This document shows positions 1 through 64,000 of a stretch of 64,000 bases of DNA, piece by piece. Position 1 is the first letter of the stretch. Every line of letters begins with the position of its first letter. This DNA is from Acidobacteriaceae bacterium (GTDB lineage Bacteria > Acidobacteriota > Terriglobia > Bryobacterales > Bryobacteraceae), in assembly GCA_019240405.1 (NCBI GenBank), contig JAFAYL010000034.1, forward strand, positions 62,001-126,000, given 5' to 3'. Made by a program: the position numbers and the translations under genes. The notes beneath the pieces were generated by a model. The model was not told where the DNA came from. It did not search any database and was given only the letters and a program-made list of their open reading frames with translations.

Positions 1-339
1 CTTCGGTTCTACCGCGAACCGAGCAAAAAAATTCTTGGGATCGCGGTTGTCTTTATATGTGCCCCCGAACCAGTTCCAGACTGAGATCTCTTTGACGCCA
101 GGGACTTTGCGAATCTTTTCCTCGTAAGCAACCGGAAGTGGTTGGGCGAGGGACACTTTATGTCTAGTCACCAACCGAATCGCAGCCCCAGGAGTCGCCT
201 GCGAATAGAAAATGGCATGGTAGATCGCGATCAGCACGCCCAACAGACAGAGCGAGACCGCGATACTTGAAATGGTTAGAATGCTGCGGCGGCGATTGCG
301 AATGCTGTTCTTATAAGCGAGTGAAAAGAAACGAAACAT
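1..339 (-). CDS. ABC transporter permease (MacB/FtsX type), N-terminal fragment cut by window edge
   Basis: The first 113 residues of an inner-membrane permease are present; the rest lies left of base 1. The N-terminus [19 protein letters not shown] is followed by a long hydrophobic segment (about residues 20-46), then a periplasmic-looking region starting with a short conserved stretch around VPGVKEI. This is the usual start of MacB_PCD/FtsX-like permeases, which in Acidobacteria occur in large numbers and move peptides or lipids out of the membrane. A good ribosome site (GAGGGAG) stands 6-7 bases before the ATG at 339, which settles the start. It is divergent from tadA. Substrate unknown; the ATP-binding partner is not in view. 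Confidence 0.8.
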
Positions 340-354
340 GGAGCTCCCTCAAGC

Positions 355-366
355 TAGGGTACCCTA
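355..366. promoter_or_regulatory. 12-base perfect palindrome between ABC permease and tadA
   Basis: TAGGGTACCCTA is a perfect palindrome located 16 bases upstream of the permease start in the 151-base divergent gap. It could be an operator for the permease gene, but no regulator is encoded nearby and the centre is a KpnI-like sequence that could be chance. Confidence 0.25.
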
Positions 367-490
367 ACCTTACCGGCTGTCCGAGCAGGCCTCGGCTCGT
401 GCCGGTCCTCATCTTAGGTTACGGACGGAGCACCTTCTCCTGTTCCAATCAAGTTTCACTCAGCCCCGGTTACAGTCTGACGAAGCGCTC

Positions 491-919
491 ATGTTGCAGG
501 CCCTTGATCTCGCCCGAAAAGCGGAGGCCGAAGGAGAGGTTCCAGTTGGCGCGGTGGTCGTTCTGGAGGGCGAAATCGTCGGTCGGGGCCATAACCGGTC
601 TATTTTCACCGCCGATCCCACGGCCCACGCCGAAATAGAAGCCTTGCGCCAGGCTTCATCCCGTCTCCGTAATTACCGGCTTCCAGGCTGCACGTTGTAC
701 GTGACCATAGAGCCGTGTGCGATGTGTGCGGGGGCTATCGTACTAGCGCGCGTGGAACGCCTTGTGTTTGCAGCCCGGGATCTCCGTTTCGGCGCCGTCC
801 GGAGCAAGTTCCGCTTGGCCGATTCCGATCTTTTGAATCACCGAGTTCGGGTTGAGGAAGGACTGCTCGCCGCGGAAGCCGCAATTCTGCTCGATCGGTT
901 CTTCCGCCAGCGCCGTTAG
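491..919 (+). CDS. tadA: tRNA-specific adenosine deaminase TadA
   Basis: Zinc-dependent cytosolic deaminase converting A34 to inosine in tRNA-Arg(ACG). The cytidine/deoxycytidylate deaminase zinc signature is complete: H46-A-E48 (zinc ligand and proton shuttle) and P75-C76-A-M-C79 (two cysteine ligands). GEVPVGAVVV near the N-terminus and N35 are typical TadA. At 142 residues it is slightly short of the family (about 150-165). The ATG at 491 is the only ordinary start, but the frame stays open upstream and the five codons just before it read SDEAL, which resembles the normal TadA N-terminus, so the true start may be a non-canonical codon further up. Followed after 77 bases by bshA on the same strand. 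Confidence 0.95.
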   Translation: MLQALDLARKAEAEGEVPVGAVVVLEGEIVGRGHNRSIFTADPTAHAEIEALRQASSRLRNYRLPGCTLYVTIEPCAMCAGAIVLARVERLVFAARDLRFGAVRSKFRLADSDLLNHRVRVEEGLLAAEAAILLDRFFRQRR

Positions 920-996
920 GCCAATCGACGACTCTGCAATACTCCTCCTGCCTGCGAACGCCCAACAGCCTTTCGGGTCGGGAAGATACTGAAGGC

Positions 997-2133
997 ATGC
1001 GGATCGGGATTACCTGTTATCCGACTTATGGCGGCAGCGGGATTGTCGCGACCGAACTGGGGATGGAACTGGCCCAGCGCGGCCATGAGATTCACTTCGT
1101 CAGCTATGACAATCCGATCCGGCTCGACCCTGACACGCCGAATGTCTACTATCACGAAGTAGACGTTGCGACCTATCCGCTGTTCCGCTATCCGCCATAT
1201 TCGCTGGCGCTTGCTTCGCGGATGGCTGAAGTTGCCGAGCGGTACCGGCTCGACCTCCTGCACGTGCATTACGCGATTCCGCATTCGGTCTCGGCGCTCT
1301 TGGCGCAGGAGATGACGACCTCGCGGCGGCTGCCTTTCATCACTACACTGCATGGGACCGATATCACTTTGGTCGGGGCGGACCGGTCGTACTTCTTGAT
1401 TACTAAGTTCTCAATTGAGCGGTCGGACGGGATCACAACGATCAGTGAATACATGCGGCGGAGGACGGTGGATTTCTTTGGTGTCCAGCAGCCGATTCAG
1501 GTGATCCACAATTTCGTGAACTGCTCGCTGTACCGGCCCAATGAAGAGGCGCGCAGTCGCGGAAAGAAACGAATTTTGCACATCTCGAATTTCCGCCCTG
1601 TGAAGCGCGTCCTGGATTGCGTATATGCGCTGGCGAAAGTGCGGGAGCATGTGGATGCCGAACTGATTATGGCGGGAGACGGTCCGGATCGGGGCAGTGC
1701 TGAGCGACTGGCACGCGAATTGGGGCTGGATGGCCATATCCGGTTTTTGGGCAAGCAGGATCATATGGAGCGGCTAATTCCCAGGATGCATGCGCTACAT
1801 TTGCCGAGCGAGCTGGAGGCATTCGGACTGGCAGCGCTTGAGGCCATGGCTTGCGGGGTGCCTCCGGTGGCGACGCGAGCGGGAGGCGTTCCGGATCTGA
1901 TCACTCATGGCGTTGATGGATTCACGGAACCGGTTGGCAATATCGAGGCTCAGGCTGCGCGTTTGACGGAATTGTTATCAGATGATGACTTGCATGCCCG
2001 GATAGCGGCGGCGGCGCGTAATACTGCGCAGACGCGGTTTTGCACCGATCTGATTATTCCGCAGTACGAGGCGTACTACGAGCAGGTTTGCAACGATTCG
2101 GGAACCCGGCGATTCCAGGCGGTGTCTACTTGA
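997..2133 (+). CDS. bshA: N-acetyl-alpha-D-glucosaminyl L-malate synthase BshA (bacillithiol biosynthesis)
   Basis: GT4 family retaining glycosyltransferase that joins GlcNAc from UDP-GlcNAc to L-malate, the first step of bacillithiol synthesis in the cytosol. The N-terminus (GITCYPTYGGSGIVATELG) and the block HVHYAIPHS are BshA hallmarks that separate it from other GT4 enzymes; the C-terminal half carries the E-x7-E nucleotide-sugar motif (ELEAFGLAALEAM, about residues 272-284). Length 378 matches Bacillus BshA (377). The ATG at 997 has weak ribosome-site support and a GATACT box 6 bases upstream. It sits 39 bases before an ECF sigma factor gene. The bshB and bshC steps are not in the window. 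Confidence 0.93.
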   Translation: MRIGITCYPTYGGSGIVATELGMELAQRGHEIHFVSYDNPIRLDPDTPNVYYHEVDVATYPLFRYPPYSLALASRMAEVAERYRLDLLHVHYAIPHSVSALLAQEMTTSRRLPFITTLHGTDITLVGADRSYFLITKFSIERSDGITTISEYMRRRTVDFFGVQQPIQVIHNFVNCSLYRPNEEARSRGKKRILHISNFRPVKRVLDCVYALAKVREHVDAELIMAGDGPDRGSAERLARELGLDGHIRFLGKQDHMERLIPRMHALHLPSELEAFGLAALEAMACGVPPVATRAGGVPDLITHGVDGFTEPVGNIEAQAARLTELLSDDDLHARIAAAARNTAQTRFCTDLIIPQYEAYYEQVCNDSGTRRFQAVST

Positions 2134-2157
2134 ATAGCTGGTCGCGTGAAAATTTAG

Positions 2158-2163
2158 TAATAT
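2158..2163 (+). promoter_or_regulatory. -10 box, probable leaderless promoter of the ECF sigma gene
   Basis: TAATAT ends 9 bases before the ATG at 2173 (an overlapping TATAAA ends 6 bases before it), in an A/T-rich patch. No Shine-Dalgarno sequence lies in front of this start, so transcription would begin at or within about 3 bases of the start codon. Confidence 0.4.
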
Positions 2164-2172
2164 AAATCCGCG

Positions 2173-2832
2173 ATGCGAAAGGCGTTGTTAATGAATCCCG
2201 GGAAGTTGTCGATCCTGGCAGGCACGCACGAACCGATTTCGGAAGAAGATGCGCGGATCGTGCGCGGGCTCCGGGCAGGGATCGAGGACGCCTATGAGGA
2301 GCTCATTGCACGTTATCAACAGCCCGTCTTCAGTATTGTGTACCGACTGCTGGGCAACCAAAATGACGCTTCCGACGTAGTCCAGGAAGTGTTTTTGAAA
2401 GTGTTCCGGCGAATTGGGTCGTTTCGCGGACAGAGCAGCCTGCGCACGTGGATTTATAGGATTGCGGTGAATGAGGCGCATAATCATCATCGCTGGTTTA
2501 CGCGCCATTGTTGCCGTGAGGTGGGCATGGAGAGCGGCCCGGAGCGACCCTGCTCGCTCGAAAGCGCGCCCGATCCCGGACGTTCGCCGTTTGAGCGCGC
2601 ATTGGATCGTGAGAATCGCACACTCATTGAGGAGGCACTGGGGAGAATTAATCCTGATTTCCGGACGGCGGTGGTGCTTCGGGACATTGAGAATTTGAGT
2701 TATGAAGAAATTGGAGAGATTTTGCAGTTGTCGCTGGGCACTGTGAAATCTAGAATCTTGCGCGGGCGGGAAGCTCTGCGCCGGGAGCTGACGCAACGGC
2801 TTGATCCGGGTTTCGCCGAGGCGTTTACTTAG
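2173..2832 (+). CDS. ECF RNA polymerase sigma factor (RpoE-like)
   Basis: 219 residues with the two ECF domains. Sigma2 (about residues 38-105) contains the core-binding and -10 reading segment (YRLLGNQNDASDVVQEVFLK, then TWIYRIAVN); sigma4 (about 155-207) ends in the -35 reading helix-turn-helix (LSYEEIGEILQLSLGTVKSR). The linker of about 50 residues carries H/C-rich stretches (HNHHRW, HCC). An in-frame second ATG at 2191 is a possible alternative start. The anti-sigma factor starts 25 bases after the stop, the standard sigma/anti-sigma pairing, and bshA lies just upstream. Confidence 0.93.
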   Translation: MRKALLMNPGKLSILAGTHEPISEEDARIVRGLRAGIEDAYEELIARYQQPVFSIVYRLLGNQNDASDVVQEVFLKVFRRIGSFRGQSSLRTWIYRIAVNEAHNHHRWFTRHCCREVGMESGPERPCSLESAPDPGRSPFERALDRENRTLIEEALGRINPDFRTAVVLRDIENLSYEEIGEILQLSLGTVKSRILRGREALRRELTQRLDPGFAEAFT

Positions 2833-2857
2833 GAATCGTAGAAAGAGCGGTAATCAC

Positions 2858-3532
2858 ATGACCTGTTTTAGCGCAAAACGTCAGAGCACGGTTTACACAG
2901 ACGGACGACTGCGCGGCAGCGATTTCTCCCGAGTTGCGGCTCATTTGCGTGCCTGCGACTCCTGTTCGGTTTACTTCGACCAAATTGCCAAAGTGCGTTC
3001 AGCGACAGGAGAACTAAGCGGGGCGAAGTGCCCGACCCGTTTATCTCTAAAACTGCGGGTGATCGCATCCCGGGAGCGGAAAGCGGTTGAGGAGAATAAC
3101 GGCTCGCGTTTCCGGGCGATGTGGAAACAGTGGAGATTTCGCCTGGATGAGATTCTGAAGCCGTTGACGTTGCCCGCGACAGGAGGCTTGCTGTCGAGCT
3201 TTATCCTGTTCGGAATTCTGGCTTTCACGATCGGAACTGCAAGCCGTGCAGTTAATTACGAAGTACCTGTTGTTTACGAGGAACAGCCGGGCGTAAACCT
3301 GGTTCCTCTGCAGCTTGGGGCGGACGCGGTGGTTCTGACAATCAGCACCGATAATAACGGGCGGATCCGCGACTATGCGGTGCGGGATGGCTCCGATTCA
3401 TTCGCGGGCGATCCTGGGAAGCTGCAATCGAGCAGCATCGCGCTGCCGCGGTTTCCTAGCGTGTTGGCGGTGGCGCATCCGGTTAGCGGAGATATCAGCA
3501 TCTCGTTTACGCCTTTAGAGCTGAGGCAGTAG
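2858..3532 (+). CDS. Anti-sigma factor with ZAS zinc-finger domain and one membrane segment
   Basis: Partner of the sigma factor before it. The start at 2858 is chosen over earlier in-frame codons because it has a purine-rich ribosome site (AAGAGCGG) and gives a clean ZAS domain: C3, H29, C33, C36 (H-x3-C-x2-C plus an upstream Cys 26 positions before the His, the spacing seen in the redox sensor RsrA). A hydrophobic segment (about residues 110-128, SSFILFGILAFTIG) anchors it in the inner membrane, and the last 90 residues form a periplasmic domain with no family I can name. So it may hold the sigma factor at the membrane and release it on an envelope or thiol signal. Confidence 0.82.
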   Translation: MTCFSAKRQSTVYTDGRLRGSDFSRVAAHLRACDSCSVYFDQIAKVRSATGELSGAKCPTRLSLKLRVIASRERKAVEENNGSRFRAMWKQWRFRLDEILKPLTLPATGGLLSSFILFGILAFTIGTASRAVNYEVPVVYEEQPGVNLVPLQLGADAVVLTISTDNNGRIRDYAVRDGSDSFAGDPGKLQSSSIALPRFPSVLAVAHPVSGDISISFTPLELRQ

Positions 3533-3583
3533 CGGCCGTAATTAAATATGGCGCGGCGGTTTGGCGCCGTGGAGGAGAATCTC

Positions 3584-4099
3584 GTGAAGAATTTATTACT
3601 TGCGATGATTTTGGGTGCTGCAACGTTACAGGCCCAAAATGCGGGCGTGTTTCAAGGCTACGACGGAGAGTGGGACCACGTTTCGAAGCAACTGACCGCA
3701 CTTGCCGAGGCGATTCCCGCTGATAAATTCGCGTGGCGACCCGCGGCGGGCGTGCGTTCTGTGAGCGAAGTGTTCATGCACATCACGATCGCAAACTTTG
3801 GTCTGTTGGGGGTGGCAGGCGAGAAAACGCCTCCTGATTTCAAGTCGCGCGAAATGGAGAAGACGGTGACTGCAAAGGCCGACGTGATCGATTGGCTAAA
3901 GCGTTCGCTCGATGCGGTCAAGACGGCGCACGCGACATTAAAGCCTGATGACGCTCAGCGCAAGGTGAAGGTTTTCAACCGGGAAGCGACGGTCGATAGT
4001 GTGTACCTCCGGATCATTGTGCATGCCAACGAGCACATGGGCCAGTTAGTGGCTTATGCGCGAATGAACGGTATCGTGCCGCCGTGGTCGAAATCCTAA
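3584..4099 (+). CDS. DinB-fold protein, exported
   Basis: 171 residues from a GTG at 3584, chosen because GGAGGAG stands 6 bases before it; the upstream ATG at 3548 has no ribosome site. The N-terminus (residues 1-18, VKNLLLAMILGAATLQA) is a Sec signal peptide. The rest is a four-helix DinB/YfiT-like fold: a first histidine in VFMHITIANF and an H-x3-H pair (HANEHMGQL) make the usual metal triad. DinB-superfamily members include thiol S-transferases such as the bacillithiol transferase BstA, but those are cytosolic, so an enzymatic role here is inference. It follows the anti-sigma gene by 51 bases on the same strand. Confidence 0.8.
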   Translation: MKNLLLAMILGAATLQAQNAGVFQGYDGEWDHVSKQLTALAEAIPADKFAWRPAAGVRSVSEVFMHITIANFGLLGVAGEKTPPDFKSREMEKTVTAKADVIDWLKRSLDAVKTAHATLKPDDAQRKVKVFNREATVDSVYLRIIVHANEHMGQLVAYARMNGIVPPWSKS

Positions 4100-4138
4100 A
4101 AAAATCCTGAGGCGTGTTGTGGTGGTGATTCTATGTCC

Positions 4139-4579
4139 TTAGACGGTGGTCGCTTGCCTTGCAACGAACCGCGTGCGGATCGCCTTCATGCGTTCGCGGA
4201 CAAATTCCACCCGTTGACGAGATTTAGGGGTATCCTCGATCAGCTTCTCGAGATTCCGTAGAACTTGCTCGCCGTGCTCTGCGCGAATCGCAGGTAACAA
4301 GGGTTCGAGTTTGGCAAACACCACAAAGTGCTCGCCATTGGTTTCATCGAAGAGCTTCAGATCGATGGCTCCGTTGTTGACGAGAGCGGCAGCCATTTCC
4401 CAGTAGGTAGCGACCATTCTCAGGTAGGCGCTATTCTCGCTGAACATGGCGTTCGTGTAGTCCTCAAGTGAGTTGGGATGGAATTCAACGATAAACCAAT
4501 TGCGTGCTTTGCGCATTGTTTCATCACGACGCAACTCGTAAAGTTTGAGAATCAGACCGGCTTCTTCTTGTTTGGACAT
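4139..4579 (-). CDS. Conserved protein of unknown function, all-helical, 146 aa
   Basis: I do not recognise the family with certainty. The protein has no signal peptide or membrane segment, is rich in helix formers, and carries aromatic/charged stretches such as RRDETMRKARNWFIVEFHPNS and a long C-terminal basic helix. The N-terminal half resembles small DUF4760-like helical proteins only loosely. The start at 4579 is supported by a TAAGCT box 7 bases upstream on the minus strand. It is the first gene of a minus pair with the cupin, separated by 24 bases, but reads toward the convergent dinB gene. Confidence 0.6.
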   Translation of the reverse strand: MSKQEEAGLILKLYELRRDETMRKARNWFIVEFHPNSLEDYTNAMFSENSAYLRMVATYWEMAAALVNNGAIDLKLFDETNGEHFVVFAKLEPLLPAIRAEHGEQVLRNLEKLIEDTPKSRQRVEFVRERMKAIRTRFVARQATTV

Positions 4580-4586
4580 AAATGCC

Positions 4587-4592
4587 AGCTTA
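4587..4592 (-). promoter_or_regulatory. -10 box (TAAGCT), probable leaderless promoter of the 4139-4579 gene
   Basis: On the minus strand TAAGCT ends 7 bases before the ATG at 4579, placing the expected transcript start next to the start codon; there is no ribosome site. Confidence 0.35.
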
Positions 4593-4603
4593 ACAGGAGA
4601 GAA

Positions 4604-4933
4604 TCAGGTTGAAGCTGGAGCGACGCGAGACCCTTCGGCGGGCGCAAAGAAGACAAGCACCTCCAAATCCTCTTGAATGTCATGGAAACGGTGCCGCTCA
4701 TTGGCGGGTACAAAAAGGAGATCGCCTGGCGATACGGGAATATTTTGCGTGCCTGCGGTGAAACGCGCACGTCCGGAAACGACGTAGTAGATTTCATCTT
4801 CCGTGTGAGGGTCCTGAGTGTCTTCCGCGTGGGCGGAGAGTCGGTAGACGCCGGCACTCAGATCGGGCGTGCGGACGAACTCCAAGTAAGGTGTGCTTTT
4901 TGCCCGGAGATCGGCGAAGCGGTAGAGATGCAT
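4604..4933 (-). CDS. Single-domain cupin protein
   Basis: 109-residue cytosolic beta-barrel of the cupin superfamily. Motif 1 is DPHTEDEIYYVVSG (H and E metal ligands), motif 2 is SPGDLLFVPANERHRF (second His). Such stand-alone cupins bind a divalent metal and may be dioxygenases, isomerases or sugar-binding proteins; the substrate cannot be told. The open frame continues far upstream, but I place the start at 4933 (MHLYRFADL) because a TACCCT box sits 5 bases before it; an ATG at 4954 is the alternative. It is divergent from the CocE-type hydrolase. Confidence 0.75.
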   Translation of the reverse strand: MHLYRFADLRAKSTPYLEFVRTPDLSAGVYRLSAHAEDTQDPHTEDEIYYVVSGRARFTAGTQNIPVSPGDLLFVPANERHRFHDIQEDLEVLVFFAPAEGSRVAPAST

Positions 4934-4938
4934 GTTTG

Positions 4939-4944
4939 AGGGTA
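4939..4944 (-). promoter_or_regulatory. -10 box (TACCCT) before the cupin start
   Basis: On the minus strand TACCCT ends 5 bases before the ATG at 4933, a leaderless-type arrangement. It favours this start over the ATG at 4954, which would lie upstream of the box. Confidence 0.3.
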
Positions 4945-4973
4945 GCGCGGTCATACTGGATCGCCCGAACCGA

Positions 4974-4992
4974 TGCGATAAATTCGCACTAT
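4974..4992 (+). repeat. 19-base element, copy 1 (promoter/palindrome at the cocE-like start)
   Basis: TGCGATAAATTCGCACTAT overlaps the start codon of the next gene (ATG at 4991). Its first 15 bases form an inverted repeat, TGCGA-5-TCGCA, and TAAATT inside it (4979-4984) is placed exactly as a leaderless -10 box. A second copy with two mismatches begins 2 bases after the stop of the same gene (6768-6786). Confidence 0.5.
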
Positions 4993-6766
4993 GTGTCTTC
5001 GAGCGTTGATGGTGACGGGATTTGCTCTTTGGGTTGCGCCAATTGCCGCGGTGAGCGCGGCATCGAACGAGGTTACGGTTGACCGTGGCGTCAAGGTCAA
5101 AATGCGCGATGGCGCAATTTTGCACGCCGATGTTTACCGGCCGAAACAAGCCGGACGCTTCCCCGTTCTTCTCGAAAGAACCCCGTACAACAAAGCAGGG
5201 AGTGTGGATTTTGGATATCGTGCGGCGGCTGCAGGTTATGTCGCGATCATTCAGGACGTGCGAGGGCGCTATACGTCGGAAGGCGAATGGTACCCGTTTA
5301 TGCATGAATCGGAAGATGGCTTTGACACCGTGGAATGGGCCGCGGCGCTGCCTTATTCGAACGGCAAAGTTGGTATGTGGGGCGGGTCATATGTGGGCGC
5401 GACACAGATGCTCGCGGCCATTGCGCATCCGCCGCATCTTGCCGGAATCTGCCCGGAGGTGACCGCGAGCAACTATCACAGCAATTGGACGTATCAAGGG
5501 GGCGCCTTTGAGCAGTGGTTCAACGAATCGTGGACATCGGGCCTGGCGCAAGATACGTTAAACCGGCGCGTGCAGAACGATACCAACGCTATGGTTGGCG
5601 CGTGGAAGATGCCGCTATCCGAGTATCCGTTATTTAACGTGCAGCCTGGCTCGATCGATTCGGCGAAGGCTCTGGCGCCATACTATCTCGACTGGTTGGC
5701 GCATCCCAGCTTCGACGATTACTGGAAGCGCTGGTCTATTGAAGATCATGAGGCCGAGATCGCAGTCCCGGCCTTGCACATAGCCGCCTGGTACGACATT
5801 TTCTTGGGCGGCTCTTTGCGGAACTACGAAGGGATTAAGCATAACGGCGGCACCGAAGCAGCAAGGCGCGGCCAGCATTTGTTGGTCGTAATTGGCGGGC
5901 ATGCGGGAGGCGGACGCAAGATCGGCGATGTTGATTTCGGATCGCAGGCTGCCGAGTATGACGAGTCGGATGCCACGCTCGAGTGGTACGACTATCTCTT
6001 CAAAGGCGTTCAAAACCGGTTCGCGCGAAAGCCGGTCAGGATTTTTGTCATGGGCACAAATGAGTGGCGCGACGAGGATGATTGGCCGGTCGCGCGAGCT
6101 CACTCGACGAAGTACTTCCTGCATTCATCGAAAGGCGCAAATTCTGAGCGCGGGGACGGAGTGCTATCGCGAGAGGCGCCTAGCAACTCCGAAGCAGCGG
6201 ATCATTATGTCTACGATCCGTCGCATCCTGTTCCGACGACTGGCGGCCCGCTGTGCTGTGATTCAAAGCATCTCGCGCCCGGACCGAAAGATCAGCGTTC
6301 CGTCGAGACGCGCGAAGATGTGCTCATTTATACGACGACTGAGTTTACGCGAGATATCGAAGTAACAGGACCGGTGAAGCTGGAACTCTATGCAAAATCG
6401 TCCGCGGTCGACACCGATTTCACCGCGAAGCTTGTAGACGTGTGGCCGAACGGCTTCGCACAGAATCTCACAGAGGGAATTATTCGGGCGCGGTACCGAA
6501 ATTCGCAGGACACGCCCGAGTTAATGAGGCCGGACCAGATCTATAAATTCGACATTGACCTGTGGTCGACTAGCAACGTGTTTCGCCAGGGTCACCGGTT
6601 GCGGCTGGAAGTGAGTAGCAGTAATTTCCCGCGCTTCGATAGAAACATGAATTCGAGCAGTGCGCCTGAATTTGAGACACGCGGTGCGCCGGCAACGAAT
6701 ACGATACTCCACGATCGCGAACACCCTTCGGCACTGCTGGTTCCGGTAGTGGAAGCAAAACCGTAG
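4991..6766 (+). CDS. CocE/NonD family alpha/beta hydrolase (X-Pro dipeptidyl-peptidase S15-like), exported
   Basis: 591 residues. A signal peptide (about 1-24, ending VSAAS) sends it across the inner membrane. The S15 alpha/beta-hydrolase domain holds the nucleophile elbow GGSYVG with S133, the aspartate of WYDIF (D269) and the histidine of GGHAGG (H304), matching the CocE Ser-Asp-His order. From about residue 420 a jelly-roll typical of the X-Pro dipeptidyl-peptidase C-terminal domain follows (DIEVTGPVKLELYAK). Family members hydrolyse acyl esters, beta-lactam side chains or Xaa-Pro peptides; substrate not determined. Framed by a 19-base repeat before and after, and divergent from the cupin. 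Confidence 0.9.
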   Translation: MCLRALMVTGFALWVAPIAAVSAASNEVTVDRGVKVKMRDGAILHADVYRPKQAGRFPVLLERTPYNKAGSVDFGYRAAAAGYVAIIQDVRGRYTSEGEWYPFMHESEDGFDTVEWAAALPYSNGKVGMWGGSYVGATQMLAAIAHPPHLAGICPEVTASNYHSNWTYQGGAFEQWFNESWTSGLAQDTLNRRVQNDTNAMVGAWKMPLSEYPLFNVQPGSIDSAKALAPYYLDWLAHPSFDDYWKRWSIEDHEAEIAVPALHIAAWYDIFLGGSLRNYEGIKHNGGTEAARRGQHLLVVIGGHAGGGRKIGDVDFGSQAAEYDESDATLEWYDYLFKGVQNRFARKPVRIFVMGTNEWRDEDDWPVARAHSTKYFLHSSKGANSERGDGVLSREAPSNSEAADHYVYDPSHPVPTTGGPLCCDSKHLAPGPKDQRSVETREDVLIYTTTEFTRDIEVTGPVKLELYAKSSAVDTDFTAKLVDVWPNGFAQNLTEGIIRARYRNSQDTPELMRPDQIYKFDIDLWSTSNVFRQGHRLRLEVSSSNFPRFDRNMNSSSAPEFETRGAPATNTILHDREHPSALLVPVVEAKP

Positions 6767-6767
6767 G

Positions 6768-6786
6768 TGCGGTAGATTCGCACTAT
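6768..6786 (+). repeat. 19-base element, copy 2 (just after the cocE-like stop)
   Basis: TGCGGTAGATTCGCACTAT, 17 of 19 bases identical to copy 1 at 4974-4992, begins one base after the stop codon at 6764-6766. No open frame starts behind it. It lies in the 92-base gap between two convergent genes. Confidence 0.5.
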
Positions 6787-6858
6787 ATCCCGTTCGACCC
6801 GCTAGCCGGCTCGGGCAACTGCCGGATTTGCAGTTCGCGGACGCATCAAGTCGCGAGG

Positions 6859-8016
6859 CTACTGGGCCAATCGGTTGTACTTTTTCAGGATCCGAAAGAG
6901 TTGATCGTGCGGCAATCCGATCACGCGATGTCCATCTACACCGGTCATCGTGCCGGCCGAGACCATTGCGTTCACAATCGCTTCTTCGGTGGCTTGGATG
7001 GTCGCTTGAAAGAGCGGGTCCATGGAGTCGTTCGCGAGCATGCGGACATCATTGACGCCTTGCGTGTTGGTGACGCGAGCGGCGGTTGAAAACGCGAGGA
7101 ATAGATCTCCTGAGCCGTTCCCTGAGATGGAGCCCGTTCGAGCGAGGCCCATGGTGGCGCGGCGAGCAAGACGTTTGAGCTGGTGCGGAAGCAAAGGCGC
7201 GTCAGTCGCGACAAGAATGATGATCGAACCGAGATCTTGCCGCGTTGAAGACGGGTTGCGCGCCCAAGGATCGTCCTGCGGAATCTGCTTTCCTACAGGA
7301 ACGCCAACGATCGTTAAGAATGCGCGCTGCCCGCAGTTGCATTGCACAAGGGCTCCGACGGTATAGCCGCCGGCTTTGGAATCAAGTTTGCGGGACGATG
7401 TGCCGATTCCGCCTTTGAAACCGTAACAAATCATGCCCGTGCCGCCGCCGACAGCACCTTCCTGGACCGAGCCGCCTCGCGCGCTATCGAGAGCTTCGAA
7501 GACGTGCTGGTCCTTTACATGGAATCCATTGATGTCGTTTAAATAGCCGTCCCAAGTTTCGGCGACTATTGGCAGCGACCACATCGACTCGGGATCGAAA
7601 TTTTTTCCTTTTTGGCGGACCTGCCATTTAATGCTCGCGTCGCGAACGATGCCTACGCTGTGTGTGTTCGTCAGCAGAATCGGACCCTCGGCGAAGCCGG
7701 ATTCTTCAACCCAAATGGTTCCGGTCATCTCGCCGTTGCCGTTTTGCGCGAAAAACCCGGCAAAAACCGGAAGAAGGTCCTTTTTGCCGCGCGGTATAAC
7801 GGCAGTGACGCCTGTGCGAATGGGTCCGCTTCCCACGTGCAATGCACCTTCCCCGGAGATCAGAGTTGTGTGACCAACTTCCACACCCGCAACATCAGTG
7901 ATTGCGTTCAATGGTCCGGGAGTACCGTCGAAAGGAACATGGAGATCCCTCGCGCGTGGAGGTCGCTGAGCGAGCACGCAAGACGCTACAAGAAAACTAA
8001 TAACGAGCTTCATCAT
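6859..8016 (-). CDS. P1 family peptidase, DmpA-like (family S58), exported
   Basis: 385 residues; signal peptide at residues 1-17 (KLVISFLVASCVLAQ). The body matches DmpA/BapA N-terminal nucleophile aminopeptidases: the ITDVAGVEVGHTTL block near the N-terminus, TNTHSVGIVRD, and the self-cleavage region GGIGTSSR (around residue 205-210) where the chain is cut so that a serine becomes the free N-terminal nucleophile. Family members remove N-terminal D-Ala, L-amino acids or beta-amino acids from peptides. The start overlaps the end of the DUF2339 gene by 20 bases, so the two are translationally linked. Convergent with the CocE-like gene. Confidence 0.9.
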   Translation of the reverse strand: MMKLVISFLVASCVLAQRPPRARDLHVPFDGTPGPLNAITDVAGVEVGHTTLISGEGALHVGSGPIRTGVTAVIPRGKKDLLPVFAGFFAQNGNGEMTGTIWVEESGFAEGPILLTNTHSVGIVRDASIKWQVRQKGKNFDPESMWSLPIVAETWDGYLNDINGFHVKDQHVFEALDSARGGSVQEGAVGGGTGMICYGFKGGIGTSSRKLDSKAGGYTVGALVQCNCGQRAFLTIVGVPVGKQIPQDDPWARNPSSTRQDLGSIIILVATDAPLLPHQLKRLARRATMGLARTGSISGNGSGDLFLAFSTAARVTNTQGVNDVRMLANDSMDPLFQATIQATEEAIVNAMVSAGTMTGVDGHRVIGLPHDQLFRILKKYNRLAQ

Positions 8017-10108
8017 CTTTCCACCATTTCTCGATCAATTGCCGCCAGTGGGAATAAACGAAAGAAGTACCCAGCAACAGAACACCGAGTGCAACAAAAG
8101 CGGAGATCCTGTAGACGCGCTGAAGTTGCCACACATCAAAGAGATACAGCTTGACGATCACAATGCCGATGAGGGCGAGGCCGGCAATGCGGTTCACAGC
8201 CGAGCGCGTCCCCACGCCGATGCTCACCAACATGACTGCATAGATCGCGAAGAGAATCGAGACGGCGAATGTTTCGACGCTAAGAAGATTTTGAGGCGCA
8301 ATGGATCGTTCAGCCCACCCGATGATCTCGAGAGTCAGTCCGAAGAGGAGAGCGAGATGCCCGGCGAAGTATTCGGCCAGCGCGATCGGGCGGGATACTT
8401 GCACAGACCATCGCGAGGCGAACAGAAGACTTGCGGCAGCCACCGCAAACGTCAGCATTCGCGAGTTCCAGAGCAGGACGTACGATTGATGGCTTGCGAA
8501 CATCCAGGCGTCAACTGCGATGAGACGAAGCGCGGCGAAAGCAAAAACACTTAGCGCGAGCCACTGGAGGCGAGGGCTTGTGAACCGGACGGCGATCCAG
8601 GCGAGCGCGGCAGCTTGCAACGACCACGCGACGGTGATGGTAAAGCCTGTGAACTGAATGGGAACCGCCAGAATGAGGAAGCAAATGGCGATTCCGAATG
8701 ACAGAATCACTGGACGCGTGTCGACGGGGCGTTCGCTAGGTGTGCCGGTGCTGTAGAAGTAGGCCGCAGAGGCAATGTACAGACCCGCTACAGCAACCGC
8801 CAGTAGGCCGAGCCAGGGCCTGTAATCGGGATTCAGTAATGCGTAGGCGACGGCGTAATAGATCGCCGGGTTTGAGGCGCATAGCCAAAAGCTTTGAAAG
8901 GCGAGAGGCTGGCGCTGGAGCTTGAGATGCCAAAGGTTCCATGCGAAGAACAACAGAAACGCGAGCGTGATACCGGCGAATGAGGTTAGAGCATTGGGGT
9001 TTGGGTGGGTAAAGCTCCTCCACGCTCCGAAAGCGAGCCAGAATGAGGCGAATGCGATGCTTACCGGAACGAGAAACTTTCGAAACTCAGAGTACGCGAG
9101 GCCGCCAGCGATCGGGATGAGGCTTAGCGCGAAAAACGCGACTGCGGAATTGGCCCAAAGATCTGCGAGGGCGAGTGCGACCAAGAATTGGCCGAGCAGA
9201 AATAGTTCGCGGAGGGATACTCGCGCGTATAGAGAGAGGTAGGCAAGAAGGGCAAGAGTTCCGGCCAATCGTTCTTTATCGGCGGGGAATTTACTCGTCA
9301 GCCATGCGGAATACAAAATGACGGTTGCAAGGAAACTGAGCAGTTCGAGCCCTCGCCAGCGACGTTTCACGGAGAGCAACACGGCTGCGATGTCGAGTAA
9401 GAGAACGTAACTAAGGAGAAACCAGGGGTGGTCTTCACCAGTGCTGAGCAGAAGCGGAGTGAGATAACCCCCGAAGAACCCGAGCGCCGCGATGGCCTGC
9501 GAGCCGTAGCGAAGGGATAATGCCACGCACAATGCGGCGCCCGCAAAAAGGCTCAAGAAGGCGAGGGCCTGCGGGATCAGATGATAAAAGCCGAAGGCGG
9601 CGTAAATCGAGAGAAAGAAGATACCGATACCGAAACCGGTTACGCCTTGCGCGAAGACGTGTTGACCTTTGCGCCAGAGCCAATCGGCAATGCCCAGAGC
9701 TGCAAGTGCTGCGAGGATGCCGAGAATTACACGCCCTCTCGGGCCAATCCAGTTGTTATCGACCGCCCATTTGAAAAAGAATGCGACGCCTAAAACGAGC
9801 GTGATGACTCCGACGCGGTTGAGCAGTGTTAGGCCAACTCGGGTTTCGAACGCTGAGCGCGGCGGTGTCGTTTCGGCTGGTCTCGGTGGTGAAAAGATTT
9901 CCTTTGTAGCAGTTACTGAAGGGATTTCATTTTGCGGCTCGGATGTAGATGCTGATTCGACGAGAGGGGTGACTGCGGGAACAGCGGCCGCGGGAGCAAA
10001 CCTCTCTTCGAGACGCGAGAGGCGCTGTTCCATTTGGTCCTGCCGTTTGAGTAGGCCGGCAATTGCGCTGCTGATAACGTCCAGCCGCTCCTGTTCTGGG
10101 CTTGCCAT
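7997..10108 (-). CDS. DUF2339 polytopic membrane protein
   Basis: 703 residues. The N-terminus (about 1-35) is a coiled coil (ISSAIAGLLKRQDQMEQRLSRLEERF) followed by a Pro/Thr/Ser-rich linker of about 50 residues, then from about residue 85 to the end roughly 18-20 hydrophobic segments. The first membrane block (TRVGLTLLNRVGVITLVLG) and NNWIGPRGRV are characteristic of DUF2339. Function of the family is unknown; it is often found near cell-envelope genes. The ATG at 10108 is preferred over an in-frame TTG at 10114. Its 3' end overlaps the DmpA-like gene. Confidence 0.88.
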   Translation of the reverse strand: MASPEQERLDVISSAIAGLLKRQDQMEQRLSRLEERFAPAAAVPAVTPLVESASTSEPQNEIPSVTATKEIFSPPRPAETTPPRSAFETRVGLTLLNRVGVITLVLGVAFFFKWAVDNNWIGPRGRVILGILAALAALGIADWLWRKGQHVFAQGVTGFGIGIFFLSIYAAFGFYHLIPQALAFLSLFAGAALCVALSLRYGSQAIAALGFFGGYLTPLLLSTGEDHPWFLLSYVLLLDIAAVLLSVKRRWRGLELLSFLATVILYSAWLTSKFPADKERLAGTLALLAYLSLYARVSLRELFLLGQFLVALALADLWANSAVAFFALSLIPIAGGLAYSEFRKFLVPVSIAFASFWLAFGAWRSFTHPNPNALTSFAGITLAFLLFFAWNLWHLKLQRQPLAFQSFWLCASNPAIYYAVAYALLNPDYRPWLGLLAVAVAGLYIASAAYFYSTGTPSERPVDTRPVILSFGIAICFLILAVPIQFTGFTITVAWSLQAAALAWIAVRFTSPRLQWLALSVFAFAALRLIAVDAWMFASHQSYVLLWNSRMLTFAVAAASLLFASRWSVQVSRPIALAEYFAGHLALLFGLTLEIIGWAERSIAPQNLLSVETFAVSILFAIYAVMLVSIGVGTRSAVNRIAGLALIGIVIVKLYLFDVWQLQRVYRISAFVALGVLLLGTSFVYSHWRQLIEKWWKDDEARY

Positions 10109-10161
10109 CAGCAATCCAGTAAAGCACGATTGTGACGTATTGGGGGCACGATTCTCTGTGG

Positions 10162-10167
10162 TAGCCT
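10162..10167 (+). promoter_or_regulatory. -10 box (TAGCCT), probable leaderless promoter of the flavin oxidoreductase / GH9 pair
   Basis: TAGCCT ends 8 bases before the ATG at 10176 and no Shine-Dalgarno is present. It lies in the 67-base divergent gap with the DUF2339 gene. Confidence 0.35.
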
Positions 10168-10175
10168 AGCCGTCG

Positions 10176-12131
10176 ATGTCCTTCTCGGACCGCGAGCTTG
10201 GGATGCGCAGACGGATCACGCGCCGCGATTTTTTGAACGGCGTTGCGATTTCGATCGGGGCAATGTCGTCGGGCGTGGCGCTAAGCGCATTCGACCAGAA
10301 TGCTCGGCCAGAAAGCGCCCCAGATTATTATCCTCCGGTGCTGACCGGCATGCGCGGCGATCATGATGAGATTTATAAGGTTCCACACTCGCTCCGTGAT
10401 CACGAGTTTTGGCAGAAAGCTGGAACGCCATCGGACACCGGCGAAGAATACGATCTCGTAATCGTCGGCGGCGGGATCAGCGGTCTCGCATCAGCATACT
10501 TTTATCGGAAGGCGGCAGGGGCGAACACTAGTATTCTGATTGTGGAAAATCACGATGATTTCGGCGGCCATGCGAAGCGAAACGAATTTCACCAGACCGG
10601 CCGAACGCTGCTTGGATATGGCGGCACGTTCTCAATTGAGAGTCCGTCACCATACAGCAGCGTTGCGAAGGGGGTGATTAAGGATCTCGGCATTGATGTT
10701 TCTTCAACGGAGCGAGTGTTCGACCACAAGCTCTATCCTTCGCTTGGCTTGAGCCCAGCGGTGTTTTTTGATAAGGAGACATTCGGGCGTGATGTTCTGG
10801 TTGGGGAACCGCTGCCCGACTGGTACGCCGATCCAGCACCGAAGCACAGGGCAGACGAACGCTGGAAGATTTTCTCCGAGGCGGCGCCGATCGCAGAAGC
10901 GGCGAAGCGGGATTTGCGGCGTTTGTACGAGGAACAGAAGGATTACCTTCCAGGGCTCTCCTCGGACGAGAAGAAGGCGCGCATGGCGCGGATGAGCTAT
11001 GCGAAGTTTCTGACTGAAGCCGCGGGCGCGCATTCTGACGTTGTGAGGTATTTTCAGGCCCGACCTTATGGGTGGTTCGGGCTGGGCATCGATGCCGTTT
11101 CGGCACAGGACGCATGGGGGCTCGGGTATCCGGGCTTCAGTGGGATGAAGCTCGATCCCAAGCCGGGTCCCGGTCAGAATCGTGACGCAATTCGCAGCGA
11201 AGAAGCGGAGCGCTACTTCTATCACTTCCCGGACGGAAATTCATCGATTGCCCGACTGCTCGTGCGCAGGCTGATTCCGGAAGCTGTGCCTGGAAAAGAC
11301 GCGCTCGATGTCGTCACGGCGCGTACGAATTATGCGGCGCTTGACAGGAGGACGTCACTCGTACGCATTCGGTTGAACAGCACGGTGGTTCGAGTCCAGC
11401 ACGAGCGCGGCGCAGCCGATTTATCCAAGGGTGTGGAAGTTACGTACGTTCGTTTTGGAAACCTCGAACGCGTTCGCGCGAAGAACTGCATTCTGGCTTG
11501 TTGGCACGTGATGATTCCATATATCTGTCAGGAGCTGCCTGATGGGCAGAAGAAGGCGCTTGCTTCGGCCACCAAAGTTCCGCTGGTTTATACGAATGTT
11601 GTCATTCGGAACTGGAGGGCTTTCGAGAAGCTGGGCGTCAGCTCGATATATGCGCCGGGCAGTTTCCATAGCGAGATGAATATAGACCTGCCAGTCAGCA
11701 TTGGAAGCTACAAATGCCCGCGCAGTCCCGAGGAATCGATCGTGGTACACATGCAGCGGGTCCCGACTCGTCCGGGCCTGCCGTCACGAGAGCAACATCG
11801 CGCGGGGCGAATCGAGCTGTTCGGAACTTCTTTTGAGACCTTCGAGCGAAAGATTCGCGATCAGATGGCGCGAACGTTGGACGAAGGTGGGTTCGATCCA
11901 GCGCGAGATATTGCCGCGATTACCGTGAACCGATGGCCGCATGGCTACGCTTACGAATACAACTCGTTGTGGGACAAATTTTGGTTAGAAGGCGGGGAAC
12001 AGCCGTGCGTGATTGCGCGTCAGCCTTTTGGAAGAATTACGATTGCGAATTCTGACGCTGGAGCTTACGCGTACACCGACTGCGCAATAGACCAGGCGCA
12101 CCGAGCGGTAGAAGAACTTCTGCGGTCCTGA
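10176..12131 (+). CDS. Tat-exported FAD-dependent amine-oxidase-type oxidoreductase (spermidine-dehydrogenase-like)
   Basis: 651 residues. A twin-arginine signal (RRRITRRDFLNGVAIS, residues 10-30) indicates export of the folded flavoprotein. The FAD-binding dinucleotide fold is at about residues 92-120 (DLVIVGGGISGLASAYFYRK, then an acidic VEN), followed by the FGGHAKRNEF block common to NAD(P)-binding Rossmann/flavin amine oxidases; the C-terminal FAD contact is DAGAYAYTDCAIDQAHRAV. Length and blocks resemble periplasmic spermidine dehydrogenase (about 620 residues). It begins a two-gene unit with the GH9 glucanase, 6 bases downstream, which hints that the true substrate could be carbohydrate-derived rather than a polyamine. 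Confidence 0.85.
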   Translation: MSFSDRELGMRRRITRRDFLNGVAISIGAMSSGVALSAFDQNARPESAPDYYPPVLTGMRGDHDEIYKVPHSLRDHEFWQKAGTPSDTGEEYDLVIVGGGISGLASAYFYRKAAGANTSILIVENHDDFGGHAKRNEFHQTGRTLLGYGGTFSIESPSPYSSVAKGVIKDLGIDVSSTERVFDHKLYPSLGLSPAVFFDKETFGRDVLVGEPLPDWYADPAPKHRADERWKIFSEAAPIAEAAKRDLRRLYEEQKDYLPGLSSDEKKARMARMSYAKFLTEAAGAHSDVVRYFQARPYGWFGLGIDAVSAQDAWGLGYPGFSGMKLDPKPGPGQNRDAIRSEEAERYFYHFPDGNSSIARLLVRRLIPEAVPGKDALDVVTARTNYAALDRRTSLVRIRLNSTVVRVQHERGAADLSKGVEVTYVRFGNLERVRAKNCILACWHVMIPYICQELPDGQKKALASATKVPLVYTNVVIRNWRAFEKLGVSSIYAPGSFHSEMNIDLPVSIGSYKCPRSPEESIVVHMQRVPTRPGLPSREQHRAGRIELFGTSFETFERKIRDQMARTLDEGGFDPARDIAAITVNRWPHGYAYEYNSLWDKFWLEGGEQPCVIARQPFGRITIANSDAGAYAYTDCAIDQAHRAVEELLRS

Positions 12132-12137
12132 CGCGGC

Positions 12138-13874
12138 ATGCGCCCGGTACTCGCGTTTTGTGTGCCGCTCATTCTGGCATCCGGCGCGATTGCGGCGCAG
12201 ATGGAAGAAGGCGCGACGAAACAAATCAGCCTGGATCAGGCCGGCTATCTGCCTGATTTACCGAAGATCGCCATCGTAATTGGCTCGACCGGCCAGGGCA
12301 AATCTTCAGGCACTTTCGTGATTCGCAGAACGCGCGACCAGTCGGTTGCGTTTCGAGGAGCGTTGAATGATCCTGTTTTTGACCCAGATTCGGGCGACCG
12401 TGTTCAATCCGCGGATTTCACATCACTCGCCGAGACCGGCCGATTTTATTTGGACGTAGCGGGCGTGGGGCGCAGTTGGAATTTTGATGTCGGGCGCAAC
12501 GTGTTCATGCGTCCGTATTACTTGGCGATGCGGTCCTATTATGGCCAGCGCTGTGGGACGGCGGTCGATCTGGGGCCGGAGTTCCCAGCATACAAACACG
12601 CGCCGTGTCACCTCGAGGGAGCATACGAGGCTTCATCCGGAAAAATCGGCACGCACGTCTCGAGCGGCGGGTGGCATGACGCGGGAGATTACGGACGTTA
12701 TGTAGTGAATTCGGGGATCAGCACCGGCACTCTGCTTTGGGCATGGGAATTGTACGGAGATCGAGTCAAGAAGATCAGTCTGCATATTCCTGAGTCGGGC
12801 AACGGCACGCCTGACATTCTGAACGAGATTCGCTGGAATCTCGATTGGATGCTGACGATGCAAGACACGGACGGAGGCGTTTGGCACAAGCAAACCAGCA
12901 CTCATTTTTGCGGCTTCATTATGCCCGAGAAAGATACGCTGGTGAGCTACGTCATTGGAACCGGGCGGAAACCGTTCAAGAGTTCTTGCGCAACGGGGGA
13001 TTTTGCGGCAGTCATGGCGATCGCAGCTCGCGTCTATCGGAGCTTCAATAGGGCATATTCCCGGCGTTGTCTCGCCGCAGCCGAGAGGGCTTGGCTGTGG
13101 CTTGGATGGAATCCGGATGTGACGTTTCGAAATCCGCACGGGATTACGACAGGAGAATACGGCGATGCGAAATGCGGTGATGAACAATTGTGGGCAGCCG
13201 CCGAGTTACTGCGAACAACAGGAGAGCGTCAGTATGAAGAATATTTTTTACAGCATTGTCGCGAGTATCTGGATACGATTCGACCGGCGGGTCCGCCCTC
13301 GTGGTCTATGGTCGCGCCGCTGGCCTTGTGGGCATATGTTCTGGGCAACGGAAAGAAAGCGAACGCGAGGAACGCGATTCGGCAACGGTCTATCGAAGTC
13401 GCGGACCGGATCGCAGAGCGCACGAGGCGTCATGCATGTCGTATTTCGCTAACGCGGACTGATTACATTTGGGGGTCGAACAGCGTTGCCGCAAATTACG
13501 GGATGCAGCTTCTGATCGCAGACCGGCTCCAGCCGAGCCGGCTCTATGCCGAAGCCGCGATCGAGAATTTGCATTATCTGCTCGGCAGGAACCCGTTTTC
13601 ACTTTCGTGGGTGACGCAAGTGGGAGAGAACGCATTTCGTCATCCGCATCACCGGCCGAGCGCAGCGGACGGTTTGGACCTGCCCTGGCCGGGTCTGATG
13701 GCGGGCGGTCCGAATCGAGGACGGCAGGACAGTTACATGAAGAAGCTGCTCAGCGCAGACTTGCCTCCCGGGAAGATGTACGTGGATGAAAGAGGTGCGT
13801 ACGCGTGCAACGAAGTCGCGATAAATTGGAACGCACCGCTCGTTTTCGTTTTGGCGGCCAGCTTGCCGCAGTGA
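12138..13874 (+). CDS. Glycoside hydrolase family 9 (endoglucanase-type), exported
   Basis: 578 residues. Signal peptide about 1-20; an N-terminal immunoglobulin-like CelD domain (about 25-120, with ISLDQAGYLPDLPKIAIV); then the (alpha/alpha)6 catalytic barrel. The inverting active site is visible: SGGWHDAGDYGRY with D181 and D184 (base and water holder), the histidine segment HPHHRPS in the C-terminal third, and E559 in NEVAINWNAP (proton donor). GH9 enzymes with this layout cleave beta-1,4-glucans or, in some, beta-glucosaminides. Six bases after the flavin oxidoreductase. Convergent with the Oar-like receptor, 15 bases apart. Confidence 0.93.
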   Translation: MRPVLAFCVPLILASGAIAAQMEEGATKQISLDQAGYLPDLPKIAIVIGSTGQGKSSGTFVIRRTRDQSVAFRGALNDPVFDPDSGDRVQSADFTSLAETGRFYLDVAGVGRSWNFDVGRNVFMRPYYLAMRSYYGQRCGTAVDLGPEFPAYKHAPCHLEGAYEASSGKIGTHVSSGGWHDAGDYGRYVVNSGISTGTLLWAWELYGDRVKKISLHIPESGNGTPDILNEIRWNLDWMLTMQDTDGGVWHKQTSTHFCGFIMPEKDTLVSYVIGTGRKPFKSSCATGDFAAVMAIAARVYRSFNRAYSRRCLAAAERAWLWLGWNPDVTFRNPHGITTGEYGDAKCGDEQLWAAAELLRTTGERQYEEYFLQHCREYLDTIRPAGPPSWSMVAPLALWAYVLGNGKKANARNAIRQRSIEVADRIAERTRRHACRISLTRTDYIWGSNSVAANYGMQLLIADRLQPSRLYAEAAIENLHYLLGRNPFSLSWVTQVGENAFRHPHHRPSAADGLDLPWPGLMAGGPNRGRQDSYMKKLLSADLPPGKMYVDERGAYACNEVAINWNAPLVFVLAASLPQ

Positions 13875-13889
13875 AACCGGCGGGCGACC

Positions 13890-16800
13890 TTAAAACAGAA
13901 ACTTTAGAGCGAGCTGGAGCAGGCGTGGTGGATTGGCTTGGAGGATATGCCCGAACTCGGGAGATTCGATGTCGTTTTCCGGTAATCCGAAATTCGGGTG
14001 ATTGAGACAGTTAAAACATTCAGCGCGAAACTGGGCGCGAAAATTCTCCGTAACAGCAAAGCTCTTAAATAGCGAGAAATCGACTTGCTCGATACCAGGG
14101 CCTCGGGTTGCGTTGCGGCCTTCGGTGCCGAATTGGCCGGCTTGCGTTACTGGATTGAGCTGGAGAAACGCGGAACGGCTGATCCATTGACTTGGAGTAT
14201 GCGGACCTACGTTCGGATCAGAGATGAGATCAGGACGGCTGGAATAGAAGCCAGTGATTTCGGGAGCGGAGCCCTGCAACGACACGTTTGCGCTGTCATA
14301 GATGGTGAATGGAGTACCGGAAGACAGGCTCGCGATTGTATTTACTTGCCATCTATTGAGAAGCCATCCAACGTAGCGCGGCGCAGTTTGCCATACCGGC
14401 AGGGCGTAGCTCCCGCTGAAGACGAAACGATGCTTGGCATCGAACAGCGAAGGACCGTGCTCCGCGCGAAGATCGAACGGATTCTGCGGGAGATCGTTTT
14501 CGCCTGCAACAAGGGTAGGCGCCGAGCCGGAGATGTTGAGTGAAGAGACATAATCGAGGCTCTTCGACCACCAATAAGAAGCTAAGAACGCGAGACCGTT
14601 TGTGTATTGGCGCGAAAACGCAACCTGCAACGCGTGATACGTCGAGCTGTTGTTGTCGGCGATCAGACCAACCGATCCGAATGCGCATGAACCAAGAACG
14701 GGCGAGCAGTCAGCGTATTCGCGCCGCTGATCTGCGTTACCTTGCGTGGCGCCTGGACCGTAGATTGCCGGATTCGCTTCGATGAAGCGCGGTAGGTGAG
14801 TGCCTTTGTTTCCGACGTATCGGACATCAAGCAGATATGCGCTTCCGAGAACTTGCTCGATGGAAAAATCCCAGTGCTGCGAATAGGGAGGGAGCATGCC
14901 GGATTGGACGGTGAGAATGGTTGCGGGGCGGACGAATGTTTGCGATATGAACGGCGGCGTTTGGCCATTATACGGATCGGCGAAATTGAGGCCGGGTCCG
15001 GGGAGTTGAAAGGCTTCGGTCCAAGGCAGAGCGCTGGCGGCGGCCTGGAGCGGCCCGCCCGTGCCGTTTGTGTAACCGTCATAGAAGATGCCATATCCAG
15101 CGCGAATCGAAGTATGAGCTTTGCCGAAAGGATCCCAAGCAAAACCAACGCGCGGCATGAATTCGTGATAGTCGACGGTCGCTATTCCGGCGGGAACGCC
15201 GGGGTCGCCTGGAAACAGAAGTCCTGTGGGTGCATTGGGCATCACGTGAGAGGTTTGCCCGGGAGCCCATGCATTCAGACGATTGCGAATCTCGGTGTAC
15301 GGAGTATTGATTTCATATCTGAGACCGTAGGTCAGCGTGAGGTTGCGAGTGACACGCCATTCATCCTGGCCGTAACCGGCAACAATCCATTTGCGGAGCC
15401 CCCGGCTGAAATCTCCGCCTCCTTGAAAAAACTGCACCGGTTGCCCGAGAAGAAAACTTGCGAATGAGTCGTTCACAGGGAAAGGAGCAAAGACAAAGAA
15501 GCCGTTCGTAGCAATCCCCAGCAGAGCATTGATTTGCTGGCGGTCGAGATCGGCGCCGAACTTTAGATTGTGTGCGCCCCGAGTAGTGGCTAACGAATAG
15601 TAGCCCTGGTAATCGTTTTGAGATGTGTTTTGCGGGCCGACGATAGGATTCCCGATATCCGCATACCCGCTGACGATCATGTAAGGCACGCCTTCGGACA
15701 CGGCAAGTGTCGGCGCGTATTGAAATCCAAACTGGCTAGCAGGCGTGTGATTCTGTGCCTCCTCGTAACGAAAGACATTTCGGAAAAAGGCAGCGCGTAC
15801 GGTTTGGACGGTTCGCGGCGAGAACGTGTGAACCTCGGAAACTGTGGCCGAGTTGGTGGTAATGGAATCTGAAACGGGAAAGCCCGGCACGTTTGAGCCA
15901 TTGATGGGAAGCGGATCGAGCGTTTCGAGATAAGAACTCGCGTATCTCGCGAAGAGCTGATCGCCGGCTCCGAAATAATGATCCAAGCGGAAGCCGCCCT
16001 GGTCGTAGTTGTCGGTTGAGATTTGCGTGGAGGAGAAGAGCCCGGGGTCGATATTCGGGAGCGGATACAGGTTTTCTGCCGCGAGCGCAATGGGGTTCAA
16101 GAGAAATGGCGGTATTCGGTCGCCGGGGAATTCTTGACCGGTGAACTCATTGATCAGGGGCTTATGCTGACCGGTGCTGGGATCGACAAGCGCGGAGAAA
16201 TTGCCACTGCGCTCGGCCGCAGTGGGCACTATAGCGGCTTCAGTTTCGCCTTGGCGGTTGCGCTGGCCTTCGTAGTAGAGGAAGAAGAAATCTTTGTTGT
16301 GTCGAATCGGGCCGCCGAAGGTGGCGCCGAATTGGTTCTGGTGAAGTGGTTCGGTGGTGGCCGCGAAAAAATTGCGCGCATCGAATGCGTTGTTGCGCAG
16401 GAAATCGTACACGTCGCCGTGAAACGAATTGCCTCCGGATTTCGTGATGACGGTGGTTGTGGCGCCGCTTGTTTGGCCATACTCGGCTGAGGCGTTGGAG
16501 GTGAGAATGCGGAATTCGCTGACCGCATCGACGGGCGTACGCAGTGCGAATCCGCCGTTCACGCTATCGACGTTCGTAACGCCATCGAGCAGATAATTGT
16601 TCGCCTCAGGCGGTTCGCCATTCACGGCATAGGCTTGACCGCTTCGGAGAATACCGCCGGCTTGGAGCAGACCGAAGGTCATGGGAGCGACACCGGGCTG
16701 CAGGAGTCCGAGCTGCGTTAAATTGCGGCCGTTTAGAGGAAGATCGGTTGCTTCCCGCGAGGAGACAACATTGCCAAGCGTAGAACTGACATCGACAGTT

Positions 16801-17171
16801 GCTCCGGTTTCGGCGACATCGAGTTGCGTAGTGCGAGACGCAATCTGAAGCGAGATGGGAATACGAACGCGACGATCGACGTCAACCCGAATATGGAGCT
16901 GGTCAAACGCTGCAAACCCTTGCGCAGTGACGTGCAGATTGTATTCGCCGACGGGAAGCGAGGAAAAGTGAAACGTGCCATCTTGAGCAGAACGCTCTGT
17001 TGCCACAATTCCCGTGCTGTTATTCGTGGCGGTAACGCTCGCCCCTGGGACACTGGCCGCAGAGGGATCGGTGATTTGACCTTCGATGATGCCAGTCGGG
17101 TCTTGTGCCAGGAGCGTACCGGCGAACAGTAATGCAGAGAACAGACGTACGTGATTCGCTGTTAAAGCCAT
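13890..17171 (-). CDS. Oar-like TonB-dependent outer-membrane receptor with carboxypeptidase-regulatory domain
   Basis: 1093 residues. Signal peptide to about residue 22 (ALLFAGTLLAQ); carboxypeptidase-regulatory/CNA-B-like domain about 26-110 (IIEGQITDPSAASVPGASV); plug domain about 125-250 (REATDLPLNGRNLTQL and VNGEPPEANNYLLDGVTN); then a beta-barrel ending in aromatic LQLALKFLF. This is the standard acidobacterial SusC/Oar-like architecture for import of large ligands such as oligosaccharides or peptides. Placed between the GH9 gene and a sugar oxidoreductase, it may take up the GH9 products (inference). No ribosome site is obvious at the ATG at 17171. Confidence 0.93.
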   Translation of the reverse strand: MALTANHVRLFSALLFAGTLLAQDPTGIIEGQITDPSAASVPGASVTATNNSTGIVATERSAQDGTFHFSSLPVGEYNLHVTAQGFAAFDQLHIRVDVDRRVRIPISLQIASRTTQLDVAETGATVDVSSTLGNVVSSREATDLPLNGRNLTQLGLLQPGVAPMTFGLLQAGGILRSGQAYAVNGEPPEANNYLLDGVTNVDSVNGGFALRTPVDAVSEFRILTSNASAEYGQTSGATTTVITKSGGNSFHGDVYDFLRNNAFDARNFFAATTEPLHQNQFGATFGGPIRHNKDFFFLYYEGQRNRQGETEAAIVPTAAERSGNFSALVDPSTGQHKPLINEFTGQEFPGDRIPPFLLNPIALAAENLYPLPNIDPGLFSSTQISTDNYDQGGFRLDHYFGAGDQLFARYASSYLETLDPLPINGSNVPGFPVSDSITTNSATVSEVHTFSPRTVQTVRAAFFRNVFRYEEAQNHTPASQFGFQYAPTLAVSEGVPYMIVSGYADIGNPIVGPQNTSQNDYQGYYSLATTRGAHNLKFGADLDRQQINALLGIATNGFFVFAPFPVNDSFASFLLGQPVQFFQGGGDFSRGLRKWIVAGYGQDEWRVTRNLTLTYGLRYEINTPYTEIRNRLNAWAPGQTSHVMPNAPTGLLFPGDPGVPAGIATVDYHEFMPRVGFAWDPFGKAHTSIRAGYGIFYDGYTNGTGGPLQAAASALPWTEAFQLPGPGLNFADPYNGQTPPFISQTFVRPATILTVQSGMLPPYSQHWDFSIEQVLGSAYLLDVRYVGNKGTHLPRFIEANPAIYGPGATQGNADQRREYADCSPVLGSCAFGSVGLIADNNSSTYHALQVAFSRQYTNGLAFLASYWWSKSLDYVSSLNISGSAPTLVAGENDLPQNPFDLRAEHGPSLFDAKHRFVFSGSYALPVWQTAPRYVGWLLNRWQVNTIASLSSGTPFTIYDSANVSLQGSAPEITGFYSSRPDLISDPNVGPHTPSQWISRSAFLQLNPVTQAGQFGTEGRNATRGPGIEQVDFSLFKSFAVTENFRAQFRAECFNCLNHPNFGLPENDIESPEFGHILQANPPRLLQLALKFLF

Positions 17172-17224
17172 TGAACGTTACTTCAACGCAGTGTAACCGA
17201 TGGACTCGAGGGCTGAAGGCGAAT

Positions 17225-18619
17225 TTATACCGCGTGATCCACGATTTCTTCTGAAGACCGATCCCAGTAGAGGCGCTTTCCGGACCAGTAGGATTGAGCC
17301 GCCATGATACACGCAATCGAATGCGAGAATCCATGGTCAACCGTCGCGTTAGGTTGCTTGCGATCCCGCATGGCGTTCAGCCAGTTCATTAAGTGGCCGA
17401 GATCATCATCATCCGGGCCGAGGGAATCGGGCTGTGGCGCTCCGGGAACACGCACAATTTCGGCCCGATCCTGAGCTGGACCAATTCCGGGCGGCGCGGT
17501 GTAGCGCGGTCCCGAATTGGATTCCGGATCGAATTCGTGAGCGCCGCCTTCTTTGGTTATGAGAAATAGCGAAGCGCCTTCACCGCCGTAATTTTCGATG
17601 GTGCCGTCGCGGCCTTGAATGCGACTGAAGCTGCGATAGCTGTTTGAGAACGTGGTCGAATAGGTATAGAGAAATCCCTTCGGATAAGTGAACGAGACTG
17701 TCGCATTGTCCGGGTTTTCGCGGCCGTCTTTCCAGGTCAAGATGCCTCCTGTGGCTGTCGCGCTAACGGGGTGTGTTTCATCCATCCAGAGATGAACCAG
17801 ATCGGCTCCGTGACTTAGCCATTGATCGAAGATGCCGGCCGAAAAATCGCGGTATAGGCGGAATTCGAGATAGACGTGTGGGTCGAAGGGCCGATTCGGT
17901 TTTCCCAGAAGCCAGCGTTGCCAGTCGGTGTCCTCCTCTTTTAGAAGGGTCGGGTGCGTGCCATCATCGATTCCCGGAATGTGGCGCCAGCGAGGCTGAT
18001 TCACGTTCCATTCTTGGGTAATTCTGGCAACTTGGCCGATGCGGCCGGATTGGATGATGTCGCGCACGGCTAACGGGTATGGCTGGCTCCGATGCTGCGT
18101 ACCCATCTGGACGACCTGCTTCGATGCTTTCACCGCCGCACGCGCCGCTTTGCCTTCGTCAAGCACGTTTGCGAATGGCTTTTCAACGTAACAATCTTTG
18201 CCCGCTTGAACAACCTCGATACAAAGTTTGGCGTGTTGATGATCGCCGGTCGCGATCATGACTCCGTCAATGTCGTTACGGGCCAGCATTTGTTCGGAAT
18301 ACTTGAAGGTTTGCGGATCCGTCCCGAATAAGTCTTTTACTTGAGCGGCACGGCGCTCACGAGCGAGACTCCAGATATCACAAACGGCGACAACTTCGAG
18401 GGGTGTGCGCCTGGATGCCATATGGACCATATGCACGTGGCCCTGGCTCCGACCACCGCAGCCGAGCTGAGCGAGGCGTATGCGATCGTTTGCACCGAGA
18501 ATTCTGGAATATGAACGAGCCGGGAGGGCAGCCGCGGAGGTGGCAAATACCGCGGCACTGACTTTCTTTAAGAGCTCTCTACGGTCGAGTGTATTTGGGT
18601 GAGATTCAAGAACTGACAT
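17225..18619 (-). CDS. Gfo/Idh/MocA family oxidoreductase, Tat-exported (first paralogue)
   Basis: 464 residues. A Tat-type N-terminus (DRRELLKKVSAAVFATSAAA, about residues 12-31) precedes an NAD(P)-binding Rossmann domain (RIRLAQLGCGGRSQGHVHM) and the family lysine in YVEKPFAN; the C-terminal alpha/beta domain has DLVHLWMD and GGEGASLF blocks. Family members oxidise or dehydrate sugars and glycosides with tightly bound nicotinamide cofactor; in Bacteroidetes and Planctomycetes such exported members act on glycans. It shares a short divergent gap with the NagB-like gene, and 53 bases separate it from the receptor downstream on the same strand. Confidence 0.9.
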   Translation of the reverse strand: MSVLESHPNTLDRRELLKKVSAAVFATSAAALPARSYSRILGANDRIRLAQLGCGGRSQGHVHMVHMASRRTPLEVVAVCDIWSLARERRAAQVKDLFGTDPQTFKYSEQMLARNDIDGVMIATGDHQHAKLCIEVVQAGKDCYVEKPFANVLDEGKAARAAVKASKQVVQMGTQHRSQPYPLAVRDIIQSGRIGQVARITQEWNVNQPRWRHIPGIDDGTHPTLLKEEDTDWQRWLLGKPNRPFDPHVYLEFRLYRDFSAGIFDQWLSHGADLVHLWMDETHPVSATATGGILTWKDGRENPDNATVSFTYPKGFLYTYSTTFSNSYRSFSRIQGRDGTIENYGGEGASLFLITKEGGAHEFDPESNSGPRYTAPPGIGPAQDRAEIVRVPGAPQPDSLGPDDDDLGHLMNWLNAMRDRKQPNATVDHGFSHSIACIMAAQSYWSGKRLYWDRSSEEIVDHAV

Positions 18620-18641
18620 AGGCGGCGATTTGGTTCCAGTC

Positions 18642-18647
18642 TATAAT
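18642..18647 (+). promoter_or_regulatory. -10 box (TATAAT), probable leaderless promoter of the nagB-like operon
   Basis: A perfect TATAAT ends 7 bases before the ATG at 18655, so the expected transcript start is at the A of the start codon or one base before. No Shine-Dalgarno sequence is present. A good -35 at standard distance is not evident. Confidence 0.5.
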
Positions 18648-18654
18648 TCGTGAC

Positions 18655-19470
18655 ATGTCGAACTCGGCGCAGTCGACCGAATTTGTTTCTGGAAAGGCGC
18701 GAGTGCACGTTTTTGAGTCGCCGGCAGCTCTAGGAAATGCTGCGGCTGAAAAAGCTGCGGCGCTGATCAAGAGTGGGATCGAGCGGCGTGGGCGCGCGCG
18801 TGTGATTGTTGCGACTGGGAATTCGCAATTGGCTTTGATCGAGGAGTTGGTCAAGAAGGATGTGAATTGGAGCGCTGTCGAGATTTTTCACATGGATGAG
18901 TATGCAGGGATGAAGGCCGGTCATGCGGCAAGTTTCCGGCGCTGGATCAAGACGCGTGTTGAAGACAAGGTTCATCCCGCGAAGGCAAACTACTTGGCTG
19001 GCGATGCTACCGATTTGGATGCTGAGATCGAGCGGTATTCACGGCTCTTGAACAAGGCACCAATCGATCTTGCATTTGTCGGTTTTGGTGAAAACGGGCA
19101 CATCGCGTTCAACGATCCGCACGTGGCGGATTTCAACGATCCGGCAACGGTGAAACGAGTAACGCTCGATGAGAGATGCAGACGCCAGCAGGCTGGGGAA
19201 GGACATTTCAAAGATATTGAATCGGTACCGGCGGAAGCATTGACCGTAACCTGTTCGGGCTTATTCCGCGCCGAGGCGTGGGTGTGCGCGGTGCCGGATC
19301 GCCGGAAGGCTGAAGCTGTTCGCGGTGCACTTGAAGGGCCGATTTCGGAAACGTGCCCGGCGTCGCTCGTGCAGAATCATCCCGATGCAAACGTTTATCT
19401 AGATCGAGAGTCGGCGTCGTTGCTGTCGACGAGCCGGAACGCTGCTTCTCTCGCGGCAGACAGCAGGTGA
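18655..19470 (+). CDS. NagB-like glucosamine-6-phosphate deaminase/isomerase
   Basis: 271 residues, close to NagB length (266). Cytosolic NagB/RpiA-fold enzyme expected to convert glucosamine-6-phosphate to fructose-6-phosphate and ammonia. D81 in FHMDEYAG corresponds to catalytic D72 of E. coli NagB and H149 to H143, but the D141 position is N147 and the E148 position is D154 (GENGHIAFNDP), so the substrate or chemistry could differ. The stop codon overlaps the start of the MFS carrier by one base (TGATG), giving tight coupling with transport. Confidence 0.85.
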   Translation: MSNSAQSTEFVSGKARVHVFESPAALGNAAAEKAAALIKSGIERRGRARVIVATGNSQLALIEELVKKDVNWSAVEIFHMDEYAGMKAGHAASFRRWIKTRVEDKVHPAKANYLAGDATDLDAEIERYSRLLNKAPIDLAFVGFGENGHIAFNDPHVADFNDPATVKRVTLDERCRRQQAGEGHFKDIESVPAEALTVTCSGLFRAEAWVCAVPDRRKAEAVRGALEGPISETCPASLVQNHPDANVYLDRESASLLSTSRNAASLAADSR

Positions 19471-20726
19471 TGATTTCGGAGCAACGCTCTGGCGCTCATC
19501 TTGGGGCGAAACGGAGCCGAGGCCGGTGGTGGGTCGTGTGGACGCTGTTCTGTTCGACGGCGATCAACTACATTAACCGGCAGACGCTTTCGGTTCTCGC
19601 TCCTGTTATTACGCGGGAATTCCATCTGAGCCATAGCCAGTTATCGAGTATTTTTGGTGCGTTCCAAATCGCGTACGCGGGGATGTGGTTGGTGGGAGGA
19701 ATCTTTCTTGACGTTGTCGGCACGCGTTTAGGTCTGTCGATTGCAGTGGTCTGGTGGTCGCTCGTCAGCATGGCAACGAGTTTAGTGAATTCGCCAGCAT
19801 CGCTGAGCGTGCTCCGGTTCTTTTTGGGAATCGGCGAAGGTGTCAACTGGCCGGGGGCGAGCAAGGCGGTCGCAGAATTCTTTCCGGCTGAAGAACGGAG
19901 CGTTGCAGTTGCGATTTTCGACAGCGGGTCGAGCGTGGGCGGGGCCGTGGCGGCACTGAGCGTCCCTTGGATCGCGCTCGAGTTCGGCTGGCGCGCGGCG
20001 TTTATATTTTCGGGCTTGCTCGGGTTCATCTGGCTTGCCCTGTGGCTAAATGTGTATCGATCTTCAACGCGACCGATGCACGCGGCGCACGATGAGCGAT
20101 TAACATTGCGAAATGCTCTGCCGATTTTGAAGGAGCGCGAGACGTGGGCGATCGTGATTGGAAGATCATTGACGGATCCGATTTGGTGGTTCTATGTATT
20201 CTGGCTGCCCCAATATCTGAGCGACACGCGCGGTTTCAGCTTGAAACAGATTGCGATTTTTGCCTGGATTCCTTTCGTTGCGGCGGACTTGGGGAATTTT
20301 GCCGGGGGACTTGCGTCAGGGGCGCTGGTAAAGCGCGGGATACCGGTGATGCGGGCGCGCAAGTGGGTTTGCGTCATAAGCTGTATTCCTCTGCTGGCTG
20401 GTATTCCTGCCGCTCTTATTTCGAATCCATTTGCGTCGCTTGGATTCATTTGCTTCGCATTGTTCGGATTCGCAAGCTGGTCGACGATGGGGCTGACTTT
20501 TCCATCTGATTTATTTCCGCCGCGGGTAGTGGCGACCGTAACTGGGTTGAGCGGGCTAGCTGCGGGATTGGCAGGAACGCTGTTTACGCTTTTGGTGGGC
20601 ACATTAGTGGATCGATTCTCGTATCTGCCGGCGTTTGTGCTAGCGGCGACAGCGCCGATTCTCGCAACTGTAAGCGTGATTGTTCTGATCCGCAGACCGG
20701 CTGTACAGGCGGGATTAGCCGCGTAG
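19470..20726 (+). CDS. MFS transporter, anion:cation symporter type (hexuronate/ExuT-like)
   Basis: 418 residues with about 12 membrane helices. The first helix region INYINRQTLSVLAPVI, the block RFFLGIGEGVNWPGASKAVAEFFP, and the central SLTDPIWWFYVFWLPQYL are characteristic of the ACS family that includes hexuronate (ExuT) and glucarate carriers. The ATG at 19470 is chosen because it overlaps the nagB-like stop; an earlier in-frame codon at 19353 would sit deep inside that gene. Predicted role: proton-coupled uptake of a sugar acid or amino sugar. The esterase gene follows after 10 bases. Confidence 0.9.
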   Translation: MISEQRSGAHLGAKRSRGRWWVVWTLFCSTAINYINRQTLSVLAPVITREFHLSHSQLSSIFGAFQIAYAGMWLVGGIFLDVVGTRLGLSIAVVWWSLVSMATSLVNSPASLSVLRFFLGIGEGVNWPGASKAVAEFFPAEERSVAVAIFDSGSSVGGAVAALSVPWIALEFGWRAAFIFSGLLGFIWLALWLNVYRSSTRPMHAAHDERLTLRNALPILKERETWAIVIGRSLTDPIWWFYVFWLPQYLSDTRGFSLKQIAIFAWIPFVAADLGNFAGGLASGALVKRGIPVMRARKWVCVISCIPLLAGIPAALISNPFASLGFICFALFGFASWSTMGLTFPSDLFPPRVVATVTGLSGLAAGLAGTLFTLLVGTLVDRFSYLPAFVLAATAPILATVSVIVLIRRPAVQAGLAA

Positions 20727-20736
20727 AAGCATCGAA

Positions 20737-22860
20737 ATGGGCCGGGTATCAAGGCGCGACTTATTGATATTGGTAGGCTCGTGCGCTTTGGGCCGGACAG
20801 TTCGCGCCTCGGATCAGCCCGTTTTTTATTACCGTGATTATTCGAGATGCTTGCCCGAGTATTTGGCAGCGCTAGCACGGACAGCATACGAGAAGCGCGA
20901 ACGCGAAATTGCGCTGCTAACGAATGCCGAGGCGATCAGAAAGCGCCAGAATTGGGCGCGCGAAACGTTTTGGAAGACCGCGGGCACGCAGCCGGAGCGG
21001 ACGCGGCTCAAAACACGCGTTACGGGGAAATTTGAGCGGGCTGGATACCGCGTCGAGAAGATGGTTTACGAAAGCCAGCCGGGAACTTTCGTCAGCGCGA
21101 ATTTGTATGTCCCTTCTTCAGGCAAGCGACCGTACCCTGGCGTTCTGTTTCACATGGGCCACTCGGCGCTTGGCAAAGCGAATGAGAGCTACCAGAAGTG
21201 TTGTCAGGGATTAGCGCGGCTCGGCTATGTTGTACTTGCATTCGATCCAATGGGCCAAGGTGAGCGCATTAATTACCCGGACGCATCGGGTACGAATACG
21301 CGGCTGGCATCCGTAGATGAAGAGCATAACGTCCCCGGAAAGCAGTTTCTGCTGCTCGGCGACACGGCATCGAGGTACCAGGCGTGGGATGCGATACGGA
21401 GCCTGGATGTCCTGGCTTCTCATCCGGCTGTGGATACGAAGCGATTGGCATCTACGGGCCAATCGGGCGGCGGCACCCTCACGATGTTGCTAGCGTGCGT
21501 GGATGCGCGACTGAGTGCGGTCGCCGTTTCATCCGGCAATACGGAAAATTTCGCCTGCGCCGATTTCGACCCGCCCGGCTCGACGGATGATGCGGAGCAG
21601 GATTTCATTGGTTCGGGCGGGCTTGGGTTCGATCGCTGGGATCTGCTTTATCCAGTAGCGCCGAAACCGCTGCTTGTGCTGGTAAGCGAGCGTGATTTTT
21701 TTGGCACTTATTCTCCGCAGTATTTGACCAGCGGCCGCGAGGAGTATGAGAAGCTCGAGAAGGTTTACGAGCTTTTGGGACATCGGGACCGGCTTGCCTG
21801 GCGTGATACACCGCTTCCGCACGCGTTGACATATTCGCTGCGCATAGAGATTTACAACTGGTTTGAGCGCTGGCTGAAAGGGTCCGACCGGCGGATTGAG
21901 GAAGAGCCGGACGTCGCGCCGGAAGATCCAAAGACGCTCTGGGTGGGTGCGACGGGCAGCGTCGTGCCGGATTTCGGCAGTCAGAGACCGTTCGATTTAA
22001 TCAAGCAGCGGGCGAGTACAGTACGCCAGGCGCGGAGTGCGAGTTGGGCCGAGGCGCTGGGGATGCGAGTTGCTGAACGTCGCGTCGAAATGCGCGTGCT
22101 CGCGCGCACGGCGACAGAGGGCGCGCGCATTGAAGCAATTGAACTTAACTCCGCAGAGCAGGTGTGGATTCCGGCCTGGTTATTCATGCCGGAGAAACCG
22201 CAGAGAAGTAATCGCACGCTGCTGGTTTTCGATGAAAATGGCCGCAATATCGGGGCTGAGGAGGATGGTCTTTATCACCAGCTCGCACGTGGAGGGCTGG
22301 TGGTTTGCGCGGCGGATGTCCGTGGAATCGGCGACATGCGGCCGGAAGTGGGGCGCGGGAATCCGGAGTACACGATTCCGCATGACTCGGAAGAGGATTT
22401 CGCGTGGGCGTCGTTGATTCTCGGTCATTCGCTTTTGGCGCAGCGAGTGGAGGATACTCTTTCGGTGCTGCGAGCGATAAAGAATGATCAGCGCTTCGCG
22501 GGAAGGCGGGTTGTAATCGCCGCGCGGGGACGGCTCACGGTTCCTGCGTTGTTCGCATTCGCAGCTTCGCCCCTGACCGATGCAATATATCTGGCCGGCG
22601 GATTGGTCTCATATCGCAATCTGCTCGAGACGGAGAATTATCGGGTGCCGTTATCAAATTTCGCTTGGGATCTATATCGAAGCGCCGATCTTCCTGAGCT
22701 TGTCGTGCAAGCGGCACCCAGAAAAGTGCATCTTGCGGGCACGGTGGATGCGTCGGGCAAGCGAATGGATTTGGATTCAGTCCGCCGCGTTTATTCCGGC
22801 GAGAATGTGAGTGTTTCGGAGAGGGCGGAGTGGGATGAAGCGGCGCTCGGGGCCATCTAA
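20737..22860 (+). CDS. Tandem alpha/beta-hydrolase (acetyl-xylan-esterase-like), Tat-exported
   Basis: 707 residues. The N-terminus VSRRDLLILVGS is Tat-like. The first alpha/beta-hydrolase domain (about 95-390) has the nucleophile elbow GQSGGG with S243 and the PYPGVLFHMGHS oxyanion region, as in acetyl xylan esterase/S9-like carbohydrate esterases. A second domain (about 450-690) repeats the fold, but its elbow reads IAARGRLTVPA with no serine, so it looks catalytically dead and may bind substrate. Third gene of the nagB-MFS unit, suggesting removal of acyl or methyl groups from a plant-type glycan before uptake (inference). Confidence 0.82.
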   Translation: MGRVSRRDLLILVGSCALGRTVRASDQPVFYYRDYSRCLPEYLAALARTAYEKREREIALLTNAEAIRKRQNWARETFWKTAGTQPERTRLKTRVTGKFERAGYRVEKMVYESQPGTFVSANLYVPSSGKRPYPGVLFHMGHSALGKANESYQKCCQGLARLGYVVLAFDPMGQGERINYPDASGTNTRLASVDEEHNVPGKQFLLLGDTASRYQAWDAIRSLDVLASHPAVDTKRLASTGQSGGGTLTMLLACVDARLSAVAVSSGNTENFACADFDPPGSTDDAEQDFIGSGGLGFDRWDLLYPVAPKPLLVLVSERDFFGTYSPQYLTSGREEYEKLEKVYELLGHRDRLAWRDTPLPHALTYSLRIEIYNWFERWLKGSDRRIEEEPDVAPEDPKTLWVGATGSVVPDFGSQRPFDLIKQRASTVRQARSASWAEALGMRVAERRVEMRVLARTATEGARIEAIELNSAEQVWIPAWLFMPEKPQRSNRTLLVFDENGRNIGAEEDGLYHQLARGGLVVCAADVRGIGDMRPEVGRGNPEYTIPHDSEEDFAWASLILGHSLLAQRVEDTLSVLRAIKNDQRFAGRRVVIAARGRLTVPALFAFAASPLTDAIYLAGGLVSYRNLLETENYRVPLSNFAWDLYRSADLPELVVQAAPRKVHLAGTVDASGKRMDLDSVRRVYSGENVSVSERAEWDEAALGAI

Positions 22861-22863
22861 TTT
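22858..22863 (+). promoter_or_regulatory. -10 box (TAATTT) before the 22874 gene
   Basis: TAATTT overlaps the stop codon of the esterase gene and ends 10 bases before the ATG at 22874, giving a leader of about 4 bases if used. The gene may instead be read from the upstream operon. Confidence 0.3.
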
Positions 22864-22873
22864 TTGGCAAAAT

Positions 22874-23848
22874 ATGGCTATGCGCCTCGGCTTGATCATT
22901 GCGATTGCTTTGGTCGTGCAGGCGGTTCTGTTCGGGCAAACAGCGGAAGAGGTGCGGCATGAAGGCTCATGGAGCGGGCCGACGTTTGATCGAGGATATG
23001 TGATTGATTGGGAGAGAAGACATGAAATGGGCGCATACACGCTCTATGCTCCCGATGGAACGAAATTGTATTCGACCTCACCGTCCCAACTTGGATTTGT
23101 CAAAACACTTTTTGAAGGGTTAGCAGCGGACACCGATGGAACGGTCGCAGCCATTCGCCACATATTCGACCCCTGGCAGCTTGAAGGGACAATCCTTCTT
23201 ATCGACTCTTCCGGGAAACCTGGTCTCACGATCCACACCGGCGCACACCTTCCCACTCGGATCTGCTTTGCTAACGATCATTCCATCTGGACAGTTGGGT
23301 ATGAGTACGGGAAAGACGATTTTCTCGTTTTTCATCATTTCTCGCGAGATGGGCAACAGCTCGGTGCGTTTGTGGAGTGGTCCGACATCGCGTGTGGTTT
23401 TAACGCCATGTCGACGTTACAGGGTAAAGTCGGAGGCGGCTGGACGCTTCGCGTCTCGAAAGATCGGCTTGGTCTCTCAGTCCCATCCGGTTTCTTAAAG
23501 GAGAAGTGGATCGAGGTTAGCCTTTCCGGCAATTTGATCGGGCAATGGGAGTGGGATTTCGATAGAAGCCTCAATTTTGGACCCGTGGCTTTCACCGCGA
23601 GCAATGTTCTTTATGCACAGGTGTGGAACTACGAGCGGCCTATCGGATACGCGATTTTCGATCGAAACACGAAGACCTGGAAGAAGGTAAAGGGCTACCC
23701 CAAGGGACGGCTACTGGGCGCGGATCAAGATGATTTGGTGTTCTCAGAAGAGGACGGCGGATGGACAATTCTTCATCGCATACCCTCAGGAGCCGTGCAC
23801 ATAATTAGCGGCAAAAGGGCTCAGCAATTCGAGCCGCGCGAGCACTAA
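22874..23848 (+). CDS. Exported protein of unknown function, 324 aa, probably beta-propeller
   Basis: Not recognised by name. Signal peptide about 1-21 (MRLGLIIAIALVVQAVLFGQ). The mature part is rich in short strands with repeating patterns of about 40-45 residues (for example YTLYAPDGTKLYST, ILLIDSSGKPGLTI, HFSRDGQQLGAF, VSLSGNLIGQWEW), as in six-bladed NHL/6-bladed beta-propellers. The ATG at 22874 is used because it gives the signal peptide directly; frame-open codons upstream lie inside the esterase gene. Last gene of the rightward nagB-like run, ending 96 bases before a convergent gene. Confidence 0.65.
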   Translation: MAMRLGLIIAIALVVQAVLFGQTAEEVRHEGSWSGPTFDRGYVIDWERRHEMGAYTLYAPDGTKLYSTSPSQLGFVKTLFEGLAADTDGTVAAIRHIFDPWQLEGTILLIDSSGKPGLTIHTGAHLPTRICFANDHSIWTVGYEYGKDDFLVFHHFSRDGQQLGAFVEWSDIACGFNAMSTLQGKVGGGWTLRVSKDRLGLSVPSGFLKEKWIEVSLSGNLIGQWEWDFDRSLNFGPVAFTASNVLYAQVWNYERPIGYAIFDRNTKTWKKVKGYPKGRLLGADQDDLVFSEEDGGWTILHRIPSGAVHIISGKRAQQFEPREH

Positions 23849-23944
23849 AAGCAAGCCGCGCAAACGGGCGCGGGTCAAGCGGTCCGCCCAAAGAACAAAA
23901 GAGTTACGTTCATGTATCCGCGGGACTCATCCCCGCCCTTTGCG

Positions 23945-25348
23945 CTAGACGCTTTCCGGAATGACGAAAGGCGCCCGGTAGCCGCGGTCGCCGTCGCGCA
24001 ACAGCAAGTTGGCTTCATCATCGCCGATCACTTGCTGCGTCTCGGGATCGAAGTGCAGCGTTCGCCCCAGACGGTAAGAGACGTTCGCGAGGTGAACCAT
24101 GGCGCAGGAGATGTGGCCCTCTTCGATCGGCGCGCGCAGATCTGCTGTATTTCTGCTCACGACGCAGTCGATAAAATTCTGAAAATGATCGCGCTCGCGT
24201 CCGCCGTGCACCGGAGTTTGCGGCTCTTGATCGCGCCCCAGCCAGACTGCGTAGGTTGCGGCGTCTTCGTCGCCCGTTGACAGGTAGCCATTTGATCCGT
24301 AAAAAGTGTTGCCTATCGTATTGTGCGCGCCCGCACTCGGGCCGAGCTTTGGTCCGCCGGGCGCTGCTTTCCGCTCTCGTGTTCCGAGCTGGGGCGTACC
24401 GATTTCTGCCTCGTGGTTCGTGATCCAGTGCCGCACCTCGAACGTAATCATGCGGCGTTTACCATCCGGCAAATTGAATTCATAGGCGCAGCTCAGATCG
24501 TTTGGAGTTTCCTGATCGTCATCAAACATGAAGTGACCACCAATAGCGCTGATTTTGTTCGGGAAACCAACGCCCAGGCCTAACCGCGCGATATCCACCT
24601 GGTGCACGCCTTGATTCCCTATATCGCCATTGCCGTACTCCCAAAACCAGTGCCAGTTGTAATGAAAACGATTCTTGGTGAACGGATGCATTCGCGCCGG
24701 GCCTGTCCATAGATCGTAATCGACGCCGGCAGGAACCAGCTCAGGCTGCGCACGGCCGATGGTGTCCCGCCACTTGTAGCAAAGGCCGCGCGCCATATAG
24801 GTCTCGCCGATTAAGCCATCGCGCATTTTTTGGACCGCTTCACGCACGCAGGTTGCGGATCGGGTCTGGGTGCCGTGCTGAACAATTCGGTTATACTTTC
24901 GGGCAGCCGCCACCAACTGTTTCCCTTCCCACAAATTGTGCGAACAGGGTTTTTCGACATAAACATCTTTGTCGGCCTGGCAGCCCCAGATGGCCATGAG
25001 AGAGTGCCAGTGATTCTGAGTCGCTATCGAGATCGCGTCAATCGACTTGTCTTCGAGCAGCTTTCGGATATCGACGTAGGCGACGGGTTTCGGCAGTCCC
25101 ATCTTTTCCATTTGGGCTAGCGTGTCGCGCAACACACTCTGGTCGATGTCGCAAAGCGCAGCGATTTGCACATTGGGGATCTGGGAATAATTGCCCAAGT
25201 GGTCTTTACCGCGCCCGTGCAGTCCGCAAATCGCGACGCGAACGCGGTCATTCGCGCCGATCACTCGTCCGGCTCCGCCGAGCGCAAAGAACCCCGCAGT
25301 TCCGGCTGCGAGAAAATCGCGGCGATTCAGTTCCGTATGATTTGACAT
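23945..25348 (-). CDS. Gfo/Idh/MocA family oxidoreductase, Tat-exported (second paralogue)
   Basis: 467 residues. The start at 25348 has a clear ribosome site (GGAGAG, 4 bases upstream) and yields a Tat signal (LNRRDFLAAGTAGFFALGG, residues 6-24). A Rossmann fold follows (RVRVAICGLHGRGKDHLG), with CDID at the end of beta2, the EKPCSHNLWEG lysine block, and a C-terminal domain with RFHYNWHWFWEYGNGDIGNQG, typical of the acidobacterial/planctomycete exported clade. Start codons of this gene and of uxaE on the other strand are only 14 bases apart, so each promoter must lie inside the other gene or be shared. Confidence 0.92.
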   Translation of the reverse strand: MSNHTELNRRDFLAAGTAGFFALGGAGRVIGANDRVRVAICGLHGRGKDHLGNYSQIPNVQIAALCDIDQSVLRDTLAQMEKMGLPKPVAYVDIRKLLEDKSIDAISIATQNHWHSLMAIWGCQADKDVYVEKPCSHNLWEGKQLVAAARKYNRIVQHGTQTRSATCVREAVQKMRDGLIGETYMARGLCYKWRDTIGRAQPELVPAGVDYDLWTGPARMHPFTKNRFHYNWHWFWEYGNGDIGNQGVHQVDIARLGLGVGFPNKISAIGGHFMFDDDQETPNDLSCAYEFNLPDGKRRMITFEVRHWITNHEAEIGTPQLGTRERKAAPGGPKLGPSAGAHNTIGNTFYGSNGYLSTGDEDAATYAVWLGRDQEPQTPVHGGRERDHFQNFIDCVVSRNTADLRAPIEEGHISCAMVHLANVSYRLGRTLHFDPETQQVIGDDEANLLLRDGDRGYRAPFVIPESV

Positions 25349-25362
25349 GAGTTCTCTCCAAA

Positions 25363-26598
25363 ATGGGTGACGCAATTTCGCTGGCGAAATATTCGATCGG
25401 GGTGGGTGACAGGTTCGGCCGGCAGGCAAAGCCTCAGCTCGAGGCCTGTATCAAGGCCGCGAACTACGGAGTGGATATCACGCCGGTCTGGAACAAATCG
25501 AACCGTGAGCATACAATCATCGGCTCCAATCCGATAGAGACGCGAGCGGCTGCCGACGAAGCGGTCGCAAGCCTGGGCTGGAACAAACCGTATTACGTCG
25601 ACGCCGACCACATCAATTTTAAGACGGTGGACCGGTTTATTGAGCCGTGCGATTTTTTTACGATCGATGTTGCGGATTGGATCGGGCAGCCGGTTGACCC
25701 TACAGAGGTCCAAAACTTCTTGCAACAGCATACGGAGCTGGCCGGGCGTTTTAGAGCCGATTGCGATGTCGTGGTTCATATTGGCCTCAAGTATTTAGCG
25801 GCAATCCAAGAGGCTGCCCGCATCTACCGGTATATCGAAGAGAGAAAAGGAGCGGGCAAGTTTATCACGGAAGTCTCAATGGATGAAACCGATTCGCCTC
25901 AAACCCCGACGGAATTGCTTGTGATATTGGCGTCGTTGGCGGATGAGCGCGTACCGGTGCAAACCATCGCGCCGAAATTCACGGGCCGTTTCAATAAGGG
26001 TATCGATTACGAAGGCGATCTCGAAAAATTCGCAGATGAATTCTCAACCGATATTGAGATGATCGCAATTGCGGTTGAGGAGTATGGGTTACCGGGCAAT
26101 TTGAAGCTCAGCGTTCATTCAGGGAGCGACAAGTTTTCACTCTACGAGCCGATGCATGGAATTCTCAAGAAACATGATGCTGGCGTTCATTTGAAAACGG
26201 CGGGAACGAACTGGCTGGAGGAGCTGATCGGCCTCGCCGAGGATGGAGAAAAAGGCTTGCAACTGGTGAAGGAGATCTATCGCGAGGCGTATCGGGAGCG
26301 AGAAGAGCTGTGCGGGCCCTATGCGGCCGTGATTGATATCGATGCAGCGCAGCTCCCGCGACCGGATTTGGTGGATTCATGGGCTGCGGACCAGTTTGTT
26401 TCGTCTTTGCGGCACGATCCGGGTTCACCGGTGTACAACCGCAGCCTGCGGCAGCTTCTACACGTGGCGTTTAAAGTGGCCGCAAGAATGGGTACCCGGT
26501 ATTTAGATGCGCTGTCTGCAGCCGAAGACTGGATCGCGAAGAGCGTTATGAAAAATCTGTTTGAGCGGCACATCAAGCCTGTATTTATAGGCGAGTAA
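25363..26598 (+). CDS. uxaE: Tagaturonate/fructuronate epimerase UxaE
   Basis: 411 residues. The conserved opening LAKYSIGVGDRFGRQ, HIGLKYL, KFITEVSMDETD and the late LKLSVHSGSDKFSLY match UxaE, the metal-dependent TIM-barrel epimerase known from Thermotoga maritima that links D-tagaturonate (from galacturonate) to D-fructuronate. Cytosolic; it lets galacturonate enter the glucuronate branch. The SDR dehydrogenase follows after only 4 bases, making a two-gene unit that could reduce fructuronate or a related keto-sugar acid. The start at 25363 lacks a ribosome site. No uxaC, uxuA or kdgK is in the window. Confidence 0.9.
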   Translation: MGDAISLAKYSIGVGDRFGRQAKPQLEACIKAANYGVDITPVWNKSNREHTIIGSNPIETRAAADEAVASLGWNKPYYVDADHINFKTVDRFIEPCDFFTIDVADWIGQPVDPTEVQNFLQQHTELAGRFRADCDVVVHIGLKYLAAIQEAARIYRYIEERKGAGKFITEVSMDETDSPQTPTELLVILASLADERVPVQTIAPKFTGRFNKGIDYEGDLEKFADEFSTDIEMIAIAVEEYGLPGNLKLSVHSGSDKFSLYEPMHGILKKHDAGVHLKTAGTNWLEELIGLAEDGEKGLQLVKEIYREAYREREELCGPYAAVIDIDAAQLPRPDLVDSWAADQFVSSLRHDPGSPVYNRSLRQLLHVAFKVAARMGTRYLDALSAAEDWIAKSVMKNLFERHIKPVFIGE

Positions 26599-26602
26599 GC
26601 GA

Positions 26603-27379
26603 ATGGCCAAGAACCTTTTCGATCTCTCCGGCCGGGTCGCTGTGGTGATGGGTGGCACAACTGGGATTGGAAGAACGCTGGCGCTGGCGCTTGCAAATGC
26701 GGGAGCCGACGTGGTTGCAAGCGGGCGGCGGGAAGCTCAGCTTCAAGAAGTTGCAGACGAAATAGGGAAGCTCGGGCGTAGAACCTTCGTGCAGCCCGCA
26801 GATGTTTCGAAACGCGAGTCGATCGACAAGCTGCGCGATGCGATTCTTGAGCGTCTTGGGCGCGCGGATATCCTGATCAACTGCGCGGGACAAATCCTGA
26901 GGAAGCGGACTGTCACAGTCACGGAAAGTGAATGGAGCGCAATTCTGGACGTGAATCTCATGGGGATGCTGCGCGCTTGCCAAAGCTTTCACGATTCACT
27001 TGCGGCGAGCGGGCGAGGCCGCATCATCAACATTGCATCGGTGAGCGCTTACGCAAGCTTTCTGGAGGTAACGCCGTATTCAGCTTCGAAAGCGGGTGTG
27101 CTTGGGTTAACGCGCAGCTTGGCGGTGGAATGGGCGCGCGACGGCATCAACATCAACGCGATTGCGCCGGGCGTGTTTCGTACAGAACTCAATGCGGCTC
27201 TTCTCGACGGAACGGGGCGTGGCCGTGAATTGCTGATGCGCACGCCGATGAAGCGTTTTGGAGATGTTCGGGAGCTTGCTGGGGCGGCGATCTTGCTTGC
27301 TTCGGATGCAGCGAGTTTTATCACGGGTCAATGCATCGTGGTGGACGGCGGCTTTCTCGCATCGGGCGTTAATAGTTGA
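26603..27379 (+). CDS. SDR family oxidoreductase (KduD / fructuronate-reductase-like)
   Basis: 258 residues, classical short-chain dehydrogenase. Cofactor loop MGGTTGIGR near residues 15-23 (first Gly of TGxxxGxG replaced by M), NCAG at about 94, catalytic S146, Y159 and K163 (Y-SAS-K), and the C-terminal TGQCIVVDGGF typical of sugar-acid SDRs such as 2-deoxy-D-gluconate 3-dehydrogenase (KduD) and gluconate 5-dehydrogenase. R38 after GADVVASGRR suggests NADP(H) preference. Being 4 bases after uxaE, a role in uronate catabolism is likely; the exact substrate is inference. Confidence 0.88.
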   Translation: MAKNLFDLSGRVAVVMGGTTGIGRTLALALANAGADVVASGRREAQLQEVADEIGKLGRRTFVQPADVSKRESIDKLRDAILERLGRADILINCAGQILRKRTVTVTESEWSAILDVNLMGMLRACQSFHDSLAASGRGRIINIASVSAYASFLEVTPYSASKAGVLGLTRSLAVEWARDGININAIAPGVFRTELNAALLDGTGRGRELLMRTPMKRFGDVRELAGAAILLASDAASFITGQCIVVDGGFLASGVNS

Positions 27380-27466
27380 TCATGAAGATTTTTTGGTTAT
27401 TGAGCCAGTAGAGGGACCACGGTGGTTGATTGCGCAACGGGTGCAAGCGTCGCCCACCGGTTAACT

Positions 27467-28846
27467 ATGATTCGCTCCGTTCTAGCATTGGCTGTTTTGG
27501 AACAAATCGCACTCGCTGGAACCGTGGTTGTCCGGCCTGTTGAGATTCACGATGTTCTCACCAACCCCGGCATGGGGATTCAGACATTTCAGCGATATAA
27601 CGGAGACGCGCTGAATTCGGGCGTCGAGTGGTCAGAGGAGGGACCGACGCAGGTGCTGGTTGCGCCTCTGCATAAGCCGGACTTTCCGGTATCGACGGTC
27701 GCGTATTGTCGCTGGCATTGGGCCACGCTGGAACCGGAGGAGGGCAAGGTTCGATGGGAGATTATTGATCTGGCTCTCGAGCAGGCAAGGCAGCATGGGC
27801 AGCGGCTGATGATTCGGCTAATGCCGTACGATCCGAAACATCCGTTGCCGGGGTGGTACCGGAGATCGGGTGCGCGGCGGGCAAACAGCGATTCATCGAA
27901 AGACGGCACGATCTGGCAGCCGGATTTTAGCGATCCGCTGTATTTCAAATATTGGAGCGCGCTTGTCGCGGAAGCTGGGAAGCGCTATGACGGGCATCCG
28001 GATCTCGATAGCGTCGATATTTCAACGGTGGGGTATTGGGGTGAGGGATGGAGCGATTACATGCCGGAGTTTGCCGTTCAACGCAAGCTGATCGACGTGT
28101 ATTTTCAGGCCTTCCGAAAAACGCCTTTGTTAATGAATTTCGATGAACCGGAGGCGCTGACATACGGAACATCGCGTGGCGTGGGCTGGCGGTTCGATTG
28201 CTTAGGCGATCTGCGCAAGAACTGGGCGCACATGCTGGATTTTTATCCGGAGCAAATCGCCAGAACGGGAATTCAGGATGTGTGGAGAAGCGCGCCGGTC
28301 TCGATGGAAACGTGCGCAGTTCCGGAATCCTGGTTTCGTCAGCATTGGGATGTGAAGTACATCTTGAGTGAGGCCCTGCGATGGCATGTGACCACGCTGA
28401 ATGTGAAATCAAGCGCGATACCAGCCCCATGGAAGAGCGATTTCGAAGATCTCGAACGCAAGATGGGATATCGTTTCGCCCTCCGGCGCGCCGAATGGCA
28501 GCAGGAGGCAGGAGCGGGCCAGCAGCTCGGACTAAAAACGTGGTGGGTGAACGAGGGGGTTGCTCCTATTTATCGGGCGTTCGTTCTAGCATTTCGTTTC
28601 AGTTCGGACCGTGAGAGTGCGGTAGTGCGGACGGATGCGGACGTACGGAGATGGCTGCCGGGCGACGCAGTCTTTGAGGACCCGCTGTTTGTACCCGCGA
28701 ATCTTACGGCCGGGAATTATGAATTGAGCGTTGCATTGCTCGATCCGATCACGCTTCATCCTGGCATTCGCCTCGGAATTGAAGGACGCGGTACCGACGG
28801 ATGGTATCCGCTAGGCAAGATTCGCGTAATCGAGCGGGCGCAATAG
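27467..28846 (+). CDS. DUF4832-like glycoside-hydrolase-fold protein, exported (paralogue A)
   Basis: 459 residues from the ATG at 27467, which directly gives a signal peptide (MIRSVLALAVLEQIALAG). A TIM-barrel-like domain (about 30-330) contains CRWHWATLEPEEG and, at the fourth-strand position, VGYWGEGWSDY, whose Glu could be the acid/base of a clan GH-A type enzyme. A C-terminal beta-sandwich (about 340-459, VNEGVAPIYRAF, GNYELSVALLDP) fits DUF4832. No activity is established for such proteins. It faces, 5 bases away, a minus-strand protein of the same architecture (28852-30411). Confidence 0.75.
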   Translation: MIRSVLALAVLEQIALAGTVVVRPVEIHDVLTNPGMGIQTFQRYNGDALNSGVEWSEEGPTQVLVAPLHKPDFPVSTVAYCRWHWATLEPEEGKVRWEIIDLALEQARQHGQRLMIRLMPYDPKHPLPGWYRRSGARRANSDSSKDGTIWQPDFSDPLYFKYWSALVAEAGKRYDGHPDLDSVDISTVGYWGEGWSDYMPEFAVQRKLIDVYFQAFRKTPLLMNFDEPEALTYGTSRGVGWRFDCLGDLRKNWAHMLDFYPEQIARTGIQDVWRSAPVSMETCAVPESWFRQHWDVKYILSEALRWHVTTLNVKSSAIPAPWKSDFEDLERKMGYRFALRRAEWQQEAGAGQQLGLKTWWVNEGVAPIYRAFVLAFRFSSDRESAVVRTDADVRRWLPGDAVFEDPLFVPANLTAGNYELSVALLDPITLHPGIRLGIEGRGTDGWYPLGKIRVIERAQ

Positions 28847-28851
28847 CAGTT

Positions 28852-30411
28852 TTAGACTCCTTTTAGCCAGCCCGGATCATCCCACTTCCTCAGTTGCAAC
28901 GATAACGATCCGTCCTGATTCAACGGTTGAGCGCACGCCCACTGAATGGGCCGCCGGATTCCAGCTTTGGATTCAATTTCAACGCGCAGAGTAACTTCGG
29001 AGCCGAAAGATTCGCGCGGGAAGAGGAAAGAGGCTTGACGAACTTTGCCGGCATGCGGATGGCCGCCGTCGAGCGACCCACTTTGATGCAATTTGCCATC
29101 AGCGCTTGTGACAGTGAGACGAAGGACGCCGGGGATCCCGGCCACTCCGTCGTTCGCGACGGCGACGATCAGCTCGCAGGCACCGAGCCTCTTTCGTTGC
29201 CAGACCCAGGCGGGCCGAACGCGATATCCCATTTTTGCCCGCAGTGTGCGAAAGCCGTTGGGAAATCGTTCGTTGTATCGCGCTAGATTTTCCGCTTCAG
29301 TCCATAGCGACCAATAGTTCGCGCCGAGATCCAGAACGTGAAGCATGGCGTTTTCGCGAAGATTGACACCCGCAGCGTCAACCGGGATGCGCGTGATATC
29401 GTACTCGCGGAGATCCCCGTCTTCCATGATCACGGGGAGCCAGGGCGGCCGGTTAGCGAGCTCCTCGATCTGAATCGGCTCCTCGTTGATGATGCTGTCG
29501 GAGCGCAGCCAGCAACCGGAGCGCACCGCAAGATCGAGAATTTCGCTGTTCCCAACATTGCTGATATCAGGCTGCGTGTTCACGGCCAGCGGAGTTCGCT
29601 TCCAAGTTTCGAGCTGAAACTTGGTCATGGCAAGAAAAGTTCTTTCCGCAGTCAGGTAGTCTGGAAACGGATTTGGTAAGTCGTTTGTGTGGCCCTCACC
29701 CCAGAAGCCATACTGCATGAGGTCCATCCACTCCAAAAGTGGGTCGCCGTCGAAGCGAGCGGCTAGGAGTTGATTCAATTCCTGAAACGCAGTTTGAAAC
29801 GCTGGATGATCATAACGAGGTTCGACGAACTCTATTTCGCGCCCGTGCCGCGGCTTGTGACCGATTTTCACAAGTGGAATTTTGTCGCGCAGAAAGTTTG
29901 GCAGCGCGATTTCCTCGGCCTGGAACTCCGGATTCGAGAGCTGTATGCGGAATGCGAACCGGAGTCCGTGGCGTTTCGCAGCGTCCATCGTGAGATCCCA
30001 GACAGGATTCAAATCAAGCCGCCCAGGCTTCGACTGAACGTCGCGCCAATCGCAACGGATGTACAGCACATCGACAAAGGGTAGCGTTGCGATTTTCTCT
30101 ACTGCATCTTCGAGCTTTTCGGAGCCTTTGCGCACGGGAATCGAGGGTCCATTCTCTTCCCAGGTGTAGCCGACCAAACCCAGTCCGTAGTTTCGTACCG
30201 GAACACTCGAAGGCGTGGTGGTGATGAGCGTGCGCCAGCCTTCGTCTTGATCGATATCGAAAGGGCCTTGATCGAGACGGTCCGAGGTTGCGTGAGCACA
30301 GCCAAAGTCGAAATTATCCCAGCGATGGGCAGGAATGCCGACGCCTGCAGCGACCGCCGCTGTGCTTGCTCCAAGGAGTGTGCGCCTGGTGATCTTGTGT
30401 TTTTTCCCCAT
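28852..30411 (-). CDS. DUF4832-like glycoside-hydrolase-fold protein, Tat-exported (paralogue B)
   Basis: 519 residues from the ATG at 30411; the frame extends upstream but only this start yields a Tat signal (KITRRTLLGASTAAVAAGVG, residues 6-25). The barrel region contains IRCDWRDVQSKPGRLDL and MQYGFWGEGHTND, matching in place and sequence the YWGEGW block of paralogue A, and the C-terminal domain again has a VANDGVAGIPGVLRLTV sandwich. So both probably share substrate chemistry, one using Tat and one Sec export. 110 bases of gap, with no feature I can name, separate it from the CBM9-like gene upstream. Confidence 0.75.
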   Translation of the reverse strand: MGKKHKITRRTLLGASTAAVAAGVGIPAHRWDNFDFGCAHATSDRLDQGPFDIDQDEGWRTLITTTPSSVPVRNYGLGLVGYTWEENGPSIPVRKGSEKLEDAVEKIATLPFVDVLYIRCDWRDVQSKPGRLDLNPVWDLTMDAAKRHGLRFAFRIQLSNPEFQAEEIALPNFLRDKIPLVKIGHKPRHGREIEFVEPRYDHPAFQTAFQELNQLLAARFDGDPLLEWMDLMQYGFWGEGHTNDLPNPFPDYLTAERTFLAMTKFQLETWKRTPLAVNTQPDISNVGNSEILDLAVRSGCWLRSDSIINEEPIQIEELANRPPWLPVIMEDGDLREYDITRIPVDAAGVNLRENAMLHVLDLGANYWSLWTEAENLARYNERFPNGFRTLRAKMGYRVRPAWVWQRKRLGACELIVAVANDGVAGIPGVLRLTVTSADGKLHQSGSLDGGHPHAGKVRQASFLFPRESFGSEVTLRVEIESKAGIRRPIQWACAQPLNQDGSLSLQLRKWDDPGWLKGV

Positions 30412-30521
30412 ACTGCTATGCTCGCGCAGGATTGCGAAGAAAACGCAAAAATTAACAGAAAATACAAGCTGGCGCAGTGTTAAGACGAGATTCACTGCTT
30501 GAATCGCTCTTTGCAGCGGAT

Positions 30522-31211
30522 TTAATTCACTAGCTTCAAAAGGCCGAATGCTTCCGGCACATGATACGTGGTTTGGTGGGTGGGTTGCCAGGCAATTGCT
30601 TTGTGGTTCGAAGGCGGTCCCTGCGAACGATAAAAATTGACACGTAAGGTGTTTCCCGCCGCAGGCGGCCTCGGACCAACAGACGAATAGGGAATACGCA
30701 TGCACGCGTACCAAGTTTTGGAAACGCGATCGATGCGCGCAGCAACCTGGAAACCTGAATTCCATAACCAGCCCTCTTCGTGATGGGGCTTAGACAGATC
30801 AATATCGAGGTCGATCCACTCGGCTTGTGGGGATACCTCGAATTCTTTGTATTTGCGAATCTCATTGAAGTTCGATCCGATGAAGACCTCGGCAACGTCC
30901 CACTCCCATAAATGGTTCGTCTCGACACCGGGTTGCGGATCGGGTTTGAGGTGTAACTCGTCGTAGGGACAGATGAACAGGAAATAGAGATTGTCGTGCG
31001 TCCATCGTGAGCGTATTTCCGTCCGGTGATGAGGAACGATTTTGCCGAAGGGATCGCGATCGGCGATTGTAGCCGGCGCGGCTCGCCAAAATTCAGAGTT
31101 GGGTTCGGTATTCGGGGCAATATCTTGGGCGGCGAATTTACTCTCCAGCACGTTTGATCCTTGTGCACTGAGCATCGTAGTGGCAAACATGCAAAACAGA
31201 AGTAAATTCAT
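30522..31211 (-). CDS. CBM9-like carbohydrate-binding protein, exported
   Basis: 229 residues with signal peptide (MNLLLFCMFATTMLSAQ). The mature part is a single CBM9-like beta-sandwich: early W in SEFWRAAPATIADRDP, TRWTHDNLYFLFIC-type strand (here SRWTHDNLYFLF), EWDVAEVFIGSN and the final YRSQGPP strand. Domains of this kind bind xylan or cellulose ends or simply serve as sugar-sensing lipoprotein-like modules. Same strand as paralogue B, possibly co-transcribed. Divergent from the O-antigen-ligase-like gene with only 39 bases between starts. Confidence 0.85.
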   Translation of the reverse strand: MNLLLFCMFATTMLSAQGSNVLESKFAAQDIAPNTEPNSEFWRAAPATIADRDPFGKIVPHHRTEIRSRWTHDNLYFLFICPYDELHLKPDPQPGVETNHLWEWDVAEVFIGSNFNEIRKYKEFEVSPQAEWIDLDIDLSKPHHEEGWLWNSGFQVAARIDRVSKTWYACMRIPYSSVGPRPPAAGNTLRVNFYRSQGPPSNHKAIAWQPTHQTTYHVPEAFGLLKLVN

Positions 31212-31236
31212 GTCTGTATGCGCCTGTCGGCACGCT

Positions 31237-31242
31237 TAGGAT
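31237..31242 (+). promoter_or_regulatory. -10 box (TAGGAT), probable leaderless promoter of the O-antigen-ligase-like gene
   Basis: TAGGAT ends 8 bases before the GTG at 31251 in a 39-base divergent gap; there is no Shine-Dalgarno sequence for this start. Confidence 0.35.
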
Positions 31243-31250
31243 AGATTGCA

Positions 31251-33173
31251 GTGGCCGTTCGCACCGCGACAAAAAAAGAGCTATTCAATTCAGGGATCCG
31301 AAACGATGGGTGGTGTTCGGCCATTCTGATTGTGGTTCTCGTTATTGTGCCTCTGGCGATTTTGCCCGCCCGGTTCGATAGCTATGTTACGACTCCAAAG
31401 CTGGCCATCTTGTATGTGAGTTCCGCATTGCTTTTATGGGATACGCGGCGTTGGGCGCCGAGTATAGCAGCCCTATGGCGAACGCGTGTTGGGCGGTGGT
31501 TCTATTTGTTGTTGATTATCGGTGCTGGGTCGCTTTTGATCTCGAGTGCTTGCTCCGGTGACCGCTGGCTTTCGTTTGCAGGAACAGTCTGGCGGCGTTT
31601 GGGCGCCATGAGCCAGTTGATCGTTTTCTTCATTGGGGCCGTGATCGCAGCCCAGATTTACATGGCTCAATCAATTTTGCGGAAACTCATGATGGCAATC
31701 GAAGGAGCAGGCGCGGCGGCAAGCATTTACGCGATCTTGCAATACGCCGGATGGGATCCATTTCTTCCGTCGTATCTGTATAAGATCGGGTCTCCCCCCG
31801 CAGTACGCCCTCCGGCGACTCTGGGTCAGGCAACGTACTTCGCTACGTTTCTTCTGCCAGTGATTTTCATTGCCGCTGCGTTCCGGCTTCGGGAAGGCGC
31901 CTCGTCTGTTTCGCGGCGAGCACACGAGTTTGTAATCCTACTCTCCATTGCTGCGCTTGTTCTCTCCGGGACCCGCTCGGCGCTGCTCGGTTTGGGTGCA
32001 GGCTCAGGTGCGTTCCTCTACATGCGTAGAGCTCGGCTCTTTGACCGAAGAAGTCTCACTCGGGCTGCATACTTGGTTGCGAGCGTTTCGGCGATGATCG
32101 CCCTTTTGTTGGCTGTGCCGGCAGGCGCAGGTTTACGCGTTCGAGTCGCGCAGTGGGCAACAGATTGGGCGGGTGGCCCACGATTGATGGTGTGGCGCGA
32201 TTCATTGCTACTTTTCCGTCGACATGCTGTTTGGGGAATCGGGCCGGAGATGTTTGAGGCAGAGTTTCGGAGGGCCGAATCGCTGGAGCTTGCAAGAGCA
32301 TTTCCGGATCATTATCACGAATCACCCCACAACTTTTTCATCGAAGCGGGCCTGAGCGAGGGGGCATTAGGTGTTTCCATCTGGGTGGCTCTGCTAATCT
32401 TGGCAGGCTGGTGCGCTCTTGCAGGCCGGCGCGAGGGCCGGCAGCTCGGCGGCGCCTTATCGGCCTCGCTTGTCGGAATGCTGACCTCGCTGCAATTCTC
32501 GCCGCTGACCATTACGAACGAGCTCTATGTGCTAGTGATCATCGCTGCGCTGGTCGCGCTAGCAGCACAACCGGTGAGTTCGGGGGCTCTGTCGGTGGTG
32601 TTCCCCTCGGCTGTTATCCCGGCCGCCGTGGTCGTCGGAGTAGGTTTACTTCTGATCGGCGGAGCCTTCTTGGCGCAAGAGATCTTGTACCAGCGAGCGG
32701 CTAGCCAAATTGCGGATGCAGATCTGGCTGGCGCCGAGCGCTGCTATGATGCTGCGCGCAAGTTTCCAATTCCCGGGCCAAATCTCGAGTTGTCACGGCT
32801 TTTCGCATCGCTGGCGCGGCAATCTGGTTCGCCTTTGTACAAGAGAGCCCTTGCAGATGCTAGAGAGGCTGCGGCAGCAGCCGAAAGCGGCAGCGCTGAA
32901 CGATTTAACGCCTTATACCAATCTGCAATGCTCGCCATTGTCGCCAACGACTTTCCTCGCGCAAAAGCGAAGTTGCAAGCCGCCATCGATGCGGCACCAA
33001 CTTGGTACCGCCCCCGAATGATGCTTGCATCAGTGCTCTGGCGAAGTGGAAAAAATCAAGACGCCGCACGCGAGGCGTCGCTCGCTTTGAAGTGCGCGGG
33101 GCGAGACGCTCCAGATGTGAAGCAAGCCCTTGATGAGTCGAGAGAGCACGCGGCGAACCAGGTCTCTCGCTAG
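31251..33173 (+). CDS. O-antigen ligase (Wzy/WaaL)-like membrane protein with C-terminal TPR region
   Basis: 640 residues, GTG start. Residues about 20-490 hold 11-12 membrane segments; the large periplasmic loop contains HYHESPHNFFIEAGLSEG, the H-N block typical of PF04932 O-antigen ligases, and GTRSALLGLGAG. The last 140 residues are helical repeats (ADLAGAERCYDAARKFP, NDFPRAKAKLQAAIDAAP), a TPR-like tail often seen in the acidobacterial members. Predicted to join or polymerise lipid-linked glycans at the periplasmic face. No other glycan-export gene is adjacent. Confidence 0.85.
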   Translation: MAVRTATKKELFNSGIRNDGWCSAILIVVLVIVPLAILPARFDSYVTTPKLAILYVSSALLLWDTRRWAPSIAALWRTRVGRWFYLLLIIGAGSLLISSACSGDRWLSFAGTVWRRLGAMSQLIVFFIGAVIAAQIYMAQSILRKLMMAIEGAGAAASIYAILQYAGWDPFLPSYLYKIGSPPAVRPPATLGQATYFATFLLPVIFIAAAFRLREGASSVSRRAHEFVILLSIAALVLSGTRSALLGLGAGSGAFLYMRRARLFDRRSLTRAAYLVASVSAMIALLLAVPAGAGLRVRVAQWATDWAGGPRLMVWRDSLLLFRRHAVWGIGPEMFEAEFRRAESLELARAFPDHYHESPHNFFIEAGLSEGALGVSIWVALLILAGWCALAGRREGRQLGGALSASLVGMLTSLQFSPLTITNELYVLVIIAALVALAAQPVSSGALSVVFPSAVIPAAVVVGVGLLLIGGAFLAQEILYQRAASQIADADLAGAERCYDAARKFPIPGPNLELSRLFASLARQSGSPLYKRALADAREAAAAAESGSAERFNALYQSAMLAIVANDFPRAKAKLQAAIDAAPTWYRPRMMLASVLWRSGKNQDAAREASLALKCAGRDAPDVKQALDESREHAANQVSR

Positions 33174-33207
33174 TACTCGCAGCTAGTACTTTCGAAACGC
33201 AAGCATC

Positions 33208-33234
33208 TTGACGGCGCGGCTGAGCAGGTATGTA
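33208..33234 (+). promoter_or_regulatory. Possible sigma-70 promoter of the BNR-protein gene
   Basis: TTGACG (33208-33213) and TATGTA (33229-33234) are spaced 15 bases; the transcript would carry a 30-base leader with the GGAGG ribosome site at 33263-33267. The short spacer weakens the call. Nearby, CTAGTACT occurs twice (33170-33177 and 33183-33190). Confidence 0.3.
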
Positions 33235-33272
33235 CTAGAACCCAATACTGACATTTTCACCTGGAGGACCGC

Positions 33273-33520
33273 ATGCTCCGTAAAATGGTAGTGCCTTTAC
33301 TCGGCATTAGCCTGCTGAGCCTGAACGCGCGCTGGCTCAAGGGAACGGGAAACATCTCCCGCCGAACCAGATTGATCCGAAAGCGCTTTCGCTCGGTGGC
33401 CAGCTTTGGTGGTATGAGGCCAATTCCGAGAAGCAGAAAGACACACTTACGAAGGCCAAGCGGCGAACTCCGGCTTCGCCCTTTTCGAGAAACGTCGATG
33501 CTGCCGATCCGAATGAAGAC
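33273..33520 (+). pseudogene. Displaced 5' part (signal peptide) of the BNR protein, out of frame by a GC insertion
   Basis: A perfect ribosome site (GGAGG, 5 bases) precedes the ATG at 33273, which encodes a textbook signal peptide start MLRKMVVPLLGISLLSLNA. After that this frame turns into basic nonsense, while a frame two bases off reads sensibly (LAQGNGKHLPPNQ..., then VDAADPNEDVAPGQAGPAI) straight into the long ORF. Removing one GC from the GCGCGC run at 33327-33332 restores a single protein with an ALA-Q cleavage site. So the gene is either frameshifted, phase-variable, or carries a sequencing error. Confidence 0.7.
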
Positions 33521-34909
33521 GTGGCGCCTGGACAAGCCGGGCCGGCAATTGCCGCGGCGGGTAATCTCGTAATGGCAAGTTGGACGGACGCCACAGGTTT
33601 GTTTATCGAACCAAGTACCAATCCCGTAACCTCGTCACTTACCGGCGTCGGCTTTTCCCGCAACGGAGGCAAATCGTTCGAGGATCTCAGCGGATTGCCT
33701 AACTACAACGAGAATATGAAATGGTTCGGAGATCCGAGCGTTGTGGCAGTGGATGGCGGCGCTTACTTTATCGTGAGCAGCATTTACAGTGCAAACTTCC
33801 CGATCGATTGCTTTTTAGGACCCGCAGAGCTTTCTATTGCTGTTTCCGTCGGGACTGTAATCCCGAACAGTGTCGTATTCACTAACCCCATTATTGCGGC
33901 GAGTGGTGGAGATTACTGCTCTTTCCCCGGCGTAACTGCGTTTCTGGACAAGCCTTTTATGAGCTATGATCCGCACACTCGCACCCTTGCGATCGCGTAT
34001 ACCCGCTTCCCCCTTTTTGGCTTTGGTACCGGTCAAATCGAGGTCGTGACAGCTCACGTGCCCACGTCTGTTGCTGAATTGTCATCGGCCGATTTCTCGG
34101 CCCCGATAATTGTATGGACGGAGGAGCCAAACGTGGAAAACACCGGCGCTTATCCGACTGTGGCATACAACACGAAAACGAAAGCTGCCGATATCTATGT
34201 CGCATGGGAGCGAAACTGGCGGTCGAACGGGTTCAACGGCGATCCCTACGTGTACATCCACGCTGCCGAAATCATCCCGACAACGACGGGCTATAACATC
34301 ATTGGTGGTCCGGGGCCCTCCGACGCCGTTGTAGTTACCGAAGGACAGCTAAACTCGAATGCCTACGGTGGGGTGAAATCGCTGGATCTGGTGGGCGTTC
34401 CAGGATACAGTGCAATCCCGAATGATTTTCCGCGTATTGCGTGGGACCCAAAACTGAATGAAGTGGCCATCGTATGGAATGACGCAAGCCATCACCCGCT
34501 AGGAGATATTTTCCTACGTACTTTCCATTCGGGTCTCACTTCACCTGGAGGAATCGAACGGCTTAATCTCGACAACACCGGCACGATCCACATGTTCCCC
34601 GCCGTCTGCTTCCGTTCGGACGGCTATATGGTGACTTCGTGGTACGACCGCCGCGATTTCGTGCCTGATTCAGCGTGGACGGATCTGTTTGGTGATATCA
34701 GATCGTCCCCATATGCGAAGGGCAACAACTTCAAAATCACCACAACGCCGACCGATTGGGATAACACAGCCTCATACACGATTTTCGTTAACAATGAGGA
34801 AATCGCGAATTTCGGCGATTATACGGACAATTCATGTACCGGTACGTCTGAATTCTTCACCTGGACCGATGGCCGGCTCGGCTACACTCAACCGTTTGTT
34901 TCGCCGTAG
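33521..34909 (+). CDS. BNR/sialidase-like beta-propeller protein (main frame of a frameshifted gene)
   Basis: 462 residues if started at the GTG at 33521, but the true protein should begin at 33273 (see the 5' entry) and be about 544 residues. The sequence begins with the sialidase-like fold pattern AIAAAGNLVMASWTD, has one Asp-box (SRNGGKSF), and further propeller blades with W/Y-rich strands (VYVAWERNWR-like, YMVTSWYDRRDF, FTWTDGRLGYTQP). These are typical of exo-alpha-sialidase-like secreted proteins in Acidobacteria; sialidase activity is not implied. Followed by a possible hairpin at 34927-34949. Confidence 0.7.
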   Translation: MAPGQAGPAIAAAGNLVMASWTDATGLFIEPSTNPVTSSLTGVGFSRNGGKSFEDLSGLPNYNENMKWFGDPSVVAVDGGAYFIVSSIYSANFPIDCFLGPAELSIAVSVGTVIPNSVVFTNPIIAASGGDYCSFPGVTAFLDKPFMSYDPHTRTLAIAYTRFPLFGFGTGQIEVVTAHVPTSVAELSSADFSAPIIVWTEEPNVENTGAYPTVAYNTKTKAADIYVAWERNWRSNGFNGDPYVYIHAAEIIPTTTGYNIIGGPGPSDAVVVTEGQLNSNAYGGVKSLDLVGVPGYSAIPNDFPRIAWDPKLNEVAIVWNDASHHPLGDIFLRTFHSGLTSPGGIERLNLDNTGTIHMFPAVCFRSDGYMVTSWYDRRDFVPDSAWTDLFGDIRSSPYAKGNNFKITTTPTDWDNTASYTIFVNNEEIANFGDYTDNSCTGTSEFFTWTDGRLGYTQPFVSP

Positions 34910-34926
34910 AATTTGTTGAAAAGCTC

Positions 34927-34949
34927 CCCTCGCGACACGTTGCCGAGGG
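34927..34949 (+). terminator. Weak hairpin after the BNR-protein gene
   Basis: CCCTCG and CGAGGG form a 6-base stem with an 11-base loop, 18 bases after the stop codon. No T-run follows, so termination is uncertain. Confidence 0.3.
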
Positions 34950-34981
34950 ATTCACACTTGGTCCGGGCGCAAGCTCGCTGA

Positions 34982-34987
34982 TATGAT
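34982..34987 (+). promoter_or_regulatory. -10 box (TATGAT), probable leaderless promoter of the sugar isomerase gene
   Basis: TATGAT ends 9 bases before the ATG at 34997 with no ribosome site between, giving a leader of about 3 bases. Confidence 0.45.
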
Positions 34988-34996
34988 TTTGATCTT

Positions 34997-35857
34997 ATGT
35001 CTGGTCATATCAGCCGGCGAGCTTGGCTCGGCACAGTTTCGGGAGTAATCGGCTCAGCGGCTCTAGTCCGCCCTTTACGAGGGCAGCAATATCACATCGC
35101 TGGCGCTGATTTCAAACTCGGCGTTGCGTCGTATTCATTCCGCAAGTTTTCGCGAGCACGCGCAATCGAGATGACGAAACAGCTGGGTACGCCGTACCTC
35201 AATGTGAAAGAGTTCCATCTGAAGCTAGACAGCACGCCCCAGCAGATTGATGCGGCCAAGCAAGAGTTTCAAGCTGCCGGAATCGTTCTCGTGGGTTGCG
35301 GCAACGTCGATTTTCAGGAAGACGATGAATCCGATATTCGCAGTAAATTCGAATACGCGAAACGCGCCGGATTTCCGCTTGTCGTTTGTGCTCCCACTCA
35401 TGCGACTCTTCCGAAACTCGAGAAGTTCGTCAAGGAATACGACATCAAAATCGCCGTCCACAATCACGGTCCGAGGGACAAAAATTTCCCGACGCCTCAA
35501 AGCGCTTTGAAGATGGTCAAGGATATGGACCCGCGTTGTGGATTGTGCATGGATCTCGGGCATACGGCGCTTGCCGGAGTCGACATCGTAGAAGCGATTC
35601 AGGAAGCAGGCACCCGGCTGCTAGATATGCACGCCAAGGATCTACGTGATCCGCTAAATGAAGAGAGCTGGTGTCCCGTGGGCGAAGGGAAATTGCCATT
35701 TCCGCAGATCTTTCGGCAACTTCTCGAGATGAAATATAGCGGCTGCGTGAATCTGGAAAATGAAAGTGAGCCGGATAACCCGCTGCCCGGAATGCAGAAG
35801 AGCTTCGCGTTTATGCGAGGAGTACTGGCAGACATTCAAGCGGCGGGAAAAGCTTGA
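34997..35857 (+). CDS. Sugar phosphate isomerase/epimerase family protein (AP endonuclease 2-like TIM barrel), Tat-exported
   Basis: 286 residues. Tat signal HISRRAWLGTVSGVIGSAALV (residues 4-24). The xylose-isomerase-like TIM barrel follows: FKLGVASYSFRKFS at strand 1, HNHGPRDKNFPTP, CMDLGHTALAGVD, DMHAKDLRDP and CVNLENESEPD supply the usual His/Asp/Glu metal ligands. Exported members commonly sit near Gfo/Idh/MocA oxidoreductases and DUF1080 proteins and act on 3-keto-sugars. Overlaps the next gene by 4 bases (TTGA), so both are made together. Confidence 0.88.
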   Translation: MSGHISRRAWLGTVSGVIGSAALVRPLRGQQYHIAGADFKLGVASYSFRKFSRARAIEMTKQLGTPYLNVKEFHLKLDSTPQQIDAAKQEFQAAGIVLVGCGNVDFQEDDESDIRSKFEYAKRAGFPLVVCAPTHATLPKLEKFVKEYDIKIAVHNHGPRDKNFPTPQSALKMVKDMDPRCGLCMDLGHTALAGVDIVEAIQEAGTRLLDMHAKDLRDPLNEESWCPVGEGKLPFPQIFRQLLEMKYSGCVNLENESEPDNPLPGMQKSFAFMRGVLADIQAAGKA

Positions 35858-36486
35858 CCGTTCTGTCTCAGATCTGCGTTGTAGCTGCACTTTTGGGTGC
35901 TTTTTCGAGCAGTACTGAAGAACATTTTGATGCATTCGGATATCGTTGGACAGTTCCTACCGCTTCAGATTGGCAACTGGAACAGAAAGATGCCACACCT
36001 GTCTTGCACCTGCTGAGGGCTCGAGGGCCGCTTCCTGGCCCGAGACGGCCGATCCAATTTGCATTAGCCGAAACTCCTGAGTTTTCGCGAGTGAGCGTTG
36101 AATTGGACGCGCGGCCGCTCGGCCATTCGCTCCTCGTAGTTTTTGCTTATCGCGATCACGAGCATTTCGATTATGCGCATCTATCGATCGATCCAGCCAC
36201 GAAAGAACCTCATCACAACGGCGTATTTCATGTTTATGGTGGAGAGCGTGTGCGGATCAGTGGTGAAGCCGGCTCCGCAGCTTTTGCCGCGCCGAATCGC
36301 TGGTACCACGTTCAATTAATCCACGATGGCAGCTCTGGTGATGTTCGAGTGAAAGTGAATGGCGAGCCGATCCAAGCGCTTCATGCGGCCGATCTGAGTC
36401 TTTCGGGCGGCCGTGTCGGGATCGGCTCATTCGATGAGACAGGCTACTTCAAGAACGTACAGATACATGGAGTGGCCGTTCCGTGA
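35854..36486 (+). CDS. LamG/3-keto-disaccharide-hydrolase-like (DUF1080-type) beta-sandwich protein, exported
   Basis: 210 residues from a TTG start that overlaps the stop of the isomerase gene; no ATG or GTG would keep the signal peptide (LSQICVVAALLGAFSSS). The mature part is a concanavalin-like sandwich with the pattern RVSVELDARPLGHSLLVVF, HFDYAHLSID, RWYHVQLIHDG, VKVNGEPI and GRVGIGSFDETGYFKNVQI, the last being a hallmark of DUF1080/LamG domains. Its coupling to a sugar isomerase fits glycoside processing outside the cytosol. Convergent with the PQQ dehydrogenase, 6 bases apart. Confidence 0.75.
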   Translation: MTVLSQICVVAALLGAFSSSTEEHFDAFGYRWTVPTASDWQLEQKDATPVLHLLRARGPLPGPRRPIQFALAETPEFSRVSVELDARPLGHSLLVVFAYRDHEHFDYAHLSIDPATKEPHHNGVFHVYGGERVRISGEAGSAAFAAPNRWYHVQLIHDGSSGDVRVKVNGEPIQALHAADLSLSGGRVGIGSFDETGYFKNVQIHGVAVP

Positions 36487-36492
36487 TTCGCG

Positions 36493-38061
36493 TTAACGCC
36501 GCAGAATAGACTGCGGAACTGCCCACGCGTATAAAACGGTGTCGACTGCGGTTACGAGGTATTGCCGGCCGTCTAATTCGTAGGTCATGGGCGAACTGCC
36601 GAGCGGCGCTCCGGCATTTACGTGCCACAGCGTTCGACCATCTTCGGGATCGAGAGCCAACAAGTTGCCTGAAACATCTCCGGTAAACAGCACGTGGCCT
36701 GCAGTGGTCAAAATGCCAGGGTGCGAAGCGCCTTCTTCTTCTTTTCTGCTCCACCGTATCCGGCCTGTCCTGTAGTCGATGGCGACAAGTAGCGCCTGAG
36801 ACCACAGCGGGCTTGACGCACCCCCTTGATGTCCTTCCGGCGTATTGTTCTCATTCAGATTTAAGTAATAAATCGTAAAGCCTTGCTGAGCGTTGACATA
36901 GAAGAGTTGCGTGTCGGGATCGAAACTCGGCGCCATCCAATTCGTGGCGCCCTCCTCATATGCCTCGACGAGGGAGCCGTCGCGTTTGGGCTCTTTTTCT
37001 GGGTTGGGAATTGGCTGGCCTTTCGAATTGAGGCCCGATGCCCAGCTCATGTTGACGAACGGCGCGGTAAGCAGATGTTCACCTGTCTCTCGATCCAGAA
37101 GGAAAAAATAGCCGTTGCGGCTCGCTTGAGCAAGCAGCTTGCGCTTCTGACCGCCGAATTCTGCATCGAAAAGCACGGGCGTTTCAACGGCGTCCCAATC
37201 GTGCGTGTCGTGCGGAGAAGGCTGGTAATACCAGACCAACTTTCCAGTGTCCGCATTGAGCGCAACAATTGAGCAGGTGTAGAGGTTGGCGCCGGGCCGC
37301 GTGATGCCCGCAAGAACAGGGTGAGGATTGCCTGTTCCCCAATAGATCAGATTCAGATCAGGATCGTAGGTCCCTGTCATCCAGGCAGGACCGCCGCCGT
37401 GCATGAGCGCTTCTCTGTTCGGCCAGGTCTCTGAACCCGGAGCGCCTGGATCTGGCAGCGTGTTCCAGCGCCAGATGACCTTGCCGGTCATTGGACCGAT
37501 CGCCTCGATAAAATGCGGATCATCGGCTTGATCGCCCGATGTGCCGATGATCACCTCGTCTTTCACGACGAGCGGAGCCACGCTGATGTAATAGCCGAAT
37601 CGGACGTCCGCGATTTCAATGTCCCAGATCTTTTTTCCGTTGCGCGCATTGAGGCAGATGAGGTGTGCATCGGGCGTGCCGAAGTAGAGCCGATCTTTGT
37701 ACATCGCAACGCCACGATGGCCGACATGATCGCCTTCCGACGGCCGGGTGTAGTGCCAAATCAAGTGCCCGGTGCGTGCGTCAACCGCCCACACATTATC
37801 TGGGGTTGTGAAATACAACGCGCCGTTTACTTCAAGGGGCGTGGATTTTAGCGTCGCCGAATGCGTTTGAAAGGCCCAAGCTAGTGTCAGAGACGAAACG
37901 TTGGTTTTATTAATTTGTTTGAGCGTGCTATACCGCCTGCCTGAGTAGTCGCCGTTATAGGTCGGCCAAGTGGTAGTGGGCGGCTGCAATAGTAAAGATC
38001 GGTCGAGCTCTTGCGCCGAAAGAGTGATAAACGCCGCGAAAAATAACGCAAGCGATTTCAC
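36493..38061 (-). CDS. PQQ-dependent alcohol/sugar dehydrogenase-like quinoprotein, exported
   Basis: 522 residues, GTG start overlapping the cytochrome stop by 4 bases. Signal peptide (MKSLALFFAAFITLSAQ). Eight-bladed propeller with repeated W-docking motifs (DARTGHLIWHY, NARNGKKIWDI, NADTGKLVWYY, DPEDGRTLWHV). Compared with methanol dehydrogenase: N245 in WGTGNP and D288 in HDTHDWD match the metal-binding Asn and catalytic Asp; D290 two residues later is the extra Asp typical of lanthanide enzymes; but the metal-ligand Glu position appears to be Q178 (SGDQADD). The vicinal disulfide is absent. Likely passes electrons to the dihaem cytochrome upstream. Confidence 0.85.
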   Translation of the reverse strand: MKSLALFFAAFITLSAQELDRSLLLQPPTTTWPTYNGDYSGRRYSTLKQINKTNVSSLTLAWAFQTHSATLKSTPLEVNGALYFTTPDNVWAVDARTGHLIWHYTRPSEGDHVGHRGVAMYKDRLYFGTPDAHLICLNARNGKKIWDIEIADVRFGYYISVAPLVVKDEVIIGTSGDQADDPHFIEAIGPMTGKVIWRWNTLPDPGAPGSETWPNREALMHGGGPAWMTGTYDPDLNLIYWGTGNPHPVLAGITRPGANLYTCSIVALNADTGKLVWYYQPSPHDTHDWDAVETPVLFDAEFGGQKRKLLAQASRNGYFFLLDRETGEHLLTAPFVNMSWASGLNSKGQPIPNPEKEPKRDGSLVEAYEEGATNWMAPSFDPDTQLFYVNAQQGFTIYYLNLNENNTPEGHQGGASSPLWSQALLVAIDYRTGRIRWSRKEEEGASHPGILTTAGHVLFTGDVSGNLLALDPEDGRTLWHVNAGAPLGSSPMTYELDGRQYLVTAVDTVLYAWAVPQSILRR

Positions 38062-38837
38062 TTCAGCGTCTCCAGGTAGGCAAACACATCGTGGATATCC
38101 GAGTTCCTGTACCTATGCAGCAAATCGAGATGAGCGGCGAGCGGATTATGAATTTCAAATCTGACTTCGTCTACAGACCAGGAGTGATACCAGCCGTCTT
38201 CATCCCTGAGGGCGATCGTGAACTGATCCTGATAGGCGAGCATACCCTTGAAATGGCGGCCCGAGCGCGTTGTAACGGTAGCGATTTTTAGCACGTTCTC
38301 GGGATAAAGAAAACGAGCCTGAAGATCGGCGGGCGCGTATTTATTCGCAATTCCCGCAAGATCTCCCGACGGGGAGTGGCAGCGGCTGCACTGGCCTCTG
38401 CCGTTGAAGAACGCCTTGCCTGCTTGAGCGTTTCCGGTCAGCAAGAGTTTCAAACCGTAGTCGCGAGGGTTTCCGGGAGAGGTACGATCAGACTCCGCAA
38501 GCCGCCAGTGCAAATAACCCACCACATCCGCGATCTGGGTGTCGCTGAGTGGAATCGCAGGCATTCCTTTGGCAGGGCGGCCGTCTCGAATGACAGGCCC
38601 GATGAGATCGCCATTGTTGTCATGGCGGACTAGTGCCGAGCGAATTAGATTCGGTCCTTCCGCGCCTCCATTCGCGCCTGATCCATGGCAGAAGGCGCAG
38701 GTTTGCGCGAATTGAGTCTCACCGCGTTCGACGGGATCGGTCTTCGGGTTCTGCGCAAGGAGCGAGACGGCCCAGCAGAAAGACGCGATTTTATAAGTGC
38801 GAATAACCCTTGAGCTGAGGAATGAGAGGCCGTGCAT
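38058..38837 (-). CDS. Dihaem c-type cytochrome, exported
   Basis: 259 residues from the ATG at 38837 (signal-like hydrophobic stretch IASFCWAVSLLAQ). First haem site CAFCH in a cytochrome c domain with the axial Met in AKGMPAIPLSD; second CSRCH in the stretch GRGQCSRCHSPSGDLAG, followed by a C-terminal region (RSGRHFKGMLAYQDQ, YRNSDIHDVFAYLETLK) typical of the acidobacterial/planctomycete haem-binding domain. The start lies 47 bases inside the phosphofructokinase gene, and the stop overlaps the PQQ dehydrogenase start, so the three genes are one tightly packed operon; the cytochrome is the natural electron acceptor for the quinoprotein. Confidence 0.88.
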   Translation of the reverse strand: MHGLSFLSSRVIRTYKIASFCWAVSLLAQNPKTDPVERGETQFAQTCAFCHGSGANGGAEGPNLIRSALVRHDNNGDLIGPVIRDGRPAKGMPAIPLSDTQIADVVGYLHWRLAESDRTSPGNPRDYGLKLLLTGNAQAGKAFFNGRGQCSRCHSPSGDLAGIANKYAPADLQARFLYPENVLKIATVTTRSGRHFKGMLAYQDQFTIALRDEDGWYHSWSVDEVRFEIHNPLAAHLDLLHRYRNSDIHDVFAYLETLK

Positions 38838-39948
38838 ACGCAAGAAAATCATTTGTGACATCGTTTCCCGCTTCGTTGATCCACTCGCTGGGGAATAGCC
38901 GTTCCTTACAGGCGACCGTTTCTAACGGAGTCAGAAAGGTGCTGGCCTGGTAAGGCGCATTGGAATGGCGGCGAATCGCGATCATCACGCCAGCTTGCCC
39001 CTCTACAGCGGCGCGGATTGCCGCGCGACCACATTCATGGGCTTCGCGTCGATCCAATTCGCTCGTGAGAGGGCCGCAACATCTTCCGAACAGTCCCGGC
39101 TTTTCTGCTCGCGCGCGAAGATTCAGTTTTGCAGAAATTAGACGCGCGACTGTGTGGCCCAGGTTGGATGCGAGGCGGTGGGTCTGGCTTTCGGCTCGAT
39201 CGACATCGGCGCCAAACGGCGCTCCGGTTTTATCGAGTTGCCCTTCACACACCGCAATAAGGACGCGCCCGAGCCGGCGGTAAACGCCCTCCACATCGGC
39301 TGCGATGTTATCTAGGCTGACTGGTCTTTCTGGGAGGTAGATCAGGTGAGGCCCGTCGTCTTCGCGGGTGCGACCGAGCGCTGTGGCCGCCGTTACCCAA
39401 CCAGCGTTTCGGCCCAACACCTCGAGAACCGTAATTGGCGGCGGAAGCGAGCGGTTGTCCTCTCCGATTTCGCGTGCCGCTACTGCAAAAAAATGTGCCG
39501 TCGACGGATAGCCCGGCGTGTGATCGGTGACCGAAAGATCGTTGTCAATCGTCTTGGGAATGCCGATGACTTGGAGATCGTAACCTAGCGAGCGAGCGTC
39601 GCGCGAGATTCGGAGCGCGGTACCCATGGATCCATTGCCACCGGTGTAAAAGATGCAGCGGATGTCATGTTTTTTGAAAATCTCCAGAACGCGCCCGTGA
39701 TCTTCGTCAGAGAGCTTGAACCTACTGGAGCCAAGTGCCGATCCAGGTGAGTTCCCGATAGCGTCAATCAGCCTTTGATCTTGCGTGAGCAGCTCGGTAA
39801 AGCTCTCATCGAGAATCCCGCGTATGCCGAATCGAGCGCCGTATACTTTCGAAAAAATTTCGCAAACCCGCGCTTCAGCGAGCAGCCCGGCGAGACTCGC
39901 ATTAATCACCGATGTGGGTCCGCCGCCGTGCGCCACTATTGCGTTCAT
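38791..39948 (-). CDS. 6-phosphofructokinase family protein (ATP/PPi-type undecided)
   Basis: 385 residues, cytosolic PfkA-family fold: AHGGGPTSVINASLAG at the phosphate-binding start, YTGGNGSMGTALR and PKTIDNDL in the active site, EVLGRNAGW, and CEGQL. The two residues that separate donor types disagree: G106 (ATP-type, E. coli G104) with N105 replacing the Asp, and K132 in PKTIDND (PPi-type, where ATP enzymes have Gly). So donor use cannot be told, and the substrate may not be fructose-6-phosphate. First gene of the operon with cytochrome c and PQQ dehydrogenase; divergent from the AgaS-like operon over a 68-base gap that carries an inverted repeat. Confidence 0.88.
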   Translation of the reverse strand: MNAIVAHGGGPTSVINASLAGLLAEARVCEIFSKVYGARFGIRGILDESFTELLTQDQRLIDAIGNSPGSALGSSRFKLSDEDHGRVLEIFKKHDIRCIFYTGGNGSMGTALRISRDARSLGYDLQVIGIPKTIDNDLSVTDHTPGYPSTAHFFAVAAREIGEDNRSLPPPITVLEVLGRNAGWVTAATALGRTREDDGPHLIYLPERPVSLDNIAADVEGVYRRLGRVLIAVCEGQLDKTGAPFGADVDRAESQTHRLASNLGHTVARLISAKLNLRARAEKPGLFGRCCGPLTSELDRREAHECGRAAIRAAVEGQAGVMIAIRRHSNAPYQASTFLTPLETVACKERLFPSEWINEAGNDVTNDFLAYARPLIPQLKGYSHL

Positions 39949-39955
39949 TAACGAA

Positions 39956-39961
39956 AGTCTA
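39956..39961 (-). promoter_or_regulatory. -10 box (TAGACT), probable leaderless promoter of the PFK-cytochrome-PQQ operon
   Basis: On the minus strand TAGACT ends 7 bases before the ATG at 39948, so the transcript would start next to the start codon. The adjacent inverted repeat (39965-39998) would overlap the -35 region. Confidence 0.4.
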
Positions 39962-39964
39962 CAA

Positions 39965-39998
39965 TGCGATAAAGTTATACAAAGCGAAGATTATCGCA
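39965..39998. promoter_or_regulatory. Inverted repeat TGCGATAA-N18-TTATCGCA, candidate operator of the DeoR-type repressor
   Basis: Two perfect 8-base arms (39965-39972 and 39991-39998) lie in the 68-base gap between the phosphofructokinase and propeller genes. The same TTTGCGAT core recurs upstream of the DeoR-type regulator gene at 49692-49711. Position and shared sequence fit a common operator controlling both divergent operons. Confidence 0.5.
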
Positions 39999-40016
39999 AA
40001 ATAAGCAAAGTATCTA

Positions 40017-42305
40017 ATGATTTTGCAAACCGAATGGCGAAAGCGGACGCAGTTCACGATAGTGGGTTGCGCACTGCTTGCGCTCACGTGGGATCTTTAC
40101 GCGGCTCGGCCCGGAAATTTTGAGGTGATCGGTCCCGGAGGCGGGGGCGCCATGTTCAACCCGACGATCAGCCCGCACGATGCGAACACGGTTCTGGTCT
40201 CGTGCGATATGACCGGTTCCTACATAACCCATGACGCCGGAGCTTCGTGGCGCATGTTCAATCTGAGGGGCACCGTCACTTTTTTCGCGTTTGACACAAA
40301 GGGTTCGCGACGCCTGTATGCGGGGGCGACCGGGCTGTGGCGCAGCGATGATCGAGGGCAAACGTGGCAGCTCATTTATCCGAAGCCGTCGTCTGTGAAA
40401 GGCATTCAGATGAATTCAGATCACGCGGACGAAGTGATCGTGGCCGATCCGGATCCGCTCGGCTCGATAACGGCTTTTGCAGTCGATCCGGGAAGCTCGG
40501 GGATCTTGTATGCAGCAGCTTCTAAAGGATCGGCAAATGGATTATTTGTTTCGAGCAATTCCGGCGCAACGTGGAAACAGCTGAATGAACTTTCAGGACC
40601 CGCTCGCCATATCTGGGTGAATCCACAATCGGAATCAGGGAAGAGAGAGGTGATCATTGCGTCCGCGCGTTCGATTAAGGTAAAAAACGCTTCGGGGATG
40701 CGGTCTTATTCAGCACCAGGAGCGCGAACCCTTCTCGATGTGTCGCTCGGTTTTCGAAATGGGGCGGCTGTGATTTATGGCGTCACGGAAGACGCAGCTT
40801 TTGTCTCGAACGATACGGGAGCGAGTTGGCAGAAATGCAACCTGCCGGGAAAAGGGGCTCGAGTGCGGGCCATCGCGACGAGCCTCCATCACCCCGATAC
40901 AGCATATCTCTCGTATAGCGAACTGAAGCTCGATGGCCAAACGTGGGAAGGTGTCGCGAAAACGAATAATTGCGGGAAGAGCTGGACACTCGTATGGAAA
41001 GATGGGCGCGAAACGGCGGCCAACGTACATGATGCGTGGATCACTGAGCGTTTTGGGGCCGACTGGGGCGAGAATCCGCTCATGCTTGCGGTTGCCGATG
41101 ATGATCCGGATCTCTGCTTTGCGACGGATCTAGGCCGAACAATGAAAACCGCCGACGGTGGTCGGTCGTGGAAGGCGGTGTACTCGCGAAAGCTGTCACA
41201 AGGAAGCTGGACGACGACCGGCCTGGATGTCACCACAGATTACGGCGTCCACTTCGATCCGTTCGATCCGAAGCGCCAGTTCATCAGTTACACCGATATT
41301 GGACTCTTCAGAAGCGAAGACGGCGGCAAATCCTGGATGAGCTCGACTGCCGGGGTCCCGCGCGAGTGGTGGAATACAACCTACTGGATCGCTTTCGATC
41401 CCGAGGTCCGAGGGCGAGTATGGAGCGTGAACAGCGGCACGCACGATCTACCGCGTCCAAAAATGTGGCGGAAAAATTCCGTGATGAATTACAAAGGCGG
41501 CGTTTGCCGGAGCGAGAACGGCGGCAAGACATGGATCAAATCGAACGCCGGGATGGAAGAAACAGCCGCGACGCACATTTTGATAGACACCAAGAGCTCG
41601 CCGGGAGCGCGAACCCTTTATGTTGCAGCGTTTGGACGTGGCGTGTACAAGAGCACGGACGGCGGGACTACGTGGAATCTTAAAAACAGCGGCATCGCAG
41701 AGTCACAGCCTTTCGCGTGGCGTCTGGCTCAAGCTTCAAATGGCGTCTTGTACGTAATTCTCGCGCGACGTTCTGAAGATGGCAGCATCGGGAATAACGG
41801 CGATGGGGCCATTTATCGGTCGCTTGATGGCGCGGAACACTGGGCCTCTGTTCCGCTGCCCCAAGGAGTGAATGGACCGCACGGGTTGGCGATCGATCCT
41901 AATGCTTCCGACAGGCTATATCTAGCCGCTTGGGCGCGCAAGGCTGGGATGCATGGCGAAGGCGGAGGAATCTATTTATCGACCGATTCGGGAAGGACAT
42001 GGAGGTGCGTGCTGGATCGTGACCACCATGTTTACGATGTCACGATTGACCCGCTCGATCCCAATGTGCTGTATGCAGTCGGGTTCGAATCCTCGGCGTG
42101 GCGGTCAATTGATCGTGGTGAACATTGGAGCCGCATAGCTGGATTTAATTTCAAGTGGGGTCATCGCGTTATTCCGGATCCGGCAGACAAAGAGTCTGTT
42201 TATGTCACGACATTTGGCGGTGGCGTGTGGCACGGTGAGGTCAACGCCCCACCCCGGCTGCTCGATATTGTGACCCCCATTCTGGAACCTGGACGTTCCC
42301 AGTGA
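40017..42305 (+). CDS. Exported BNR/GH74-like double beta-propeller protein
   Basis: 762 residues. N-terminal signal (about 8-29, TQFTIVGCALLALTWDLYAA). The rest is built of about twelve Asp-boxes (for example THDAGASW, SDDRGQTW, SEDGGKSW, SENGGKTW, STDGGTTW, STDSGRTW), one degenerate (SLDGAEHW), arranged as in GH74 xyloglucanases and sortilin-type propellers. I cannot point to the GH74 catalytic Asp pair, so hydrolase activity is uncertain. First gene of a run in which each of the next three genes overlaps its predecessor by 4 bases; it would act outside on the polymer whose sugars the following enzymes use. Confidence 0.82.
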   Translation: MILQTEWRKRTQFTIVGCALLALTWDLYAARPGNFEVIGPGGGGAMFNPTISPHDANTVLVSCDMTGSYITHDAGASWRMFNLRGTVTFFAFDTKGSRRLYAGATGLWRSDDRGQTWQLIYPKPSSVKGIQMNSDHADEVIVADPDPLGSITAFAVDPGSSGILYAAASKGSANGLFVSSNSGATWKQLNELSGPARHIWVNPQSESGKREVIIASARSIKVKNASGMRSYSAPGARTLLDVSLGFRNGAAVIYGVTEDAAFVSNDTGASWQKCNLPGKGARVRAIATSLHHPDTAYLSYSELKLDGQTWEGVAKTNNCGKSWTLVWKDGRETAANVHDAWITERFGADWGENPLMLAVADDDPDLCFATDLGRTMKTADGGRSWKAVYSRKLSQGSWTTTGLDVTTDYGVHFDPFDPKRQFISYTDIGLFRSEDGGKSWMSSTAGVPREWWNTTYWIAFDPEVRGRVWSVNSGTHDLPRPKMWRKNSVMNYKGGVCRSENGGKTWIKSNAGMEETAATHILIDTKSSPGARTLYVAAFGRGVYKSTDGGTTWNLKNSGIAESQPFAWRLAQASNGVLYVILARRSEDGSIGNNGDGAIYRSLDGAEHWASVPLPQGVNGPHGLAIDPNASDRLYLAAWARKAGMHGEGGGIYLSTDSGRTWRCVLDRDHHVYDVTIDPLDPNVLYAVGFESSAWRSIDRGEHWSRIAGFNFKWGHRVIPDPADKESVYVTTFGGGVWHGEVNAPPRLLDIVTPILEPGRSQ

Positions 42306-43480
42306 GCCACCCGAGCGCAAGCAATCTTCTTACTACGCCTGAGGCGGATCAGGAGCGTGGCGGCTATGTTCACACTCTGCGGGAAATTCGCCAGCAGCCA
42401 TTCACCGTTCTCGATACATGCGAGCGAATGCTTGCGCGCGCGTACGATCTGAAGCAATGCTTGGAGATTGTGCGAGCCGTTGTGTTCACCGGGTCCGGCA
42501 GCTCAGAGTATGTCGGGAGTTGCGTGCAGTCCGCAATTCAAGCCGAGCTGGGCATCGTCACGCAAACAATCGGAAGTGGAACATTGTTGACGCGCGGCGG
42601 GCGCGCGCTTCCTCCGCTACGGCCGTTGCTGCTTGTATCGCTGGCAAGGTCGGGCGATAGTCCCGAAAGTGGTGCTGTAGTTCAGTTGTTGTTAGAAACC
42701 GAACCGGAGATCCGGCATCTCGCAGTGACCTGCAACGCAATTGGAAAGCTCGTTACGCGACATGAAAGCGATCCACGGGTCTCGATTATTGCGCTGGACG
42801 ATCGCACGAATGACCGAAGCCTTGTAATGACAAGCAGCTTTACTGGTCTGGCGATTGCTGCGCGGTCGCTCGGATTTCTCGCCGACCCTGAGAGCTACCG
42901 GGCTTTATGCGGCCGCTTGAGCCGCATCTTGGGGCATGTGATCAATAATCACTTCGACAGGCTCGAATCCGCGATCCAGTGGAATTTCACCCGAGCAGTC
43001 TTCCTGGGCAGCGGTTCGAACTTCGCTGCAGCGCGAGAGGCCGGGCTCAAAATGCTCGAAATGACCGCCGGTCGTGTGGCAACACTCTCCGAATCTTATC
43101 TGGCTTTGCGCCACGGCCCGATGAGTTTTCTGAATCGCGAGTCGCTGGCCGTGTGCTTCCTGTCTTCCGAACCGGTGACGCGCCTCTATGAGGCTGACTT
43201 GATCCGCGAATTGGATCGCAAGAAACTTTCACGAATCAAAGTAATCATTGGCGAAGACATACCGCGCGATCTTCTGAATGCAAAAGATGTAGCCATCGAG
43301 TGTCCGCGTCTGGGGGCGATGGGCGAGGACGCTTGTCTGGTGCATGTCGTCGTTGGTCAATTATTGGCTTTTTTTCGCTGTCTTAAAGAAGGCCTTCGTC
43401 CGGATTCTCCATCTGAGAGCGGAGTCATTAATCGCGTCGTAGGCGGGTTCCGTTTACACACCGACGGAAAAGGACCATGA
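42302..43480 (+). CDS. SIS-domain sugar isomerase/deaminase (AgaS-like)
   Basis: 392 residues, GTG start in a 4-base overlap. Two SIS domains: first with VVFTGSGSSEYVG and SLARSGDSPES, second with FLGSGSNFAAAREAGLKMLE, and the end block ESYLALRHGPMSFLN that is diagnostic of AgaS/GlmS isomerase domains. AgaS deaminates and isomerises galactosamine-6-phosphate to tagatose-6-phosphate in the cytosol. Followed by a PfkB kinase and controlled by a DeoR/AgaR-like gene, the same combination as in aga loci. Substrate is inferred from family and context only. Confidence 0.85.
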   Translation: MSHPSASNLLTTPEADQERGGYVHTLREIRQQPFTVLDTCERMLARAYDLKQCLEIVRAVVFTGSGSSEYVGSCVQSAIQAELGIVTQTIGSGTLLTRGGRALPPLRPLLLVSLARSGDSPESGAVVQLLLETEPEIRHLAVTCNAIGKLVTRHESDPRVSIIALDDRTNDRSLVMTSSFTGLAIAARSLGFLADPESYRALCGRLSRILGHVINNHFDRLESAIQWNFTRAVFLGSGSNFAAAREAGLKMLEMTAGRVATLSESYLALRHGPMSFLNRESLAVCFLSSEPVTRLYEADLIRELDRKKLSRIKVIIGEDIPRDLLNAKDVAIECPRLGAMGEDACLVHVVVGQLLAFFRCLKEGLRPDSPSESGVINRVVGGFRLHTDGKGP

Positions 43481-44433
43481 AGATTCTAATCGCTGGCGAG
43501 CTGAACGTCGACCTGGTTCTGCAGAATCCGCAATCCTTTCCAATTCCCGGGCGCGAAACGTTGGTCGAGAATGTTTCGCTCACGCTTGGTAGCTCCTCTG
43601 CGATTTGCGCGGCGGCTCTGATGAAACTCGCGGAGCAAGTCACTTTCGTCGGGAAGGTTGGTTGCGACGCCTGGGGGGATTTTTGCGTGCAGGCGGTTCA
43701 AGGCTTTGGAGTCGATTGCTCTCTGGTGAAGCGCGATGAATCGCTTACAACGGGTATCACCGTCTCGATTACATCGGCGACAGACCGCGCGCTCCTGACG
43801 TATCTTGGTTCCATCGCATCGTTAAGGGCGGATGACGTGCGCGATGAGGATTTGCGAACACAGAGACATCTTCATGTTTCTTCGTTCTTTCTTCAGCAGG
43901 CATTGCGTCCGGGGTTGAAATCGTTGCTGGCAAGAGCGCATCAATGCGGGCTCACGACGTCTCTCGATCCTGGTTTCGATCCCGACGAGAGCTGGGGCAA
44001 GGATTTAATCGACACACTATGTGAGGTGGATGTTTTTCTGCCAAACGAGGTAGAGCTTGCGGGAATTTCCGGGCGGAATCTGCAGGTCGAGGCGCTGCGG
44101 GCTCTCGATAATGGACGAACGATTATTGTCGCGAAGCTGGGTCGCAATGGATGCATGGCGATCCGAAATGGCGAGATTCTTACGGCGCCAGCTTTTTCCG
44201 TCAATCCTGTCGACACCACCGGCGCGGGTGACACATTCAACGCCGGATTCCTGCATGCGTGGCTGCGAGGCGGCGACTTGCGGGAAGCAATGATCTTTGG
44301 AGCTGCTTGCGGGGCTTTGTCGACGCTCGGGGTGGGCGGCACCTCGAATCAGCCGACAAGCGAACAAGCGCGGGAGTTCATTGCAGGTCATTCTCGCAGC
44401 GCCGCTCATCATGAGGCGGGAGCAACGATATGA
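43477..44433 (+). CDS. PfkB-family carbohydrate kinase
   Basis: 318 residues in the ribokinase fold. N-terminal ILIAGELNVDLVLQNP and the C-terminal signature VDTTGAGDTFNAGF with catalytic base D252 are clear. The early GG-A-N motif is replaced by LGSSSAICAAALM, so the sugar pocket differs from ribokinase. In an AgaS operon it would phosphorylate the ketose phosphate (tagatose-6-phosphate-kinase-like role) or a free sugar; which is unknown. It overlaps the genes on both sides by 4 bases. Confidence 0.87.
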   Translation: MKILIAGELNVDLVLQNPQSFPIPGRETLVENVSLTLGSSSAICAAALMKLAEQVTFVGKVGCDAWGDFCVQAVQGFGVDCSLVKRDESLTTGITVSITSATDRALLTYLGSIASLRADDVRDEDLRTQRHLHVSSFFLQQALRPGLKSLLARAHQCGLTTSLDPGFDPDESWGKDLIDTLCEVDVFLPNEVELAGISGRNLQVEALRALDNGRTIIVAKLGRNGCMAIRNGEILTAPAFSVNPVDTTGAGDTFNAGFLHAWLRGGDLREAMIFGAACGALSTLGVGGTSNQPTSEQAREFIAGHSRSAAHHEAGATI

Positions 44434-45623
44434 CAAGCCGGCGCGAGTGGCTCTACGGAATGAGCATGGCTTTACCTTGCGCCAGCCAAGCACGCGAGTC
44501 TGCCATGAGAGACGAAGCACCGGATACAGCCTTAAAGCTGGTGGATTATGAACCGCAGAGCATGTTGCATGTGCCTGAAACACACGCCGAGCGCTCACGC
44601 TACCCGGCGATCGATATTCACACCCACATTTCCATTTCGGCCAAGGCCGTACACGGAGTCCCAGTCGCGTCCAAGCGTCACTTCCTTGCGCCTCCCGAAG
44701 ACCTTCTCCCGTGCATGGAGAGAAAAAATCTTCGAGCGCTGGTTAATCTGACTGGCGGGTTTGGTGACGGTCTGAAGCAGGCGATCGGTAAATATGATGC
44801 CGCGCATCCGGGACGTTTCTATACGTTTACCGAGCCTTGCTACGGCCGCTTTCAGGAACCTGATTATCCGCGGGTGCAAGCGCAAATGATTCAAGACGCG
44901 CGCACGGCCGGAGCACGAGGGCTGAAAATACTCAAGACGCTTGGATTATTTTTGCGCGAGAACGTCGCCTCCGGCGCTCTCGTTAAAGTGGACGATCCGC
45001 GGTTTGATCCCATGTGGGACGCGTGCGGTCAGCTCCAGATGCCAGTGGCGATCCACGTTTCGGATCCGATCGCATTCTTCAGACCGACCGATCGGTTCAA
45101 TGAGCGCTATGAAGAACTGGCAAAACATCCTGATTGGTCGTTTTACGATCACGATTTCCCGAGCAATGCCGAACTTTTGGAGGCGCGGAACCGCGTAATC
45201 GCAAGACACCCGAAGACGCAGTTTTTGGTTCTCCACGTCGGAAATTTCGCCGAGGATCTGGAGAACGTCTCGCAGGCACTTGACCGCTTTCCCAACATGA
45301 CGATCGATATTGCCGCGCGAATCGGCGAGCTAGGCAGGCAGCCGAGGACAGCGCGCAAATTTTTTGAAAAGTATCAGGACCGGATACTCTTCGGCACGGA
45401 TGCGACGCCGCACGGAACGGAAGTTCCTCAGCAGTATTTCTGCGATAAGCTTTATGAGATCTATTTTCGGTTCCTCCAAACGGAGGACGAGTACTTCAAC
45501 TATGCACCTGCGCGCGTACCGCCTCAAGGCCGGTGGCATATTTATGGAATCGGATTGCCGGATGAGATTTTGCGGAGAGTTTATAGCGGCAATGCAGAAC
45601 GTCTATTGCGCATAACGGCTTAA
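44430..45623 (+). CDS. Amidohydrolase family 2 (PF04909-like) metal-dependent hydrolase, probable Tat export
   Basis: 397 residues. N-terminus MTSRREWLYGMSMALPCAS looks like a Tat signal. The TIM-barrel hydrolase shows the metal motif IDIHTHISIS (H-x-H) at about residues 62-71, IHVSDP, LHVGNFAED, and the late Asp in ILFGTDATPHG. Members act as decarboxylases, lactonases or hydrolases on small carbonyl compounds. It is not NagA-like (no deacetylase motifs), so it is not an obvious N-acetyl-amino-sugar deacetylase. The next gene starts immediately after its stop. Confidence 0.83.
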   Translation: MTSRREWLYGMSMALPCASQARESAMRDEAPDTALKLVDYEPQSMLHVPETHAERSRYPAIDIHTHISISAKAVHGVPVASKRHFLAPPEDLLPCMERKNLRALVNLTGGFGDGLKQAIGKYDAAHPGRFYTFTEPCYGRFQEPDYPRVQAQMIQDARTAGARGLKILKTLGLFLRENVASGALVKVDDPRFDPMWDACGQLQMPVAIHVSDPIAFFRPTDRFNERYEELAKHPDWSFYDHDFPSNAELLEARNRVIARHPKTQFLVLHVGNFAEDLENVSQALDRFPNMTIDIAARIGELGRQPRTARKFFEKYQDRILFGTDATPHGTEVPQQYFCDKLYEIYFRFLQTEDEYFNYAPARVPPQGRWHIYGIGLPDEILRRVYSGNAERLLRITA

Positions 45624-48600
45624 ATGCGATTCCGGAGAGTCGCAGTCTTTCTCTTGCCGGCAGTGTTTCTCTGTTTGGCCCGCGGCGAAGTGCGTGTTTG
45701 GGAAGGCACACTCACGTTGCCCACCTATGAAGAAGGCCTGCCCGATCCAAATCCTCCCTTCGATGTTTTTGCAACCATCCGGTTCAACTATCCGTATACG
45801 TTGCGCGAAAACTTGACCAGCGAGCGCGTCAATCACGAATGGCGCGCGATCTATTTGGAAAACGAATTTCTGAAGTGCTCGGTGTTGCCTGATATTGGCG
45901 GTCACCTCTATACGTGCCTTGACAAGCTGAGCGGCCAGCCGATGTTCTATGCGAATCCTTCAATCAAGAAGGCCAACATCGGATATCGCGGCGCTTGGGC
46001 GGCCTTCGGCGTCGAATTCAATTTCCCCGTTTCGCATAACTGGGTCTCGATGTCACCGGTGAATTTCGCTTACGCGAAGCATCAAGACGGCAGCGCATCC
46101 GTCACGGTGGGCAACATCGACCGGGTTTATGGAATGGAGTGGATGGTCGAGATGATTCTGCGCCCCGGCTCAACCGTGCTCGAAGAACGCGTGACGCTGA
46201 GTAACCGCAGCGACGTGAGACACCGCTTTTACTGGTGGAATAACGGCGCGGTCCAGGTATGGGATGACTCGCACGTCGAATATCCAATGCGATTCGCAGC
46301 GAGTCACGGATTCACCGAAGTACAGCCTTGGCCGGTAGATCCCGAGGGCACCGATCTGAGCGTAATCCGGAACCAGACAAAGGGGCCGGTTTCCCTATTC
46401 GTCCATGGCAGTCGCGAGCCGTTTATGGCGATCTGGAATCCACATACAAGTACCGGGACGGTTCACTTCGCCGAGTATGCCGACCTTCCAGCAAAGAAAA
46501 TTTGGTCGTGGGGCGTGGATGCGGATGGCCTCGATTGGCGGAAGGCGCTTTCGGATAACGAGAGCGCCTATGCCGAGGTGCAAGCCGGATTATTTCGCAA
46601 TCAGGAGACGTACGCATTTCTTGAGCCGCTGCAAACGATTCGCTTTTCCGAGCACTGGATGCCGGTGCGCGAGACCGGCGGAGTATCGCGTGCCAATCTA
46701 GCGGGCGTCGTGCACTTGGGTCGCAACGGCAACGTCTTGCGGGCGGCGTTCAACGCGAATCAGCAGATTTCAGCAGCATCGATTCGCTTGTTCGATGGCA
46801 CGAGCGTGCTCGCTCAAGAAAAGGTAAATTTGGCTCCGGCGCGGACATGGACACGCGAGATTCCGATCCCAGATGCAGAGCACCGAGTGACGTTCGAATT
46901 ACAAGATGCAAAAGGCGCGATTCTCCTCCACCATACGGAAGGCGAGTATGACTGGACCCCGGCAGATCAGATCCGCTTAGGCCCGCAGCCGTCGCGCAGT
47001 GTTCCTCCAGACGGCAAGAAAACTGAAGACGATTGGGTCGAGCTGGGTGAGGACGAGGAGCTCAATGGAAAAACTCTTCAAGCTCTTGAGACGTATCAGC
47101 GAGGTCTCGCCAGATTTCCGAAATCGCTCGCGCTTAGCAGGACTGCGGGTCGTGTTGCGGCTTGCCTTAACCGGTATGAAGAGGCGATTCGCTATCTCGA
47201 ACCGGTGCACGCCGCCGATACGTCTGATCCTGAGGTTTCGTATTATCTCGGGCTAGCGTATGACGATCTGGGTCAATTACGGAAAGCGCAGGAAGCATTC
47301 GAGGCCGCGTACCGAATGCCGCAGTTTCGAGCGGCAGGCGCTCTCAAGCTAGGGGAGTTGCTGGCGCGTGAAAATCAGCTCGAGAAAGCGGAGCACTACC
47401 TGAATGAAGCTCTGCGTGTTCAACCAAGCAGCCAGCGCGCCGCCGAGGAAGTCCTGGCCATTCGCCGGGCTCTCGGCCAGGAACAGCCTGCGCGAGAATT
47501 GGGCAGCCAATGGTTGCGTCAATACCCTCTCAGCCATTTTCTGCGAGAAGAGCTTGGCAATCCGGACTTGCCCGCCTTGGGCGCGGATGCCTACCGGGTG
47601 CTCGGCGTGTCTGCGGAGTACATGCGTCTAGGGCTTTATCGCAAGGCGCTCGCAGTCTTGTCGCGAACCTATCCTAAATCAGCGGCGGATCGCAGCGAGC
47701 CCGGAAGTCTTCTCCCGCAGAATCACCCGATAGTCGCGTATTACCGCGCTTATTGCAAAGAGAAGCTGGGCTTGGATTCCAGTGAGGACTACACAGCCGC
47801 TTCGAAGCTTTCGACCCTCTATGTCTTTCCGAATCGCGCGGAAACCGTTCACGTCTTGAAAGCGGCTCTGGAGGCCAGGCCCTCGGACGGAACCGCGCAC
47901 TACTTGCTCGGGACGTTTCTCTTTTCCCGAGGAATGACAGATGCTGCACTTCACGAATGGGACGAGGCCCGAAAGGTCGCGCCGCGCACGCCTGTGCTTC
48001 ACGCCGATATCGGCCTCGCGCTGCTTCGGGTCCGGCGAGATCCTGAGGGAGCGCTTTCCGCTTTTGAGGACGGCCTCGCTGCTGATGCCAAAAATCCGCA
48101 ACTATACGTCGGCATAGATCAGGCGCTCAGTATCCTGAAGCGGCCGCCTAAAGAACGTATTCGCGCGCTCGAGCGTTATCCCGATCAAGCTGAAATACCA
48201 AGCAATCTGGTTTATGAGCTTGCTCTCAATCGCGCGGAAGCAGGAGATTTCGATGGCGCCAAACGCTCGTTCCAAAATCGATTTTTCCCGCGTGAAGAGG
48301 GAGGCACAAACGTCCGGCAGGTCTGGATTGAAGTACTTGTGTTGCAGTCGCTCTCGCTTCAGCGAAGCGGGAAATGCGAAAGCGCCATTTCTATCGCAAA
48401 CGGCCTGGGCGCAGAAGTGCCAGGCCTCGCATTCACGCGTGACGGCCTGTCAACCATCGTCGATTCCGCCAGAACCCAGTATTTGGTCGGCTTGATTTTT
48501 TCAGTTTGCGGCCACGCCGATGAAGGGCGCAGACATTTTGAACGGGCGGCCGCGCAGACGCACACAGATCAGATCACGTGGGCTTACTCGGCCGCAAGAA

Positions 48601-48854
48601 AGTTAGGCGCGGCGTCTAAGAATGACTGGACCGAAAAGCTGGAGCGCGCTCTTGCCCAAATGCAGAGCCGCATGACGGAGCAGAACAGCGCGTCAATGTA
48701 CACCATCGGTTGCCTGGAAGCATCGCTGGGGCGCGGCACTGACGCCGATAACGCATTCCAGGAAGCGCTCCTTCTTCCCGACCGGATGATGGCGCATCAT
48801 CTCAGCAGGCTGGCACGGGCCGGCGCGCTACCGCCAGACTCTAAACCAGAGTGA
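45624..48854 (+). CDS. DUF5107 + tetratricopeptide repeat protein, exported
   Basis: 1076 residues starting directly after the amidohydrolase stop. Signal peptide (about 1-21, VAVFLLPAVFLCLARG). DUF5107 spans roughly 25-360: a galactose-mutarotase-like beta-sandwich (EFLKCSVLPDIGGHLYTC, SHNWVSMSPV, RFYWWNNGAVQVW, GTVHFAEYADLPAKKIWSWG). From about 480 to the end TPR repeats follow (ALETYQRGLARFPKSL, AIRYLEPVHAADTS, AEHYLNEALRVQPSS, ALHEWDEARKVAP). Such proteins are found in glycan-degradation loci of soil bacteria; their activity is not established. Its last 14 bases overlap the convergent regulator gene. Confidence 0.88.
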   Translation: MRFRRVAVFLLPAVFLCLARGEVRVWEGTLTLPTYEEGLPDPNPPFDVFATIRFNYPYTLRENLTSERVNHEWRAIYLENEFLKCSVLPDIGGHLYTCLDKLSGQPMFYANPSIKKANIGYRGAWAAFGVEFNFPVSHNWVSMSPVNFAYAKHQDGSASVTVGNIDRVYGMEWMVEMILRPGSTVLEERVTLSNRSDVRHRFYWWNNGAVQVWDDSHVEYPMRFAASHGFTEVQPWPVDPEGTDLSVIRNQTKGPVSLFVHGSREPFMAIWNPHTSTGTVHFAEYADLPAKKIWSWGVDADGLDWRKALSDNESAYAEVQAGLFRNQETYAFLEPLQTIRFSEHWMPVRETGGVSRANLAGVVHLGRNGNVLRAAFNANQQISAASIRLFDGTSVLAQEKVNLAPARTWTREIPIPDAEHRVTFELQDAKGAILLHHTEGEYDWTPADQIRLGPQPSRSVPPDGKKTEDDWVELGEDEELNGKTLQALETYQRGLARFPKSLALSRTAGRVAACLNRYEEAIRYLEPVHAADTSDPEVSYYLGLAYDDLGQLRKAQEAFEAAYRMPQFRAAGALKLGELLARENQLEKAEHYLNEALRVQPSSQRAAEEVLAIRRALGQEQPARELGSQWLRQYPLSHFLREELGNPDLPALGADAYRVLGVSAEYMRLGLYRKALAVLSRTYPKSAADRSEPGSLLPQNHPIVAYYRAYCKEKLGLDSSEDYTAASKLSTLYVFPNRAETVHVLKAALEARPSDGTAHYLLGTFLFSRGMTDAALHEWDEARKVAPRTPVLHADIGLALLRVRRDPEGALSAFEDGLAADAKNPQLYVGIDQALSILKRPPKERIRALERYPDQAEIPSNLVYELALNRAEAGDFDGAKRSFQNRFFPREEGGTNVRQVWIEVLVLQSLSLQRSGKCESAISIANGLGAEVPGLAFTRDGLSTIVDSARTQYLVGLIFSVCGHADEGRRHFERAAAQTHTDQITWAYSAARKLGAASKNDWTEKLERALAQMQSRMTEQNSASMYTIGCLEASLGRGTDADNAFQEALLLPDRMMAHHLSRLARAGALPPDSKPE

Positions 48855-49629
48855 CCTGGATTCCGCGCTTTCTGAGTGCGTCGGTGAACTCAGCCGGAGC
48901 ACGCCGATCCGTGATTAGCCGGTCGATTTGCTTCATGGGACCGATGCGCGAAACGCTTTGCCGTCCGAGTTTGCTCGAATCCGCGACAACAGTGATCTCC
49001 TTTGCAACGCGGGCCATAGAACCATTCAACTGTGCTTCTAATACGTCGGGTGTCGAAGGACCCGCTTGGACATCGAAGCCATCCACGGCAAGAAAGAAGC
49101 GGTCGGCGTGGAGATCTTTGAGCATTGCCTCGGCCTGCGGCCCGACTAGCGAATGAGAGACTGGGCGCAAAAGCCCGCCAATCACAATAACCGAAATACC
49201 CGGAGCGTCGGCGAGCTCAAGGGCGATATTGAGGGCGTGCGTAATTACCGTTAACGGGTTTAGCTTCAGCTCTTTGAGATGGGCTGCGATCTCGGCTGTA
49301 GTGGTTCCCGAGTCCAAAATAATGGTTTCACCGGGCCGGACGAGTTCCGCCGCCGCACGCCCGATTCGGATCTTTTCCGAGCGATGAAGGGTCTCCTTTA
49401 AGCGGAGAGGATAATCCGGAGCTTGTTCCCGTTTTACTGCGCCGCCGTGAGATCGCAGGATAATGCCGTTTGTTGACAGCGCGTCCAAATCGGCGCGCAC
49501 CGTAACCGCTGAAACTCCAAATCGCCCGGCTAGATCCGTGATAGTGACTTGACCATCTTTGTCAATGATTTGCAATATCTTCCGCCGGCGCTCTTCAGCG
49601 AGGAGGCGTGAATTCTTAGCGGGGGGCAT
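48841..49629 (-). CDS. DeoR/GlpR-family transcriptional repressor (AgaR-like)
   Basis: 262 residues from the ATG at 49629, preceded by GAGG at a good distance; a longer frame to 49674 has no better start. N-terminal DeoR helix-turn-helix (RRRKILQIIDKDGQVTITDL, SAVTVRADLDAL) about residues 11-60, then the DeoRC sensor domain with DSGTTTAEIA (sugar-phosphate binding), GGLLRPVSHSLVG and FLAVDGFD. Regulators of this type respond to phosphorylated sugars. It faces the AgaS-like operon and shares repeat motifs with the divergent promoter at 39965-39998, so it is the likely repressor of that operon, of itself and perhaps of the next receptor gene. Confidence 0.93.
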   Translation of the reverse strand: MPPAKNSRLLAEERRRKILQIIDKDGQVTITDLAGRFGVSAVTVRADLDALSTNGIILRSHGGAVKREQAPDYPLRLKETLHRSEKIRIGRAAAELVRPGETIILDSGTTTAEIAAHLKELKLNPLTVITHALNIALELADAPGISVIVIGGLLRPVSHSLVGPQAEAMLKDLHADRFFLAVDGFDVQAGPSTPDVLEAQLNGSMARVAKEITVVADSSKLGRQSVSRIGPMKQIDRLITDRRAPAEFTDALRKRGIQVTLV

Positions 49630-49677
49630 TTGTGCCTCGTTTTGAAGTGTAGTGAGCCCTGCCGGGAGCGTCAAATC

Positions 49678-49730
49678 CTAATCGTATCCTGTTTGCGATT
49701 AGATTGCGATTTTTTCTCTTACTTGCGTTT
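49678..49730. promoter_or_regulatory. Cluster of TTGCGATT repeats, candidate DeoR-type operator
   Basis: TTGCGATT occurs at 49693-49700 and 49704-49711 (period 11), with a variant TTGCGTTT at 49723-49730; CTAATCG (49678-49684) and CGATTAG (49696-49702) form a 7-base inverted repeat. It lies between the repressor gene and the Oar receptor gene, and the TTTGCGAT core matches the repeat at 39991-40000. Confidence 0.55.
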
Positions 49731-49751
49731 TTCTTTCATTCGTGGTAAAAC
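49723..49751 (+). promoter_or_regulatory. Possible sigma-70 promoter of the Oar receptor gene
   Basis: TTGCGT (49723-49728) and TAAAAC (49746-49751) are spaced by 17 bases. The -35 box is inside the third TTGCGTTT repeat, so repressor binding would block it. The ribosome site GGAGGGG follows before the ATG at 49782. Confidence 0.35.
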
Positions 49752-49781
49752 CGTCTTTCCTGGATTTGTCGTGGAGGGGTA

Positions 49782-52700
49782 ATGGAAGTCTCAAAGCTGT
49801 TTCGTGTAGTCGCAATCGCAGTGATGGCCGGGCTGAGCGCCGGCTTGGTTTTTGCCCAAGGAACGGATCTCGGAACCATCCGGGGAAACGTCACCGATGT
49901 GTCCGGGGCGGTCATCCCGAATGCGCGCGTTGTCGTTACAGACTTGGCGACAAATTCGACGCGCGAAACCAAGACGAACGGCGCGGGCGACTATGAAGTT
50001 TTCGGCGTGAATGCAGGACGATATAGCGTTACTGTATCGTCGGCCGGCCTCGAAACCGTAGAGATCACGAATTTAGCCATAAATGGAAGTGAGACCGTAA
50101 CGGCCGACGCGAAACTTCAAGTCTCGAAGACACAGCAAAGCGTGGTTGTCGAGGCCGAAAATGCGCCGATTCACACGGAAGATCAAACCATCAGCAGCAG
50201 TTTGAATAACCAGGCGGTAATCGAGCTACCCCGCGACAGCCGCGATATTTACCAGTTCCTTTACCTGAATCCGAACATTACGCAGGCGGATGAACCGGGC
50301 ACATTCAAGTTTCTAGGGTTTCAGAGTTACGGAGGAAGTTTCTCACTTGACGGCCAGCGCTCCAACGGGGGAATTTTCGGGCAACCCACGTCAAGCGAAC
50401 CCTCGCTAGAGGCAGTGGGCGAGCTGAACATTTTGTCAAACGATTTCAGCGCCGAATACGCCGGGATCGCTACGATCCGCGTAACTACGAAACGTGGAAC
50501 GGACCAGTATCATGGGTCGCTGTTCTATAACAACCGGAACTCCGCTCTCGCTGCCTGGCCGCTCCAGGACAAGATTGCCGCCGCAAGCTTTGCACCCACG
50601 CCGTTCCAAAGCAAGTATCCCGCCCCTTTTTTTAATCTCAACGACGTCGGAGCATCTTTCGGAGGACCCGTACCGGCCTTAAGAAAAAACACCTGGTTCT
50701 TCGCGGCTTATGAACACAACTCGACCGTCGAGCCTGATACGGTCGAGTCGAACAATCTTCCCCATCCATCGCTTTTGCAGGGGAATTTCTCGTTAGTCGA
50801 TGACTCGATCAAACCTGCGGTTCCGGCCTCAATTACTCTGACACCTCAAGAAATTGCGACCGATACCGTTGGCGGCTCAGGCCAGCAATTCATTCAAATC
50901 CCACAGCGTCTGCTTAACCCCTTAGTTCAAAATCTCATCGCAAAATATTTCACACCGATCGGCCTCTCCGCGCCTATCGATCCGACAACGGGCCGTGTTC
51001 CGGGTTTTGTCAATCTGGTTTCGGCATCCGCGTTTCAGGACCTGGGGACGTTGCGCCTGGATCACGATTTTTCCGAGCGAGATCACGTTTTCGTGACTTA
51101 CAACACGTCCGCACTCTCTTCTTCTGGAACGCCCGCAGAAGACAATTCGCCGAACACTGGTTTTGTCGGGCAGCCGTACACCGGTCTCGGGCTCCTCGGA
51201 ACCGACAGGAGAAACCACGCCGTTGCAGCCTCCTATACGCGCGTGATCAGGCCAAATATAGTCAACGAACTACGTGGTGGATTCAACATGGAAGACCGTT
51301 TCCTCCACAGCAATACGACGCTGGGCGGCTTTCTATCGAGCATCGGGTTTAGCCAGGATGAGATCAATGCTTACGGCGCAATCGTCGGACCCGCTGAGCT
51401 CAACACCCACGGCCAACCGGCCATCAGCTTTGGCGGCACTTTCGCGACTTTTCCGAACGGCGGCCGCTCAACAGATCGTCCGGAAAACCAAAAACTCCAG
51501 ACTTTCGGCGATACGTTCAACTGGGTCATCGGCACTCACAATCTGAAAATGGGCGCGGATTTCGTGCGCAATGAAGCTGTGGACGGATTCGTAGAAAATC
51601 GCGGTAATGTTCGCGGATTGATGACGTACAGCGGTTCGGGAACCACCCCTCTCGCCGATTGGCTTATGGGGTTGCCGCCCAAGAGTGTGAGTTATGTCGG
51701 TTCTGTCCGGCCGCCGCTAAATGTGCACAATTGGGAAACCGGCTACTTCTTTGAAGACGATTGGAAAGTAACTTCGCACTTTACGCTCAATCTTGGCGTT
51801 CGATATGAGCTGATTACGCCGTTCATCGAGGCTAACGATCTGCTTGCGAACTTCGATCCGAATCTCAATGACCCTGTTACTGGGCAGCCTGGCGTATTTG
51901 TCATTCCTTCCAACAGAACACTGAGCTATCTGGATCCTCGGATTGTCAATTACGGATACGTCCTTGCGAGCCAGGCTGGAGTTGGCCGCGGCCTCGTTAA
52001 TCCGGACACGAACAACATCGCACCTCGAATTGGGTTCGCATGGCGGATCGGCGAAAAGAACGTGCTGCGCGGCGGATGGGGTGTTTACTATCCGACATCT
52101 GCAGCGCAAGGCATTCGGGACCCCATGGCGAGCGCTCCATTCAACCCGGGTGTTACGTACCGCGCAACGGCGACTGCTCCGCTCGGCGGCTGGCCGGGCA
52201 ATCCGGAAGGCGGCACCCTGCTGAGCGGGGGAGTGATTCGCGGCGCGGGAAACGTCCCTACAGCAAATGCTGTTCCGTTTCACCTCCAGCAGCCGCGGAT
52301 TCAGCAATACAACATCACCTTTGAGCGCGACCTCGGATGGAGCACCGCGCTGCGCGTTTCCTACCTTGGCACTGCCATGCATGGACTGATCGCCGGAAAG
52401 GATCTCGATGAGATTCCGCCAAGCAACAATCCTTTTGGCACCACAGTGGGCGACGGTGTCACACCCTGCGATCCTTACAATCTGGGGAATTGTGCACTCT
52501 CGCCCCAAGATTTGGCGCGACTGCCGCTTCCGGGGCTGCAGGAATACGTATTGAGTTATGGGAATTTCGGGCACGGATTGATGAATGCTTTCCAGACCCA
52601 GGTTGAACACCGATTCGCGAATCACCTCATGTTCAGCGCTGCATATACATACATGAGGGAGAACTCGACGGGAGCTGATACAGGCAACTCCAGTCTGGGA

Positions 52701-53465
52701 AGCGTAGCGTACAACATCTTCAACCCGAACGCCGACTACGGACCTGAAGCGTTCGTTTCCAGGCATCGGTTCGTGGCTTACGGCGTGTATGATCTGCCTG
52801 TTGGACGCGATCGCCAGTTCGGATCAGCCATGCCGCGCTGGGCCGACGCGTTTATCGGCGGCTGGCAAACCACGTTCAACATGTTCGCGAAATCCGGCAC
52901 GGGCTTTACGCCTTTCTGGGTTTGCGACGATTGCGATCCGGTTGAACCCGGCAATATTGCCGTCGGCTCAGCCGATCCCGTGGGTGACTTCGGCTGTGAG
53001 CCCTGCTTCCGTCCCACGATCATCAGCAACAATTACAACCAGAAGAGCGGTGATTATATTTGGAACGACAACGCCTTCGGACCGCCGCCGGTCGGGGGAG
53101 ACCTATTCAGCAACAGTACAATCGCCAAGCGTAATTTGCTGTGGGGTCCCGGAACCTGGGGCGTCAATCTGGGCGTGCACAAGTACTTCAGCTTCGGGGA
53201 GCGACTAAAAGCCGAGTTGGGCGCAGATATCGATAATCTGTTCAATCATCCGCTCCTTTCGCCAGATCTGAATTACGGCGGTGGTGGAGGCCCATTCGCA
53301 ATGGTGGGAGATTTCAACCTTCAGGTAGACCAAACCACTGGTCAGTTACTTCCGATCACTGTGTTCAACCGAAATCCCTCATTTGGGCAGTTGGTCAACA
53401 GCTTTCCCCAGGAGGGAATCGATAGCCGGCGCGCGATTCGTCTGCGGTTACGGATTACGTTCTGA
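49782..53465 (+). CDS. Oar-like TonB-dependent outer-membrane receptor with carboxypeptidase-regulatory domain (second)
   Basis: 1227 residues, strong ribosome site (GGAGGGG). Signal peptide about 1-26 (VIAVMAGLSAGLVFAQ-like); carboxypeptidase-regulatory domain about 30-115 (GTIRGNVTDVSGAVIPNARV); plug about 130-260 (NNQAVIELPRDSRDIYQFL, YGGSFSLDGQRSNGG); beta-barrel to the C-terminal aromatic RLRLRITF. Late in the barrel two CxxC pairs occur (C1048/C1051 and C1072/C1075), probably in an outer loop. Lying next to the DeoR-type repressor and its operator, it may import oligosaccharides for the AgaS-like pathway. Confidence 0.93.
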   Translation: MEVSKLFRVVAIAVMAGLSAGLVFAQGTDLGTIRGNVTDVSGAVIPNARVVVTDLATNSTRETKTNGAGDYEVFGVNAGRYSVTVSSAGLETVEITNLAINGSETVTADAKLQVSKTQQSVVVEAENAPIHTEDQTISSSLNNQAVIELPRDSRDIYQFLYLNPNITQADEPGTFKFLGFQSYGGSFSLDGQRSNGGIFGQPTSSEPSLEAVGELNILSNDFSAEYAGIATIRVTTKRGTDQYHGSLFYNNRNSALAAWPLQDKIAAASFAPTPFQSKYPAPFFNLNDVGASFGGPVPALRKNTWFFAAYEHNSTVEPDTVESNNLPHPSLLQGNFSLVDDSIKPAVPASITLTPQEIATDTVGGSGQQFIQIPQRLLNPLVQNLIAKYFTPIGLSAPIDPTTGRVPGFVNLVSASAFQDLGTLRLDHDFSERDHVFVTYNTSALSSSGTPAEDNSPNTGFVGQPYTGLGLLGTDRRNHAVAASYTRVIRPNIVNELRGGFNMEDRFLHSNTTLGGFLSSIGFSQDEINAYGAIVGPAELNTHGQPAISFGGTFATFPNGGRSTDRPENQKLQTFGDTFNWVIGTHNLKMGADFVRNEAVDGFVENRGNVRGLMTYSGSGTTPLADWLMGLPPKSVSYVGSVRPPLNVHNWETGYFFEDDWKVTSHFTLNLGVRYELITPFIEANDLLANFDPNLNDPVTGQPGVFVIPSNRTLSYLDPRIVNYGYVLASQAGVGRGLVNPDTNNIAPRIGFAWRIGEKNVLRGGWGVYYPTSAAQGIRDPMASAPFNPGVTYRATATAPLGGWPGNPEGGTLLSGGVIRGAGNVPTANAVPFHLQQPRIQQYNITFERDLGWSTALRVSYLGTAMHGLIAGKDLDEIPPSNNPFGTTVGDGVTPCDPYNLGNCALSPQDLARLPLPGLQEYVLSYGNFGHGLMNAFQTQVEHRFANHLMFSAAYTYMRENSTGADTGNSSLGSVAYNIFNPNADYGPEAFVSRHRFVAYGVYDLPVGRDRQFGSAMPRWADAFIGGWQTTFNMFAKSGTGFTPFWVCDDCDPVEPGNIAVGSADPVGDFGCEPCFRPTIISNNYNQKSGDYIWNDNAFGPPPVGGDLFSNSTIAKRNLLWGPGTWGVNLGVHKYFSFGERLKAELGADIDNLFNHPLLSPDLNYGGGGGPFAMVGDFNLQVDQTTGQLLPITVFNRNPSFGQLVNSFPQEGIDSRRAIRLRLRITF

Positions 53466-53478
53466 CCAGACGAGCCTT

Positions 53479-55188
53479 CTAAGTAACTGATCCCTTGCCT
53501 TCTACAACGCGGATGTAGCGGTTAATAGGCAGGTCGGTCAACTTCTCTATGCGTTTGCTGGGAGCGGGCCAGTGAATTTCGAGCTCTTCGATTTTGCTGG
53601 CCTTGCCGATCCCCAGCACCTCGCGCGAATCGTGTGAAGAAAGATAACTCCCGCCGTTACTCTTGAGCCGTTGCCGCTTGGTTCCGGCAGCGGTCCAGTA
53701 GATACGCGCGCCGATTGCATCGCGATTGCAATCAACCCCCTCGAGTTTCATGCCTAACCAGTTACTCCCGGCTGCCGCACTATTTTTCAATAAAACGGGG
53801 CGGCCGCCATTTACCGCAATGATTACATCGAGCGCTCCGTCGTTGTTGTAGTCGCCGACCGCCAGTCCCCTCGCCGAAAAGGTCTTCCGGAAGGCAGTGC
53901 CGCCCTGTTCAGTCACGTTGTGCAGCTTGCCGTCGCTTCCGTGGTGAAACAGTAGCAGCGGCTCTTTGTATGTGACCTGCAATGAGTACTGATTGATCAT
54001 GTCGTCCGGATGCCCGTTAGCGAGTATCAGGTCGACGTAGCCATCGTTGTCGTAATCGAAGAACTTCAGTCCCCAACCGCTAAGGAGACGAGTGGCTTGC
54101 GCCACGCCGTTCGTGAAAGCCACATCGCGAAACGTCTCGTCCTTATTGTTCCGATAAAGAGAGAACATCTCCTGATCCACATTCGCAACAAACAGGTCCT
54201 GCCATCCGTCGTTGTTCAAGTCAGCGGCATCCACGCCCATGCCGGATCGAGCTTTGCCGTTGTCGCTAAACCCGACTTCCGCCTGCAGAGCCGATTCCTC
54301 CCATTTCCACGTGCCGTTCGGACCTGGCCCGCGATTCACAAAAAGGAAATTCTGGACAGTGTCATTAGCGACGAAGAGATCCATCCGGCCATCGTTGTTG
54401 ATATCAGTGGCCACCACGCCCAGGCTCTTGCCCAGCGCTTTCGCGATATCCGTTCCCTTACTGGTTTCGGTGAATGTGCCATCGCCGTTGTTGTGGAACA
54501 AGAAACTGGCCGTCCCCTTGAACACGCGCGGTATGCAGTAGAAGCGCTTGCCCAGCTTGTTATCTCCGCACGCAAACTTGTGGCTACCTGAATAGTCGAC
54601 GAAACTGCACAGAAACAAATCGAGCCGCCCGTCACCGTCATAGTCAAACCAGACCGCGCTCGTCGTCCACCCAGGACAGCTTAAGCCTGCTTTCTCCGTC
54701 ACGTCCGTGAATGTTCCGTCGTGATTGTTCCTATACAGGATGCATTTTCCGTATGATGTGACGAAGATGTCCGGCCAGCCGTCGTTATCGTAGTCACCGA
54801 CTGCAACGCCCATCCCAAACGTTCCGCCGGAAACACCCGCCTTAAGCGTCACATCGGTGAACGTGCCGTCACGATTATTCTTATAAAGCGCGTTACGAAT
54901 AGCTTTGGGAGGCTGCCAGATATCGCATGGACCGCTGTTGACGATGTAAATGTCCATCCAGCCGTCATTGTCATAGTCAAGGAAAGCAACGCCCGGCCCC
55001 ATCGTTTCCGGCAAGTACCGGTTGGGCGACATCGCGTTCTCGTGAACAAACTCGATTCCACTTGACGATGTCGGTATTTCGATAAAGAGCCCCTCCGCCT
55101 CGTCTGCCTGTAGCTTGCCGGAGCAGAGAGCGGATGCGCCGAGGCCGGCGATGCCGACCGAGAGGAACTCTCGTCTGTTGAACCTCAT
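53479..55188 (-). CDS. CRTAC1-type protein: FG-GAP/VCBS repeats with ASPIC/UnbV domain, Tat-exported
   Basis: 569 residues. Tat signal [18 protein letters not shown] (residues 2-19). About seven FG-GAP/VCBS blades with calcium-binding DxDxDG-type loops ([63 protein letters not shown]) form an integrin-like propeller; the C-terminus (about 480-560, [30 protein letters not shown]) is the ASPIC/UnbV domain. Family function is unknown; many copies occur in Acidobacteria. It lies 9 bases after the VWA gene in one transcription unit. Confidence 0.92.
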
Positions 55189-55197
55189 CGAAAAGCG

Positions 55198-57420
55198 TTA
55201 CTCCAGGGTGAAGGTCACTGATTCGGCGGCCGCCTCATTGCCTTGTCTCGCAATGAACCGGACCTCGTAATTTCCCGGTTGGAGGTTATCACTAGCCGCA
55301 GTTCCCAGGTATTGAACCCGCCCCTGCTCATCGGGTTCACCGAGCGGTGGGCTGCCGGCCCCGACTGGTTGCCCATCTCGTTTGAACTCCATTGTGAGTT
55401 GAGGTTTTCCCTGATTTGCCTTATCTGTATAAATCACTAAGTAAAAAGACAGACCCTGCGCAAGAGAATTCTTATCGAGTGACGCCAACGTGGGGGTTAT
55501 TACGTTGGTTCCCATTAAGAACGGATCTCCCGGATCGGTGGTCTCTTGTTTCTCCCGCACGTCGCGGACAATAGATACGCTGCTGATACCTAACGGAGAA
55601 GCGATTGGAGGCATGATCAACACAGACCTCCTCACGCTAGTTTTGTCGGCCCCTCGATCAAGCATCGCAGTTTCAAGCGTGTACCGGCCCGGCGGCAAAC
55701 CGAAATTCTCTTTAAGAACGAAATGGCTCATCCTGAGGGCATCCATCTGAGAAGCCGCGGGTTGCAAGGGGACATCTCCGCGAAAGTTCCGGACGATTTC
55801 GCCGTTCGAATCCTTTATGAGCACCACATAAGCGAAATCGGCTTTCAAGCGAGACTCGGATTTATTTTTTTCTTTTGGCGGGTCCACCGGTTCGCTTGGC
55901 TGGAACAAGATGCTACTGAACGGTAGATCAATGATCACGCTGCACGTCGACTCCTTAGCCGAACGGAAGTGCAGCCCCGCGGCCCGAAAGTCAAAGTCTC
56001 TCGGCGGCGGCTTCACTGATAAAGCTTTCAGTAGCGGCAGTTCGTAAGGCGCGAGGACGGCTCCGCCTTGCGTAGCCGCATTCGGAAGGGCAAAGTAGCC
56101 GGCGCGTGACTGAATCCGCAAGCTCGGCCGCTCACTTTTAATCTGCACCGTGCGGAACGAACCATCGTATTTTTGAATGCCGGGATTATAGGTAATCTCG
56201 TAATACGTTTCGATATCATCCACTGCTCGCTGCAGCGGTCCCCGGAAATCGTTGGTGTTCGCAATGAGGAATCCGCCTGTCGAACCAGCCAACTCCGCCA
56301 ACGTGTTTTGCGTGTTTGCCTTCCCGGCATCGATCGCGGTATCGAACTCTTTCGCTTTTTGCGGATTAACAGGGCCGGAATTGTGTCCAAACTGCGCTCT
56401 GGATGCCGCAGCGGCATTGCGTAATTCCGTGAGAGAAGCGTCGTTCAAATTCGTTGAGTTCAGCCCGCGCGCATCAATTGAGTAGAAGCTCACATTGAAA
56501 CGATTTGCCGTGCTGATCACCGTTCTGAACGCTTCTTCGGCGCCCTGCGGCACGGCAAAACCTTCGGTGAAAAGGAACACCGATTTCCTGCCTGGCAGCA
56601 TATATTGCTGGCGTATCGCGTCGAGCAAGCCATACACGAACACACGTCCGGATTGCGCCATTTCGGATGTTTGTGCTAGCTGTAACATATTCAGCATCAT
56701 TTGAGCCATTTGGACTGTGGCTGAACCTTGGGCCGCTGTTGCTGCTGCCGGGCCGGTACCCGCGCCGGGCTGCAGGTTGATAATCTGTTCTTGCGGGCTC
56801 TCCCCGGCTGTTGCTGGGCCAAGCATCTGTTGCAATTGCGCCTGAACCTGCTCCGACTCGGCATGAAACTGACTGTAAGATCCGCCTGTGGCTTTCTCAA
56901 CAGCCCTTCTGAGGCGGTCGCGGTCATTGGTGAATGCCTGCAACGCCTCTATGGATTGGTCCAGCACGAGCACAGACATATAAACGTTCTGCGGTAAGTC
57001 AGTTTTGAGTAGATCGAATGCGGCCGTCCTGCTCAGGCGCCGGCTGTTTACATCACCCAAATGCGCGAACAGCAGTGTGATTAGCCGCACTTGACGCAAA
57101 GGATCAAGATGTTGTGGTTGCGCCCCGGGCGTCTGTTGGCCGCCGACGATCGCGGCAGCCCCCTCAATCAGCCGGAAAGAAGTGATCGGACGTTTCGCGC
57201 CGTTGTCATAAACCTCGAGATCGTCAGGCTTCAGGTCCTTGACCGGCTGGCCTTTCTTGTCCCTGACGATGACATCGAGCACCACCTCCTCACTTCCCGC
57301 CTTGAAAGTGGTCTGCGGTGTGCGCGCGTTGTCCGATTTTGCAGATGGAGCGGTCTGGGCAAACAGGCAGGGCGACAGCGAGAGCGCAATGCACCATCCC
57401 GCGTAGATATTCATGAACAT
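55198..57420 (-). CDS. VWFA-related acidobacterial-domain protein, exported
   Basis: 740 residues from the ATG at 57420 (a second ATG at 57414 is equally possible). Signal peptide NIYAGWCIALSLSPCLFAQ. Then a beta-sandwich about 40-100 (VVLDVIVRDKKGQPVKDLKP, DLEVYDNGAKRPITSF), the hallmark opening of TIGR03436-type proteins, and a von Willebrand A-like domain (about 125-440: RLITLLFAHLGDVNSRRLS, VFLFTEGFAVPQG). The MIDAS DxSxS triad is not recognisable, so metal-dependent ligand binding is doubtful. A Gln/Ala-rich insert (about 215-270) sits inside it, and the C-terminal third is beta-rich. Followed by the CRTAC1 gene; divergent from the TPR operon. Confidence 0.88.
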   Translation of the reverse strand: MFMNIYAGWCIALSLSPCLFAQTAPSAKSDNARTPQTTFKAGSEEVVLDVIVRDKKGQPVKDLKPDDLEVYDNGAKRPITSFRLIEGAAAIVGGQQTPGAQPQHLDPLRQVRLITLLFAHLGDVNSRRLSRTAAFDLLKTDLPQNVYMSVLVLDQSIEALQAFTNDRDRLRRAVEKATGGSYSQFHAESEQVQAQLQQMLGPATAGESPQEQIINLQPGAGTGPAAATAAQGSATVQMAQMMLNMLQLAQTSEMAQSGRVFVYGLLDAIRQQYMLPGRKSVFLFTEGFAVPQGAEEAFRTVISTANRFNVSFYSIDARGLNSTNLNDASLTELRNAAAASRAQFGHNSGPVNPQKAKEFDTAIDAGKANTQNTLAELAGSTGGFLIANTNDFRGPLQRAVDDIETYYEITYNPGIQKYDGSFRTVQIKSERPSLRIQSRAGYFALPNAATQGGAVLAPYELPLLKALSVKPPPRDFDFRAAGLHFRSAKESTCSVIIDLPFSSILFQPSEPVDPPKEKNKSESRLKADFAYVVLIKDSNGEIVRNFRGDVPLQPAASQMDALRMSHFVLKENFGLPPGRYTLETAMLDRGADKTSVRRSVLIMPPIASPLGISSVSIVRDVREKQETTDPGDPFLMGTNVITPTLASLDKNSLAQGLSFYLVIYTDKANQGKPQLTMEFKRDGQPVGAGSPPLGEPDEQGRVQYLGTAASDNLQPGNYEVRFIARQGNEAAAESVTFTLE

Positions 57421-57495
57421 CGAATGCTTAGTCCAGGATAGAGCAAAGTTGGCCCGCCCACCCGCCAGCGTGTTAGCATAAACGCAACTCGTATC

Positions 57496-58611
57496 ATGTT
57501 TCGCGTTGCGGCCGCTGCTCTCAGCGTTTCCGTGGCATTGTTTGGCCAAGCTGGCCAGTCCCCGCAAGACTTGTTGAAGGAAGCGGTTGCGCTTCAGCAA
57601 GCTGGCAAACTCGATCAGGCGATTCAGGATTACTATCTCTTTCTTGACACATACCCGAATGCTCCAGAAATACGCTCTAATCTTGGGGCGGCACTGGCCG
57701 GCGCTGGCAGGTTTGCCGAAGCGATTGAGCAGTATAAACTTGCCCTGAGCGAAAAGCCCGACCCCAGGCTTAGATTGAATCTCGCGCTCGCTTACTATAA
57801 ATCTGCCGATTTTAAAGCCGCTGTGCAGGAATTAGAGACGGTTCGCGATACGGATCCTACGAATCTCCAAGCCGTGATGCTCCTGGCCGACTGCGATCTG
57901 AAGCTTGGGCACAACCAAAAGACTATCGAACTCCTTACTCCCCTGCGGCGCACCAATCCTGACGATCTCGGCATAGCGTATCTGCTAGGCACTGCTCTCG
58001 TTCGGGACGGCCAGACAGCCGAAGGTCAGTTGATTATCGATCAGATTTTGAAGCGCGGCGATTCTGCGGAGGCGCGCCTTCTCATGGGCACAACAAAGTT
58101 CGAGGCGCATGAGTTCAACGGTGCATTGGCGGATTTAAAACGCGCCTTGGAACTCAATCCCAATCTCCCGGGAGTTTATGCGTATTACGGAATGGCTCTA
58201 ATGGTCATGGGCGATACAGCACGCGCTAAAGACGCTTTCAAGAATGAGCTCGCTCACGATCCCAATAACTTCGACGCAAATCTCCGGCTTGGAGCACTAC
58301 TTCGAGTGGATCAAGACTACGCCGCCGCTTCGCCCTATTTGCAACAGGCGCAGAAGCTTCGGCCGAATGATCCATCCGTTCGATATCAGATTGCATCCGT
58401 CACATTGGCGCAGGGAAAGCAAGACCAGGCTCGGAACCAACTTGAAGCCTTAGTCAAGGAAGTGCCGAGCTTTACAGAGGCTCATGTCACTCTTGCGACA
58501 ATTTACTATCGGGAGAAACGCAAAGAGGATGGCGACCGCGAGCGGGCCATCGTGCGCAGCTTGAACCAGCAGCAGCAAGCACGCGCGCCTGCCGCGAAAG
58601 CAGAGCAGTAA
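57496..58611 (+). CDS. Tetratricopeptide repeat protein, exported (TPR-1)
   Basis: 371 residues with signal peptide (FRVAAAALSVSVALFGQ). Nearly the whole mature part is TPR: repeats of 34 residues such as AVALQQAGKLDQAIQDYYLF, LGAALAGAGRFAEAIEQYKL, AYYKSADFKAAVQELETV, and ARDAFKNELAHDPNN-like units, about nine in all, ending in an Ala/Gln-rich tail. Protein-protein scaffold in the periplasm. A TAGCAT box ends 16 bases before the start. First gene of a three-gene unit with TPR-2 and the heptahaem cytochrome. Confidence 0.9.
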   Translation: MFRVAAAALSVSVALFGQAGQSPQDLLKEAVALQQAGKLDQAIQDYYLFLDTYPNAPEIRSNLGAALAGAGRFAEAIEQYKLALSEKPDPRLRLNLALAYYKSADFKAAVQELETVRDTDPTNLQAVMLLADCDLKLGHNQKTIELLTPLRRTNPDDLGIAYLLGTALVRDGQTAEGQLIIDQILKRGDSAEARLLMGTTKFEAHEFNGALADLKRALELNPNLPGVYAYYGMALMVMGDTARAKDAFKNELAHDPNNFDANLRLGALLRVDQDYAAASPYLQQAQKLRPNDPSVRYQIASVTLAQGKQDQARNQLEALVKEVPSFTEAHVTLATIYYREKRKEDGDRERAIVRSLNQQQQARAPAAKAEQ

Positions 58612-58616
58612 AAGAA

Positions 58617-59783
58617 GTGGATGCACTGAAGCTCAGAACAATACGGCGCGCTTTATGGCTCGCCGTGATCGTGCTTTGGATCTTGAATACGGTAGCGGCC
58701 CAAGATGCCAAGCAGCGTCCTCAAACCAACTCGGCCCCTCAATTGGAAAGGATTTCCAAACAAGCCGAAGCTGCCCGGAACGACCACCGGATTGACGATG
58801 CGATCGCCCTTTACAAAAGGGGTTTAGCAATCAAGCCTTCGTGGGAAGAAGGCTGGTGGTATCTCGGATCTATCTACTACGACCTCGATAGGTACGATGA
58901 TGCGCGCGACGCCTTCCGTCACCTGACAGCTGTCAATCCTAAAGCAGGTCCGGCTCTGGCGATGCTGGGGCTTTGCGAGTTTGAAACAAAAAAATACGAT
59001 ACGGCCCTCTCTCATTTGGGTCAGGCTTTTACTCTGGGCGTACCGCAAGACGATCAATTCGCCGATGTTGCCCGCTACCACTACGCAGTGCTCCTCACGC
59101 GGTATGAGCATTACGAAGAGGCGATGAAAGTCTTGACCGTGTTTGCCCAACGGAATTTGAATCAGCCTGACTACGTGGAAGCGATGGGGCTTGCGGCGCT
59201 TCGAAAACCGCTCCTACCGAGCGAAATGCCGCCTACCGAGCGCGAGCTTGTGATGGATGTTGGACGGACCATGTACGACGGGGCTGGACTTCGTGCCAGT
59301 CAGGCCGCCTCCGAATTCAAAATCCTGCTTGCTAAATATCCATCTGAGCCGAACATCCACTACCTGTACGGAAGTTTCCTCCTGTTCAGCGATGCCGATG
59401 CTGGTTTAACGGAATTGCAGAAAGAACTTGAGATATCGCCGGCTCACGTTCCCGCCCTCGTCACAATTGCCGCCGAGTACATACGCCGGCACGACTTCAA
59501 GGCCGCTCTGCCCTTTGCTGAGAAAGCCGCGGCAATTGACCCGCAATCGTTTGCCGCGCACACCATGCTCGGGCGTGTATTGTGCGAAGGCGGGCTTGAT
59601 GACGCTCGTGGGCTGAAAGAATTGGAGCTCGCGCGCCAGCTTGCGCCCGCTAGTCCTCAGGTGCGGATTGCCTTGGCAACGGCGTATAGTAAGGTTGGCC
59701 GCAAGGATGATGCCGCCCGCGAGCGGCAGGAGTTTCTCAAACTGAGAAAGCAAAACGATGAGAGCGGCCCAGGACTCCAGTGA
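58617..59783 (+). CDS. Tetratricopeptide repeat protein, exported (TPR-2)
   Basis: 388 residues, GTG start 5 bases after TPR-1. A hydrophobic signal stretch (ALWLAVIVLWILNTVAAQ, about 13-30) is followed by TPR units: AIALYKRGLAIKPSWEEGWW, GSIYYDLDRYDDARDAFRHL, LCEFETKKYDTALSHLGQ, and a C-terminal group (AEYIRRHDFKAALPFAEKAA, ALATAYSKVGRKDDAARERQ). Its stop overlaps the cytochrome start by 4 bases, so TPR-2 and the cytochrome are probably made in fixed ratio and may form a complex. Confidence 0.9.
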   Translation: MDALKLRTIRRALWLAVIVLWILNTVAAQDAKQRPQTNSAPQLERISKQAEAARNDHRIDDAIALYKRGLAIKPSWEEGWWYLGSIYYDLDRYDDARDAFRHLTAVNPKAGPALAMLGLCEFETKKYDTALSHLGQAFTLGVPQDDQFADVARYHYAVLLTRYEHYEEAMKVLTVFAQRNLNQPDYVEAMGLAALRKPLLPSEMPPTERELVMDVGRTMYDGAGLRASQAASEFKILLAKYPSEPNIHYLYGSFLLFSDADAGLTELQKELEISPAHVPALVTIAAEYIRRHDFKAALPFAEKAAAIDPQSFAAHTMLGRVLCEGGLDDARGLKELELARQLAPASPQVRIALATAYSKVGRKDDAARERQEFLKLRKQNDESGPGLQ

Positions 59784-60874
59784 ACTCCTTCTGGCGAGTG
59801 CTGTCCGGCGGGTTGATCCTGCTTGCCGGGTTCGTGGCATCGAGTAACGGTCAACAACCCAACCCTCTAACCCCGCAGCCGCTCAATCCTTCTGATAGCC
59901 GGACCTTCCGCGAAGTCCGGAACTGTGCGATGTGCCATCCGGCGCAAGCCAAGCCTCAGCCGGGGACTTCCATGGCGCACGCTACAGAAACGGTTGCCGA
60001 ATGCGGGGTGTTGCGTTCGCATCCTCTGCTCGCGTTTCGTTCCGGCGGTTACTCATACAAAATCGAGCGCAAGGGTGACGAAAGCATTTACACAGTAACC
60101 CAGGGAACGGACACGCTCTCGATATCTCTCAAGTACGCCGTCGGCCTTGGATCGGCCGGTCAGACGTACGTATTTGAAAAAGACGGAGCTTTGTATGAAT
60201 CGCTGGTGAGTTATTTCAGAGCAATTGACTCGCTCGACGTCACTTTGGGGGACCAGAATATTCGTCCAACGAGCCTGCTCGAGGCGGCGGGCAGGCAACT
60301 CGGCACGCGCGAGGCAACCCTGTGCCTCAATTGCCATGCCTCAAATGCGCTCGTCGATTCGAAACTGAGCCTGGCCACGCTCGTTCCCGGCGTACAGTGC
60401 GAGCGCTGCCATGGGGACACGCGGAACCACCTGGAAGGGCTGAGAAAGGGCGATGCCACTCTGTTCGCGATGAAAGACCTTCGCGGCATGTCAGCCGAAG
60501 ATGCAGCGCATTACTGCGGCCAGTGCCACCGGACGTGGGAGCAAATCGCCTCGAACGGGCCCCGAGGAACGGCCAACGTGCGGTTTCAGCCTTACCGGCT
60601 TACGAACAGCCGCTGCTTCGATGCCGACGACAAACGTATCTCATGCCTGGCCTGCCACGATCCGCATCAAGAGGTCGACAGAATCTCCCAACACTATGAT
60701 TCGAAATGTATTGCCTGCCATGGAGGCGGCAAGCCCGCCGCTAAGGCTTGTCCGGTATCGGCTTCAAACTGCGCTTCCTGCCACATGCCCAAAACCGAGC
60801 TTGTCGGCGGGCATCATAAATTCACCGATCATGAAATCCGTGTTGTGCGACAAGGAGCCCCATATCCGGATTGA
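59780..60874 (+). CDS. Heptahaem c-type cytochrome (cytochrome c554/c3-like), exported
   Basis: 364 residues, GTG start overlapping TPR-2. Signal peptide FWRVLSGGLILLAGFVASS. Seven CxxCH haem sites: CAMCH, CLNCH, CERCH, CGQCH, CLACH, CIACH and CASCH, the last five in the C-terminal 200 residues, and extra histidines (GGHHKFTDHEIRVV at the end) as distal ligands. The first site is set apart by a 120-residue beta-rich region. Resembles the multihaem domain of acidobacterial TPR-cytochromes related to cytochrome c554; would carry electrons in the periplasm. Next comes the third Oar receptor after 118 bases. Confidence 0.9.
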   Translation: MNSFWRVLSGGLILLAGFVASSNGQQPNPLTPQPLNPSDSRTFREVRNCAMCHPAQAKPQPGTSMAHATETVAECGVLRSHPLLAFRSGGYSYKIERKGDESIYTVTQGTDTLSISLKYAVGLGSAGQTYVFEKDGALYESLVSYFRAIDSLDVTLGDQNIRPTSLLEAAGRQLGTREATLCLNCHASNALVDSKLSLATLVPGVQCERCHGDTRNHLEGLRKGDATLFAMKDLRGMSAEDAAHYCGQCHRTWEQIASNGPRGTANVRFQPYRLTNSRCFDADDKRISCLACHDPHQEVDRISQHYDSKCIACHGGGKPAAKACPVSASNCASCHMPKTELVGGHHKFTDHEIRVVRQGAPYPD

Positions 60875-60931
60875 CCTCACGCGGGAAAGTACTGATTCCC
60901 AGGGAGAATATGAAGATTTCTCTTGATCTTG

Positions 60932-60961
60932 TTGAAACGTAGAGTTACTATCCCGTATAGT
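60932..60961 (+). promoter_or_regulatory. Sigma-70-type promoter of the third Oar receptor gene
   Basis: TTGAAA (60932-60937), an 18-base spacer and TATAGT (60956-60961) make a good housekeeping promoter; the transcript start would be near 60968, followed by the GGAAGGGG ribosome site at about 60980-60987 and the ATG at 60993. Confidence 0.6.
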
Positions 60962-60992
60962 TTCGATTACGACCTATTTGGAAGGGGTTCGT

Positions 60993-63900
60993 ATGCTTCA
61001 GAAGCCACGTTTGCTGCATGCCGCATTCGCGGTGTTTGCATCCCTAATCCTGTTTTCGCCGATTTCGTTACGGAGCCAGACCGTGACCGGCACCCTCACC
61101 GGGACCGTCACCGATCAGAGCGGAGCAGTTGTCCCGGGCGCTTCCGTCGGCATGAGAAATCAAGCGTCCGGTGATGAGCGTAGGACAGTCTCAAACAACG
61201 ACGGCTTCTTCTCGATTAACGCGGTCCAGCCTGGCAGTTACACCGTTACAGTCGAGGCCAAGGGATTCGAGAAATGGCAGCAGGCCGATATTCACTTCGA
61301 TCCCGGCGACACGCGAAACATCCCCAATATCAACTTACAAGTTGGGGCCGCCACCGAGACTGTAACCGTGGCCAGCGCCGCGGAGCAGATCACGCCTGTA
61401 GATTCGGGTGAGAAATCGATCGTGATCGGACAGCAACTCCTGCAAAACGTACAGATTCAAGGTCAGAATGCCGCTGAGTTCATCAAGATTCTGCCGGGTT
61501 TCGCGATGACGGGTGGCATGGTGAATAGCGCTAGTTTCAATGCTACGCAGGGGGAGCACACCGGTGCGGGACCGGTTGGCAGTTTCTCTGCTAACGGGCA
61601 GAGGACGGCAGCTTTGGACATCACCTCCGATGGCGCCCATATTGTGGATCCCGGATGCAATTGCGGGCAGGCGATAAACACCGTCGCAGACATGACGGCT
61701 GAAATGAAAGTTCTGACGTCGAACTTTTCCGCGGAAAACCAAAAGGGACCCGTCGTCATTTCTACGGTCGGGAAGTCAGGGGGCGCTCAGTTCCACGGCG
61801 AGGCATATTTATATGCGCGGAACTCAGTTTTTGATGCCAATGACTGGTTCAACAATTCGCAAGGACTAAATCCAACCACCCTGAAACCGCTCACGCCCAA
61901 ACCGGACACTTATTTCTACTACCCCGGCGCGAACTTCGGCGGTCCGGTGCTTCTGCCGTTCACGCGGTTCAACCGCAATCGGGATAAGCTCTTCTTCTTT
62001 ATCGCTTACGAATACTACCGGCAGCAGTCGCAGGATCCCAATCATGACATCTTCAACGCGTTCGTGCCTCCGCAGTTTATGCGGAATGGCGACTTTAACA
62101 CTGCGGACATACAAAAGTATTTGGGTGGAAGTAATCCTGGATACGCTGTCACTGGCGGGGTAAACGGGTATGTGCCGGTGGGCGGTACGAACCCAGCATG
62201 GCCCAACGGGATGATTCCACGCGCCGCGTGGAGCCCTTACGGCATTGCGCAGATGAACCTGTACCCTCTTCCCAATGCGAATCCGGCCACGAATAACGGG
62301 AACAACTTTGTCTACTCCACGACGCATTCGGACAACATGTGGCAGATCCGCCCTCGGCTCGACTGGAGCATCAGCGACAACACAAAACTTTTTGTGAGTT
62401 ACAACGGGCAGCGCGAGACGAACCTCGATAACAGCACTCTTTGGTGGGGCACGAATCCGACCGTGCCTTATCCCTCGCCGCTCGTTGCTCCGAATTCGTC
62501 CGACTCGATTTCCGCTAACCTGACGAAAGTTTTCACACCGACCTTGACTAACGAATTCGTGTTCACGTACACGAACCTGTATGTCTCATTCGCATATCAA
62601 AATCCGCAGAAGGTCAGCGCCGCAGCGGTCGGCCTAGATTACCCGCATATCTTTAATCAGGTTCCGCATCAGATTCCTACAATTACGGGCTGGAGCAACG
62701 GCTTGGCGAATCTGGTGAATCCAAGCGGGTTTGAAAGCGGCTCACTCTATGCGAACAAGTGGCTGCCGACTGTGGCGGACAACGTCTCAAAGGTCTGGGG
62801 CACCCACACGATGAAATTCGGCTTCTATTGGGAGCGCGCTAAGAACCAGCAGCCCAGTGATAACTATGCGAGCGGCCAGATGCAATACGGCGGAACCTGG
62901 GGGACAGGCCACACGGGCAATGCATACGCCGATATGTTGATCGGCAACATTAGTGGCGGATACGCCGAAACCAACTTCGATCCGCTCGTCGCGATGCACT
63001 ACACGCCGCTCTCCTTCTATGCCCAAGATTCCTGGAAGCTGACGCGGCGGTTGACTTTAGAATATGGACTGCGATTCGAGCACCTGAGTCCCTGGATCGA
63101 CGACACTGGATATGGCGCTGCGGTTTTCGACCCATCGAAGTACATTGCGAGTGCACCCGGGGTTCAATTGACCGGCTTCGAATGGCACAAGATCGACCCG
63201 TCCATCCCGCTTTCCGGCACACCCTCCAGATTTCTGTTTTACGAACCGCGCTTGGGATTCGCGTTCGACGTTTTCGGCAACGGAAAGACCGTGCTGCGCG
63301 GAGGCTATGGCCGATACCGGTTCCACGATGAGCAGAACGTGCAGTCGGGCGCTATGCAATTGCCGCCTGGCTCCTTTACGTACAGCCCCCCGAATCCTAC
63401 CGGCCTTGTCAATGGAAAAAGCACGCCATTCCCAATTACATTTCCTTACATCGCAAGCCTTTCAGGCAAAGCGACTTATGTTGTTCCCGGCAGCATCACT
63501 GTAGTCGGGCTTCACGACGATGAAGAGCCGATGACCCAGAGCTACAGCTTCACCATCTCTGAGCGAATGCCTCTCGCCTCTACGTTCGAGGTCTCGTATG
63601 TCGGTAATACTAGCAACTATCTCAGTAACTGGAACAACAACTACGGTCAGTTGAACGACATAGGCTACGGCGTGTTGTTCGGTGATCCTTCGATATTTGG
63701 CCCAGCAAATGCAGGCCCGAAGGCGTTAACTCTGACTCCGAATACGTTGCAGTTTGAACCATTTTCGACTTACGGGACCATCAAGGAGGTCCGGCACAAC
63801 GAGTACTCCAACTACAACGGACTGCAGGCAAGCTGGAACAAGCAAAGTGGCAAGATGAGTTACCTCATCAATTACACCTTCAGCAAAGCGCTTGGTATTC

Positions 63901-64000
63901 GCGGCGAGGGTACGAATAACGGCGCCGGCGATCCCACGAACATCAACAACGATTATGGCGTGCTGCAGAACGATCGGACGCATGTGTTTAATGCCGCATA
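60993..64000 (+). CDS. Oar-like TonB-dependent outer-membrane receptor (third), C-terminus beyond window
   Basis: At least 1002 residues; the frame is open to the window end. ATG at 60993 has the ribosome site GGAAGGGG. Signal peptide about 1-35 ([19 protein letters not shown]); carboxypeptidase-regulatory domain about 36-120 ([20 protein letters not shown]); plug about 130-270 ([19 protein letters not shown], with a small Cys pair GCNCGQA); barrel strands up to the edge. It contains long Asn/Tyr-rich loops as in Oar homologues. Own promoter in the preceding gap, so it may be expressed independently of the TPR-cytochrome unit. Confidence 0.9.

Follow-up and report, generated by a model that had tools for sequence, protein, structure and literature searches.

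Which sugar is handled by an operon that couples an AgaS-type SIS protein to several exported proteins? The question arises from a 64,000-nt window (the whole stretch of DNA analysed) of an Acidobacteriaceae genome. A sequence-only reading had described five consecutive plus-strand genes, four joined by 4-base overlaps and the fifth abutting, and the ORF list and junction DNA confirmed this: five plus-strand ORFs span 40017-48854, in which stop and start codons overlap by 4 bases at three junctions and abut at the fourth. They encode a Sortilin-Vps10/BNR propeller of exported type (40017..42305), an AgaS-type SIS protein with a GTG start (42302..43480), a PfkB/ribokinase-type kinase (43477..44433; PF00294, 153 bits), an exported, Tat-type Amidohydro_2 metal hydrolase (44430..45623; PF04909, 96 bits) and a DUF5107-TPR protein with a signal-like N-terminus (45624..48854; PF17128, 206 bits, plus TPRs). 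An AgaR-type DeoR repressor gene lies on the minus strand (48841..49674), next to a plus-strand gene for a TonB-dependent-type outer membrane protein (49782..53465; PF25183, 506 bits, with CarboxypepD_reg). Pfam and NCBIfam profiles bore out the families previously named (SIS/AgaS-like, PfkB, Amidohydro_2, DUF5107-TPR and DeoR), with export and Tat signals assigned by eye. A PPi-type phosphofructokinase (PFK) gene, divergent from the propeller gene (38791..39948, minus strand), is an addition to that gene list. The operon encodes no inner-membrane transporter, and the window genes that were scanned include none for a PTS. We propose that this is probably an AgaR-controlled locus for galactosamine (GalN/GalNAc) catabolism, for which we infer the substrate, the order of the kinases, the exported roles and the polymer. 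The proposal is based on gene content, AgaS-type residues, the AgaR match, operators of the same type as in E. coli, and the co-occurrence of AgaS with PFK and with the propeller.

The SIS protein matched the agaS_fam model TIGR02815 over residues 23-386 (249.8 bits, E 4e-74; the curated cut-off of 529.2 bits was not reached) and scored 23.2 bits against Pfam SIS, under the cut-off of 25. Its solved relatives include PDB 3odp (E 4.5e-51) and 3c3j (E 7.9e-48), and its identity to E. coli AgaS is ∼30%. AgaS homologues longer than 300 aa were aligned (5/42 frames below 300 aa were dropped), and G301, S303, R348, S349, S352, E481, K485, E488 and H504 (GlmS numbering) were found in 37/37 homologues and in E. 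coli AgaS. We take S303, S349, E481, K485, E488 and H504 to have catalytic and phosphate-binding roles. The SIS protein is a proposed galactosamine-6-phosphate deaminase/isomerase, the activity also proposed for E. coli AgaS (PMC3668189).

The DeoR protein passed the AgaR equivalog model NF040755 (264.7 bits, cut-off 260) and is 39% identical to E. coli AgaR. A motif obtained by EM on 98 upstream regions, from which PfkB upstreams and five near-duplicate loci were excluded, had a log-likelihood of 245.5 compared with 87.8-100.5 in 8 shuffled sets (12 restarts for the real set and 8 for the shuffles, which do not model the shared ancestry of the loci). An operator profile trained on the loci of other genomes, with the window excluded, was applied to a 16-kb E. 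coli aga region, where its 7 best sites lay upstream of agaR/kbaZ (3) and agaS (4, two overlapping). Promoter placement was 6/6, against a mean of 2.4 for permuted profiles, and 0/60 permutations reached 6. Binding of E. coli AgaR to the agaR, kbaZ and agaS promoters is reported in PMC3668189. The predicted operator type in the related loci is shared with E. coli AgaR. In the window, 4/6 best sites fall in the two intergenic regions of the locus (permuted mean 0.68; 0/40 reached 4). One predicted operator lies between the PFK and propeller genes (39992..40011, minus strand; third-best window site, 15.8 bits), and three overlapping ones lie in the gap that separates agaR from the TonB-type receptor gene (49702..49740, plus strand), scoring 13.0, 16.7 and 13.9 at 49702, 49711 and 49721. 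These window scores are moderate, the best being 16.7 against a mean maximum of 16.1 in random 64-kb sequence, and the number of profile sites in the window equals random.

In a reverse test, which also excluded loci L090-L092, a profile built from the E. coli sites was scored on upstream regions and compared with control windows. The 39992 site scored 9.4 (95th percentile, 8.0 for all controls and 11.6 for AT-richer controls), and the 49702-49740 region scored 11.6, around the 99th percentile of all controls and the 95th of the AT-richer ones. Upstream regions exceeded the 99th percentile of all controls for AgaS (8/32), the propeller (6/20), TonB-type receptors (TBDR; 5/18), the possible partner F1 (4/9), DUF5107 (3/8), AgaR itself (2/13) and PfkB (0/30), counts that are not independent because divergent genes share upstream DNA. 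Median scores were above the AT-richer controls for AgaS (p 0.011) and TBDR (p 0.017) and not above them for the propeller (p 0.24), F1 (p 0.25) and DUF5107 (p 0.36). In the whole source genome, the operator pattern gave 58 matches versus 61 for the reversed pattern, i.e. no excess. This genome-wide pattern recovered only one of the window sites, and its sole one-mismatch match adjoins a second AgaR-like gene and a TBDR.

The divergent PFK passed the PPi-dependent PFK model PRK14072 (411 bits, cut-off 273), carries K124, N103, P162 and L249 (E. coli PfkA numbering) and is proposed to be a tagatose-6-phosphate 1-kinase. The PfkB protein matched 23 NCBIfam kinase models, every one below its cut-off and none of them LacC; the best were ribose-1-phosphate kinase (135 bits), ribokinase (128 bits) and 5-dehydro-2-deoxygluconokinase (127 bits). 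Ribose-1-phosphate kinase, which acts on a phosphorylated sugar, slightly outscored ribokinase. We propose that the PfkB protein would act as a GalN/GalNAc 6-kinase. A non-PTS route requires two kinases and the locus has two, which we counted in favour of a galactosamine pathway.

We compared 200 genomes including the source genome, with presence thresholds of E 1e-20 for AgaS and E 1e-60 for the propeller, PFK and amidohydrolase. AgaS was present in 43 genomes. PFK occurred in 29/43 AgaS genomes versus 16/157 others (Fisher p 1.8e-13; by genus, 14/22 vs 8/53, p 6e-5), and 14/43 AgaS genomes were without this PFK. The propeller occurred in 20/43 versus 16/157 genomes (p 5e-7; by genus, 13/22 vs 9/53, p 4.9e-4), its absences being soft since at most 5 candidates were scored per genome. 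PFK–propeller co-occurrence was not significant (p 0.15). The locus comparison covered 42 AgaS loci, many of them cut by contig ends and 7 supplied by one genus (g69), with 3/43 AgaS genomes (G077, G167 and G172) outside it. PfkB lay directly downstream of AgaS on the same strand in 32/42 loci, many of which are related. By the criterion that the sequence-only reading had set, the exact gene order is not conserved: of the 42 AgaS loci, the window alone showed the complete five-gene order. Gene content and several adjacencies are conserved in shuffled order. GH109-type genes lay ≤9.5 kb from AgaS in 8/42 loci, 7 of these in one genus (1/8 was confirmed with Pfam and the others were labelled by similarity to it), and a GH109_C gene adjoins AgaS–PfkB in L049. 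The earlier amino-sugar reading is strengthened, because AgaR is over its cut-off, the operator type is shared with E. coli, the active-site residues are kept and GH109-type genes are nearby. Nothing that we found supports the ketose-phosphate polymer that it had offered as an alternative. Among the titles listed from the open-licence literature (titles and starts of abstracts), none names the locus.

The propeller contains 12 stretches fitting the Asp-box pattern [ST]x[DN]xGxx[WF], the number that the sequence-only reading had given. Its profile matched GH74 2cn2 (E 2.5e-17, not collinear). A structure model (pLDDT 80.7) gave only GH74 or xyloglucan-hydrolase chains among its 25 best Foldseek rows (TM up to 0.64), and a VIA Z of 28.0 (4.1 Å, 624 residues) compared with Z near 27 over ∼285 residues for unrelated single propellers. 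As modelled, the protein has a GH74-like two-propeller fold. Opposite propeller Asp 64, 6p2k (23 bits) also has an Asp, as do 7kn8 and 2cn2 in insignificant alignments, and this Asp is presumably catalytic in GH74; no placement of the second GH74 catalytic Asp was found in the propeller protein. The NCBIfam F510_1955 glycosylhydrolase model has a cut-off of 175 bits and gave 134. The amidohydrolase has an N-terminal twin Arg and invariant HTH, H209, H269 and D324 (alignment A3), with no significant relative among solved structures; its link to the locus is weak because it is present in 130/200 genomes. For the DUF5107-TPR protein, 5cd6 is a solved relative (E 3.4e-29). The TonB-type outer membrane protein is possibly an oligosaccharide receptor, and a 52-53% identical receptor adjoins AgaR in L043 and L102.

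Homologues of recurrent partner genes, likewise absent from the sequence-only gene list, are present in the window at 27422-30396. F1 (28852..30396, minus strand), exported and a possible TIM-barrel glycosidase partner, has ∼59% identical counterparts next to AgaS or the propeller gene in other genomes; its ORF extends to 30765 and homology begins near 30396. It has no Pfam match, and its low-to-moderate model (pLDDT 61.7) gave generic TIM-barrel glycosidase matches. A ceramidase-like identity for F1 was rejected, the Ceramidase_alk gene of L042 being only 18% identical to the F1 of L041 (alignment A1). A DUF4832 gene (27422..28846, plus strand; PF16116, 68.6 bits) and an AXE1-type esterase gene (20737..22860, plus strand; PF05448, 46.8 bits) are further possible partners, with homologues in the propeller–AXE1–DUF4832–AgaS run of L066 (54% identity for the esterase). 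The shared operator type ties three otherwise uncharacterised families of exported proteins (GH74-fold propeller, F1 and DUF5107-TPR) to a regulator of known substrate class, which gives them testable substrates.

In the proposed pathway, binding and cutting a polymer that contains galactosamine, and importing the pieces, would fall to the exported set (GH74-fold propeller, F1, DUF5107-TPR protein, amidohydrolase and TonB-type receptor). Within the cell, PfkB would phosphorylate the sugar at C6, and an acetylated sugar would lose its acetyl group to a NagA-like protein encoded elsewhere. AgaS would convert GalN-6-P to tagatose-6-P and ammonia, the PPi-type PFK would form tagatose-1,6-bisphosphate, which an aldolase of LacD type, also encoded outside the locus, would split into trioses, while AgaR would repress from operators on both flanks of the locus. 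The sequence-only reading had noted neither deacetylase nor aldolase, which holds for the cluster (a scan of window genes from 13890 to 60874 found no GalNAc-6-P deacetylase) and fails for the genome. Other contigs encode a LacD-type aldolase (PRK12858, 473 bits, cut-off 184; 341 bits on the lacD equivalog, under its cut-off of 432). They also encode a NagA-like protein, whose 212 bits fall slightly short of the cut-off of 225.65. Class II aldolase PF01116 had no match in the source genome and matched 11/14 control genomes; the search for class I FBP aldolase PF00274 was uninformative, since no control genome matched. A more far-reaching version, which we consider speculative and unlikely, is a new system for degrading galactosamine polymers (e.g. 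fungal galactosaminogalactan-like or bacterial exopolysaccharide), in which the propeller and F1 would found new families of hydrolases acting on such polymers, the amidohydrolase would be a periplasmic deacetylase, and PfkB and the PPi-type PFK would be a new kinase pair.

The same pathway could run with its kinases reversed, PfkB being a LacC-like tagatose-6-P kinase and the PFK serving general glycolysis or another sugar. Several AgaS–PfkB genomes without this PFK (e.g. G103, G105 and G156) and the best PfkB model, a kinase of a phosphorylated sugar, would fit this order, and LacC is the textbook tagatose-6-P kinase (PMC12118421). However, the 1-PFK-type hexose kinase model TIGR03168 gave the PfkB protein only 57 bits against a cut-off of 216, the source genome encodes a separate second PFK, and AgaS–PFK occurs without a nearby PfkB in L055, L056, L067, L068 and L071. 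We give the reversed order a minor but appreciable chance.

It is rather improbable that the same regulon mainly serves GlcN-6-P, with a SIS protein like archaeal GlmD and a PFK acting on fructose-6-P. GlcNAc polymers are common, the source genome encodes the NagA-like protein, and G060, outside the 43 AgaS genomes, has AgaR, TBDR, F1, propeller and PfkB with predicted operators, i.e. the exported set without AgaS. GlmD is the second-best NCBIfam family of the SIS protein at 74.6 bits, but agaS_fam outscores it by 175 bits, and the regulator and operator are AgaR-type. The presence of a LacD-type aldolase and absence of PF01116 also speak against GlcN-6-P, with the proviso that a LacD-type enzyme might serve fructose-bisphosphate too; and E. 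coli AgaS is reportedly 27-fold less active on GlcN-6-P (PMC3668189). Catabolism of Amadori compounds (fructosamines), with PfkB acting on fructosamine and the SIS protein as deglycase, would resemble the FrlB–FrlD pairing of a SIS protein with a sugar kinase. An amino-acid permease adjoins the SIS gene in L059 and L073, and the weaker matches of PfkB include fructoselysine 6-kinase (76 bits, cut-off 247). Yet the SIS protein is 13% identical to FrlB, position 485 is Thr in FrlB and Lys in 37/37 homologues, regulation is AgaR-type, and the NCBIfam matches include no deglycase model, if the library holds one; on the residue pattern we rejected an FrlB-like identity, and we regard this route as very improbable.

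A galactosamine locus of the kind we favour can be set beside known systems. With the E. coli aga (kba/aga) GalNAc/GalN regulon, the window-related loci have in common the AgaR-type repressor and operator type, and AgaS there has the same aligned active-site residues. The E. coli regulon differs in its class II KbaY-type aldolase, for which the source genome has no PF01116 match, and in its PTS, where the window locus has PfkB and a PPi-type PFK; unlike the E. coli regulon, the window operon includes exported proteins. If our proposal is true, AgaR and its operator are conserved from E. coli to distant soil-type bacteria, while the enzymes around AgaS have been replaced. The Shewanella non-PTS Aga pathway (AgaP, AgaK, AgaAII, AgaS and omp-Aga), as described in PMC2996990, resembles the window locus in using a kinase rather than a PTS and in having an outer membrane protein. 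The window kinase is PfkB-type, and the window cluster, in contrast to the Shewanella pathway, is without AgaA and has a PPi-type PFK. GH74 xyloglucanases share the modelled two-propeller fold of the window propeller, with ∼14-20% identity and a different genomic context.

The locus is probably a galactosamine regulon of the AgaR type whose enzymatic setting is new. Its core is five plus-strand genes at 40017-48854; three of their junctions are 4-base overlaps and at the fourth the genes abut, which confirms the gene arrangement described in the sequence-only reading. Profile scans bore out the proposed families: a Sortilin-Vps10/BNR propeller (12 Asp-box matches), an AgaS-family SIS protein, a PfkB kinase, an Amidohydro_2 amidohydrolase and a DUF5107-TPR protein. 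The DeoR gene ending against the operon (48841-49674, minus strand) passes the NCBIfam AgaR equivalog (264.7 bits; cut-off 260), and a TonB-type receptor gene lies at 49782-53465 (plus strand). Absent from the earlier reading was a divergent PRK14072-type PPi-PFK gene 68 bases upstream of the operon (38791-39948, minus strand; 411 bits, cut-off 273). Homologues of recurrent partners also occur in the window at 27422-30396 (a DUF4832 gene, 27422-28846, plus strand; the exported protein F1, 28852-30396, minus strand) and 20737-22860 (AXE1, plus strand).

Alignments to AgaS-type proteins of solved structure (3odp, 4.5e-51; 3c3j, 7.9e-48) run the length of the AgaS-type protein, which shares 30% identity with E. 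coli AgaS and 13% with FrlB. Strict TIGR02815 membership is not supported, because it scores 249.8 bits against a cut-off of 529.2. Despite this, its chemistry is likely that of the AgaS family. Equivalents of the GlmS active-site residues S303, S349, E481, K485, E488 and H504 are kept in it and in all 37 homologues longer than 300 aa (5 of 42 frames were shorter and left out). The closest homologues found are from other genera (≤54% identity), and the three same-genus copies are 40-41% identical.

Expectation maximisation on 98 upstream regions yielded a T-rich direct repeat, atTTTCgTTTgCTTTCgTTt, with a log-likelihood of 245.5 versus 87.8-100.5 in eight dinucleotide shuffles. A profile retrained without the window (92 regions) placed all 7 of its best sites in the E. 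coli aga region (16 kb) upstream of agaR/kbaZ and agaS (permuted profiles: mean 2.4/6; 0/60 reached 6). Both upstream regions are reported to be AgaR-bound (PMC3668189). In the window, the intergenic regions on either side of the locus contain four of this profile's six best sites, a number reached by 0/40 permuted profiles. Against this, the window-wide total of sites predicted with the window-free profile equalled random expectation, and the best site (16.7) is near the random-sequence mean maximum (16.1).

In the reverse test, the E. coli profile was run against upstream regions of related loci. With all control windows as the reference, scores above their 99th percentile (11.5) were seen for AgaS (8/32), propeller (6/20), receptor (5/18), F1 (4/9), DUF5107 (3/8), amidohydrolase (3/18), AgaR (2/13) and PFK (1/20) genes, and for none of 30 PfkB or seven cytosolic-type amidohydrolase genes. 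Against AT-richer control windows (95th percentile 11.6), among gene classes of two or more members, the whole distribution was higher (p<0.05) only for AgaS (0.011) and the receptor (0.017). These reverse-test results therefore place predicted E. coli-like operators in part of the related loci. In the window, the E. coli profile scored 11.6 at the agaR/receptor region and 9.4 at the PFK/propeller region.

Among 200 genomes drawn from the order, AgaS matches were found in 43, the propeller in 36, operon-side-type PFK in 45 and the amidohydrolase in 130. AgaS co-occurred with PFK in 29 genomes (Fisher p 1.8e-13, or 6e-5 at genus level) and with the propeller in 20 (p 5e-7, or 4.9e-4 at genus level), the genus-level tests lessening relatedness without eliminating it. 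PFK and propeller showed no significant co-occurrence across the 200 genomes (11 in common, p 0.15). Across 42 AgaS loci, many of which end at contig edges, the genes counted no more than ~9.5 kb from AgaS were PfkB (33), PFK (25), amidohydrolase (15), AgaR (13), TonB-type receptor (11), propeller (8), GH109-type (8), cytosolic-type amidohydrolase (7), F1 (5) and DUF5107 (4). Two loci of the same genus (L040 and L041) have all five operon families in an order that differs from the window, and L066 runs propeller, AXE1, DUF4832, AgaS, with PFK divergent. A compact AgaS-PfkB-PFK run, possibly the minimal pathway core, occurs in L070, L072, L074 and L076-L079, which carry a more distant AgaS group (37-44% identity to the window protein). 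In one genus a GH109-type gene follows PfkB (PF21252 match in L049; other copies labelled by similarity); alpha-GalNAcase families include GH109 (PMC12118421). Locus L102 has AgaR, receptor, F1, propeller and PfkB genes with strong predicted operators, and its genome (G060) is not among the 43 with AgaS matches; the exported set seen there may also serve another route.

No PF01116 aldolase was found in the own genome. A LacD-type protein on another contig matches PRK12858 tagatose-1,6-diphosphate aldolase (473 bits; cut-off 184) and falls below the lacD equivalog (341; cut-off 432). A NagA-like protein scores slightly under its cut-off (212 versus 225.65 bits); NagA can substitute for AgaA in E. 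coli (PMC3668189). The operon PfkB protein is below cut-off for every NCBIfam kinase model matched, the top two being ribose-1-phosphate kinase (135 bits) and ribokinase (128), and its substrate may be either a free or a phosphorylated sugar. In E. coli PfkA numbering, the operon-side PFK and 22 aligned relatives all have N103, K124 and L249, with G104 in 18/23 and Arg 162 in just 4/23; a second PFK of different type in the same genome retains R162. This residue pattern fits an altered substrate or phosphoryl donor without proving either. Behind the operon-side PFK gene, on the same strand, 36493-38861 holds an acido-empty-quinoprotein group A gene (TIGR04528; 791 bits, cut-off 650) and a cytochrome c gene. 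Proteins such as this quinoprotein, together with a Terracidiphilus MAG among the relatives, suggest an acidobacterial host.

Export is predicted from Tat and signal sequences called by eye on translations. The propeller model (pLDDT 80.7) matched GH74 and xyloglucan-hydrolase chains best, in 25 of its 25 top rows (TM up to 0.64; VIA Z 28.0 over 624 residues). Its Asp 64 aligned with a catalytic Asp of GH74 chains, significantly for 6p2k only; the second GH74 catalytic Asp was sought in the propeller and not located. The F1 model is weak (pLDDT 61.7; residues 1-174 below 50) and matched generic TIM-barrel glycosidases, and DUF5107 has a solved relative, 5cd6.

An operator pattern search of the own genome gave no excess (58 versus 61 for the reversed pattern). 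Its best match, the only one with a single mismatch, sits where a second AgaR-like gene (G000:C56:194824-195615; L140:8825-9616; 49% identical; AgaR score 223 bits, cut-off 260) meets a TonB-type receptor gene. The match stands directly behind the regulator gene, and after the receptor gene come TPR, FG-GAP/ASPIC and alpha-L-fucosidase-family genes; the locus there is probably a sister regulon for a glycan. An FG-GAP/ASPIC-UnbV protein, the type following the receptor there, is also encoded in the window at 53479-55188, convergent to the receptor gene. Elsewhere in the window, a sugar cluster (17225-27379) encodes two MocA-type oxidoreductases, a NagB-like protein, AXE1, a UxaE-like tagaturonate epimerase, an SDR and an MFS transporter whose nearest type is D-galactonate; it may handle hexuronates from the same polymer.
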